A stretch of DNA of 64,000 bases, taken from Ascidia mentula. Its lineage: Eukaryota > Chordata > Ascidiacea > Phlebobranchia > Ascidiidae. Under the pieces are notes generated by a model that was given only the letters and a program-made list of their open reading frames with translations, made no database searches and was not told where the DNA came from. Below, piece by piece: positions 1-64,000 of this stretch (within the stretch, counting starts at the first letter, position 1; the number at the start of each line of letters is the position of its first letter). The position numbers and the translations under genes are program-made. The stretch spans positions 12,836,501 to 12,900,500 of the forward strand of contig OX387200.1 of assembly GCA_947561715.1 (NCBI GenBank), read 5' to 3'.

Positions 1-1440
1 TTTTCTCAAATATGGTGAAAAATCCAAAAAATATTTTTCTGAACTTTGTTTATATCTAACATACTTGTGAGGAATTTTTTATACACAAGTTTTGTAGTGC
101 TGCAGTATGCATTATGCAAACATCTATTTGCAATAATATGTCAAAACCGGATTAAAATTTTCAAAAATTTGTTGCTATGCCATTCGCTTGTGTTTGTTTC
201 ACCATCCATACATTCGAAATACTCACAAGCTTGTTTTTTATTCAAAGTAGCTCAAATTTTTAACAAATGAAGTACTACAAGTGTGCTTTTATGGAAAATT
301 TTAACTTCACTGATAGCATGTGTAGTTTTTCCATAAAGACCCTTGCAAATCATGCATTTTTTGTAAACAAGACTAAACACAATATTCAACCATGTTGTGA
401 AATTGTACATGCAATTATTTACACATAATGTCACACGGAATGTTTGACAACTGTATGAATTGCTTTTGAACTGCTTTAGCTGTTGTCTGAAGTTGCTCGA
501 CTGACCTTGTCGAAACCCTTTTTTGTGAATGGAGAAATTGGATTGCATTTTTAATGTGTTGTAGTTATGAAGGTTTCTTTGTGATATCCATGTACATTGT
601 AATGCATAAAAGGTATTTTTGGGTCTGATACTATAACTGAGACCCATTCATGTAACAACATTTTCTTGTCGTTTGGTCTTAGATATACCCCCTACTTGCC
701 TTATTTTACCTTCTAATGCATTTTGGATCTGTTTTGCTAAAACCTTTTGATTAAATACAGGACAAAATTATCTAGCCGACTCATTCCTTTCCTTCCACAA
801 CGACCATTATCTTGTATTTGCTTCGCAGGCTTTATGACGTCACAATGGACATTCAAAATGCTCTTAATGTTTATGTCGAGGGTTCAGGCGATCTATGTAC
901 TTACAGTACAAACTCCATTTTCATTATAACGGCGCGTTGCTGGTCACATTGCAACCGAAATATGTGAAAACACAGAAAATTTGCAAAAAAACAGCGTTAC
1001 ACATATTGACCAAAATTCAACAAAACATTATTGTCGACTTTTGTTGACGCAATGAACTGTTTTTACATCCTAGTACATCCAAATGAATGTATTTTTGTGC
1101 GGCCAAGGCTTACGATCGCAACGCAATGACGATTTCATTTACCGTCTATATATCGACGTTTGGATTCTACGGCCGGCGCAAAATCGTCTATATATATACG
1201 CTTAGAGTAGGGAGAGTTAAATTTCACTAGTTGCATCATTGCATGCAGTTATATACTATTTTCAGTATTCCACACTGAAATTTTAACAATAACTTTTGTA
1301 AATTATTTATACAAATAATTTCAAATCACAACACCACAAATATAACATGTGGCATTCATAAAGTATATTAGATAGACTGCCAAGTCCAAAAATCATACCA
1401 CAGTCCTAAATGTGACAAGTGTTTCCACTGTTTTTTATCT
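1..1440. other. gene-free AT-rich stretch
   Basis: I see no credible gene here. The open frames are short, have no recognisable protein similarity and are not joined by a plausible splice pattern. Two short TA-rich stretches near 1144-1200 repeat a 'cgtctatata' core, but they are too short to classify. Confidence 0.5.
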
Positions 1441-1639
1441 TGGTCTTCCTAAAGAGCGCCATCATGTAACAGCAGCACACAATGACTGGTATCCCAACAT
1501 TTGTAGAAACAGCAAACCCGTATATACCTATGTGCATACATAAAGTGCATCCCTCTTTTATTCAAATTTACGACATGGGTGTTTCGGACCCCCCCCCCCC
1601 CTTTTGTGAAATATTTTGGTCTTTTTTGATAACTAAACA

Positions 1640-1790
1640 AACATCGTGCTTGCATTCGCCATTGTTTCCAAACAGGGAGCATCATTACCAACACTTGGCA
1701 TTGTTACCAAACATGTTGGCATTGTTATGAAAATAAGGTCATTTTTAGTCAGTTTACGGACGAAACGTCGTTTTTCAGTGCCACGTTGTA
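1640..1790. repeat. dispersed repeat, related to 59505-59590
   Basis: A run of 'gcattgttaccaaacatg'-like phrases, each ending in a variant of 'ggcattgtta', occurs here and again inside the hAT element near 59.5 kb. The shared wording and order suggest the same non-autonomous element family, here without recognisable ends. A poly-C run near 1590-1602 lies just upstream. Confidence 0.45.
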
Positions 1791-2094
1791 ATGACAATCG
1801 GTTTATTTACGTGAAAGTCAATTAGTTTAGTTGTTAAACTTTGAAAGTAGTAGTAATAAAACTACGACGCAAGCACTACGGCAAAACCTCGGATCGAGTG
1901 TCCCATAGCTTTACACAATTGCGCAAGCCAGAAAGTCACCGTTTATATGACGATTGGCGTGAACACCGGCGTTCGTATTTTGCGATTCTCGCCCACAATT
2001 AACCTTAGTTTATACCTGAAAATCGGGGAATTCCCTAACAAATTTGGACCCCCCTTTAAAAATTCCTGGATACACCCCTGGCTAAGATAAATCA

Positions 2095-2530
2095 TTTTGT
2101 TCGCAATTTTTTTTTTTTAGGACGCATATTGGTATTTCTATGAAAATAAGTTTTGGTGGTGGGAAATGCCCACCGTGTAGACCTCTGTCACAATGGAAAG
2201 CGTATGTCACAGACCAAACCAGTGATGCATAAGGGTCAAAAAGCGGTTGAATAATCGCACACGCATGTGCTGCTGTCATGGCGCATTTTAGGGTGTTTGG
2301 GGCAGTATTAGTGGGGGTTTGGTCTATTTCAATCACTTGGTGGTGGGTGCTGCTGAAAATTATGGTGAAAATGGAGCACAAAATTAAGGTTGTATTTGTG
2401 AAAAAATAAATCGTTTAAGTGGCCAATCATTCGTGATTTTATGAAAGATCCATTCCAGATCTACAAATTTTAATCAATATTAGTCTCTGGAGAAATGGTT
2501 TAGCCACCCCCTGGGGCATTTGCCTGGTTA
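2095..2530. repeat. dispersed repeat copy A (partner at 24050-24620)
   Basis: A roughly 400-base segment shares ordered phrases with 24050-24620. Both have a '-cgcatatyrgtatttct' opening, a 'gggaaatgcc/ggggaatgcc' phrase, 'ccagtgatgc/ccggtgatgc', 'gcgtgtttggtgcagt'-type text, 'ggtgctgggtgctg'-type text and a 'gccccctgg' phrase near the end. The copies are diverged and contain indels, so this is an old interspersed repeat of unknown class. The 99-residue open frame on the minus strand here has no counterpart in the other copy. Confidence 0.5.
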
Positions 2531-2539
2531 GTCAATATT

Positions 2540-3360
2540 TGGGTAAAAAAGGAACAAAAAATGGAACTGGATTTAATAAATCGTTTAAAAAAAAAGGAAC
2601 TGGATTTAATGAATCGCAAAAAAATGAATCGTTTAACTGCCCACTCATTTGCCTTATTGTGTAAGTCCCAACTCTTCTCTATGCCAGTATTTTTCCACCT
2701 TTTTGAACCACAGAACACTTTTTCTTTTTTTAGTACTGTGGCATTGTACAGAACCAACAACAGGCTCGCACAATTACATTCTAATTATTACAAAATGAGT
2801 CTTATTGTTACACAACAATAAATGAAGCAATTCACGATGGATGATTACTTTCATAAAAAAAGCTATTTACGTCCTTTGTGATAAACAAGTGATTTTCGAC
2901 CAGTGTTCCACGGAACATCAATCAAACTAATAAATTTCACCTGATGATCTTTCACGCAACACCAGTTGAAAATCAGTTTAGTGAAGATAAAAGTCTGCAA
3001 TTAACTGCAACTAGCGTGTCTGGCACCTAAATTGCATTAATGTGCATGTTTACTGTCTCCTTAGGGGGGAAAATCGCAGCATATGAAACAAAAAGATTCT
3101 AAATCAAATCATAAACATGTTTTCCCAATTTTCTTGGTCAATTTAGAAACTTCTGCAAAAGATTTTTAAATTTAAAAATTTTTCTAACTTAGTTCTAAGC
3201 ACTAACAAAAAACATAACAGATGAGCTTTCGTGTCAGTCTGCTGTCAGTTTCTACACGGTCAAGACTTATTCGCCACAGTAAAACCGCACACAAACAGCC
3301 AAGTTGTTACCAGATGCACTAGCTGCCATTAATTCCAGATAATTTTCTTCACTTAAGTGT
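2540..3360. other. no gene seen
   Basis: AT-rich sequence with short overlapping open frames on both strands, some built from near-repeats of 'aaggaactggatttaat' at 2562-2610. No protein family, splice pattern or RNA gene is recognised. Confidence 0.4.
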
Positions 3361-3369
3361 AAATTTTCG

Positions 3370-3545
3370 TGTTTGGTGCTTGGTACTTTTTTGACAATTT
3401 CTGCTGTGCCCAAACAAAAATTTTTTCCCGCAAAAGGATTTAGGTCAGCGCCACACACAACTCCTATCTAAACCAATGCATTTTCACCCAATCTTTACCT
3501 GTAGCATAGCATTGTTGACGTCGCACCCATTGATAACCCAAAGTC
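3370..3545. repeat. dispersed repeat (partner at 57105-57230)
   Basis: Ordered phrases are shared with 57.1-57.2 kb: 'tttggtgcttggta', 'tgcccaaac', 'gtgcattttcacccaatc' and 'gacgyc'. Both copies face the same way and are diverged. The class is unknown. Confidence 0.4.
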
Positions 3546-3577
3546 GGAACCATGAATGACCTACACTTCAAGCATGA

Positions 3578-3748
3578 CCAGATTGGAAAAAATGTCGTAA
3601 TCCTACGCGCACTTTTGCAAAAATTTACCGATAATCCGCGCAATATTAATTAGCTAATGCATTAACTACGAAAAAACGTTGCGATCGGACGCGCAATTAA
3701 AGATCGCCGAAAAAAAACGTCCACGCAAAAAAAAACTTTCCAATCTGG
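3578..3748. mobile_element. 171-base foldback MITE, family 'ccagattgg'
   Basis: The element begins 'ccagattggaaaaaatgt' and ends with the near reverse complement 'aaactttccaatctgg'. Its body closely matches, in reverse orientation, the element at 17731-18027: the phrases around 'cgcgcacttttgc', 'ttaccgataatc', 'attaattagct' and 'cgatcg' recur in order. It is too short to encode a protein, so it is a non-autonomous DNA element. No target duplication was identified, and the superfamily is unknown. Confidence 0.65.
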
Positions 3749-4034
3749 GTGCTTGGCAAGTGCAGTGTACCTGCCAAAATGTGTCACACCTGAAATATTT
3801 GAAAACCACTGGTTCCTAAAAATAAAGTCCAATCTTTATAGTCATCCAAACATCTGAATAAATTTAGGACAAAACAAATTGTATTTGCAGGTCATGCATT
3901 ACAACATTTTCCAAACTTAAAGTAAAATTAGTGATAAAACCATCACCTTAAAATGAAATAACGGCACCACTTGACTTAACACAGCATGTAGCCCAAATCC
4001 AACCTTTCATTTTAAATACACAATGGGGTGAGTA

Positions 4035-4475
4035 ACATTAAAAGCAGAAAAACGGAAAAGCGGGAAAAGCAGGAAATCAACACTAAAAGCAGGAAAAACA
4101 AGAAAAACGGGAAAAGGGAAATTTTGTGCATTTCTAAAAGAGGGAAATGTAGAATTCAAGAAAAACGGAAAAAGTGTGAAATTTTCCCACCTGTCTGAAC
4201 ATTGTGGTGTCAAAACACAGAAAAGACGGGAATGTTTCATTGCAAAGTGTAGTAGAGGTCGCCTTGGCATGATTTGTTGCAAAGCGCAGAGGAAGTCGCC
4301 TTGGCATGATTTGTACAAGTTGAAACGGCATAATACTCAAATAATGAAACATACCCATCTTTTCTGTTTTTCTGTGTTTCAACATCTCAATAGTCGGACA
4401 GGTTGAAAAATTTCACGCTTTTTCCGTTTTTCCGGTTTTTCCTGCTTTTGGTGTTGATTTCCTGCTTTTAGGGAC
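4035..4475. mobile_element. imperfect foldback element with A-rich arms
   Basis: The left arm carries 'aaagcaggaaatcaacac', followed by repeated 'gaaaaacgg' phrases, a 'cacctgtctgaac' phrase and 'acacagaaaa'. The right arm carries the same phrases reverse-complemented in reverse order, ending 'gtgttgatttcctgctttt'. The loop holds a direct repeat of 'gtcgccttggcatgatttgt' at about 4258-4313. The open frames on both strands follow from the arm composition and are not genes. Confidence 0.6.
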
Positions 4476-4919
4476 ATTTACAACCGGATCCTTTTTGGCA
4501 AAGACATCTTTTTCTTTTGTACTAGTATCTTGCATAGCCTGTAGCGTATTTACGGGGCGACGTATATCGATGCGTGGTGTGCTTGCCTACGTCACGTGAA
4601 CATAAATGGTAACTTAATTGTAGCCAGTTTTATTGTTAAACTGTTTGGCAACCCGCCATTCGTAATAATTTTGGCTGTTTATTTTTCGGCTAAAATGATA
4701 TGATGTTTGCTATATGCTTGTTTTTCAAGTGCAGTTAACATTGTCAGCCATTAAGTTGGAAATATACAAAAATGTTTGTCTGTTCTTCGTCATAGGGTTG
4801 CTAGCTCTGATAAGCTACCGTAAAGACATTGCCCAAACTTTTTGTGCTTCCGTACTATATGGTTTTGTATGATGTCCAAAAAATCTCAACTTCTCAAAAC
4901 CATAAAGGGAGAAATTAGA

Positions 4920-5012
4920 ACAAATGGAAACAGCTTCTTTCCGTCGAATTTAAATTCTGCAACAAATCCTTCCTTCCATAAGCGACTGTACATTGTTTGT
5001 TGCATGTACTAC
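4920..5012. repeat. left piece of a degenerate tandem repeat split by the LTR element
   Basis: The sequence contains 'ttctgcaacaaatccttcc', 'ccataagcg' and 'attgtttgttg' in order. The same phrases recur two to three times at 11170-11500, beyond the LTR element. The array, with a unit of about 110 bases, was interrupted when the LTR element inserted. Confidence 0.6.
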
Positions 5013-6046
5013 TGTCGGTTTACCCGTTGTCGGGGTAAGTCCCCGCTTGGTGACCGTGGGGTACGACTGCGTCTCGGCCTCGCACCTAACGGATCCGACT
5101 GAGTCTCGTTGGCAACTCGGCCTCGTAGGCAACTTGCCTTCTCTATCTCTAGGTTTACTGTTGGAGTTAAAGAACTCCTTTACACAAGTCTGTGCGTCTT
5201 CTAAATAGTCTAACTCCCGACTAAACACACACATCCACCAAGCTTCAAGCCAGTCCAAAGTTGTTCATAAATCCATTTATTGATATAATCCAACGAATAA
5301 ATCCAAGTACAGTACAGTACAATTGGGGCTCCTATACAGTGTACTAAAGCAGAACCAACAGCCTAAACCCTTACACAGCAACAGTTAAAACACACTGATT
5401 TGGCAGGCGCTAGTTGCTCTGCTTATATAGTCTGCGGTTGGCCACACGTATTGATACCTTATTTGGAGTTGTTGCGCAACTTGAATGCAACTTGAAGTTG
5501 ACCGATTTGGTCGATTACGTCAGTTATTTTTATAGCTTAATTAACTAAGTGCCCTAATAGGTTATTTATGTATAGGTAGACTTTGTTTTCAGAATAACTA
5601 AAAGTAGTTATGTTTATTTTAGCTTTATTTATCATTTGCGAAAGAAGTACTTGTGTTTAAATCAACCTTTATTTATTATTTGCCAAAGAAATGTCTGTAA
5701 TTATTTTAACTTGATTTACATAGTTAGTTTGGTTGCCTAAGTTACCTATATGACTTTATTGCCCAAATTACATGGTTTATAACACATCTATAATGTGGCT
5801 GCTTCTACCGGCTACAATTTTTTCACCTGCCACCAGCTCGGCAGGTTTTTCCTATTAAATTGTCCGATCAGGAATTGACCTAAACCGGAAATGAGTTCTT
5901 CTTTTTTCCCATGTCGTTTTATTGGACATCACAACTTGGACATGCGTTGAACGCGTGATTACAATGACTTTGGTTTTAACTCTCGGTCATAATATAGTTA
6001 TACGCTTTGGGCCTTTTTTAGTATATACATGTGTTGTGCGGCGACA
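5013..6046 (-). repeat. 3' LTR of the gypsy element
   Basis: This 1034-base copy is almost identical to 10132-11165. It starts TGTCG and ends CGACA, the usual TG...CA form with short inverted ends. In element orientation it is the downstream LTR. Confidence 0.9.
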
Positions 6047-7293
6047 TAATACCCCCCCGCTTGTCTGGTACTTGCGGTCCATATATGAACGCAAGTTGTT
6101 GGTTCTGTTGAAGAGAGCGACGTACAAAGTACACTCACAAATATATTTTATAGTACACCAAAATATATATACATATATATATTTACACAAATTTCCGTTG
6201 TTCGATTGTAACATATATACATATAACAAAGCAATCACGGGACACGATTGTTTAGACGAGGAGACATTTACAAAGATATAATTGTAGATCCACAGATTAT
6301 TTTAGTACATTATGGAGAGCAACGAGAATACGTATACACAAATTTTACATTGATACATAGGCGATAGCTGGTGTTATTAACACAGTAACAAGCGTATAAT
6401 TGATGTTAAGTAAGCGTCTGATTGTTAATAGTTGCCACTATGTTGACTATATATCTCTTTTATTATTTCGCTTTGTCGCTTTGCGAAACTGTTTATAGCG
6501 TTATTAGGCTTTACACCATTGAAATTGCAAGCAAGGTGTAAGTAGGTACACGCGCATTCGTTGTTTGTATCGTGAAATGGCTTGAAAAATTGCTTTAAAA
6601 TTTTGAACTGTGGAAGAGTGATTACATAGGATACCAACTACTTCCACGTTGGTGCCATTTGATATCAGAAAAAGTGAAATATTGGACAGAAGTGTCCTCA
6701 TGAACAAGGCTGTAAATGGCTGTAAAATGCCTTATATGTTGAAGATAAAAACGCAATTCGCATTCCTCGAGGTAAATACAAATCGCGAAATTAAGTGAAG
6801 ATCTACGTTATTTATTGCAAGAAGATCCATTCCACGTCACCCGACTGGGCCCAAATCAGGTTCAGTGGAACGGAGTCTTGTCGCGAATAGATTCCAAACG
6901 TAGGGATCTCATGACTTATATTTATTTGAACAGCACAATTGCATTAATATGTCGGCTGTCACAGTCGCTGATCGAGTGACCCCATTCAGTTATAATAAGG
7001 TTTTGTGGGGTTGATCACTGCTGATGTTTACGTGTTGAAGGATGCGCGTCGCATGAGATAGCTGCCTCAGGAATTTATACCCTGATTTGAGAGATGCAGA
7101 AGGAAAGGCGATGCACGTTGCATGAGATTACATTGGCGGAGTGAAATTGTGTTAAGCATTGATTCGGTTCTTATACATATATAAACACATATAACGTTTT
7201 GGTGGGTCAAACATAAAAAATGTAACGAATCTATGTAAAAAGTGTGCTTTGTTGATTTATCAACATTTGTGCAGATGCCGGGTGTTGGAAATT
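6047..7293 (-). other. non-coding 3' internal region of the LTR element
   Basis: About 1.25 kb between the end of the gag-protease frame and the 3' LTR. I see no polymerase or integrase motif in any frame; the open frames are short and unrelated. TA-rich runs occur at 6130-6185. A C-rich run at 6051-6057 is the complement of the polypurine tract. Confidence 0.65.
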
Positions 7294-9519
7294 TTATGCG
7301 GCCTTCAGTAAACACAGACGGCTCACTATATTTGTAAATTGTAAAAGTCTTGTGACTTTATGGATGACTTCACCAAGACCGGAGTAGTCATACCTTGAAA
7401 TTTCATGGCGGTCATTCCGCATGATGGTCGCTTCTGATTGATGCATACGGAACTGTTCGCAGTTGAATTTGGAAAAATATTTCCCACTTCCATCACCGGA
7501 AAAAGGAGAGTTGACATGCAGTTTTTGTTGCGGTTTAAAAGACTGCTTTGGGAAGCGAGGATTGTTTCCTCCTGTAATTGTTGCATTGCTACTTTGGCGT
7601 TTTCTGACGCTTGGGTACCTGGCCTTTTTGGTTTTGTACTGAGGCAATTTATCTGCAGTTGAAGAAGAGTGAAGTTTAGTTTTTTGTTGATGTTGGGGCA
7701 CGTCTGTTGAGTCAAGTGTGTTTGCCACAACAATACTAGGCTTGTCCTTTGCAGTTGTTTTTATAAGAGTGCTATTTGCATGACTGCCTCGGTGCGGAAC
7801 TTTTACAAGGACTGTATTTATTTCCTTCGAGCTTTCTTTCATGTTAAATTGAACTGATTTCTTGTTTTGTGATGACTGCAACAGATTTTTATCAGGTCTG
7901 ATAAACAAGTCGTGCTTTTGAAGGAAGTAGTATCCGAGAACAGGTCTTTTAACTTTGCAAACAGAGAAAGTTACAGGCATGTTGCCGAAGCCAATGTCAA
8001 TGTTGAGTACAGTTTGTCCAAAGTAGGGTATGGGCTCTCCGCCTGGTCCAATAAAGTCTGATTCAACTTCTTGGGTGTGGTGCTGTGTAACTGGGAGGAA
8101 ATTTTTGGATGATCCAGTGTCCAACAGAAATGACATTTTATTATTTTTGTCGTAGACATGCGGCAAAGAGTTTGAGGCCGACTCGGAATATTGCCGTCGA
8201 TTTGGTGCTTTTGGAATCTGATTCGGTCGGTTCATAGGCCTACAGATGTTGATATTATTGACTTGATTGTAATTGCAAGGTTTGTTGCATTTTAACGCCT
8301 TGTCACCAAAGCGTGCATGATAAAAACACAAGCCATCTGTTGACTGGTGTTGGTGCTGGGAAGACTGAGTATTTATTTGCCCTTGCCTTTGGTATTGTCG
8401 GAAGGGCTGTCTGTGATTTCCTTGTTGTGGCTCGTAATAACCGTTTTGATTTCTATACTGTTGTGCATATTCTTGTCTTGTCGGGCGGTATGAAAACTTT
8501 CGTCGGTTGGTCATATTGTTACTTTTGTTTTGTTCAACAAAATTTCTGCGACTTTGTTGTCTTTGATTGCTTATATCAGACTTTAACTCAGTAAACAGTT
8601 CTTGTATCTGACCGGTAATTCTCTGCATTTCATTGTTTTGTGTCTGATCTTCCGGTACACTATAATCAGTTGGCGTAATGATTCTGTCAGCCAGCAACCC
8701 CAGCTCTTCTAGAGATATGTCTGGGTGTTGGGCGCGAAGTACATTGCTGACGTCCCTTGGCATTTTATCAAGAAAATTGTCCACAACAATTTGGCGTGTT
8801 GTCTCGTCATAGATTGGGTCTTTTGCGCACACTGCGCATAATCGTCCCATGATAGTTGAAGGAAGTTCACCTGAATCTAACCTCAAAGATTTTAGCTTTG
8901 AGAGCCAAGCTGTGCTGCTTGTTCCAGTGGACAAGCGAATTAAAGAATTTTTCAGAGTTGTATAAGGGGTAAGTGAAATAGCTGCCTGTGCAACAACGTG
9001 CTCATATCTGGCACATTGTTCTTGTGAAAATCCTGACAAAAGTTGAGCAAATTTGTCTCTGTCGTCCATTATATTATACGTTTGAAAGTATCGGTCGAGG
9101 TACAGAAAATAAGAGCGGTAGTTGTGTTGCGACCATAGTTTTGGAATTTTAATTCCAGCTGTGAAGTTAAACGTTTGACGTGGAAAAGGTGCGTTTGTAA
9201 AAACATGTTGGTCGGTGTTGGATGGCCTTATGTCAGCATGCTTATCTTGGGAGGGAGGTATGCTAAATGGGTTTCTGCCCAAACTTTCTACATCATTTGT
9301 GTTTGGTCTGGGGGAAGTGCGACCTGAAACTGTGGGATTATCAGGTGGCAGTGTGTTTCCTTGATTTTCAGCCCACAAGGTGTCGGCCGGGGTTTCCATA
9401 CTTGCTCTTATTTGAGTTTGATATCTAGTTCTAGATGCAATCGAGTTACCAGGTGGTACAGTTTTACGTTTTTTATTGCCTTTCTCAGCCAAAGTTGCGG
9501 ACTTTACCACATGCGGCAA
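7294..9519 (-). CDS. Gag-protease polyprotein of the LTR element
   Basis: This is a single 741-residue frame. Its N-terminal half is a Gag capsid-like region, followed by a long Q/N/R-rich basic stretch. A zinc finger of the form C-X2-H-X9-C-X3-C begins at CFYH and ends NKPC; this CHCC spacing, rather than the common CCHC knuckle, is known from the CsRn1 clade of Ty3/gypsy elements. Further on, the motif LLDTGSSKNF is the catalytic core of a retroviral-type aspartic protease. The C-terminal part is low-complexity and unrecognised. Known family roles are particle assembly and RNA packaging (Gag) and polyprotein cleavage (protease). No RT or integrase follows. Confidence 0.85.
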   Translation of the reverse strand: MPHVVKSATLAEKGNKKRKTVPPGNSIASRTRYQTQIRASMETPADTLWAENQGNTLPPDNPTVSGRTSPRPNTNDVESLGRNPFSIPPSQDKHADIRPSNTDQHVFTNAPFPRQTFNFTAGIKIPKLWSQHNYRSYFLYLDRYFQTYNIMDDRDKFAQLLSGFSQEQCARYEHVVAQAAISLTPYTTLKNSLIRLSTGTSSTAWLSKLKSLRLDSGELPSTIMGRLCAVCAKDPIYDETTRQIVVDNFLDKMPRDVSNVLRAQHPDISLEELGLLADRIITPTDYSVPEDQTQNNEMQRITGQIQELFTELKSDISNQRQQSRRNFVEQNKSNNMTNRRKFSYRPTRQEYAQQYRNQNGYYEPQQGNHRQPFRQYQRQGQINTQSSQHQHQSTDGLCFYHARFGDKALKCNKPCNYNQVNNINICRPMNRPNQIPKAPNRRQYSESASNSLPHVYDKNNKMSFLLDTGSSKNFLPVTQHHTQEVESDFIGPGGEPIPYFGQTVLNIDIGFGNMPVTFSVCKVKRPVLGYYFLQKHDLFIRPDKNLLQSSQNKKSVQFNMKESSKEINTVLVKVPHRGSHANSTLIKTTAKDKPSIVVANTLDSTDVPQHQQKTKLHSSSTADKLPQYKTKKARYPSVRKRQSSNATITGGNNPRFPKQSFKPQQKLHVNSPFSGDGSGKYFSKFNCEQFRMHQSEATIMRNDRHEISRYDYSGLGEVIHKVTRLLQFTNIVSRLCLLKAA

Positions 9520-9744
9520 CGTGATGATTGTATATTAGCGTTTTGATGCAATAAATGTTTGTTGAATAAGCTGTTCTTCCTGATGGCACTTTCCTGTAGT
9601 TCCAGTGTTCTTTCTCCGTATGGGATGTAATTAGGAACAAGCTTTAGTAAATCCAATAGTAAGGTAATTCCGTTAGGCGCCTGATAAGGGCATTCTTTTC
9701 TTTGAAAAGAATGAGGGCAGACCAGTTGGTATAATCCGTAATCA

Positions 9745-9920
9745 GTATAAATCCGTATAAATCCGTATAAATCCGTATAAATCCGTATAAATCCGTATAA
9801 ATCCGTATAAATCCGTATAAATCCGTATAAATCCGTATAAATCCGTATAAATCCGTATAATCCGTATAAATCCGTATAAATCCGTATAAATCCGTATAAA
9901 TCCGTATAATCCGTATAATC
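9745..9920. repeat. 10-base tandem repeat in the LTR element leader
   Basis: About 17 head-to-tail copies of a 10-base unit 'aatccgtata', with a few 9-base variants near 9858 and 9905. The array lies between the 5' LTR and the gag start, so it would be in the untranslated leader of the element's RNA. Confidence 0.9.
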
Positions 9921-10131
9921 CGAACAGTTGCCGGAAGTTGTCTTCTTGTTTGTTAATGACTGGTGCAGTTGACTGCTTGCTGTTGCTGTGCTGGGTGCTG
10001 GAACTGGAACGGGTGTGAATTAACCCGTTCGGCGGGAAATTTGACTGCTAAATCCGGGAATGGTCGGAATAATATCCGGACAAGTTTTGATGACACTGAC
10101 TTGTGCACTCGCCAAACTTCTGGGCACCAGT

Positions 10132-11165
10132 TGTCGGTTTACCCGTTGTCGGGGTAAGTCCCCGCTTGGTGACCGTGGGGTACGACTGCGTCTCGGCCTC
10201 GCACCTAACGGATCCGACTGAGTCTCGTTGGCAACTCGGCCTCGTAGGCAACTTGCCTTCTCTATCTCAAGGTTTACTGTTGGAGTTAAAGAACTCCTTT
10301 ACACAAGTCTGTGCGTCTTCTAAATAGTCTAACTCCCGACTAAACACACACATCCACCAAGCTTCAAGCCAGTCCAAAGTTGTTCATAAATCCATTTATT
10401 GATATAATCCAACGAATAAATCCAAGTACAGTACAGTACAATTGGGGCTCCTATACAGTGTACTAAAGCAGAACCAACAGCCTAGACCCTTACACAGCAA
10501 CAGTTAAAACACACTGATTTGGCAGGCGCTAGTTGCTCTGCTTATATAGTCTGCGGTTGGCCACACGTATTGATACCTTATTTGGAGTTGTTGCGCAACT
10601 TGAATGCAACTTGAAGTTGACCGATTTGGTCGATTACGTCAGTTATTTTTATAGCTTAATTAACTAAGTGCCCTAATAGGTTATTTATGTATAGGTAGAC
10701 TTTGTTTTCAGAATAACTAAAAGTAGTTATGTTTATTTTAGCTTTATTTATCATTTGCGAAAGAAGTACTTGTGTTTAAATCAACCTTTATTTATTATTT
10801 GCCAAAGAAATGTCTGTAATTATTTTAACTTGATTTACATAGTTAGTTTGGTTGCCTAAGTTACCTATATGACTTTATTGCCCAAATTACATGGTTTATA
10901 ACACATCTATAATGTGGCTGCTTCTACCGGCTACAATTTTTTCACCTGCCACCAGCTCGGCAGGTTTTTCCTATTAAATTGTCCGATCAGGAATTGACCT
11001 AAACCGGAAATGAGTTCTTCTTTTTTCCCATGTCGTTTTATTGGACATCACAACTTGGACATGCGTTGAACGCGTGATTACAATGACTTTGGTTTTAACT
11101 CTCGGTCATAATATAGTTATACGCTTTGGGCCTTTTTTAGTATATACATGTGTTGTGCGGCGACA
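10132..11165 (-). repeat. 5' LTR of the gypsy element
   Basis: This is the partner of 5013-6046, of identical length and with the same TGTCG/CGACA ends. In element orientation it is the upstream LTR and would carry the promoter. The bases just inside it on the minus strand read TGGTGCC, consistent with a tRNA primer site. Confidence 0.9.
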
Positions 11166-11169
11166 CTAC

Positions 11170-11510
11170 TTAGTTTATTCGGTTGAATTGTTAACAAATG
11201 TTTCCCTCCGTCAAACGGTGCGACAAATCTTTCCTTCCGTTAAATTCTGCAATAAATCCTTCCCTCCATAAAAGCGCCTGTAAATTGTTTGTTGAAGTAC
11301 TTCTTAGTTCATTCAGATGGTGTGTTCCACACATGCTTCCCTCCGCCGAATTGTGGGAAAAATCTTTCCCTTCACCATAAACGCCTATGGACAATTTGTT
11401 GCATTAACTGTTTGGTTTATTCGTTCATAAGTTTTAACCATGCTTTCCTCCTTCTTATCATGCGACAAGTTTTTCGCGTTGTGCAAACTCTCCGCAATCA
11501 CTTCGCAGTG
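11170..11510. repeat. degenerate tandem repeat, unit about 110 bases
   Basis: Three diverged units share 'cttccctccg', 'ttctgcaataaatccttcc', 'taaattgtttgttg' and 'ttagttyattc' phrases. The array continues the piece at 4920-5012 on the other side of the LTR element. It directly follows the integrase end of the older pol fossil, so it may belong to that element's 3' region. Confidence 0.6.
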
Positions 11511-11534
11511 CCGAAAATCATGGTTCTGGTTAAT

Positions 11535-14040
11535 CTAGGCATATATTTCCGGACAAAGGTTAGGTAAACGATGTGCGCGATGTCGTGCATCGTACTGTCT
11601 TTTTTGGTCCGCTTTAATTATTTGATCACATTGCCGAAGGAAGTTCCAACTAGGCACAAGGAGGTTCTTCATCATGGGGACGGTTGTACGCACTCTTTTA
11701 CCCATTGACAATTCGGCGGAAGACCAACACGACTTCATAGGTAATGATCGGTGTGTCAGCAACGCTGCGGGAATTTCTTCTGATGTTCGGAGTAGCCCTA
11801 TGATCGTTTGAACAGCACGCTCTGCCTCGCCATTGCTCTGCGGAAAATATGGACTACTAGTAACATGCCTAAACCTATACGAAGCTGCAAATTCTTTAAA
11901 GTTTCTTGAAGCCAATTGTGGCCTGGTGTCGAAAACAACCTCTTCATGAATGCCATGGCGAGCAAAAACAGACTTTAAATGCAGCAGTCTCTCTCCGAAA
12001 TGGTGTCTTTAACATTTGAGCGATTTCGATAAATCTTGAAAAATAATCCACCACCAACATATGTACGTTTTGTTGTTGAATAGAAAAAAGTCGCAAGCTA
12101 CTCGTTGCCATGGAAAATCTGGCAATGCAGACGGATTAAGTGGTTCAGCAAAGTTTCTCTGCCATTTCATACAAACGGCACAATTGCCAAAATAATTTTC
12201 AACGTCCGCTTTTATTCCAGGCCACCACACAAATTTCGCCCTCTCTCTGCATTTTGATACAACTTGATGTCCTGCATGATAATTTTTTAGCACACTTGAA
12301 CGAAAAAGGTATTAGCAAATGACCGCCTCTCACAATCAGGCTTTGTTGAATTAACAGGTCTTCCGAAACCCTTTTAAAAAGTATCAATTTGCATTCTAAT
12401 TTTACAGGCCACTTTTTGACAGTACTGCATCATCTTTGTTGAACTAACTGGGTCCAACTTGATTTCATGAGCAATTTCCTTCAGTCGACGATCAGAAGGT
12501 GGCAAGGAAGCCATTACTGCCGACACATACTCCTCCACTTCATCAGAAAACATTTCTTTTTTTCAATTTAGCCAACAAGAGGAAATCTGTACAGTGTATC
12601 TGGAGTATAAAGACTCTTTTCATCTACAAATACCGAATATTCGGCAAAAGTTGCCGCATAAATTCAGCCGAATAAACCGAAACTAATTTTGGTTACCATC
12701 TCTTTAAATGCAATAAATTTAAACAAATCATGTGCTGGATTGGACCTATTTCTATCATAAAGCCTTTCATTGGCACTAAAAGAATAACCTCGACTGCTGT
12801 ACCAAATGCCCAAAGTTGATTTTTTAATCATTCCGGGGACAATAAACAAATAGGCTAAAACAAACAAATTCGTGCACTTTAAACAATGATTCTAACCTAC
12901 ACTAAACTTTGAGTGTTAGGGTTGGATGCAGTAAAAAGTTTCGGTTTCGGTCGAATTTTGCAAAATATTTGGCCGAAACCGAATAAGTATAAAAACCTTA
13001 GTTTCGGCCGAATAAATTCGGCAAACCGAACTTTCGGTGCATCCCTAACAAATACCATGTCATAATAGTATCACGTTACTCTCATGCGAAATCTTTGTAT
13101 ACTTGGAGAAAGGACATCTATTTTTTTTTGCCTAATGGACACAGTAATGGCTTGTGATCGGTTTCAATCGTAACTTTTAAACCAATGAGGTGATCTCCAA
13201 AAGCCCAAGTTACCGCCAGTGTTTCCCTTCAATTTGAGCGTAACGTTGCTCAGTTTTACTCTCTAAGGTAATCTCCAAGATGAGAGCACCAAGCCCACAA
13301 GAAGATGCATCAGCTGAAACTAAGGTCCGCCTGTAAAGATCATAGTGAGTTAATGTTAGTGGACTAATTAAGCGTTCTTTAATGATTTTAAAAGCATTAT
13401 CTTGAATACCTTCCCAAACACAGTCAGTAGTTATCTTGTTTTTAGAAGATCTCGTAGGGGTTGAGAAATTTCTGCTAAGTCCGGAATAAACTTTGACAAC
13501 CGATTTGCTATGCCCAGAAACCCTTTTCTAACCCCTGATACATTGTTAGGTCTCGGCATATTTTTAATCGCAATCAGTTTTTCCGGATCAGGTTTGATGC
13601 CGTGTTGGTCTGCAACGTGACCGAAAAACTTTATACTCTTGGAAAAACTTTAAACTCTTATACTCTTGCTTGGAAAACTCACATTTATCATCTAACGTCA
13701 CACCAGCTTTCCGCAGTCTTGTAAACATTTTTGCTTTCGACAATTTTGACAAAGTTTCATTTACAGTAGGGAGCACTAATCTCTCGTGAAGTACACCTCT
13801 GTTTAGTTTTGTGTAATCCACACATATTTTGACCTTTCCGCTTTTCTTGCGAACCACCACCATAACTGAACACCATGCTGTCGGCTGAGTCACTATATAG
13901 ATGTAACACCATCAGACCGTTCTATTTCCTGCAATTCTTTGCAGACAGCTTCTTGAAGTGAAAGCGGAACTCCTCTGGGCGTAATCAGACAAAACGGGTT
14001 TGCATCTGGGTGTAGACGAATTTTACAAGTTTTTAAATTT
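11535..14040 (-). mobile_element. broken Ty3/gypsy pol fossil (RT, RNase H, integrase)
   Basis: Reading on the minus strand from high to low coordinates, pieces of a gypsy polymerase appear in normal order. Reverse transcriptase lies near 14030-13590 (motifs VVVRKKSGK and VDYTKLN), an RNase H piece near 13130-13200 (ETDHKPL-type), the integrase zinc-binding region near 12290-12010 (WWPGI, CAVC), and the integrase core end near 11915-11570 (SPYFPQSNGEAER). The copy carries many breaks and is old. No LTR pair for it was found. A small foldback element (12917-13052) sits inside it. It lies next to the younger element on the same strand, but nothing shows the two belong together. Confidence 0.75.
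12917..13052. mobile_element. hAT-like MITE with 'tagggatgcaccga'-type ends
   Basis: The right end reads 'ttcggtgcatccctaa', and the left end 'ttagggttggatgca...' is its imperfect reverse complement. The body is rich in 'ttcggccgaa' palindromes. Such termini are common in hAT-type MITEs. A related fragment lies at about 12620-12695. Both are inside the old gypsy pol fossil and so are later insertions. Confidence 0.55.
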
Positions 14041-14576
14041 TTCTATAAAAAATTTTTAATTTTTCTAATTCCGTGAAAACAGTTGGAAACAACGTACGAT
14101 AAAAGACGCTCGAGACAATTACAGGTGTATGGTGAAATAATGTAAGTGAGAAAAAAGTGACGTAAAAGAAACGTGAGACAAATGATAACGCGAAAGATCA
14201 AGAAAAAGGTCAAATATACAAATGCAGTAAGTATTTTTGCGCTACATAACCGTGTTATGCGCTGGGCGTTGTTTTTGTCGTATAAAGAACAAAAGCTTAA
14301 AGGTGGCTGTACACAGAATGCGTAATGCGTGAACGTACGTAAGTCGCATCCGAAAACGGACCGACAGATTACGCACGTAAACGGACCGAATTTTCGTTCC
14401 GAACCATCCGTTAAAAGGCACTGTACACAGAATCCGTTATCGTACGAATTTACGCTTGGTTGCGCATGTCAACAAAGGACCGATGACTGCTGCTGCTGCG
14501 CACATGTACAATACAATTGCAGATCAGTGATTTTCCTTTGGTATCCTTGCTCAAAGATGGCGGATACTTAGATCAA

Positions 14577-14870
14577 CAATAATGGCAAACGTTGAAACTG
14601 CAACTCAAGTTGTTAAGGCTACTGTGGTTTTACATAACTGGTTGCAGAGCAAAAATTTGAAGAAGTCTTTGGAAACTAGGGAATACATTGGTGCCAATGA
14701 TGTTGACTATGAAGTAACTGTTGAACTTGTTGAGGGAGCTTGACGACAAGAGGAAACTGTATGTCTTCCCAACATCCAAGATCAAAGATTTCACCACCAT
14801 TCATTGTATGCAAGGCAAATAAGAGACTTGCTGAAGGACTACTTCAGCAGCAGCCAGGGGTAAGTTGCTT
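14577..14870 (+). pseudogene. Harbinger transposase, C-terminal remnant
   Basis: Translation gives ETATQVVKATVVLHNWL, matching the conserved 'VVKAxxxLHNxL' tail of PIF/Harbinger transposases. After a TGA at about 14741 the same frame continues to ARQIRDLLKDYFSS, which resembles the usual C-terminus of these enzymes. The catalytic DDE region upstream is absent: the left terminus of the element begins only about 280 bases before this remnant. It is a dead fragment of a plain DNA transposon. Confidence 0.75.
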
Positions 14871-15659
14871 GGCATTACAACATTTTTTTTCCCTGTTTCA
14901 CAGGGAACAACCATTGAGTAAGACCGACTGCTTTTCTTTTTTATGTTTATTGTTTTTTTTTGTAATAAAATAACAGTTAATGCATACTGAATGTTGGCAT
15001 ATATAACAATGCAAATTGAAGAGGTATTTGAAGGAAATAAAAAACACTACAGATGAATAGAACAGAACACTGGCAGTAAAATACTAAAGAAAGTGAACAG
15101 TGAAATGAAAAGAGCAGTACCAATACTTGTGTTTCAAGTAAATTGCAGTCAAACATGTGAAAAAGAACTGAAAGCAGTTTGATATTTGCATATATACAAT
15201 GAATACAAAGCTATACAATCTCTGCAGTTTCCTGCATCTCAACTTTGTCATAATCTGCCAGTATTACAGTAATGGCTACAAAAGCTTCATGCATGTTGTT
15301 TGGCAATGCATCTAATCTTTGTTCAACAATTTTGGCATAATGGAATGCTGAGGTTTTTTTAGTTGTTCAGAAATCAAAGCATTGGTTGTGTGCAAAGTTT
15401 TACACAATTGTTCCCATGCAAAATCATTGCAATTAAATGATATAAATTATTTTACATATCCTCTTGCTAGGTTTAAATAATATTACCGATAGATCCACAC
15501 CCGCTGCCTTCCTCCTTCTCTTTTTACCAACTGAACTGGGTAAACGACCAGTTAATGCTTGTGGGTTTCGTTTTTTTGGGGTTTCTAAACTTTCAGGTGT
15601 ACCAATTTCATGTACTTCGGGCTGTTTACCTGAAGTATCAGGACTTATGCCTAAAAAAT

Positions 15660-16135
15660 ACAGGACCTTGTCCTAACAGTTTATTAACATGCTGTTGATT
15701 GTATTACCAATGTCTGCTGCCTCACAAAAAGCAGAGTAAACTTGTTGTTCTGCTGTCAAAGTTGGGTCCTCTTGCAAAATGTGAGACTCAGTCCTAAACA
15801 TGTAGTAAGTTCAAATACAACCAAATAAGTTTAATAACAATATTGCATGCGATGCTTTGTATAATTGTCCAAAAACATCATTGATGAAAAGTATGGCCAG
15901 GTTGGTGTAGGTATGTAACCAGATCCACTTGGTCTCTGCTTCTTTCTTTTTGCGTACATACGTATCTCTTAGGTTTCTCCATTTTTCTTTGGCACTTTTA
16001 TCTTTCAAAGGCAGGCGAAAACATTATCTTTGCTTGGACAAATTGTACAACAATAAAATTTCGAAGTTTTATAATTTTTGTTACCTGTTATACCACACGC
16101 TTTGCCAACAGCATCCCATGCATTTTTGAAAATAA
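15660..16135 (-). pseudogene. MADF-domain accessory protein of the Harbinger element
   Basis: An exon near 16135-16085 reads FKNAWDAVGKACGIT, followed by a GT donor. A second exon near 16008-15930 reads KEKWRNLRDTYVRKKKE, the hallmark 'W+xLRdxYxR' of a MADF/Myb-SANT-like domain. A third piece near 15805-15680 reads RTESHILQEDPTL and may be the C-terminal part. Harbinger elements use this protein to bind DNA and bring in the transposase. The N-terminus and exact exon ends are unclear, and I cannot say whether it is still functional. Confidence 0.65.
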
Positions 16136-16620
16136 ATTTTGACACAATGTTTTGTATTTTTTATATCATATAAAGCTGGTCTTTCACGGACAAGTTCAAT
16201 CAGTTTTTTTCTTTACTATATTCCATTTTAGGGGCCTACCAGTTGTTATGCCATTGTAACAGCTATTATTACTGATAATCACTGCCTCAAAAAGATATTT
16301 ATCCCAAAAAAGGGTAAAAAATCAACTGTTGATCTTAAAAGTACCATTTTAACCTTTCAAGTATGCATAAATATTACAAAAACCCACTTTATTAAAGATG
16401 GGTATATTTTCACAGCAACAAAATCGCATACGTACGTGCGTAAAAATCAAACATGTTTGATCGCGTCGTATGGCCTTGCGTTAACGCATGGTTCGCAAGT
16501 TTCGGACGTTACGCATTCTGTGTAAAGACCCCGTCGGACGGCGACGGACCGAATTTTTACGCGCGTATGCGCTTACGGACGAAAACGGACCGAAACGCAT
16601 CCTGTGTACAGCCACCTTAA

Positions 16621-17033
16621 AGGGTGAGGATAATGTTGGAACCGATTTAATGAATCGACTTAATTAGTAAAAATAAAACATATTAATAATTAAACTAAGA
16701 GATAGTCATAACTTTAAACCATTTTTGCGTCAAAAGTAGCTTGATGCCGCGACTGGTTTCTGAGATACAGCTGATCAAAGTTGCATTTTTTTCAGTTTTT
16801 TACATTTTTTAGTTGCGGTAGAACCAAAAACTTTGGAAATATGTTTGTTTTAGATGTACCTTTAGTTTTACGCAAAGTTGCCATGACCGTGCCACATGCA
16901 CTTTAACAAGTCTCCTTAATATCCGAAAAAACATCCGTATGTACCAGTAGTACCTGTCTCATGGGCTATAAAAATTGGGTAACACAAATTATGAAATAAG
17001 AAACCTAGGGAATCGCACACTAATTTACGGAGC
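16621..17033. other. no gene seen
   Basis: About 400 AT-rich bases between the Harbinger element and the next MITE. There is no recognisable coding or repeat structure. Confidence 0.4.
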
Positions 17034-17435
17034 TACCGTATTTTACGGACCATAAGGCGCAACTTAAATCCTTTTTTTTCCTCATAAATTGATCGTGCGC
17101 CTTATAAGTCGGTGCGCCTAATGTATGGATCAAGTAGTGCTTTATTGCCTACACTCAAAACCAGTACCGATACTATTATAAATAAACCACCGTCTTACAC
17201 AATAAACTACGTAAAAGCAACTAGCAACTGTGATATTCATACTGTTGTGACTTGCTTACATTTGTTACGTAACAAGTTTTTGTTTAATGAGCTTTATACG
17301 GTAACCCATACTCCTTAAAATACGTTGCGTTCTATAGCCCGGTGCGCCTTGTGTATGAACAAAAAACTAATCAAAGCAATTTATTGACAGTGCGCCTTAT
17401 AATCGGGTGCGCTTTATGGTCCGTAAAATACGGTA
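17034..17435. mobile_element. foldback MITE with 'ccgtattttacggaccataag' type ends, TA flanks
   Basis: The left end is 'taccgtattttacggaccat' and the right end is 'atggtccgtaaaatacggta', an exact inverted match over these 20 bases, extending with few mismatches to about 28. TA at both outer edges suggests a TA target duplication, as used by Tc1/mariner-type elements. Subterminal 'gcgcctta' phrases occur repeatedly. The 68-residue open frame inside is not credible as a gene. Confidence 0.8.
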
Positions 17436-17641
17436 ATCCATTATAATTCGACAAATGTGAACAAGTCATTGGATTTAATAGAATGATATGATACTTTTTT
17501 GGAGAACAGGGATTTTGAAATTGGATGTGTGGTTTGGTGGGTCAGGTTTGCTGTGCAAGTTTCAGTAATTAACAATAATTTTTTGAAAAAGTTTCCACGT
17601 TCGGTCCTGAATTAAGATAATTTGTATATGTACAGGCTACG

Positions 17642-18130
17642 CAGTGGTGGGATTCAGCCGTTCGAACCGGTTCTTGAAGTTTAATGACGTAAACAGCTTA
17701 ACACAAGCGTATGTTATGTTACGTTAGGCCCCAGATTGGAAAATTTGTTTTTTGCGTGGAGGATTTTTTTTCGGCGATCGTTAATTGCGCGGACGATTGC
17801 AACGTTTTTTCGTATGTTAATGCACTAGCTAATTAATATTGCGCCGATTATCGGTAAATTTTCGCAAAAGTGCGCGGAGGATTACGACATTTTTTCGGCT
17901 GCCTCTCAAATGCCATTGTAGGCATTGAGTCTAGGAATTGTAGGTATCACAGGCATTGTATGCCTAGACTCAATGCCTGCAATGTCAACAATGTTTTTTT
18001 AGAGGGATCACATTTTTTCCAGTCTGGTATATAGGCCTATGTTTCACTTCAAACATTATATTCCCGCTGTTACTAATGGCATTCCTCTAGTGAGAAAACC
18101 AGGTGCCAAAATATTTGAATCCCACCACTG
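17642..18130. mobile_element. hAT-like MITE with 'cagtggtgggattc' ends, host of a nested element
   Basis: The element opens 'cagtggtgggattca' and closes 'tgaatcccaccactg', a perfect 15-base inverted repeat of hAT style. No convincing 8-base target duplication remains. The element is interrupted by the foldback element at 17731-18027. Confidence 0.7.
17731..18027. mobile_element. foldback MITE 'ccagattgg' family, nested
   Basis: It starts 'ccagattggaaaa' and ends 'ttttttccagtctgg'. It is an inverted relative of 3578-3748, but longer because of an extra palindromic piece at about 17899-18003 ('caatgcctacaatggcattt' on one side against 'ctagactcaatgcctgcaatg' on the other). It therefore appears to be the second of three nested levels. 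Confidence 0.7.
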
Positions 18131-18801
18131 CCACTGCACATTAAATGCTGTTGCATACGAGCATACTGCATACCTACCGCAAAATTGACTAAGAGGCAAT
18201 TCCTTTTAGTGCTGTTTTTTGTATGTATCTAATTTGCCATGATTGTGTGGATCGTTAGTTAAGAAAAACGGTTTTGAAACATTTTGGTGGCATACAGTTG
18301 TGTCGGCCATAGGCAATTGACCTACACAGATTTCTTTTAATTTGGTAAAAACAAAAAAATGCACTATGCATATAGACCAGAAAGCAGCTTTTTCTCAGCA
18401 TTAAAGTGGTTGCAATCGTCTGTTATTTACATGATAAAATGCAATTTTACAATTTGGTCAAGAACTACTTGTGTAAAATGTAAATTTGTAAGGTAGATTG
18501 TGGCTATTTACATGCAGACCAATTGCCACCCAATGATAAATAATACTCATGCACAATTAATAAACTGAAATAAATCCAATTTCCTCTTGATCTAATAACT
18601 GGCCAACCACTAATTTATAAAATATCAGACATATATTAAATTTTTAGGATGAAATTTCCCAATTTCTCTTACCACACTAATAAAATTATCAGTGCATTTT
18701 CTGTTTTTTAATAATTTTTGTTTACAAGGTATATATCATTAGTAACTTATGTATGTACTTTTGGAATAAATATTTAAAGGCAAATTTTTGTTCTTCCAGT
18801 T
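18131..18801 (+). other. region upstream of PSMC1
   Basis: AT-rich non-coding sequence without a clear core promoter. The last bases, 'tttttgttcttccag' ending at 18799, form a strong splice acceptor only two bases before the PSMC1 ATG (see the finding on PSMC1). Confidence 0.4.
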
Positions 18802-23528
<4,727 letters not shown>

Positions 23529-23734
23529 TCATCCGATGTATTGGGAAAAAATTCAAATATTGCTCAAAAAAAATCTTCATATTGTTTTTTTTACACTGGG
23601 TTTTTTTTACAGGGTTTACAGTAGGCCTAAAACTATTGGTCAGTCACCATTTTGTTTTGGTAATACATTTTTGTAAGATGACTTAGTAGAAAGTAGTCAC
23701 ATCGTATTTCCATTTCTTGAAAACGAGTTTTGCC

Positions 23735-23740
23735 AATAAA
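23735..23740 (+). terminator. polyadenylation signal of PSMC1
   Basis: AATAAA lies about 207 bases after the PSMC1 stop codon, on the coding strand. It is a likely but untested cleavage signal. Confidence 0.6.
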
Positions 23741-24049
23741 TCAGTTTAACAGTGTGAATTGAACGTTGGTTTCTTCGCACGTAGTATAACTCACAGATTC
23801 GGTTTATCATTCGGATCAGAGCTTCTCGAACCTATTTCGGTTTCACCCCAATGTTGTTGTACATTTCATTTTGACAAATCCTGCGACCCTTTTTAAAGGT
23901 GATGTCAAACATTGCAGAAAACAATTGTCACATGTCAAAAGTAGGGACGATTCGCTGGAATAAGGACAGTGCGACTGATAGCCAATCTTAGTTGAATACG
24001 GAGTAAATATCAACAAACAAATTTTTCATTCGGGCTGGCAAAAATTTCA

Positions 24050-24620
24050 TTTAAGACCGCATATCAGTATTTCTTTTAAAAAAGTTTCGCCAGCGGGGAA
24101 TGCCTGTCCTTTGTCATAGTGAAACTCAGTTACGTCACAAGGCTACCGGTGATGCTTGGGGTCAAATTTATGGTTGAATGAGCGGGAAAGCACGTGCTAT
24201 TGCCAGGTCAATGTTCAGCGTGTTTGGTGCAGTTATTTTTCTCTTTTCTTAGTCAGCTTGTCATTTGGTGCTGGGTGCTGTGAATAAGTTAGTTGAAAAA
24301 GCATCAAAATGTTTGAGGGGATGTAGCGCAAAATTGAATCACAGAAGTATACATCAATGTATGATTTTATGTTAGGCCCGCCTTTTGTCAAAGCATTCCA
24401 GTCAAAATTAGTTGCAGGGTAGTTTCGCCCCCTGATCGGACATTAGTAACTAAATAGGCTACAGAAAATGTAAGTTGGTTTTGCGAAAAAATGAATTACA
24501 AAAACCTCATCCAATTTGCAATTTAATGTTGGCCTCAATCCTTTTTTACGCAATGGCAAAAAAATGGTCATAGGAAAGTTGCTTTGGTTGCCCCCCTGGG
24601 ACTGTTTTTGCTATCCTATA
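24050..24620. repeat. dispersed repeat copy B (partner at 2095-2530)
   Basis: Same order of shared phrases as at 2095-2530. The end region repeats 'gccccctg' and 'gcccccctgggactg' phrases. It is diverged and of unknown class. Confidence 0.5.
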
Positions 24621-26807
24621 GGACATAAGATCCTCCTGGAGGCTCCTCAGATCCTTGCTGTGTTTTGTCCGATGCAGCTGCAGTCAATTTTTTTTCTCTT
24701 TAAATGGTACCAGTAGATCTTTATGGGTCACCGACCACAGGAATTGTTGTGGGCAATAAAGCAAATCACTCAGTATGGGTATTAATGCCGATAGTCTTCA
24801 AAACTTGATATTGGGGATTTAATACTGATATGGGGCTTTAAGAAGCACTGGTTTAGATCGGTGCTGTTTGTGAGTAAAGCTCCTCCCGACATCCGGGTCA
24901 ATCCGACAATTGCGGGGCCGGAATGCATCCTATACTCTTAATCGTTTGGCGTGATCGCAATGTGTGATATCTCTACTGAATGCGAATTAATCTATTGAAT
25001 CGGGCACCTGCAGCAGCGCGTCGTTACAGTCCTTTGTGCTGCGCCGTCTAAAAGGCACATTCCAATTCTTCGCTTTTATTTTTTGTGATCTCCTTTGCTT
25101 CGCCATCATGGATGTAACTATAAATCTTCTTTAGTCTGCATATATAGGTTGTGCGTTGCGTTTTTGCAGCAAGTGTTTTTTTCCGCGACCAGAGAGCCTC
25201 GTCTGCTCTGCTATGCGATGGATGGTTGTCCTGTGGCAAGATACAACATCACTTCGCGATGGAAGAAGAGGCAAATAAAAAAGTAGCAACACATACCCAC
25301 CGCCTAACTGTGGAAATTCCCCAAAGTTGTGGAAGACTGTACAGTTTCGAATTTACCGGTGTCTGGTTAGATTCAAACGGTATTTTGTCAATGGAAAAAG
25401 CGTTGTCCACATTGACTTCTTTATCATCATTCAGTGACAAAACGATGGACCGTGCGTGTGATTCGCGGGCTTTCTCCCGACGCTTTACAATGCAAAGGTT
25501 TTGACCTCACAACCATTGACCCGAACATCCTAGCTACGTCGTCGGGGTTTTGGTTAGGATCATTGCTTAACTCCACTATCTAAATCCCATCAAGGTAGCG
25601 ACAATATAGGGCTTACCGAAGTTCTCGTAGAGATTTTTTTTTACTTATGGGTAACCTTCCTCCGTCGCCAGAACAAAACATATAACCAATCTAGTACTTC
25701 TCTTTTTCTTTGCGCTGATCAACGAGAAATCCAAAACGCACATCGTCACTTCCCAGTTTTGCATTGCAGTGGCCTGTATTACGTTTCTTCGTTGCTGTCA
25801 ACTGACATTTCAGTTGTGTAACTTTGTCGTGTAAAGCCCGTGGAACCTCTCGCGTAATTACGTGCGACATAAAATGTTGTTTAAAGTTTGCTAGTTCATA
25901 AGAATACAGGCAGAGAGAGTGAGCGCAGAAGCGAAAGGCAAATAATCGAAAAGAGACAATGTACTTGGGTTGTGTGTTATACGAAAGTCAAAACTTTTAT
26001 TTGCTAATTGTTGATTGACAGTTTATGTAGAGTCAGATATACGGCATTTTGTTCTTTTTGCACACGTTTTTACAGACGTCACTGCAGCATTGAATATGGT
26101 ATAAGTAAGCGCACAAATAATAAATAGCCTGTAGGATTTCCCGAGAACGTCATGTGGTCGCACTTCGGTATACTCATGCCTTCTCCAACTGCTTTGACGA
26201 TGCGCGGTGATACAGCTGGCGAAGACTCCGCGAACAGCGCTGTCGAACAATGTAAGAAAGAGTGCAGGGATGAGTTATCGCCATACAAAATACAAAACTC
26301 ACTGCCCGAATTTGTTTCATCACATGGTCCAGAAGGTCGCATTTCCAATAAAGTGAGCTCGTCTGCTGGGTCGCCTGGGAAAAATAAGTGGAGCGGGAGT
26401 TTGCGTTGATTTGCCAGAAACAAGGAACACAATCTCGTAGAAGGGCAACGGAAGGCAGAAATGGAAAAGGTTCCTCTGGAAGGGTTTAAGAAGTTAAAAC
26501 AAACATATTCCACACTACACTCACAAGCGCTAAAAGGAAAAAGGACTTGTTACACCCAAATGAAGTATCGCCGTATGACGGGCGAAACATTGGTTTAATA
26601 AACACTACGTTAATTTTTGCCAGAAGATCAGCTATTTCAAGAAATAAATTATGCCTGGCAGCAGCGGCAGGCAATATAATACTTGCACGATTTCGCACCA
26701 ATATTTTTTCGGATCCTTTTTTGGGTACGATAGAGCCAGCTTATTACCAAGTTACAAAGTACTGCTATTATTAGTCACATAAAAAACTTCTTTTGTCCGG
26801 CTGTACA

Positions 26808-26900
26808 AATGTCTGTCCGGTTTTACAACCCAAAACCCTAATCCTCATGCAAAGTTATCCTAATCGATTAGGGTTTGGGTTGTAAAGCCGGACAAACATT
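26808..26900. mobile_element. short foldback element
   Basis: The left arm 'tgtccggttttacaaccc' continuing 'aaaaccctaatc' is followed, after about 20 bases, by 'gattagggtttgggttgt' continuing 'aaagccggaca', its near-perfect reverse complement. It is a likely MITE. An additional partial copy 'ttgtccggctgtacaaatg' precedes the left arm. Confidence 0.6.
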
Positions 26901-27334
26901 TTCGTGCAGAGACTTATTATTTACAGTATTGGAGGTTAAGAACAATGTTGTTTTGCATATATAGTGTGGGGTTCCCTATAGCTATAAACGGGTAAACCCT
27001 ACAATAAAGAAAAAGACTCTGTGTTCACATATTACTTTATACCCAAGTTCAAGTTTTTTGAAAGAACATTTGTCACTAGATGGTATAAAGAAGTGGTGGA
27101 TATGAAGGCCATTGGTAAATCGTTTTGAAATCATTCCACCTGTAGCACACGTAGTGTGCGGACGTGTGAGAAATGGCAGATAAGCCAAGTTTCGCGCAAG
27201 TATAGCATATAAAAAGTCGGCCGAACGGAGAAGGCCAAACTGTTTAAGTTTGAAGGCGGAAGACATTTTGAAAAGATAAAATGTGTTAGAAACTCTTAAT
27301 AATCTACAGTACTCAGTCAAAAAGCTTACGGCAA

Positions 27335-28545
27335 TTGCTGAAATTAGGGGGAAACTCTTTTGACATCACCTGTACATCTAGAGAACATGTACTCGACCTA
27401 TATGCAAAGCTTAGTACCCTTGAAGGGATAAAACACCTACGACTTTACGAAAGCGACAAAGTTAATGTCGCTGTAGGATGGGTTCCAATACCCTTTCCAA
27501 ACCAGGCAATAGCAGAAGAGTTGACAAAAAAAATATGGGAACGTTTCCAAGATGATACATCGTAAAGGAAGAGAAGGTTTGCTTTCAGGCATGCGTATCG
27601 CCACAATGAACGTATCCGACCTAGAAGATAACCCAATCCCAAGCTACATCAGAATAATGGACTGCAAATTTTATGTTACCTACCATGGGCAGGTAGCAAC
27701 ATGTAAATACTGCGGGAAAAAGGGTCACAAACAATTCGTTTGCCCAAAACGTAAATTGGATTTTCCAGAGCTTGCAAATGTTCAGTCACCAGAACGTTCA
27801 AACACAGAATTAAAGCAAAAGCATGGTAACAAAACCCTGAAACGTCAGGTGCAACCTGATAAGAAAGATGCGACTACAACTGATAAGAGTCCAAAGAGCG
27901 ATAATGCCAAAATGCCAAACACAATTGTTGATCACAACTTAACCGATGAGTTCAAAGCCACGGAATCACCTCACGCAAGCACGCCCATTGATAAGCGGAC
28001 CACCATAAAACGACCATCAAGAAGCCCTGAAGACCTGCCTAAAAGCAAGTCAATTAGTCCCTGCGAAAGTGTGATTTCTTTGAACTGTTCTGAATGTAAA
28101 GAGGAAATCATGGTTACCTCCAAATCTAAATCAACACGCTGCTAGGGAATGCTCGAAAGAATGGACTGTGGCGGTACAATGTTGCAGAGATGAACTGTTC
28201 TTTGTGGAAGTGGGGAGTAAAGTCTGCAAATGTCCGACATGTCGAAGCACAATGCGGCTCATGTTATGTTGCCAGGACTTCCAACCGGAATTCCGAATGG
28301 AGGAGGGCACCTTCGAATGTATCCAATGCGAAAAGTACTCTATCATATTTGTCTGTAATTCGATGAATCGTTTTCCTAAGACAACGATGAGCATTGATTG
28401 TTGTAATGCTGTGTGTAAACATAAAATAATTAACTGTGACTGTGGAAAAGTATTTGCTCAGCTCATAACCCTGGTGAACGTTGTCCGTGTGGCATGGAAT
28501 TCGAGTGAGATATGGATATTGGACTGGAAAAAAAACGTTAAATAA
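27335..28545 (+). pseudogene. LINE ORF1 with CCHC knuckle and Cys-rich C-terminus
   Basis: Three overlapping frames (27335-27565, 27552-28145, 28168-28545) read as parts of one protein. The second contains CKYCGKKGHKQFVC, a C-X2-C-X4-H-X4-C zinc knuckle, followed by a long K/S/T-rich linker. The third contains at least nine further cysteines in pairs (CKCPTC, LCC, CIQC, CNC-type), suggesting an extra zinc-binding domain. In LINEs, ORF1 protein binds the element's RNA. Frame changes near 27560 and 28145-28168 break the gene. Confidence 0.65.
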
Positions 28546-28552
28546 TGTAATA

Positions 28553-29490
28553 ATGGCGTCCCATATTGTTTCCTTTAATATTCGGGGGCTAAACAAGACT
28601 ATTAAACGGAATCGGTGTTAAACTTTCGCAAGTGTCACATTGCCTTTTTGCAAGAGATCCATTCCAGTCCTGTCAAAATGGGGCAGGGAAGCTATTTGGT
28701 CACATGGCAATAGTAACAGCAAGGGAGTAGGAATCCTGTTTGACAAAGGCCTCTCTTATAAGTTAAAAAACACCGTATCCGATCGCAAAGGCCGATTCAT
28801 TGTGGCTGAAATAGAAATTAACTCCAAAACAATAGCCCTAGCTAATGCTTACGCACCCAACAACGAAAAAAAATATTTTTGGGCTTTCTTGCAGGAAAAG
28901 CATAGCAGTATATCAATAAAGTCATATTTTGGAAAATGGAATGGGGAGGTAAAGTTATTTGGGCGCATGGCACATCTAACAGTAGAGGCGTTGCAATTCT
29001 ACTATATAAGTCAACTTCGCAACATGCAAACAACGTTCGAGTAGAACAAGATAATACATAATGGTTGAAATGTCATCTGAAACAGGGACGAACCGGAATT
29101 TGTGGATGACCTGTTCACATCACTAAGCAACTTCTAAATTGCCCATATTGTTGTTGGAGGAGATTTTAAATTAGTATTGAACGACAAATTAGACAAATCG
29201 GGAACCGATAAACATGCTAACCGGAATGCGAAGAAAAATTTATTGCAATATGCAACTCTAGGCAACTTGCATGCAGGATATATTTCGACAAAAATATCCA
29301 AATCTGCAGAAACACTCGAGGTTTAAGAAAAATCCATACGCCGCCTCACGTATTGATTTTTTTCTGTTAGACAAACAACTCACCACAAATGTTACAAATG
29401 CCAATATCGATCCGGGAATAATGTCAGACCATTCCATAATCACTTTACAACTTAATATCAACCCTCCGTCCCGTGAAAGAGGATACTAGC
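28553..29490 (+). pseudogene. LINE ORF2 endonuclease region
   Basis: It starts MASHIVSFNIRGLN, the typical opening of an L1-type endonuclease. CHIAFLQEIHS (the catalytic Glu motif), SNSKGVGILFDK, ANAYAPNN, GGDFK and, near 29330-29470, SRIDFFLLDKQL and SDHSIITL (catalytic Asp-His) follow. A second, different version of the 'SNSrGVaILlyK' motif occurs at about 28935-29020, so a piece of the domain is duplicated. Several stops and frame changes are present. In an intact element this domain nicks target DNA to prime reverse transcription. Confidence 0.75.
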
Positions 29491-30365
29491 AGATCAATGT
29501 ATCCCTGCTTAATGATTACAGAGAGAAAATAGTTGAAGTAGTCACGAACTTCGAACGCGAAAATCCCCGGACTGATACAAAATCCACATACAAGGTGAGA
29601 CACACTAAAAGCCGTGATAAGGGGGGAAACGATTCGTCACGCCGCAATCACCAAACGAAACAGGTTAGCAACCCTACATGATCTCGAAAAACGAATAAAA
29701 AGAACGTAAGATACTGAGAAAAAATACTAAATACTTTTTAAACTTAGAGAGCGACACAACCAAAAAAAACATCGATAGATTAAGGTCGGGCAATAGGATG
29801 ATCACAGACCAGAAGCTTATTCAGTCTGATCTTGTTAATTTATATGTACAGTTTTACAAGCAAAGCGCAAACAATCTGAATATCAAAGCCAACGCTCGTA
29901 AATTATTAAACTTTGATCTACCAAAATTAACCAATGAACAAGCCATTCAATTAGATGCAGAAATCGCGGAAAAAGACTTTTACACGGCGTTTATGAAAAT
30001 GAAAAAAAAATTATTGCGGATTAGATAGTTTTCCTGCAGAATTTTATCTAGCTTTTTGGAGTAACTTAGATAGTGGCTAAGCCCGCAGAACACAACACAC
30101 ACTTGTATTCAATACAACGGAATGGCCGGCACAACATCCACGCGCCAGAACAGGAACGGTTTCTATTTAAACAAAAAAGAAACACAATTGTATGTACAGT
30201 TTGCAGACATGGCAAATTCTAGCACACTTATGAAACTGTTTTTGCGACCGATCTATTCGCATAGGCTGCCCGTTGTGCAATCACATTCATCAGTTGCATT
30301 AATCAAATGCCAGTAAAACTGCCAAATGTCACAAAGCACAGTTAACAGACAAAAAACATTACTCA

Positions 30366-30905
30366 CGCCCCTAGGCGTCGATTTTTTAACGTTTTGTAAA
30401 ATATTAAGGGTGACTTTTCCAGGTTTTAGAAATACGCAAAAAACATTTCGTCAGTCGTATCGCCCTAAATATAGGCAAGACGCGAATTCCGTTTCGTGTC
30501 ACTTTGTTTTTACAACGAATCATGTTTTGTAGCACTATGTTTTAAACACTTTAATTACGGACCACCTTTACTGAAAGCGGCACATTTTTGTTTCAATCAG
30601 TCTATTGCAGATTTAGTAATTATGAAGTTATACAAATCTATTACGCAACAATGCTGATTCTTACCATTTATCACAACAACTGCTGCGTTGGGTAACAATC
30701 AAAGAGACACTTGTGTTTATCCTGATTGTGATGGTGATAATACAGGTTGTTTAAAACTACCTTAACGCATAGTATAATGTATGTGTTTTTTCTAACAATA
30801 ATTTTAATTTAAACGAAATTCAGGGGTGACAATACATGCATTGTCACCCCTGTTGGTTTGTGACATGTCATCCCAGTCACCTCTAAATCGACGCCTATGC
30901 CCACG
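30366..30905. mobile_element. MITE with 'aggcgtcgattt' inverted ends
   Basis: The left end 'cctaggcgtcgatttttta' near 30370 and the right end 'taaatcgacgcctatg' near 30884-30899 are inverted copies. Inside, 30821-30852 is a perfect hairpin: a 12-base stem 'caggggtgacaa' around 'tacatgca'. There is no coding capacity, and the target duplication is not resolved. Confidence 0.6.
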
Positions 30906-31903
30906 CCGGCAATAAGCCATAATCAAATGTAATCCTATAGTTAAAACACATGACAGAAACTGGCAACACAAGAACAAGCAAACATAACCACGCGGTCTGC
31001 ACGCGCACAGCTACTGCGCAGCCATTGTTATGAGTGTTGCGCCAAACATAGAAAACACAACAACAACGAAAAGAACTGATAAATTTTGGTTTTGGAATCT
31101 ACAATGTTTGTTTTACCTTTTCGCTTTGCTCCCTTTCCCTTATTCGTGAATCGTGTCCTGTACTGATGTGGTAGAGTGTTTGTGTTATAATTTTATGAAA
31201 GAAAATTGAGATAAAGTTTGGACCCTACAAATAAAAATGTGGCTGAAGATCGACTGGAATTGTAAAAGTAACTTAAACCGCCAACGCAATTTATTGCGCC
31301 TAATTCAAGTTTGTTAAAAATGTTATTAACGAATTACGAATAGCTTTAAACAACGCTGGTGAACACTTACGACTTTTTCCAAATACTTTGAAATAGTAGA
31401 TTAGTATTACATCAACAGAGCGTCAAGAGCAAAAGCGAAATAATGTATAGAAATCATCTTGCAGTTAAGATGTAAGTAGAGAAACACTTCAAATGTTTTT
31501 GGTTTCTTAATTCGACAACCAATAAATACCATTTAACAAGCAATTGGCAACATAGATCAAAGAAAATTGGGAACACATGTTTGAAAAGAATTGCAATTTA
31601 TGTACTTTGCTATTTGTGCTATAAACCGTCGATACGACTCTGCTGTTGGGCAGATTAAATTTGTTTCCAAGTCTTGAATTTGTGTTGAAATATTTAATGT
31701 GGTTCACTCGTTTTCAAAAGTAAATGTGAAAAAGTAAAAGTATATTTTGCAAAATGGTATTAAATTTAACTTTTTTTGGTCAATGGCATCATATAACTAA
31801 GTTGTGATCGCTGGATTGTGTTATATATATATATTGATAATTGCAACATGCACCATTTTTATTTGATTTTTTTGTTTGTGTATTGTTAAACATTTGCACA
31901 TTA
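30906..31903. other. no gene seen
   Basis: AT-rich intergenic sequence downstream of the esterase (which reads leftwards). No repeat or gene is recognised. Confidence 0.4.
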
Positions 31904-34773
31904 TTAATGGTCTGCATATGCATCCAAATGGTCCCAAAAATCACAGATCTCCTTATATGGATCATTAACTTGAAAATCCTCCTCTGCTTGCAGTGTTAGA
32001 GCAATGTAATGTTGTTTTGTGGTCAGGTCATTGAAAAATGGCCAATTACGTGGATTAACTACAGCACGTTTGGTACGTGATGTCTGAAAAACAAATGAAA
32101 ATGCTATGTCATAATTAACAAGCCTACAAAAAATTCAGTGTTTAATGTTAACCGACCATTTCTCAGCGGCAAACTTATTGCGCATTTTTTTACGGAATGA
32201 GTATAACAAGGACACATTTTCAAAGCAATTATGCCAATGATGTAAAGTCTACCTTTGCGTTTCCACCCGCAAGGCCGTTAGGGTTTCCATATGTGGCGAA
32301 GTTGCTCCAGTACCAAATCAGTCGATTAGCAAAAGTTTTTTCATTTTGAGTGAAAGTATACGTTGTTAACTCTTCAACATTAAAGAGGTAAGCCAGTTCG
32401 GCGGCATGACAAACACGATCATAGCAGAGTGGTTGCTCCCACAGTTCCTGAATTAAAACTGTAATAATATGTTTACGTGCAACGTAAACAATTGAAGTTA
32501 CCTCAAACGACCAGGTTTGGTTAAATATGTACCACCATTGATCAGTCCCATCCGATGCGTTGGCGGCATTTCTTTGTGGACATATAAACAATGCTTCAGT
32601 AGCTAATTTGTTCAATAATTCTCTATTATCGCAATTTGAGTCGTTTTCAACACACTGCAAAAAAATCCTATCTGCTGTAAATGAGTTGAACAACTGTCTG
32701 TAACCGCTTTCTAGCAGTTTATCAACAAATAAAATTTATTTTAGCTGCAAGCTTTATCCACCGAGCAAAGCTTTGAATTCGATTACCGCAGGCGGATACT
32801 CCTTCAATATTTCTTGCCCATCACGCTTAAACACAGCAATGACTATTGCTGTGTACGCCGTGTTGTTTATTTTTTCAGGAAAAGCTTCAGCAACAAAAAT
32901 CATTCCTTCATCAACAGTTGCTCCCAAAATCATAGCTTTTTTTTGTGCTGATCCCTGTAGTAATTTGAAAGCAGTACTTTATGTTTGTAAACTTTACCAA
33001 TACGCTTCAGTACTTTCATAAACATGTCGATTGGCTGTTGTGGAAGTAAGTCTCCGTCAATTACAGGACTCCAAGGTTGAAATATCAACATAATTTTTGA
33101 AGGATCAGTCACAGTTAAAGCAGTTTCATTGAATGCCTTTTCTAACTCCAATAAAGATCTAAAAATGTCACATAAATTAGATATGCACAGAACACAGGTT
33201 AAATGGAATGCTTGATCAATAATAGTCTCTATTGTTGATGTTTACAGTTTGTGTTAAATAGTTATTTCCATTTACCCTTCCCTTTATTACATGTGAACAT
33301 TTCAACGTGTTACGGTTTGTTGGGTTTTCAGTTTTCACTTACTTGGATCGCAAGCAACTCATGTCATTTTCGTTGCAATTGCATGCTTTCGCAAAATTAC
33401 TACCAAACGCTTGAGCATCTTTCAAGTCCCGAAATGGCAAACCAAATGGATTGCTCTGCATAATAGCTTGATGAAATAAGGGATCGCTGTATTTTGAACC
33501 CAAATGAACGCCAATTGATTCCGCACCAGCACTTTGTCCAAATAATGTCACCTGCAAAGTTATCAACTTTGTTAAAATGTGCAAATATTTCCAGGTTTTT
33601 ATTCATCACCTGAGAAGCATCGCCACCAAAATTCGCAATATTGTTTTTTACCCATTCCATAGCCTTTATTTGGTCCCAGATTCCGAAATTACCTTTTCCG
33701 TCGTTTGTTGAACTATTACCTTGCACCAAAAATCCCAAATGTGCAACTCTGCACAAATTGTTCATTGTTATTTCGTTAAACAGTATGTGATATAAACGCT
33801 CACAAAAAAGCAACAAATTACATACGTAAATTACCTGTAATTCGGGGTGACTACAATAACATCACCCGAACTGGCCATTTTGCGGCCATCATATAAAACG
33901 CACGAACCGGCTCCGTTTAAAAAGTTTCCACCATAAAACCATACAAGAACAGGCAGTTTGTTGAATTTACCATCCAAATACTGAGGAGCTATCGTAAAAT
34001 GCTCGTGATTCAAAACCGTATCAGCTTCCACGTATGCCAATAATTTATCGGGAATGAAAACATTTAGATACAAGCAGTCTTCGTCAGTCTGCAACACAAT
34101 ATTGCTATGATTGCAATTCTGTGCAAATTGCATCGAAGAGATAAGAGATGAAGCCCAAACAATAATATTGGAGTCTAACATAATTTGGGGAAATATTTAT
34201 GATTTAAATCTAGCATTAAAGTTTTATGAACCAAAACAACCGAATCCTTCGTATCTATTTAAATAAAATTTTGGGCGTAGTGTTAGTTATGCAGAACTTT
34301 TTTTGCATTATTTTAAATTACATGCAAAAGCAAGTGTAGACTGGTCTCTTTACACGTTAAATTGTGACCACACTGATTTTCCAACCTCATGTGGACAAGA
34401 ATATTCAGCAGCAGGTTGATCACATATTTGTGGACACCCAGGCCGTTTGTATCTTGCATCCCAAAACTTCTCTTCATATGGAATTGGGTTTCTTGGATTT
34501 TTCCATCTATACTCTCCAGTTGGAGGCTGACTAAACGGAATTCCCCAAAATATACCTGCTTCTTTCGACTTGTAGCCAACCAATGAACCTTCGTTTGCTA
34601 TAAAAAGGCCAATGCACAAACGATTCGGGATATTTTAATTATTTTAACTTACTTGCTACTACTATATCAGTGCCTTGTTTTTTGGGCAAAAGCAACGAAA
34701 TAGGAAGCACAACAGCCAGGGTTGCAACGAGTCCCAACACTGCAACACCAACCAAGACTTTCGGAATTTTCAT
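31904..34773 (-). CDS. type-B carboxylesterase, membrane-anchored
   Basis: Ten exons join into 594 residues: 34653-34773, 34386-34597, 33835-34088, 33610-33748, 33343-33551, 32998-33158, 32787-32947, 32502-32654, 32253-32447, 31904-32083. The start MKIPKVLVG is followed by a hydrophobic stretch (VAVLGLVATLAVVLPISLLL), a probable type II membrane anchor. Family marks follow in order: FWGIPFSQPPTGEYRW, EDCLYLNVF, a modified oxyanion region FYGGNF, the nucleophile elbow GQSAG (Ser), VDEGMIF (catalytic Glu) and CYDRVCHAAELAYLF (catalytic His). All three catalytic residues are present, so it is probably an active esterase; the substrate cannot be read from sequence. GQSAG replaces the GESAG of cholinesterases, arguing against a true acetylcholinesterase. 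There is no neuroligin-like cytoplasmic tail. Confidence 0.9.
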
Positions 34774-34800
34774 TGTAGGCTGCTGAAAAACTTTAGATAC
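34774..34800 (-). promoter_or_regulatory. splice acceptor just before the esterase start
   Basis: On the minus strand 'aaagtttttcag' ends 12 bases before the ATG, a good polypyrimidine-AG acceptor. It could be the 3' end of a 5'-UTR intron or a site for adding a spliced leader. Confidence 0.4.
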
Positions 34801-34964
34801 AAATCATCAATGGGAACAGAATTTCGGTTCTGTGATGATTGCTTCGCTCGTTATCCATTACACGATCCAGATCCTCAACATTTACTTCATATCGACAAAC
34901 AAAGCCTTGTTAATCATTAGGCAACTTTAAAATCTGCACATTTATGAGACAGCACACGCTATTG

Positions 34965-34970
34965 TTTATT
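34965..34970 (-). terminator. polyadenylation signal of alpha-spectrin
   Basis: AATAAA on the minus strand, 138 bases past the spectrin stop codon and about 190 bases upstream of the esterase ATG. The two genes are thus closely packed head to tail. Confidence 0.5.
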
Positions 34971-35108
34971 TTGCAGCAGAAATTTTGAGTTTATGAGAAG
35001 AATTGAAGAGGTCTTTCAGTGATATAAAGCACTAAATTACACATATGAAGACACCATACAAAACAAGCACCATCTACACTACAAGCATGCTACAAATATA
35101 TGACATGG

Positions 35109-38100
35109 TTAATTATTAAATAGTTCTTTGGTGAATCCAACATAATCATAAGCACCAAGCACATGAACCCCGTGAGTATCGTAATATGGCGGCATGTTGT
35201 CCACACAATAATTAGCTTGTTCTCGACTGAGATTCTGAAATCATAATAAAAACGGTAACAATTCATAATAAATTACAATTATACATTTACAGTGCAGGTA
35301 AAAGTTTCCACTTTCAGATTGTATTTTGAAGGCCCCAATTTCAAATTTTTCCAAAACACTTTTATTGAGAAAGAGTATGGACATTTGTACCTGGTAGAGC
35401 TCTTCCTTGGTAACGTAAGGTTTGCCTTCTGCGCTTAATGCCTTAAAAGCACTTTCCACTTCCTCACTTGACTTGACATTTTCAGTTTCCCTGCTTATCA
35501 TGAAGCCCATATACTCTTGCAAGGAAACCATACCATCCCTATATCAATATTCACAATAAGGTGTTACAAGTTGTTAGGGTGAGATGTCGTACCATCACAT
35601 ATTACCTGTTAGGGTCAACAAGATCAAGGATGGCTTGAAATTCTGGGTCTTCCTCTCCTTCCTCGACCATAGGAAGATCGTATCCAAGTGAACGAAGACA
35701 AGATTTGAACTCGTGATGCTCGAGGCGTCCACTTTTGTCTTTATCAAAGTGTTTGAACATCATAGAAAACTCCTTTAATGCTTCCTCGGTTACGCCAGTC
35801 ATGTTTCTGGGCGCAAAACAACGTAATGGAAATATCACATATAGTTATAGTAGTGGTGAAATTACCTTGCTTGTATTTGCTGCTCCAAGTTGTGCTGCAT
35901 TCTCATTCCGAGTTGTTCAAGTTGGTCCCACTGTTGTGCCAGACCGACAGTTGAATATTCAGTGTAAGCGTTGTCCAAAATCAATGCCTTTTCTAAACCA
36001 GCACCAAGTGCTTCGATCTCTTGCAGCTGAGTCTTGTACAACAAACACAGTTGTGGAATTACAAAATACGTCTAATTCAGCTTATTGTTGACACCAAACC
36101 AAACCTTTTTTTGTCTGATTTCCACAGATTTGTGTTTAGTGGCTTCCAGTTGTGATTCCAAGGTTCCAGATTCCTCCATCATGGTTGCTCTATTGGAAAA
36201 AATTATAATTCGTTTCAAAACCTATGAAAGTGTTCTTTATAGAATGTGTTGATTTGTTTGTGCTGTGTAAACCAAAGTGAGTTTGTAGATTGACATGCAG
36301 TAAAACACTGATTTGCAGTAGCAGTAAATCTTAGGTTAACCTGGGGACTAAAGAATCATCTTTTTGGGAGTAAATGACGCAGTATTTCAAAACACGGAGA
36401 ACATGCCGATAACCAACACTGTCAGAAAAGAAAAGAGTATATGAAAAGAAAAGGTTAGAGAGGAAAAGTAAGCAGGTAGTTACCAGTCAAGAAGATAGCA
36501 CCTGAAAAAGAAACAATCCGGAAGGGTAAACACAAACTCGTAAAGGTCCTGGTAACGACCACATATACAAACACAATTAACGATCTGTTCCATTTACCTT
36601 GTCTCTGTCAACCAATCGTGAAACGCGTTTGCGTGTTGAGCAAATTTCATTCTCGCCTCGTCATTGTTCTTTTGTCGTTCCAGTTCATGCTGCAGGTCTG
36701 TATCACGAGATGCAACCATGTTTTGCACAGCATTCCACGATTCCTGAAGTGTTTGGCGTTTGAACCAAGTGTAGGAATTATTGGAGCCAGATGGATCATT
36801 CATTGGTTTCATCTCGTTTATTTTGTCGTCAATTTCAAACAACTCTTGCAAATCATTCTCCGCGACAGACAAGGATTGTCGGAAACTTTCATGTTCTGAT
36901 ACAAGTGCCTGCGCGAAAACAGATTTCACGTTTAAAGAGCAATCCCAGGACGTGACTAGCGACCAAGAGCCAACTAGTTTTTTTCCCAGATGCAAACACC
37001 CCCAGACGTTCGTAATGATGATCAACTTTCTCACGTTACAACACCCTGCATTTTTTACAAAATAGTTAACCCCAGCGTTTCTGCGGTTCTTTGGAGAGAT
37101 ATTTGGAAGTGTTTAAACACTTAAAAAATAATTACCAAACGCGATATAATGTCTGTTAAATAGTATTGATGCCAAAATAAACAGACACACACTATACAAG
37201 AAAATAGTTTTCTTAACCTTTATTTCGGCGACTGAATGACATCGCACAGGATCTGTTAAATCTTCTTCAACGTTTTCAAACCATGAATTAAACGCGGAAG
37301 CCTTCTTGGCAAAAAGCAGACACAAGTCATTTACACCACGTAAATATTTACTATTTCGCTCGAGTTCAATTCTTCTGGCAACAGCCGCTGTTTTCAAATC
37401 CCCACGTCTACAAAATATATTATGGCACTAGATTACATACTTGTCACGGTTACGAAGCATTTGTCCTTTGCCACATACTGTAAGTTTACATAACATAGCC
37501 TAAAGAAAGCACAATAAACCTTTTCATTAGAAGTGCGTATCTTGCATTAATTGCATCAAACTGAGCGTGATCAGCTTCAATAAGTTGATCTTTTAAAGCT
37601 GTAATTTTTGACATTTCCTCATGATCGAAAACTTCCAAGCCCGCATCAAAAGTGTCCTGCACATTAAGTCTTTAAGATGCACTTTGTTGGAAAGAGCACA
37701 CAAAATAATGTACGAAAGTCAACAATGTGAATCTAACAAACCTAGAAACTCCACATGTACATACCTGTTTGACAAGTAACACTTGAACGGAAGAAAGGTC
37801 CTCACCAAAGTCATGAGATTTCAAAATTTCTTCCTTTTCTGCAATCCATGAATCAACCATATCAGCCTAAAAAATAGTATTTTAAAACCATCCATTCTTG
37901 TTTTGTGTAACAATCTGTATTTGATCACAAACCTTCCAGTTGAACTGTAAAAAAGCAGAGGTTTCTTGCAGCTGCTTTTTACGTTTAGATGCAGCACCCT
38001 GCAATACTGACAGCTTCTCTTCAATCAGATTAATTTCCTCTAACACGGACTTCGCATGAGGATTTTCCTACAAGTTTAGAGCGTGACCACACTTTTATTC

Positions 38101-41100
38101 TCAAAAAAAAATTACTCAAAACAATTTACCTTGTCAATCAACATTTGACCGGTGGACTTGACTGCCGATATTCGATCACAATGCACACTTAGATCTGTTT
38201 CAAATGTTTCATGCTTCGCAAGTAAACTCTGGGTGGCTGCAAAAGAATCAGGGACTTGTTGTGACTCAACAACTGCCTGTTGTTGTCCTATCCAGCTGGA
38301 TTCCTCCTCAAGATTGGCTCTATGAAATAATCATGTAAGTTTAAATATTTATTGTCAGTCCTCTAATAATTAGCTTGGACAGAACTTTACTGGAAATCAA
38401 TTTTGATGTTATGTAATAACCAGGTTTGCCATACAGTCCTTCGTTTTAAGATTTGTCCTTATTTTGGAAGTCGCTGTCTAAAATTTAGCATCACTGAAGA
38501 TAAATTACATTTCTTTTCAGCCATCCTTATTTTCAGTTTCACATTGTTAACAGCTGTAACAACAACAAAATCAAAAGAAAACAATATGCAACATACCTGA
38601 ATTGTTGAAAGTTTTGAGCTTGCTTCAGCCTCAAGCTTCGTTGACCACTTAAGTCTTTTAACCAATTCCATGTGTTGTTTAGGTTATTTATGCGTTGATC
38701 AATTTCATCATGAAGTGTAACTGAACCTTCTTTGATTTTATTGCCAGATTCCTAAGAAAGTCAAATTAAGTAAGCCAATTATGTTTGTTGAATTTATATT
38801 GTCGATCAAACATCAGTACAGAATTTTTTTACCATAAGTCTTTCAATATTTGGTTCGTGGGACACAATTTCCGACACTATTCTTTTCTGCTTTTTGCACA
38901 AGTTATTGATACTTGTGAGATCCCGACCACAATCATCACTGCTCACCAACAACTTTTTCTCACTAAAACATCCAGCACAGCAATTAAATCACCTTACAAA
39001 AGGAGTAAAATACTTGATATTTATTTTCTTCACCTTATCCACGATTCTTCACCAGCTATTTCGTACAGCAACTGATGAATAGCAAGTGATTCTTGTAGCT
39101 TTGCATGTCTACAGCGTGTCAACTCCTTAATGTTTGCAAATCTGAAGACCCAACAAAGCAAAATAACAAAAAACAACATCTAAATAATTGCATTTTTAAG
39201 AAACCCACCTAGTCTCAATTTGTTCTCTCTTTGCTTCTACATCAGTACTATCCAATGCATCTGAATCATTCGCCTTTTGCAAAAGCATGCTTGCATGATG
39301 AGATAATTCTTTTGCACGATCTTCATGTGCATCCACATCTGCTTCAAGCAGTTTCTGCTTCTTCAGCAAATTCGACACTGATGTGACATCTTTTCCAACG
39401 TCCTCTGATACCAACACTGCCTCCACCTGATAATTTGTGTCTTTAAAAGTTACCAAAAAGCAAGAACAATCAACTTTTGAAGAACACCACAAAAAATATT
39501 TAATTACAAAAATCTTTTTTACCTCTGACATCCAAAACTCCAGATCTTTGACGGCAGTGATAAAGTTTTGTTGCTGGTTTGCTTCTTTCAGCTTGCTGCC
39601 CTTTCCTGCTGATTTGTGGAGCAAGTTCTGCCAATCTGTTTCCAACTTTGCAATCCGACCCTGCAACCACACAATGTTCATAATAAAACCATGAACTAAT
39701 CAGCAGTCAATTAGCAGAAAGTTTATACAAACTCGAAAACAGAATTCATAAACTTTTTTTTGCATTGCGTATAAGCTGCAGACAGATGGCCACTGTTTTT
39801 TTTGCATGTTTGCCAGTTAGGAAACTGCGACATAGATTGTCACAAAAACAAAATAAATTTCAGAAGGAAACAACTCTGTTAAGGGAATGCCACACATATT
39901 GGTTCATCGAAAGGGTACACAACACACCCGAAGCACAAACGAAAATGTAGAATAGTTGACACAAAGAAAATTAATCGAATGCTTGTGCCAAAGTCAAAAT
40001 AAGCATAAAGTTCAAATATGTTTTTATGCCCCATTCTTACCACAGAGCTTTATTAAAGTCTTTAAAGTTCATTATCATGCTTTATTAGTTTTCAAATACT
40101 TTTTACGTAAGATACAACACACCTGGACAGCATCTTCAGAGCCAGCACACTGATGAGTGTCAATCAGTTGTTGTCCAACATTAATCACACTTTGGATACG
40201 TTCCTTGTTAGCGTCAAGTTCAGCCTCAAATGCCTGGTGCTTTTGATGTTTGCTCTGGTGATAATATTTACAGCAAAAAGCTCAAAGTTTTGGAAATGAA
40301 AGAAAAAGGGGTGCATGGCTATTATAATTCTACGGATTCCAGTGGTGGAAATATAATGCTGCCAAGTTTAAAATATACATTAAAATTATGGTATTTTTTT
40401 CACTGCATGCAATGATGAATTAGACTGTTAAATATTTGTACCCATACCAAGCCACTTTGAATGTCCTGGGACCAAAATAACATTGGTTAAACATTTCAAG
40501 TAAATAAACATGTTAAAACATAGAATGAACCTGAATGTTTGAAGGATCCTTGTAACTGTCATCTGTAGCAGTTTGAAGTTTGTCGGCAATCCAAGCATCA
40601 GCCTCATCAGCATCTCGACTAAACTGTTGAAGAGTCTGCGTTTCACCAAGTCGTGATCGCTTCTCAATCAAGGCATTTTTCAATTTATGCCATCTGTTTT
40701 TAATTAATAATATTGAATGACATTGCCCTGCTTGCATATCTTGATTAATAACAGATTCCTTACCTTTGCAACATACTTTCGGTCTTCTCTTTAATTTGGT
40801 CACTTGCATAATGTGGAGGCTCAGATTCCATTAGCTTTTCAGATGTTGTCTGCAGACTTGATATTTTAGCTTCTTGCAAGCCAATGGCACGATCAAAGTC
40901 CTCATGCTTTTTAATAAGGGATTCAACAGAATCCAAAGAGTCCCCTAAGAACACATTAACTAAACTAAGAAACAAACAAGATTGTAAATGTAATTAAATA
41001 AACAGACCAGTTTCTTCACTTGCCAAAAAGTCCTCTCTTGCTTGCATCCAGTTTTCTGTGATGTCACAATCTCGGAGAAACAAGTGAAATTTCAGGCATT

Positions 41101-44100
41101 GTTCAAGCAAAACATGTCCAGATGCCCAAGCTCTGAAACAAACAAATACCCACCGAATATTAAAGTGGATTTTTAGAGTGTTGAAATGAAACACGTTGCC
41201 CTCTAACAATTAAAGATTTTTTGTAATTATTAGGACCAACCCAACAAAACATTGTTTGCATATAAGACAACTAGCAATAACGTACTTCTCCAACTCTTCT
41301 CTGCCTCTTGATGTCTCTTGAATTGCTGCATCAACATCAGCTGCAGCAGGATGATCAGCACGAACAAGAGAATCTGCTTGCTGCTCAAGGACGTGAAAAG
41401 CTGGTGACCTTGCATCCATGTCTGCTCTATATTCCTTCAAATGGTATGTTGTGAAATTAACCGGAAGCCACAATTTAAATTTACAAATACATGTAAAAAG
41501 AAGTTTACAGCAAGAAAAAACAAAATCTGTTGACAAAACTTTGAAAGTCAATGACTTTGATGTTTCAAGAGCCAATGGCATGACAAAAAAATAACATGTG
41601 ACCTAAATTTCTTAATGATACACATTGCCATGTAGTACTACTCTTTCTAAGGCTTATAATAATTGTTGGCAAACTTCATTGAGGTTTTGAAGAACCAACA
41701 ATTCATGATAATATGAAACTTGAGATTTTGCTGATGTATATACTTATAAAGTAATTAAACAGAATTGATATCTGATCGGTTTCACAGTATTTTTAAAGAA
41801 AAATTTCAGGTATCGGTATCGGATGAAAAATACCAGTGTCGGACAATACCAGTGTCGGACAATCATAGTGACGAAAGATGATAAAGAGATTTACATTATG
41901 GAATGACAGAACAGTAACAACACAGCTTTTTGTGAGACTAAAATGTCATCTCTTAAGTAAATTAATGTAGTGTCACTGTTGGATAAACCTAAGTCAGGAG
42001 TGTCTGCAGTTTGGTATTTCATGTGACCCAGGGCTGTGATTTAAAATAGTGTTGTACAAGGCCCACCAAGGTTTGATTTAGGCTTGCAGACTTGGTTTGC
42101 AACTTCATACAAGTGTAAAAGAAAATACACATTTATTTCATGGTTAAAATCACAAACCCAAGGGCATTTTCATCTGAATAAAATTGGCCCCCAAAACAAA
42201 ATGTTTGGACACCCATAACATAAGGTAAGGCTATTTATTTAATAAAACAGGTATATGTGTTGTATATATTAGTGTCACACTTTGACAGTATTTAACCTAT
42301 AACTTTTGGAGATTCTTGGACATTTCTAGAAGTTAATTTTAAAAGAATATTTTTAACAGAAGTTTAGGAAAAATCTTTTTACTTGGTGACGCTGTAATAA
42401 GGCCTCAGCACCAGGGAAATCATCAGCAACCTCTGTATTTCCAACTTGACTTTGCACATGGCTTAACCACCTTTGCAACTCCCTATAATCAGCAAAAAAA
42501 TGCTGCAGCTCAAATGAGTCAGACAGAGATCTTTTTCTTGTTTCCGCCTAAATATTATAAAAAAACATTATTTATGCACAATACATTACAAATTTTTTAT
42601 TTGTAGCATAAAAGCAATACCTTTCCAACCAAATCATTCCATGCTTGATTTATTTCAGAGCGCTTTGTTTGAATTGCATCAGACTGTTCTGGGTGCTGCT
42701 CAGTTAGATGTGAAGCAACAGCATCAAGGGAATGAACTTGTTCTCCTAATGCAGCTAAGTCCCTTTCCAAACCTTCATGTTTTCGTTGCAATGCCTGGAA
42801 ATACAGTTATGTACAATACAACTAGTCAGAACTGAAAGCAATTCATTCACATTTTGGACAAGAGTACTAATACCCATACAGTGCAGGTGTACATAAAACA
42901 GCATATGAATTACTTTTTGGAAAATTGTTTAAATCCAAACAGTTCGAAAACAAACGTAACAGAAATATGTTTATGAGCATAGGTTCATAGCTTTCATACT
43001 TCCAGGATGGTGGCTATATTGTGAATAATTTGTTATTATGACGTAAGCAGGAATCGCATAACTGTCTCTGAAATTTATTGCATGAGGGATATTTTCCAAA
43101 AAGGCCTTACAACAAAACAAATTCAATTACCTAGGTGAACTTATCTAACTAGGTCAACATTTTTTGTGTTTGTTGTGTAAGGAATAAGCGCGACACATTT
43201 TGTGCAAAATAATTATTTCCAACCTATTTAGTTTTCTGTTAGTGACTCATAATGTCTAACACTTTTCCACAAGATGGTTTTGGTAAGATTGTTTGAGATT
43301 AGGCAGATTAATCTTTAAACCTTTCGAATGGAATGGTTGTGTGGTGCGGTTTCCGACAGATTTGTGTATCAGCCTACTTAAATTGTTTGAAAATAGAAAT
43401 AAAACATTGTATTTGCTTATATGGTCACAGATTTAGTTCATACAATTATCAAACAAGACCAAATGATTTCCAGTGCCCTCACTCTGAGGTCCAGAGGAAT
43501 TGGAACTTGCTGGAGAGCAATTATAACTAATCTACTTTATTTTTGTACATTATACACATAGATAAAACAGGCCATAGGGTTAGCAATAAAAATATGCCTA
43601 ACCACATAACTGGACGGGGTGTTTATGGCTGGAAACCTTCTTCTTACCTGAACAGTTGATAGGTCTGGTCCAACATTGTCATTGTTTAACGCTTGGCTTT
43701 TTTCATCTATCCATTCATGAGTTTCATTAGCATCTCTAAAGTTTTGTTGTTTGTTTTATTATTTTGAGATATTTCTTTAATCACCATAGGCATAAGCCAT
43801 CATTGGAACTTATCTGCCAACCTGAAGAAGCGCTGGACCTGATGTGCAGAACCTAAATTGTCATTTTGTGTCTTTACAACATCATGCAAATCGCTCCAAG
43901 CTTTGTTAAGATTCTGTCAGCACAAAAAAGGGATTTTAAATCATTGACAAAGACTAATAGACTCTGTGTGTACCAAGCACCATAAACCAATAGTCTAGGT
44001 CAGTTGAGTTGCACAAACAAACTTGAAATCAAGTACAGTGCATGATAATATTGGCAAATATCCTGTCATTGCAAACAGTAACAAAATTGTGTTACCACTG

Positions 44101-44650
44101 AACAGCAGTGCACCAATCCTTACCCCCACTTTTCCATTAACATGTGAACCATATGAGGGGTGATCAACCTCATCATCAGAATCCGATGAAGTTGATCCTT
44201 CCCTACTTCTGGTAACTGGAAGTTTCAGCAGTGTAGCTTCATTGTTCAGTTCATCCACACGTTTTTCACGAGCCTTAAGGTCCTAAAGGCGCAGATTGGA
44301 AAAAATAATGTTATCTGATTGATTTGCAGAAAAACATAAACATAAATGTTCTTTTGGCAGCACCGGGCACTGATGTATACAGATAATCCGAACTATTAGG
44401 TTTGGGGTTTGATTTCACTTTATACTCTTCTACCTTCTGAAAGTCATCAAGTTTTTTTTGTAGTTTTTCGACGTGCTCCAAGCCACCTTGTTGATCATTA
44501 TCTTCTTGAAGTTGGTATGATGCAGCTAGTACATGTTTTTCATCCACCCACTTCACCATATCATCACATTCCCGTGCTAAAGCATGTTGCCTGCGGGAGT
44601 GCTCTAGCATGCCATGACGTCTTTTACATTTCACTTTTAGACTCTCATAG
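35109..44650 (-). CDS. SPTAN1: alpha-spectrin exons 23-50 (repeats 9 to EF-hands)
   Basis: Exons in order: 44434-44650, 44124-44282, 43822-43913, 43648-43735, 42621-42794, 42383-42547, 41286-41434, 41008-41132, 40764-40944, 40531-40693, 40123-40254, 39523-39660, 39209-39426, 39034-39141, 38833-38962, 38597-38751, 38130-38319, 37933-38067, 37765-37866, 37520-37656, 37218-37407, 36598-36908, (36484-36501 optional), 36105-36189, 35866-36032, 35606-35806, 35391-35538, 35109-35234. Similarity to vertebrate alphaII is strongest at the C-terminus, where long identical runs occur ([33 protein letters not shown]). Exon 24 carries the insert [19 protein letters not shown] where vertebrate alphaII has its calpain/calmodulin loop. 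Confidence 0.9.
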
Positions 44651-47600
44651 CTATAAAATAAGTTAAATAAATAGGAATGATATCTTAAACAAAGATGTTT
44701 GAGCCTACTCATTTTCAATTTGCTTTTGGCATGCCAAGATAGTTTTTTCATTTTTTTCCAATTCAGCCACTTGTTCTGTCTCATCATCAGTATCTTCCCT
44801 GTTTTCCTGATGTTCATCATCTTCAACTAACTTCAAGCTAGCAGAAGGAACAAATCCCTGCTGTTCCATCCTCTCAACTTTCCACCAATCCTAATGTGAA
44901 AAACAAACAATAAATAAGAGATGGACTAAAAACTAACTGATGGATACAGATTAATGACAATTTTAAACAATTTAAAAAAATATGTCAATCCTCAATAAAT
45001 ATTTTAATTTTACATTTATGATATGTAACCTTATTATACGATGACAAAAGAGTCAGAACTTCATCTTTTTTCACTGTGAGTTCCCTTGGGGATTTTTCAT
45101 GATACTCATGAAGTACAATCACTTTTCTTAGGGTTTCTTCCTTTGCCCACGGACTTTGCAGCTGCAAGAGTATTAACTTGATAACTGTGTATATCAAAAA
45201 TTAAAGAAAAAAAGTTGTACTATATGGACCTTGCACTGTTCAGCTTCTGTCCTTAAGAAGGTGATGTTTCCCTCAAACAATGCAACATCTGCCATGAGGG
45301 CATCGTGTTTCTTAACAAGCGACTCGGCAGAATCCTCATCAGCACCCACATCCAGTGATGATATGATTGCTTGCTTTTCCTAAACAAAAATTATGTGATT
45401 TTTTTAATAAGAGAAAAAAATGACAACTGTCGTTTAACAGTTTAGCTTTGCTTCGAAGAAACAACACTTCGTTCAGTTGATAGTTATTTAAAGTAGTAGA
45501 GCGGCAAAAGAGCAAACATTAGAAACAGAATGTTTGGTAACTGAGATACCATTGTTTGATGTATCTGAGCAGAAAACTTTCCAGTGAAGTAGTTTTGAAC
45601 AAATACTATTATGTATTCTTCGACTTTCCTTTTCAACAATAATGACCTATCTTAAGTCTATATGACAAGTCCACTATCTCAGAAACTAAGGTGGAAATCG
45701 TCAGGACCACTTGCAATTGCAACAGAATGGGAAATGATTACCAGAATCAATTCACAAGTCTATATGACAAGGTTATCATAATGACTCAAACCCATAGCAA
45801 CAATAGATTGCACAAAAACAAAACATACAGTTTCATATCACAGCAACCAAAACAAACTATAAGATAAAAAATGTTTTCCATGTTAAAATGTTCATCATTT
45901 TAAGTCAATGGTCCTCAACTATAGGTCCACAGTGAAAAATAAAAAAACCCACAAGAGTTTTCAAAAAACTAATACCCTTACTGCTGATTGGGCAGATCAG
46001 AAATCATAAAGTGTACTAATGATGTTTTCATAACATTTTGTCCTCTCTTATGGAAGTAGCCAAAAGTTGGAATCAACATCAAAACAGGTCTTTAAATTTG
46101 TCATGGGTGATGTCCCGTTTTTTCATTTATTGCTATGCTAATTTTTTGTGTCCTTTTGATATTTCTTGGGACCACAGAGAATAATTAATCCTGTGGTTCA
46201 CAAACTTAGACAAGTTGAGAAGTCTGTGTATGATTGTCAAAATAATTTAATAAAACCAAAATCGTCAGTAAAACTTGCCAAGGAAGTTCAGATACACAGG
46301 AAAAACAATGGCTTTTCACAGCACCTACTGTACATTACCAATACACAGATGCAATAAACTATGTAGTAAATTACAATAGTATTTACCTCAATCCAAATAT
46401 GAGCATCATTTGCATTTGCCAAATATTTCTGTGCTTCAATAGAATTAAGTAAGTCTTGCTCACGAGTCTCAGCACCTAGTTTCAGCTTTTTCCATTCACT
46501 GACAAGGTTATGTGAATAGGCATCTGCTTGTGTGGCTTCAAAGTGTCCTACATGTAACAAAGGTAATGTAAAAATATCCTGTATAGACTAATATACCAAA
46601 TAAAGAATAGTCACCTTCATCAATAAGTTTGTTGGCTCGAGCACAAACTTCATCAACTTTGGTTTCATGTGCAGATATTTCAGATTGCACAATTTTATGT
46701 TTACGGAACAAATTTTTTGCACTCATATAATCCTTGCCTATGGCAGACACAGGTGGTTACAAGTGGTACAACTTATTAACATTCATTTTTTAAAGTCATA
46801 CTAACCAATGTTTGGTGTTGTGACAATTGGCCATTTGTCTTGTATCCACTCCATCTCATCCTGGATATCTCTAAACAGCTGCTTACTTTTCTGAGATTCC
46901 AGAAGTTTTTCTCTTCTTTTGGCCATTGGAATCTGATTTCAATGTAAGAATGCAACTTTTAACACATGCAACAACAGAAAAGCAGAAGTGTGGAATTCAG
47001 CCATGAAAACCAATTTGCTTGAAACATAATTTTTCGATTCATTCCCAATATTAAACTAAAAATGAACCAATTGACCAGATTGTAGAATTTAATTGGCTGA
47101 AACTAGCTTTCACAATCAATATTCAATATTTGTACCATAGGATTTGTATCATAGGATTTTATCTCACATTCCCTTTTTACTCGATTATAAGCCGCCCTTG
47201 AATGTTGGCCATACGTAAATGTCAAATGTAATGTTTAGTGTGCTACAACAAGTATTGTTACCAAATATACCATTTAAAATTGTTAGTTAAGTTGATAACC
47301 TTGTACCATAAAACGTATCGGCAAGCAAGAATTTTAATGAAACATACAGCTGCCGATAAAATGATGGTGTGACATTAAAAAATGTGAGAATCAATTAAAT
47401 GACAAGTGCTTGAAATTTTCTAGTACTGGATAACTCGGGATGAAACAATCTCATTTTTGTACCATGTTGAACCACTGCAATTTATTTTATTTTCTAAATT
47501 TATATTTTGGTTTTAGTTTTAAGGCTTGTACATACTTGTGTGGGCTGTTGTTCGTAACAACTAACTGGCCTACCAATTCTTTAAATATTTGTCAGCAATC

Positions 47601-50600
47601 CTAAAATAGTTAAACCGCATTGCCCTATAATGTTGTTTAGTTGCAGTTTCAGAAAAAATTTTTAAATACAGCCATCGCAAATAAAATAAAAAATCTGCTG
47701 GTCCCGTGGTCGGTAATGTCTAAATTATACTATATCATGCTCACTTGCAAGCTGTTGTATTTTTCAACAAGGTCTTCCTGCTTGTGCATAATTTCCACAG
47801 AGTTAAAATGATTATTTGCAACATGCTGTTTTGCCAAAATTTCTATTCCATCAACACGTTCCTAAATACCAAGTACCATGTTAATATGAACAACATGTAT
47901 AACATATAGAGAAAATATACCTTATGAACTTGAACATCAATTTCTAACAGTTGATGTTTTTTTATTAAAGTGGCAACCGATGAAACATCAACACCCAATT
48001 CAACAGAAGAAACTGCAAGTTTGGTTTCTTCAGTCCAACGAAGTAGTTCAGACACAGAACGATTAAAAACTTGCTCTTCACATGCATTTGACAATTTGCT
48101 TCCTGGTATATAAATAATAGATGTGATGACAGGAGTCGAATACATGTTGAAAGATAGAATTCTCAGTTCGCCACTGTTTCCAATGAAAGCTTTAAATGTT
48201 ATTTAATTGTTGTTGCAAAGTATCGCTAACAAAAACATGTGTGCTGTATTCATGTTTGAAATCTTACGAAATAGACTATAAATAGTCTTGGCCGTTTGGT
48301 CAGCAAAGTCGGCTGGCTGATAGTCTGTCTGCAGCTTATACACCAGACTATAAATGTTTCAAAAAGTACTTTATACCCCTCTCTTTACAATCGTTGAGCA
48401 ACTTTTGCCATTTTTCTTCCACTTCAGTGGCCTCAGTCTGAATTTCATCATTGGCATAATGATTAGCGGCAACAAGTGACTGGGCATCATTCAGACAGGA
48501 GTCAATGCGACCTTTACTGGAAAATACTTCCTCCTCAAACACTTTATGCCTTTGCAATTTTCCTCTGATATTTATTGGATCCTATTGATTTTTTCAAGAA
48601 AATTTGGCTTTCGATCATATTATAAATAAAAGTATTTCATCATCATTGTCAATTTACCTGATAGGAATCATCATTTGCTGTTTTTCCTTTTTCTGCCATC
48701 CATGAACACAAGTTTCTTGCATCCCGCTGGAATGACCTAAACCTATTGGCATCATCCAAAGTTCTGGCCCTCTCTTGTATACATATTTTTAACAACTCAT
48801 GTCGCTTCAGCAACTAAACATCAAACAAAGGAAAAAGTTAAGATGAACATCACACAAGGGAAAAAACATTTCAGTAGGGTTTTGAACCACAACATACATT
48901 ATCCCGCCGAAAACTAATTTCTTCTGATGCATAGTGGCCTCTGTCAATAAGTTTTGTTGCCACTTCATCTACAGAATTAATTTTTTCCTCTTGTGCTGCA
49001 GCAGATTTGCTAAAGTCATCGTGCTTTCTTATAAGGGTTTGAACAGAATCCAATGATTCCCCAAGATCATCTTGAGCAATTAAAATTTCCTAGAAGTACT
49101 AAATTAATACAAAATCTAAATTCTATACCTTGTACATTATTACCTGTGTTGCAAGCCATGATTCTGCCTGCTCAGCATCCCGGTTAAATAATGCCAAATG
49201 AAGGCATTGGTCATACAGCGCCTGTCGTTCTTCCCATAACTTTAACAGTTGTTCATGTTTTTTCATCAATTCATCAACTTTTTCTGGTATAATACCTGGT
49301 GCTTCTGAAGTCCTTGTTTGAATGCTAACAGACATGTTACAAATATTTGGCAACATATTGGACAAAAAACATTTGTGGTCAATACTAAAACAACAACAAC
49401 ATTACAATCACAGGACAACTGTACCAAATAACTGCAGATCAAGTTTGGTTTATTACTTGTTTTTTTCTTTTTCATTATCTGAATCGGAGGAAGACGATGT
49501 TGAAGATTTTCTGGAAGATGCAACAACTTCAACAACCACAGTGACAGCAGCTGGGTGCCTCTCAGTGATTAATCTGTTGCCAAATTCGTCAGCATGTCTA
49601 AAGCTGCTTTCCTGAGCAGCAATCTTGCCCTGTATATGCATAAACTTAATTTTCTTCAGTACACAAGACAGTTTATAGACTAACTCTGTGTTCTTGGTGT
49701 TTGTCAACAAGCGCCTCTGCACCACACACATCTGTTGCAAGCTCATTAGCCAAAATACATGATTCTGTTTCGTCACACCAGATAAGCAATTCCTTGCTTT
49801 CAGCCAGAAAGCTCTAAGCAAGTAACTCTTCTTTTTAAAAAATACAATATATTCTCAAAAAAAAAAAATATGATTAATTAGAAAGTAATAATGATTAACA
49901 ATGTTTAGGTTAACGTTACCAATAAAATACTTTTCCTTCATCAAATTATTATTTCAATAAAGAAAAAAGTTTGGAATGCCCTAGCTTACACCATGATATA
50001 ATTTTGGAGATATTTTTTGTGGGGTGGTAACAAGTGCCAGTGCCATAACCAACTTAGTTAAATAGGTGTAACTCTTTTGTTGAATTGTTCAATTACATTT
50101 CACAAAAAGCAAAACTCACTTGCAGATCGTAGCTTTCTTGTAACCGACGTTTTCTCTCATTCATCACAGATTTGACACAGTCCCAATTGTCAATCATGTC
50201 TTTGCACTGAATAGAAACTGAAAGACTGTGTTCCTTTTCGATTCTTGCAGCTTCTTCGGAAAGTTCAGAAACCTGTACACCACATAAAAAGATCCCAAAA
50301 TAAATGAAACTTTAGAGAAATAGTGTTTAAGAAAAATGAAGAAGCTGTAAGAGCATACAAGTTTGCAAATTACAGTGCTAAAGTTAGCAACAGTCCCAAA
50401 TCCGTAACCCAGGTGGCTGTTACTTGAGGTTTCTAATTAATTGCCATCAGGCCAGTTGGCAATTGGCCCACAAAAAATGCATTTCAGCAAATGAATAGCT
50501 CACAGCAGCATCCCTGTCAGAGATGTAACAAAACCTAATAAATTAAAAACACATCAAATTCCTGATAAACTGTGTAAGTTCCAGAATTACATCAGGCTAA

Positions 50601-53003
50601 AGCTACATAAAAGAAACTCTCCAAATGTTACAGTCAGTTGAGATACCAATCTAAGGATGTATAATATATATCGAGAAATATTAAATAAACTTATTAACAT
50701 TGTTCTCACAAAAATTATCTTAAATCTTATTTGCCAAGCTTAACATTGGTCCCAAAAATCACAACCACATTGTCAGGAAATCATATGATTCACCACACCT
50801 TTTCTTCTAAAGCAGCCAAATCGCGTTCCACACTTTCATGGATTCTTTGAAGAGCTTGCACAGAACTTACATCTGACCCAACATCTTCAGAACTAAGGCT
50901 TACTTCTTTGTCTTTCATCCAAGATATTGTTTCTTCAACATCTCTACAATAGATTTTATGACATATTTGTAGAAAGGTTGTTAAAACAAACCCAAATGTT
51001 TTATTGGAATATACCTGTTAAATTTGTGAACTTCAATAGAAGTTGTCAACATTTTATTTCGGGTTTCAGCTTGATTGTTTAGATTTTTCCATGCTAAATT
51101 TACTTCTTCCTGTTTGCTCTGAATATGTTCAGATTCTGGATGTTTTTCCTCTGTAACCTAAGAAAGAGCAATTTGAAAGTTCACTTAACTACTTTTTTAA
51201 CCAAATATGCAGTCCACCATTTTTTCAGCCTCATCATTGAGATCTTTAATTCTTTCACCAAATCCTTGCAGTTCACTTAAAAAATCATCAAATTTTCCAT
51301 ATAACATATTGACATGATCAATATCGTTTCCTGTATCAGTTGAAGTTACAACCAACTCCTGCAAAGCAAATTAAACACATTTTTAAAACAATTTTGTGTT
51401 TTTTAATGATATCCTACTTTGTCATTAATCCAATAAAGTGTTTCATCGCACTTTCTAGAAAAAGTCACCCATGACTTTGTTTGTCGAAGTCGTATGCCTC
51501 GTAGTTCCAATGCCTTGATCAATTTATCCCATAATTCATGAAGTTCCGACAGGCGGTTCTGTTGCAAAAATTTGATAATAAATTAATCATAATCATACCT
51601 TGAGAATTACAACATCTAGCTTGTACACTGAATATTAAAATTGTCATCGCAACCATAAAAAAAACCTACAGAATAATACTTTGAGAGGTATGCTTATTTT
51701 TATTTGATATGTGATAGGCTTAGAAACTATAATAATGACAGATATTCTTTTACTTTCGTTGTTGACTGTTGCTTTTTGTAATAACACACAAAACAAGTGT
51801 ACAAATATATTAAAAAAAGATTCTATTTGACAAGACCAATGTTTCCGTTCCCGAACATACCTGGATTTTACTTTCAGTATTTGGCCTTTCAATACCAATG
51901 GCTTTGCCTTCTTTATTCAACTTTGACAATGATGCCACATTGGCATTAACTTCAGCCTCAAGAGCACTGTGCTTCTGTATTCTTGCCTATACAAATTGTT
52001 TTTGTTTGTTTTTAGTTTGGACAACTAAAGTTGTTGTATTTGCACAATTAACTTTTTTATATAATATACCCAAAAAATGCATATAAGTAATATCATGCCT
52101 TCGCATAGCAAAGTAGGATCGCCCCACTGCGCAGGCCCTTTATATTTCAGCCCTCGTATTCTGATAATAAGGTTCACAGACTTCGCAGCCAAGGTATTAC
52201 AGCCAAGCTGGATTAGCCACTTCTCCCGACAAGTCAGAGCAAGATCTGGAAAATCAAGCTTCCGGTGAATTTACAACCTTGGGCTAACTAGGCCCAACGT
52301 TCTACCAACTGAGCTACAGGAGCTCATTGGTTTCACAGGGTATATTGTGACCAAGGTTGGGCCTTGTTAGCCCAAGGTTGTGAGTTCCAACCTCACTGGG
52401 AGCTTGATTTTTCAGATCTCGCTCCCACTTTCAGGAGAAGTGGCTAAATCAGCTTGGCTGCAAAGCCTGTAAACCGTATACCCCCAAAATTTAGCAAATA
52501 CACTCATAGTCATATCCAGGGGGGTCTGGATTTGTAATGCTCGATTAACCTTAATTTACAGTAAAAAAATCAGACAATAAAAAAAATTAATACCCCCCCT
52601 TTAAAAATCCTGGATATGCCAACACATGCAAATCATATTGCAAAACCAGTGAAACATAAATAAAAAATTACACTAAAACAACACACCTCCAAATTTGTTG
52701 CATCTTTAGAACTGTCATCATAAGCAGCTTGAGTTCTATCTAATATCCATTTTTCAAGTTCCATAGCATCCCTAATGAACTGTTGAAAACCCAGGGCATT
52801 CAACAACCCTTCCCGACGTGCAACCAATGCATCTTTAAATGCCTGTCCACCAACCAAACATTTATTGGCAATATGCTGATACAACCTCAATAAAACAAAA
52901 CAAGCCTTACCTTATACTGTGACAGAATGTGTTCCCGTCTTAACTTGATGTCCTCCACAGTTTCAAGTTGAACAACTGATGTTGCTATATGTTCAGTAGC
53001 CAT
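35109..53003 (-). CDS. SPTAN1: alpha-spectrin (non-erythroid alphaII type)
   Basis: Forty-nine coding exons join in one frame of about 2497 residues (human alphaII 2472); exon positions are in the partial entries. Alpha-spectrin pairs antiparallel with beta-spectrin and crosslinks actin under the plasma membrane. The start [10 protein letters not shown] leads into the partial first repeat that forms the tetramerisation site ([15 protein letters not shown]). About twenty three-helix repeats of about 106 residues follow, then an SH3 domain ([15 protein letters not shown]...DWWKVE...GFVPSASLK) inserted in the ninth repeat. The C-terminal EF-hand domain ([18 protein letters not shown]) ends [11 protein letters not shown]. 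Exon joins preserve frame throughout. Two serine/acid-rich inserts are unlike vertebrate alphaII. The symbol is the vertebrate orthologue's; invertebrates usually have one such gene. Confidence 0.96.
36484..36501 (-). other. possible 18-base cassette exon in spectrin
   Basis: On the minus strand a polypyrimidine tract and CAG precede 18 bases encoding CYLLD, followed by GTAACT. Human alphaII reads ETRTYLLDGSC at this place, and the neighbouring exons join in frame without these bases. If included, the junction codon with the next exon would read TGA. It may be a relic or a regulated cassette. Confidence 0.45.
39774..39797 (-). repeat. fragment of the 'gctgcagacag' element in a spectrin intron
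   Basis: 'gctgcagacagatggccact' continuing 'gttt' matches 22659-22682 in PSMC1 exactly, then diverges. It is a truncated copy. Confidence 0.55.
44709..53003 (-). CDS. SPTAN1: alpha-spectrin exons 1-22 (N-terminus to SH3)
   Basis: Exons in order of transcription: 52911-53003, 52687-52842, 51861-51986, 51418-51558, 51218-51358, 51015-51157, 50799-50943, 50120-50272, 49685-49813, 49457-49629, 49144-49324, 48898-49089, 48658-48813, 48377-48581, 47921-48102, 47745-47861, 46806-46932, 46615-46737, 46387-46547, 45230-45379, 45030-45161, 44709-44890. Exons 21-22 encode the SH3 domain with its conserved ALYDY-like ([13 protein letters not shown]), WW (DWWKVE) and FVP(S/A) segments. Exon 10 ends in a serine/acid-rich insert ([12 protein letters not shown]). 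Boundaries were set by GT-AG, by frame and by similarity, and could be off by a few bases. Confidence 0.9.
52130..52325 (-). mobile_element. tRNA-derived SINE, copy A
   Basis: On the minus strand the element starts 'agctcctgtagctcagttgg', a tRNA-like head with box A at 52305-52316 (TAGCTCAGTTGG) and a box B-like GGTTGTAAATTC at 52267-52278. An unrelated body with 'gcttgattttccagatct' and 'gagaagtggctaatccagct' phrases follows. It lies in spectrin intron 2. It is not a working tRNA, since the anticodon and acceptor arms do not fold properly. Confidence 0.75.
52350..52480 (+). mobile_element. tRNA-derived SINE, copy B (5'-truncated)
   Basis: The plus strand carries 'gttagcccaaggttgtgagt' followed by 'gagcttgatttttcagatct' and 'gagaagtggctaaatcagct', the same phrases as copy A in opposite orientation. 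The tRNA head upstream of box B is mostly missing. The two copies face away from each other, 24 bases apart. Confidence 0.7.
52511..52618. mobile_element. short foldback element in spectrin intron 2
   Basis: It begins 'catatccagg' and ends 'cctggatatg', with C-rich 'accccccc' just inside the right end. The wording of the right end recurs near 2043-2075. It is a likely MITE fragment. Confidence 0.45.
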
Positions 53004-53026
53004 AGCACTTTTTTAACTACCTCTGT
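53004..53026 (-). promoter_or_regulatory. splice acceptor before the spectrin start codon
   Basis: On the minus strand 'tttttttgttaacag' ends about 22 bases upstream of the ATG. It implies a 5'-UTR intron or a spliced-leader addition site. Confidence 0.45.
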
Positions 53027-56000
53027 TAACAAAAAAATTACAATTTGCTGCTGTTATGCAACCCAAATTTAAGCAAGCATCTGGCAAGCAAGATGAAAAA
53101 GAAATATTCTTAGCATTGCTTTCAAGCAAGGTAATGTTTGTTAATCTTATAAAGAATATTTTTTTCTGAGGTTATGTGGTACACTATTTTCTTCGCAATA
53201 ATTTGTTTTTGCAATGCATAACAAAAGCAAAAATATTTATTGTTATAGGCAGAAAAAAAAACTATGGTGCATAAACCATCGTAAAACTAGTGATCATACA
53301 ATCAATAAAAGCACTTTAGTTTTTAGTTTTTTCGCTTCACAATGCAATTATGTTAACCAGCTTTTTAAGAGATTAGTACAGACATGTGTGTTTGTGTGAA
53401 TCATCACAATAAATAAAAAATGCAGCTGCAAAAAAATCAAGTAAGAATTTCAGTGACCCAGTAATTGCAAATTGGGCTTTGTATAGCCATATGCAGGACC
53501 TGGACCAAAAAATAAGCACACTGGTTTTTATGTGACACAGTAGATAAGAATTATGATTTATTTGGGAAAATACTACTAAACCGGATCACAAAGTTTTCGC
53601 CAAACTTGCTCCACATATAAGTCAAACAGCAATAGGTGTGTAAAACAGCAATATGTGCGAATTTTAATGAATATGCGCGAACAGGTCAACCACCTGTTAT
53701 TTTTGGTTATGTATTTGAGTTGAAATACTACACGAAATTGTAGCGTTAATATTCGAACAGATTTCTATGTTACATAGGCTTATATGTGGATCAAGTTTGG
53801 CAAAAACTTTGTGACCCGATGTAAAAGTACCTTCCATTTATTTGGTGGTATTTCCAATTTATTGATTGTTGACATGACCATCTAAATAGTCTACCACTGT
53901 TGTTTTAATCATAATGAAAAAACTAGTTTCTAAAAATGAAGCACACCTCTATTTGCCATGACACTTTAATTGCAAATAAGAAAGTGTGTCAACCAACCAT
54001 GAATATATGTTGTTTCTTAATCAAAGATTGCAACACTTTTATCATAACTTTTTTAAGAGCAGGCAAATACGTCCAACAAATAACAGTTAAATATGAAAAT
54101 TATAAAAAAAAGGCTGCAAACACATACAAAACTTACCAAAAACAGACACATGAATTAATACAAAAAAGGAATTGGGAGCCTAATACTTGTATTGTATCAT
54201 GCAACAACCAACAATGTTTTGCCTTTATTCTGTACAAACTAAATCCCAACATACTGGACATAAATACCAACAAAACTGCAATGATAATAAATGGAAAACT
54301 GCACTATTCTCTATGTAATAAACAAAATAACGACCTGGAAAAAGTTAAAAAAGGGCATTTACAATCTTCGTTTAAAACTATTACAAGTGAAACGAAGAGC
54401 TGCGCCCTTGCGTTGCGCCGGTGCTTTCGGGGTGCGCCCTATTTATATCCTGTGACGTCACAATCGTTTAACATTTCTCTTTCTGAACAAACATTCTATA
54501 GATGGCCTAAAACTTTCTGTTTTGCAACCACCTTTGAAGATTTCTTTACACATTTCTACTAACATACAGGAAACCATTTGTGTTTTATCGTAGTGTGCTA
54601 ATTATACACATATATGATAGGTCCGTAATGGTATGTCTACTGATTGTCTCGGTCATGCATGGATGCATCCGCTCTGCTCTCTGTAGGCCGGCGTTAGAGC
54701 ATAAACACCAAATGCATTTGTGTACTTGACTTTATGCATTTATTTACAATTAAACGCATGTAGCTCTCCAGCCAACCGTAAAACTCGCAGTTTAACGACA
54801 AAGCGAGTCTTGTATCATTCCTCAATGTAGTTTTATCATTTTTAATTGCCTCAACAAACATTCGTTCATTTGTTCATCAATTTAAAAATGGCTTGTTACG
54901 ATCTTGTGATTCAATCTAATGTGCTCCACTCTTGCACGCAACAGAGATCAATCCTTATGTCATCTTATTCCACGCATTGCGATGAAATTTTTCGCTTACG
55001 TCAGACAGATTTTATTACCTACCTAAGCTACGATATAGTTGTACTTTTTGCCCGGTCAACACGCCTCTAAACGAGTCTACATATTGACCGCTTCGGCTGT
55101 TGAGCGAGGCAGCTAAAAAATCAATCGAATCGACTTTCTGTACTCCGATTCTGCCTCAATACGCAACATCTGAATGACTTGTCTCATTAAATTTTGATAT
55201 CGTTATATTGCGAGTTTTGCGAGTAGGCTATTACATAAATATTATATTGCGACTGTTAACTAGCATAAATACTACAGCAGCCTGATCAATTTCCATGTTC
55301 CTCTATTTTGGTGTGATGAAGAAAAAAATCTCAAGCCCACTGAAGTTTTGCCTTGTTAAATCACAAAAGATGCATTCGGATTATTCTGCGTCACAAAATG
55401 ACAAAGTGACGTGCGATTTCGTATGTTGTGCGATACTCCCTTTGGACCCCAAAAATATATGTTTACTTTTTACATCAACTGCAATTGAATTGGTGCGAAC
55501 TGCATAGTTTTGCCCCAATAAATATTACTTTTTATTTAAATGTTCTGTTCATTGCATTTAGCCCCTGGAAGTTTAACGAATTTATATATTTTTTAAGTTT
55601 TTTAGGTACACGTTAGACATATACCCTAGACTAGTTGAAAAGCTCTTGACTTCTAGCGCAGACAATCAAAGAACCAAAGGCTAGAAACTAGGAACAACCA
55701 TGTTCGTAATTATGGTTTACGCACTAGGTAGCACTTACGAGAAAGTTGTGCCTGTCAAACGATACGAAGGTAAAAGGCTAACATAAAATCGTAACTTTTG
55801 CGCACGTCACAGTACATTTGTTTTTCCCGAACTGTCACTGGAAACATCATGTCTGGATAAATTTTGATAAAGCCTGAGAAAGGGCAAAGTTGTTTGCCAC
55901 ATTACAATTTGAGATTATATATTTAAGATAGCCGCACAGTGGTCGACATGTTTAGAAATTGAGCATATATTATTCTCTTTCTTCATCTCATCCCGGTTGT

Positions 56001-56240
56001 ATCACATCCGGTCCGGATGACGTGTTGTGCTTGGGTCTTGATCACCAACGGATGTTTTACTGTTTACAAAAATAAACCCCTGAAGTCCGCGTTCAGTTCC
56101 GGTTTGACGCCCTGGCTCCAACAAGCTAGTAAAGTTCTGTGCAAACATGCGGATTACCTGTAGCGAAATTTTGTTTTTTTCGCATAATCGCAACCGACTT
56201 CGCATAATCAATAGGTTTGACTTCACAATCTTCAGAAATC
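53027..56240. other. intergenic between spectrin and VPS39
   Basis: Three kilobases without a recognised gene. A 208-codon open frame at 53936-54562 (plus) is rich in K, N and I, has no family motif and overlaps the promoter-like site at 54438-54460, so I do not call it. The remainder is AT-rich and shows no clear repeats. Confidence 0.4.
54438..54460 (-). promoter_or_regulatory. possible spectrin promoter: CRE plus TATA box
   Basis: Reading the minus strand, TGACGTCA (54453-54460) is a perfect cAMP-response element palindrome, followed six bases later by TATAAATAGGG (54438-54448). A GC-rich stretch unlike the surroundings follows. If used, transcription would start near 54410 and lead, after a 5'-UTR intron, to the spectrin ATG. 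Confidence 0.35.
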
Positions 56241-56258
56241 GGGCAGGACTGTTGCATG

Positions 56259-56331
56259 ATGCACGATGCATACACTGCACTGCCTGTTTTAGAAAGATTT
56301 CCTGTGAGCATTCAATCTATTGCATGTTACG
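56259..56331 (+). CDS. VPS39: VPS39 first exon, upstream copy (1a)
   Basis: Seventy-three bases encode MHDAYTALPVLERFPVSIQ and SIACY, ending with a G before GTGAGC. Vertebrate VPS39 begins MHDAFEPVPILEKLPLQI, so this is clearly a VPS39 N-terminus. The frame and the leftover base fit the downstream exon at 61161 exactly. A closely similar copy is at 60453-60525. An additional ATG stands directly before the start. Which copy is transcribed cannot be told from sequence. Confidence 0.75.
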
Positions 56332-56439
56332 GTGAGCAAATGCCTATGAAATTTTAATTGTGGAAAGGTTATTTGAAATGAACAACTGTAACCAGCGCAT
56401 GTTGCATTGAATATCTTAGGAATAGAGGTTGCAAATGTT

Positions 56440-57420
56440 TCAACCATAATCAATGGATTTGATGTCACAATCCTGTAGGTGAAGATTGGTTAAAAATGCG
56501 TACATAGGTTTTCGCTGACGTATGACGACAATTTGTTTTTTACTACAACATTGCAAGGGGACGCCACGCAGTCTCTATTCGATTTGATCTTTTATTTGAG
56601 TAATTTGTTTTCATAGTAAAGCGGCTTCCTTTCAAGCGCGTGTGGCGCGATTTGGTCAAATCAGTGAAATATGCCCGAAACCGGCCCAAGACAAATAAAA
56701 ATTGGCACGAAGGCACGACAATTACAGAACTTAAATGTGAATTAAGACATGGGAAACGTGTTTAGAATTGGCCCGTGCAAAAACGCGGAATACAATCATC
56801 ATTGAGATGTAAAACTGGTACCGGCAATGAATTAATGATATTAAAGCTTACTTTGTCTGACAGCCGGAAGTCACTCATCTTTCCAATCGTATCGAATTGT
56901 TTTTGCACATCTATCTTGAGTTTAACCACCTAAGTTAAAGGCAGTAAGTATTGACATAAAAACGTTGCAGTTTTATATCGTACGATTTAGAATGCAAAAG
57001 CGTACGCCAGGGGTGACGACTTTTAGTATTAAAGGCCCAAAAAATCTCCGCGGGACACTCTTTGGACACTCCTGTCGTACGCCTTAGCGCCTAATTGTCA
57101 CTTTTGGTGCTTGGTAATTTTGTTCCTCAACATATTTCGCTTTGCCCAAACTAACTTTCATCTAAATTCTAAACTAGTGCATTTTCAGCCAATCCTTGTT
57201 GCAATATGACGCCTGACCAATTAATGATACAACATAAAAGTAAATCTTATCTTTTCAAATAGCACAAAATAATAGAATGAATCTAAAGTAAAGTGAGACC
57301 TGCCTTTATAGCCGGAAATTTAATTATCATTCCGGCACGAGAATGTCGTGCATGTAATTTCACCGTAAGAGAACTAATTGGGTAGCAGCGCCCATATTGC
57401 CAAACGATTTGCTGCAAGCG
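56440..57420. other. VPS39 upstream region, no certain gene
   Basis: There is a possible minus-strand exon at about 56852-56931 (VVKLKIDVQKQFDTIGK..., bounded by AG and GT). A dispersed repeat is at 57105-57230. The rest shows nothing recognisable. Confidence 0.35.
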
Positions 57421-57429
57421 TCGGAATAG

Positions 57430-58055
57430 CCTTCGTCGGTCTGAAAATCGGCAATAAGGGATTGTGGTCAGTCATCAAAATAAATTTTCGGCCGAAAAGA
57501 TACTGAAAAAACTTGCGAATAGCAAACACCATTGCCAAAGCTTACTTTTGGATCTGGCTGTACCTCCTCTGGCATTCAGTCCGCAGTGTTTTAAAAATAT
57601 TTGCAATGGGCTTTTCACTTCCGTCCGCGAAACGATGAAATAAAACTGCACCAATTCCTACACTAAATGCGTCACACGCTATTCCAATCGGTAGGCTTGG
57701 TTCAAAAATATGTGAGAACATTGTCTGATGAAAGAAGATGTTTCAATTGCTTGAAAGGCTCTTGTTTTTTTTGCCACCTCCAAGTAACTGCCTTTTTCGT
57801 TGGTGGCATTTTTATGACGACTTTTACTTCCTTTGGCAATACTCCCCATAATGAGAAAATGCCAAAGGTATTCGACGCTTTGCTGTGCGAATTTGCATTT
57901 CTCCTATCGGCAACGCAGACCTTTTTCATCAAGTCGAAGCAAACGACGCAAATTTTGCAAATGGTGGATGTCGTCTAAAAATACCGCTACACCAGGTAAA
58001 CCATGTGTGGTGTCGTTTATTAACTTTTCGACTTTTCGAAAATGAATGGCAGAAC
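57430..58055 (-). mobile_element. broken Ty3/gypsy pol fossil (RT end and RNase H)
   Basis: Reading the minus strand, the end of a reverse transcriptase (VAVFLDDIHH, the catalytic YLDDI-type box, near 57980) is followed by the connection and RNase H regions (PFKQLKHLLSS, SLPIGIACDAFSVGIGAVL, KPIANIF, RKFILMTDHNPLL). The order and spacing are those of gypsy-type pol. Gag, integrase and LTRs were not found. It has a few breaks and is an old partial copy. Confidence 0.75.
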
Positions 58056-58084
58056 ATTTTGAAGAAGAAAAAATAGTGTTAGAT

Positions 58085-58150
58085 CAGTGGTTCTTAACCC
58101 GGGTTCGATTTCGACGTTTCTGGGGTTCGAAGAAGGTCCAATGAACGTTT
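58085..58150 (+). mobile_element. left terminus of a hAT-type repeat
   Basis: 'cagtggttcttaacccgggt' followed by 'ttctggggttcgaagaag' matches the style of hAT non-autonomous termini common in animals. No matching right end was found, so this is a fragment. Confidence 0.5.
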
Positions 58151-58922
58151 CAGTCATATTTTTTCAAAAAAATAAGTTGCAGAAACAAAAATATTGAATT
58201 TCGTGAGTTAAGTAGGAGGATTGATTGTAACCATTAAATAGATTCACTGTGATGTAACAATCAACGTGACTACTATTTGTACTCATAGTAATTGCTTGGC
58301 ACAGTATTTTGGGCACTTGCGTGAATTTGAAAATCGTTCGTAGTCATGGCTGACGTAAACAATCACGATATAAAATTCCTGTTGCTGCCAGGCATATTGC
58401 AATTAAAAATGTAAACAATCACATACATAACGTCATTAGGCTTCAGAAAAGGACTTTTCAAAACATGTTTTTGAATGCTGTGGTGCAATCAAAACACCAT
58501 TGGCATATTATGCTATAAAGTTATAGCTGATTTATGACAATGCATAATAATATGCGTTACAAAATTCGTCCAAAGTTAATATTTTTTTACATTTTCATAA
58601 ATTTTGTGTCAATCTATGCATCTTGCCAAAAAATTATCGAAATCCCACGATTAACGGCAGAGTTAGTTACGGGCGTTCAAAGTTTTGTCGACTAGCGTCT
58701 CTTTGGTCCTTAAAAACACACTTAAGGTTGATATTTAAGATCAGATAATAACATGAATTATTAGTACTACTAAGTTTTCTCACATAGATTGCACAGTTTT
58801 TCTGGTATGAGAGAACACAGTTTTTCGGGTATGATTTCTGCGTTTATAGACAAGTTTAATATGTTTGGAAAGCTTGATTTACGTGCTTTCATTTGTTGGT
58901 AAATTGAAAGTGGGATCATAAC

Positions 58923-59795
58923 CAGGGTGTCGATTTATGCCTTTTTCGCCATTCCAAGTGTTCGACACGCGACGCCACTGTTCGACACAGGTGCCGTGAA
59001 TAAATTTTAAGTTACCGATATACAATACCACGAACAGACCAACGTTATTGTTATCTACCAAAGTCCATAAATTGAATTACTTAATTTAGCCTAACGTATC
59101 GGTCTTGCAACATTCACATCGATCTAACTAGTTTTCTTTTTTCGAAGTTCTGACGGCAACAAATTTTCTATTAACATGTTGTAAATTTTTTGCCGTAGAT
59201 GCTAGTGGCAAAAGCGGCTCGAAGACGTTGGTACCAGTATAAGTCGTTTGATTTTAAACCACAACCAAATATTTGGGAAGAAATTTGTATTTCGAGTCAG
59301 TATCAAACAACAGCATTTAACCGAACGGTTACGTAGTGTTGAAAACTTAATGGCATTATCGTTTGGAAAACCCCACCCAAGATAAATTTGACTGTTTAGA
59401 TGGCTAAATAAACGCAACCGCAATAAATTTGTGGACAAAATCCATGCAAAAACCAGCGCAGTCAGCACTTGCTAACGTTCAGCGAATAAGCGCTAGCGCA
59501 TTAAACTAACCATTGTTCCGAACATGGAGCATTGTTACCGAACATGTGGCATTGTTGCAAAACAAGTACTATTTTTCGTTCAATCGAAAAGAGACTAGCC
59601 TCTACACATGCAAGGTTTTTAATTGTTTTGTCGTTATTTCAACGTGTGTATTCTAAACTTATGTAAGTACAAGAATCATGTAATCGAAATATGGTCGTTC
59701 TCATGCGTTAGTTACCAGATACGACATTTTTACTATTCGACACGCACGACAATTTTTCTCAAGATGTTCGACCGCAATAAAAAATCGAGGCCCTG
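58923..59795. mobile_element. non-autonomous hAT element with intact 8-base target duplication
   Basis: It begins 'cagggtgtcgattta' and ends 'aaaatcgaggccctg', an imperfect inverted pair with CAGGG/CCCTG tips. Directly outside, 'atcataac' stands on both sides (58915-58922 and 59796-59803), the eight-base duplication of hAT transposons. At 873 bases it has no transposase; the 88-codon minus-strand frame inside is unrecognised. It contains the 'gcattgttaccgaacatg' repeat shared with 1640-1790. Confidence 0.8.
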
Positions 59796-60107
59796 ATCAT
59801 AACTATGAAAAACGTTATTGAAGAAAAGTCGATATTTTTTCATGTTTTCGAAACATAAATTCATATTTCTGCAATTTTCCCATCGAATTTTTTAAATATT
59901 TTAATATCCTTTGAAAGAGTTACGCGCGTAGAATGATTTGCGCTAACATTTCACTGGGCAAATCTCTCTTTCGCAACTTATGACATACCGGTAATACGCA
60001 TATGATATTCATAACCGATTATGAATATGTTTTTTTACATAATATTGATATCGTTAGAAAGGTCAGCCTATGATCTATTAGGCCGGGTCCACACTCACGC
60101 TTTGCGC

Positions 60108-60171
60108 CGGCGGATTCTTTGTTTGTTTCATTATACGCCGGCGTATAATGAAACAAACAAAGAATCCGCCG
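60108..60171. repeat. perfect 64-base palindrome
   Basis: The arms 'cggcggattctttgtttgtt' continuing 'tcattatacgcc' are followed immediately by the exact reverse complement, with no loop. The preceding 'ggccgggtccacactcacg' (60081-60099) suggests it is the core of a foldback MITE, but the matching outer end was not found. Confidence 0.85.
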
Positions 60172-60239
60172 CTACCTCGTAGGTCGGCCGAGTAACCCGC
60201 GTTCAAAGTTTTGTTTACTGGTTTTGTCAATTTTTTTTG

Positions 60240-60452
60240 TCAACTAACATCCCTCTGGTAATTGATGTGCCTCACTACTGCAGTTTGGGATTTCAGACAT
60301 TTTTAGAACATATTTCACACGTTTCCACACTAGACCGAAATATTTATATGTGGAAGTATGCGAATCAAATTCAACCCACCTAGGCTACATTTTTTCCCCT
60401 GAGAAACTGAAGCATCTGGATTATTTAGAGCACCAGGCAGGACTGTTGCATA
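60240..60452 (+). other. sequence before VPS39 exon 1b
   Basis: AT-rich non-coding. Similarity to the region of exon 1a begins only at 'ggcaggactgttgcat' (about 60437), 16 bases before the ATG, so the two copies have different upstream DNA. Confidence 0.45.
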
Positions 60453-63400
60453 ATGCACGATGCATACATTGCACTGCCTGTTTTAGAAAGATTTCCTCTG
60501 AGCATTCAATCTATTGCATGTTATGGTGAGCAAATGCCTGTAAAATTGTAGGTGAAAAGTTATTTAAAATGAACAACTAGAACCAGTGCATGTTGCATTG
60601 GAAATCTTTTAGAGTAGAGTTTGCATATGATCCAGAAGTATTCAGGCTCAACTTGCGGATATTACTGCTATTACGGCTATTACTGATATCATAGTATGCT
60701 AAGAAGTGTACTATGCTGCTATTACGACTTTTACGAGGGATTTTCCACAAACTATTACTCCCTCGTAATGGCAGTAATAGCCGCAATAGCCGAAATAGTC
60801 GTAATAGCCGTAATAGCCGTAATAGTTGTAATAGCTGTAATAGCCGTAATAGTCGTAATAGCCGTAATAGCCGTAATAGCCATTTTAGCAACACCGGTAT
60901 ATATATCCCTAACAAAATCTTGTGGTGATGCAGACAAAAAATGTGGACCTTTTTTGAAAGAAGTTTGCTTTTTTTAATCATTGCAACAGCTAGAAGGCCA
61001 GCTATAACATACCAAACAGACATATCATCATAATGATATAAGTGATTCTACTCTGGAAATGGATTAATTGCAAGTTTGGTTGCCCCAATAAAGTTTCTTG
61101 TTAATTCAATATATTTCCATGAATATTTGTGTATTGTATAATATATAATATTCTGGTTAGGAGAACCAGCCTCAAGGTGTTACTCGAACTCTGACAAAAC
61201 CGATAACGCGACACTGCTAGTTGGTACTAAAGAAGGACAGCTACTTATTTACAAGGTATGTAGTGTGCCATGTTAATTATTATTGCCTGTTGAGGTTTTT
61301 GCAAGGCATGAGTGTGACAAGCCTCTCCACATAATTTTATATGGTTGCAGGTTTGCACAACAATCTAGCCTGGCAAAGCATAAAAATAATGAAACACTAT
61401 ATTAATTGGTATCCTCATTTACTGGCAAACACTTTTGTTTAACCAGCGATAAAAAAAAATATATATTATACACATTATAAAGTGGTTATGGCCAAGAAGG
61501 AGATAAATTGAAAACATGTGGTAGCAATCTTAAACACTGCACAATTAAAATATTATGATATTGCATTCTGCACATAATATAAAAGACAACAAAAGTGAGA
61601 ATTATATACATAACATGGACAGTGATCGCTTGTCCCCATTCATCAAAGATAAATATTTTACCTGCTAAATATGTGTCTTTGTGCTGTAATATTGTGCTTG
61701 GCCTATTTTGCATGTTTTTAAGGTGCACAGAAATCTAAAAAATTCCAAGCAAATTGAAGTAAATTTGGAAAGATCCATTCGCTTTTTCTCAAAACGACCA
61801 ATACAGCAACTCTATGCCTCGCCTGAAGTAAAGCTCATCATAAGTCTATCTGATGGGATTATATCGCTTCATGATATAAATACATTTCAATTGGTTGCAT
61901 CCATGCAAAGGACAAAGGGAGCTACAATTTTTACTGCTGATTTAGAGGTATCAAACTATGCTCTTTAAATTTTGAAAACAATTTTTGCTAACATTTTATA
62001 TCTAGGAACAAATATCTTCTACTGGTGACTCTGCATTTGCTATGAAACTGTGTGTTTGCATAAAACGAAAACTACAATGCTACTTCTGGAAGAATCAAGA
62101 ATTTGTTGAACTACATGTAACAGTATTTGTGTAGTCGTAGTTCGTGATTGTGTAATTTATTTTTCGTAAAGGCTGATGTTTCCTTACCCGAAATACCCAA
62201 AACCATTAGTTGGTGCAAAGACTCTATATGTGTTGGATTGAAAAGAGAATATGGATTGGTTAAGTTGGATGGTAATGAATCAAACTTGATAGAATTGTCA
62301 CCAACAGGTGAGTTAGTTGAAAAATAAATGCCAGTGATTAATTTTTTTATTGTTGTTTGTGCATATGTAAATTAAACGTCTCATGTATATGTAGGAAAGC
62401 TTATGGAACCAGTGATTGGTTGCCTTGATAAACAACAACTTGTGCTGATGAAAGATGAAACAAGTATATTTGTCAATAGTGATGGTGATCCTACATACAA
62501 GCATTCATTTACTTGGTCAGATATTCCATCAAGCATAGGTAAGGCTTACAAAATCAAAAATTATAATTTCCAAAACATGTCCACAGGGCAAAGCTTAGCA
62601 AACTTATTTCACCGCATGGTGTAAGAATAACATTTTTGAATTGAAACAGCGTAATGTAATGTAACCATTAAAACCTAGCATCAACTAAAACCCAGAACAA
62701 ACCACGTCCATTCCTTTTAATATACCCACCTATATTGTTCAAGTGCTGTGGTTGATAACTTTTTGCTGTATGGCAAGTCTGACTGTAACTCTGTTGTACA
62801 TGTCAGTTGGCTTTAAAGCAACAGTGCTAGCACTACCTTCCACAATCATATATATAGTATTTAAGCATGTAACTATTGAGAAATTATCAGTTTTTGGAAC
62901 AACTTCAGGGTAAGAGATTAAAAGCATATTTTCAGGCCTTACCATTCGAGGTTTTATTGCTGAAAATTCGAGGTTTTATTGCTTGTCCAGTAACAATCAG
63001 TAATATTTTAAGTTTTCATCGTCTCCAGCAGGAATGTTAATATGGTTGAAGTCTGTTCTCAACTCAATGTTTGCCATGTAACATCAAATGTGTATGTGTA
63101 CAACAAATAAAAACAACAAATTTTTAGATGCCCAGCCCCCATATTTAATTGGGATTTTACCAAAGTTTGTGGAAGTACGAACAGTAGAGCCTCGGCATTT
63201 GATACAGAGTATTGATCTACAAAAACCACGAATATCCACAGTTTGGAGGTAAACTAATAAATAAAAAAGAAAGAAATTTAGTAGTTTTATTGCAGCTTTT
63301 TGTTTTTTGTGTATTGTAGGCATTGGATGTTTGTAGCATCTGTCACACATGTGTGGGCTCTTCTTCAATTACCATTGTCAGAACAAATACATCAACTCTT

Positions 63401-63986
63401 AAAGGATAGAGAATTTGAGCTTGCATTACAGCTTGCAGTATGTGTGTTTACATTTAACTAAAATAAATTATTTTCACTGAAAGTGGTTTGCCAACCTAAC
63501 CATTTGGACTTATTTGATCTAGAAAAGATCAATAGAAGATGATGAAGAAACAAGATTAAAGCAAATTCAACACATTCACACTTTACATGCATTTGAACTT
63601 TTCTGTAAAAAAAAATTTGAAGAATCTTTGTCGAATTTTTTAAAACTCAAAACAGGTTTGTGGATTTAAACATTTTGTAGGAACTGAAAAACAACTATTG
63701 TTAGAGCTGCAGACAGGGTGTATACACGCACTGTTTCGACCTGTAAGGTCTCATCAGTGCAGCTGTTGATGTGGCACTGTCTGCAGCTCTAATTGATTAT
63801 TATGGCTCTTTTGCGCATACAACTATTGTTAGTTTTTGTGTAGATCCTGCACAAGTAATAGGCCTTTTTCCGGAACTTCTTCCAAGTGAATACAAAAAAA
63901 AGTTGATTTATCCATATGATCCTCCCAATCTAAAAGCGCTTGAATTGGAAAAGGGTTTGCTTGCACTTATTGAATTTTTAACAGAG
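60453..63986 (+). CDS. VPS39: VPS39/Vam6 HOPS subunit, N-terminal part (runs off the window)
   Basis: Exons: 60453-60525 (or 56259-56331), 61161-61255, 61723-61947, 62006-62116, 62172-62307, 62395-62538, 63128-63248, 63320-63437, 63523-63655, 63844-63986, continuing beyond the edge. All introns are GT-AG and the frame is kept. The product is a subunit of the HOPS tethering complex that binds Rab7 and drives late endosome-lysosome fusion. The N-terminus MHDAYIALPVLERFPLSI and the blocks TLLVGTKEGQLLIYK, KGATIFTADLE, LQCYFWKNQEF, PPYLIGILPKFVEVRT, LLKDREFELALQLA, HTLHAFELFCKK and LFPELLPSEY match vertebrate VPS39 in order, covering the CNH (beta-propeller) domain and the start of the clathrin-repeat region. 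Confidence 0.95.
60655..60885. repeat. 9-base tandem repeat with inverted copies in VPS39 intron 1
   Basis: About 12 units of 'gtaatagcc' (some with c, t or a changes) run at 60771-60882. The reverse-complement form occurs upstream at 60661-60684 and 60714-60727, and 'ttacgaggga'/'tccctcgtaa' form a short stem between them. The repetitive open frames read from it (NSRNSR-type and IAVIAV-type) are artefacts. Confidence 0.8.
63705..63818. mobile_element. 114-base element with 14-base target duplication in VPS39 intron 9
   Basis: 'acaactattgttag' occurs immediately before (63691-63704) and after (63819-63832). The inserted piece starts 'agctgcagacag' and contains 'tgtctgcagct' in inverted form near 63779-63789, as well as 'ctgtttcgacct', 'aaggtctcatcagtgcagct' and a short hairpin. 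A target duplication of this length is typical of LINE-driven insertion, which suggests a tiny SINE-like element. Relatives are at 22655 and 39774. Confidence 0.75.
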
Positions 63987-64000
63987 GTAAGCAACTTAAT

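What the first reader, a model, noticed from the sequence alone, without database searches (positions are those of the whole stretch)
56240..60640. Two open copies of the VPS39 first exon, 4.2 kb apart
Positions 56259-56331 and 60453-60525 each encode the VPS39 N-terminus, end with the same leftover base and have the same GTGAGC donor, so either can splice to the exon at 61161. Within the 73 exon bases I count three differences, two of which change an amino acid (T to I, V to L). Similarity extends about 20 bases upstream and 110 bases into the intron, then stops. This looks like a duplicated first exon with two possible promoters. The unit holds a hAT element and a gypsy fossil between the copies.
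Basis: partly seen in the sequence, partly recalled or inferred. Interest (0 to 1): 0.75.

Follow-up and report, generated by a model that had tools for sequence, protein, structure and literature searches.

The report
Inserted second copy of VPS39's first exon
In a sea squirt, the first coding exon of the housekeeping gene VPS39 occurs twice; the downstream copy looks like the original and the upstream one like a small piece of the gene pasted in 4.2 kb upstream, where it may or may not serve as a spare start.

Summary
56259-56331 and 60453-60525 are two open copies of the first coding exon of VPS39. They differ at 3 of 73 bases, keep the same phase and donor, and are the only two matches found in the assembly. 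By its contig lengths the genome is Ascidia mentula (chromosome 4, kaAscMent1.1).

I read the downstream copy as native and the upstream copy as derived. The copy-1 piece (56231-56444) is bordered on both sides by a 28-bp direct repeat (24/28), as after an insertion with target-site duplication. Copy 2 has no such borders. Copy 1 is also a CpG-poor island in CpG-rich DNA, whereas copy 2 sits at the edge of VPS39's CpG-depleted body, roughly like the starts of 5 of 6 Ras-family genes examined. A second promoter is not needed, and nothing shows one.

Against a dead copy: the exons diverge less than their introns (likelihood ratio about 11-15 for constraint on both, sensitive to the intron rate). 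The genome also carries the Ciona-type spliced leader, so an upstream exon could be used without its own promoter. Use of copy 1 is open; I put detectable use at about 40%. RNA-seq from the same specimen (ERR10378036) would settle it.

The parts
56203..56230 (.). left 28-bp direct repeat bordering copy 1 (putative target-site duplication)
   Evidence: 24/28 identical to 56445-56472; 0 of 5000 shuffles with 50- and 80-bp flanks, 2 of 5000 with 100-bp flanks; 0 of 5000 with 100-bp flanks
56231..56444 (+). duplicated 214-bp segment at copy 1 (exon, 5' leader, start of intron)
   Evidence: aligned to 60424-60637: 185 matches, 25 mismatches, 8 gap columns; outermost bases align weakly
56259..56331 (+). 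VPS39 first coding exon, copy 1 (MHDAYTALPVLERFPVSIQSIACY + 1 base); in-frame ATG also at 56256
56445..56472 (.). right 28-bp direct repeat bordering copy 1
   Evidence: two weak relatives elsewhere of 56449-56511
57243..58066 (-). gypsy-like retroelement fossil
   Evidence: multi-copy; RT_RNaseH pieces E 3e-9 and 1.3e-6
58838..60260 (.). interspersed repeat with a 64-bp perfect palindrome (60108-60171), interrupted by the hAT-like element
58923..59797 (.). hAT-like non-autonomous element, 8-bp target duplication ATCATAAC; 39 other matches of about 500-870 bp among the 40 candidates scored, of 1122 first-look candidates
   Evidence: sequence; 'hAT-like' rests on the 8-bp duplication and end sequences, by eye
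60441..60525 (+). native first exon with leader; coding part 60453-60525 (MHDAYIALPVLERFPLSIQSIACY + 1 base)
   Evidence: CpG profile
60653..60897 (.). foldback/minisatellite repeat in the intron after copy 2
61161..61255 (+). VPS39 exon 2
61723..61947 (+). VPS39 exon 3; one match in the genome

Best explanation
Copy 2 (60453) is the native first coding exon of VPS39. Copy 1 (56259) arose when about 214 bp covering that exon and the start of its intron were copied into DNA 4.2 kb upstream, leaving a 28-bp target-site duplication on either side. Retroelement, hAT-like and foldback repeats also lie between and beside the copies; their order of arrival relative to the copying was not established. 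The inserted piece carries a start codon, a donor in the right phase and acceptor-like AGs just upstream, so it is a ready-made alternative first exon. It would be used only by a transcript that starts upstream of it and is spliced-leader trans-spliced at 56235 or 56246, or that simply begins at it, skipping copy 2. Inclusion of both copies is ruled out by frame. SHOWN: the two copies, phases, donors, bordering repeats, CpG contrast, the spliced-leader 16-mer in the genome. INFERRED: direction of copying, target-site duplication, methylation as cause of CpG loss, spliced-leader trans-splicing in this species. NOT SHOWN: any transcript. I put detectable use of copy 1 in mRNA at about 0.4.
For: Two matches genome-wide. 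28-bp repeats abut the copy-1 segment, 24/28. No shuffle of 5000 reached the score at 50- and 80-bp flanks; at 100 bp 2 of 5000 and 0 of 5000. None of 1466 background positions reached 24/28 in a seeded scan, which can miss pairs and did not sample copy 1's own pair. Copy 2's flanks show nothing beyond chance in 6 tests. The repeats differ at 4/28, like the intron copies at 14/102, so the ages agree. Copy-1 segment: CpG o/e 0.41 and TpG+CpA 1.71; 0 of 1637 overlapping windows of the same size in the surrounding CpG-rich DNA was as extreme on either measure (intron part alone 6% and 0.4%). Copy 2 and body: o/e 0-0.5 apart from the foldback repeat. Ras-family starts: 5 of 6 with upstream sequence turn CpG-poor between 250 bp before and 500 bp after the ATG; copy 2 with repeats skipped turns at 250 bp before; copy 1 is at 1.12 or above from 250 to 2000 bp downstream. 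The hAT-like element between the copies kept 32 of 38 majority CpGs, so its site was probably not long methylated.
Against: The right-hand repeat lies at the edge of a stretch (56449-56511) with two weak relatives elsewhere, so the bordering repeats could be pieces of an old repeat rather than a target duplication; I could not read those two places. The exon's CpG and TG content is partly fixed by its code. One search hinted that similarity resumes after the foldback repeat (1 of 2000 shuffles in near windows, but 435 of 1000 in wider ones; 357 of 3000), which would favour a longer tandem duplication. Copy 2 turns CpG-poor earlier than 4 of the 5 fitting Ras genes; Ras locus L052 is CpG-rich throughout, L065 climbs again to 0.75-0.82, and the open frame near 73 kb is CpG-poor from 1 kb upstream. 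Low exon divergence argues that copy 1 is not simply dead.
Confidence: 0.6

Rival explanations
1. Both copies are used and selected: a true alternative-first-exon pair, with copy 1 driven by its own upstream promoter or chosen by spliced-leader trans-splicing. (This concerns use and is compatible with copy 1 being the inserted one.)
For: Exon differs at 3/73, intron at 14/102 plus indels. With a neutral copy 1 the chance of an intact exon with at most 3 differences is 0.02-0.03, with both constrained 0.29-0.65; likelihood ratio for an intact exon with exactly 3 differences 11-15 when integrated over the intron rate. Both copies keep ATG, frame and donor. Spliced-leader 16-mer present.
Against: The ratio falls to 0.5-3.4 if the neutral rate is 0.05-0.08; a simpler binomial test gives P=0.25 for one neutral copy. 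The low-divergence block reaches 14 bases into the intron (difference list), as a conversion tract would. The DNA after the copy-1 segment shows no CpG depletion. No RNA evidence.
Confidence: 0.35
2. Local tandem duplication of the exon region (200-315 bp or more), copies later pushed apart by repeat insertions; no target-site duplication.
For: About 2.4 kb of the 4.0 kb between the copies is identified repeats. Weak collinear similarity beyond the foldback repeat.
Against: Does not explain the abutting 28-bp repeats or the CpG-rich sequence directly after copy 1, 56438-57242. No clear exon-2 remnant between the copies (best tblastn E 0.14).
Confidence: 0.22
3. Copy 1 is the original start and copy 2 the derived one; the 4-kb interval is an intron bloated by repeats.
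For: Upstream of copy 1 is nearly unique CpG-rich DNA, and Ciona promoters have high CpG scores (PMC3333190, passages).
Against: CpG-poor, TG-rich composition of the copy-1 segment within CpG-rich DNA; no depletion downstream; bordering repeats at copy 1 and not at copy 2.
Confidence: 0.12
4. Assembly artefact: two haplotypes of one exon joined in tandem.
For: Ciona savignyi is known for high polymorphism (PMC1868934, abstract start in the listing); the copies differ by about 13%.
Against: Flanks on neither side match; different repeats beside each copy; the matching published assembly is HiFi at 74-fold, QV 64.9, BUSCO duplicated 1.2% (PMC11109543).
Confidence: 0.04

Closest known systems
[quoted passage not shown] two passages of PMC7101342 seen)
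   Same: Two similar first coding exons, each joined to shared exons 2 onward.
   Different: PGM1's two exon-encoded segments are about 51% identical and both isoforms are established; here 22 of 24 residues are identical and no transcript is known.
Templated sequence insertion (TSIP classes 1 and 2; PMC5110952, start of abstract and passages)
   Same: A short piece of distant sequence copied into a new site; class 1 has a target duplication of at least 5 bp.
   Different: No poly(A) at the end of the insert (class 1 has it), yet a target duplication (class 2 has none); old and diverged, not shown to be polymorphic.
SL trans-spliced genes of Ciona (PMC11155486: abstract, section 12 and passages)
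   Same: Single 16-nt leader, same letters found here; trans-splicing favours the first acceptor, so alternative 5' exons can share one promoter.
   Different: Use at VPS39 of A. mentula untested.

Membership tests
Alternative first-exon pair (PGM1 type) | two similar first coding exons in the same phase, each able to join exon 2 | tested here: met
Alternative first-exon pair (PGM1 type) | both exons found in mRNA | not testable with these tools
   no RNA data on hand
Alternative first-exon pair (PGM1 type) | separate promoters | tested here: inconclusive
   only indirect CpG evidence, pointing to copy 2
Insertion with target-site duplication | direct repeats abutting the insert, absent at the donor | tested here: met
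   but see the two weak relatives of 56449-56511
Insertion with target-site duplication | empty site in a relative or other haplotype | not testable with these tools
   no related ascidian genome held; the request for the two weak relatives in the own genome did not complete
TSIP class 1 (LINE-mediated) | poly(A) at the insert's end | tested here: not met
   sequence 56425-56444
VPS39 gene | CNH, Vps39_1 and C-terminal zinc finger domains | tested here: met
   PF00780 1.4e-21; PF10366 2.2e-11, PF10367 3.3e-6
SL trans-spliced gene | SL joined to the first acceptor in mRNA | not testable with these tools
   only the SL 16-mer and AGs upstream of each ATG

The most novel reading that the evidence does not exclude
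A DNA-level insertion of a gene's own first exon, with a target-site duplication, created a working alternative first exon upstream of a housekeeping gene, made usable without a new promoter by spliced-leader trans-splicing, and both copies have since been kept by selection.
Probability: 0.25. Interest if true: 0.55.

Novelty: new member of a known kind. Interest (0 to 1): 0.32.

Why it matters
If copy 1 is used, the locus is a datable case of how a new 5' exon is born by a small self-copy, and of spliced-leader trans-splicing sparing it the need for a promoter. If it is not used, it is a warning that an intact, in-phase extra first exon can be an inert insertion. Either way CpG depletion gives a sequence-only hint of which of two candidate starts lies at the germline transcription unit.

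Tried and rejected
Haplotype mis-join: rejected because neither pair of flanks matches. A 4.2-kb duplicated unit: rejected, no further clear shared sequence and no clear exon-2 remnant between the copies. Copy 1 carried by a multi-copy transposon: rejected, 2 genomic matches only. Pyrimidine content upstream of the possible acceptors did not separate the copies (8, 13, 9 and 9 of 18; the last value was taken one base off, the AG being at 60428). The solved-structure search gave one fungal CNH-domain protein and no significant N-terminal alignment. The first CpG-retention and Ras start-codon runs used minus-strand loci unturned and are replaced. Exon boundaries were one base off for exons 2, 7 and 8 and were corrected; the end of exon 6 (62537 or 62538) was not re-run, and the translation breaks there. 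One search's hint of longer similarity was not reproduced with other windows. Paper searches in the held library: VPS39 with 'alternative first exon' (1 paper, on tumour splicing) and VPS39 with 'ascidian' (1 paper, on another subject) listed nothing on this gene in ascidians; I read neither. The match of Leu16 in copy 2 to human VPS39 is recalled, not tested.
Full report
WHAT AND WHERE. The window is G000:C67:12836501-12900500. Contig C1 is 27,920,005 bp, exactly the longest scaffold of Ascidia mentula kaAscMent1.1, and the other eight large contigs agree with its chromosome table to within 0.01 Mb (PMC11109543, first of three parts of the text read). C67 (22,722,200 bp) is chromosome 4. The held copy has 79 contigs and 195.8 Mb against 95 scaffolds and 197.0 Mb in print; I do not know why. 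The genome holds the Ciona spliced-leader 16-mer 2157 times (1091 + 1066) and its reversed control never, so spliced-leader trans-splicing is very probable here, though I saw no RNA.

THE GENE. Exons 56259-56331 or 60453-60525, then 61161-61255, 61723-61947 and on to about 67.2 kb (by eye) code for VPS39: CNH domain E 1.4e-21, Vps39_1 E 2.2e-11 and C-terminal zinc finger E 3.3e-6. The third exon's protein has one match in the genome, so VPS39 appears single-copy.

THE TWO COPIES. They align over 197 columns at 87.3% and are the only two matches in the assembly. Exon differences: T6I, V16L, one silent. Copy 1 has an extra in-frame ATG three bases upstream. Both donors are GTGAGC, both leave one base. 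Joining copy 1 to copy 2 through the AG at 60440 gives a frameshift and a stop after 52 residues, so only one can usefully enter an mRNA.

COPY 1 LOOKS INSERTED. Sequences 56203-56230 and 56445-56472 are 28-bp direct repeats (24/28) that abut a 214-bp segment aligning to 60424-60637 with 185 matches, 25 mismatches and 8 gap columns (the outermost bases on both ends align weakly). No shuffle of 5000 reached the score with 50- or 80-bp flanks; with 100-bp flanks 2 of 5000 and 0 of 5000. A seeded scan of 1466 positions along 73.9 kb found no pair as good; it can miss pairs and did not sample copy 1's own. Copy 2's flanks gave nothing in 6 tests, with and without the foldback repeat. The repeats differ as much as the copies' introns do (4/28 and 14/102). 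Caution: 56449-56511 has two weak relatives elsewhere that I could not read, so the repeats may be older pieces.

CpG EVIDENCE. In Ciona, bodies of broadly expressed genes are methylated and promoters are not; in one transgene the unmethylated zone reached about 0.8 kb up and 1 kb down of the start; repeats inside methylated introns become methylated; and domain edges do not track the first methionine (PMC3827831, passages). Here CpG o/e is 1.15 in 54900-56241, 0.44 in copy 1 (56247-56437), 1.21 in 56438-57242, 1.0-1.8 in most of the repeat-rich interval (0.60 in 58709-58924), 0.48 in 60261-60435, 0.17 in copy 2 and 0-0.5 in the VPS39 body apart from the foldback repeat (1.56), of which 100 bases are 99% identical to another copy and so probably young. 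As a yardstick I looked at 18 of the 30 fetched Ras-family loci (157 matches in all) and took, by eye, a start codon in 7. Of the 6 with upstream sequence, 5 fall below 0.62 by 500 bp after the ATG (L043 from 250 bp before; L065 climbs again to 0.75-0.82), L052 is CpG-rich throughout, and the seventh (L067) has only 147 bp upstream. An open frame near 73 kb (proteasome-like by eye) is CpG-poor from 1 kb upstream. Copy 2, repeats skipped, turns CpG-poor 250 bp before its ATG, earlier than 4 of those 5; copy 1 fits none of them, being at 1.12 or above from 250 to 2000 bp downstream. The hAT-like element (59000-59797 compared) differs 5.5% from the majority of nine relatives but kept 32 of 38 CpGs, 4 decayed (11%); relatives decayed at 3-26%. 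So the interval has probably not lain long in a methylated body.

IS COPY 1 ALIVE? Exon 3/73 against intron 14/102: Fisher P=0.04. Simulations give likelihood ratios of 11-15 in favour of constraint on both copies over the uncertainty of the intron rate, but 0.5-3.4 if the true rate is 0.05-0.08. Gene conversion would look the same. A neutral copy would still be open 16% of the time. These results argue against a simply dead copy and are the main reason I leave use of copy 1 at about 0.4.

SPLICED LEADER. In Ciona 9850 of 12,397 non-operonic genes examined had trans-splice acceptors, preferentially at the first functional acceptor, and single-promoter and two-promoter models are both open (PMC11155486, passages and section 12). 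Each copy has AGs a few bases upstream of its ATG (56235 and 56246; 60428 and 60440), so either could take a leader. Untested.

INTERVAL. Gypsy-like fossil 57243-58066 (RNase H pieces), repeat 58517-58708, repeat 58838-60260 with a 64-bp palindrome and the nested hAT-like element. The genome searches score only the best 40 candidates, so repeat counts are lower bounds and rarer repeats may have been missed.

VERDICT. A real duplicated first exon, most likely a small templated insertion upstream of the native one. It is a new member of a known kind, of modest interest unless transcripts show that copy 1 is used.

Noticed in passing
G000:C1:15239666-15297871: Spliced-leader 16-mers in interrupted head-to-tail arrays with 719-720-bp spacing; 2157 copies genome-wide, of which the first 100 places (all on C1) were listed, some isolated.
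   Followed up: partly
L017, L018, L019 at 1501: Three of four SL 16-mers read share the same neighbouring sequence on both sides, unlike L020, whose downstream sequence has a GT and ACTTTTGG as an SL RNA gene might; SL-bearing repeats may have spread.
   Followed up: partly
60108-60171: 64-bp perfect palindrome (two 32-base arms, no spacer) inside the repeat 58838-60260.
   Followed up: partly
60653-60897: Foldback element made of TAATAGCCG-like units; 100 bases are 99% identical to C70:1056396-1056495.
   Followed up: partly
22675-22707 and 63729-63761: 33-base near-identical pair (94%) 41 kb apart.
   Followed up: no
7294-9519: Minus-strand 741-aa open frame that looks like a retroelement gag region; label by eye.
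   Followed up: no
about 36600-52900: Minus-strand exons that look like spectrin repeats; where profiled (52-54 kb) the DNA is CpG-poor and CpG rises from about 54 kb; label by eye.
   Followed up: no
L021, C67 about 12909500-12910300: Long uninterrupted frame resembling proteasome subunit beta-1 downstream of VPS39; label by eye.
   Followed up: no
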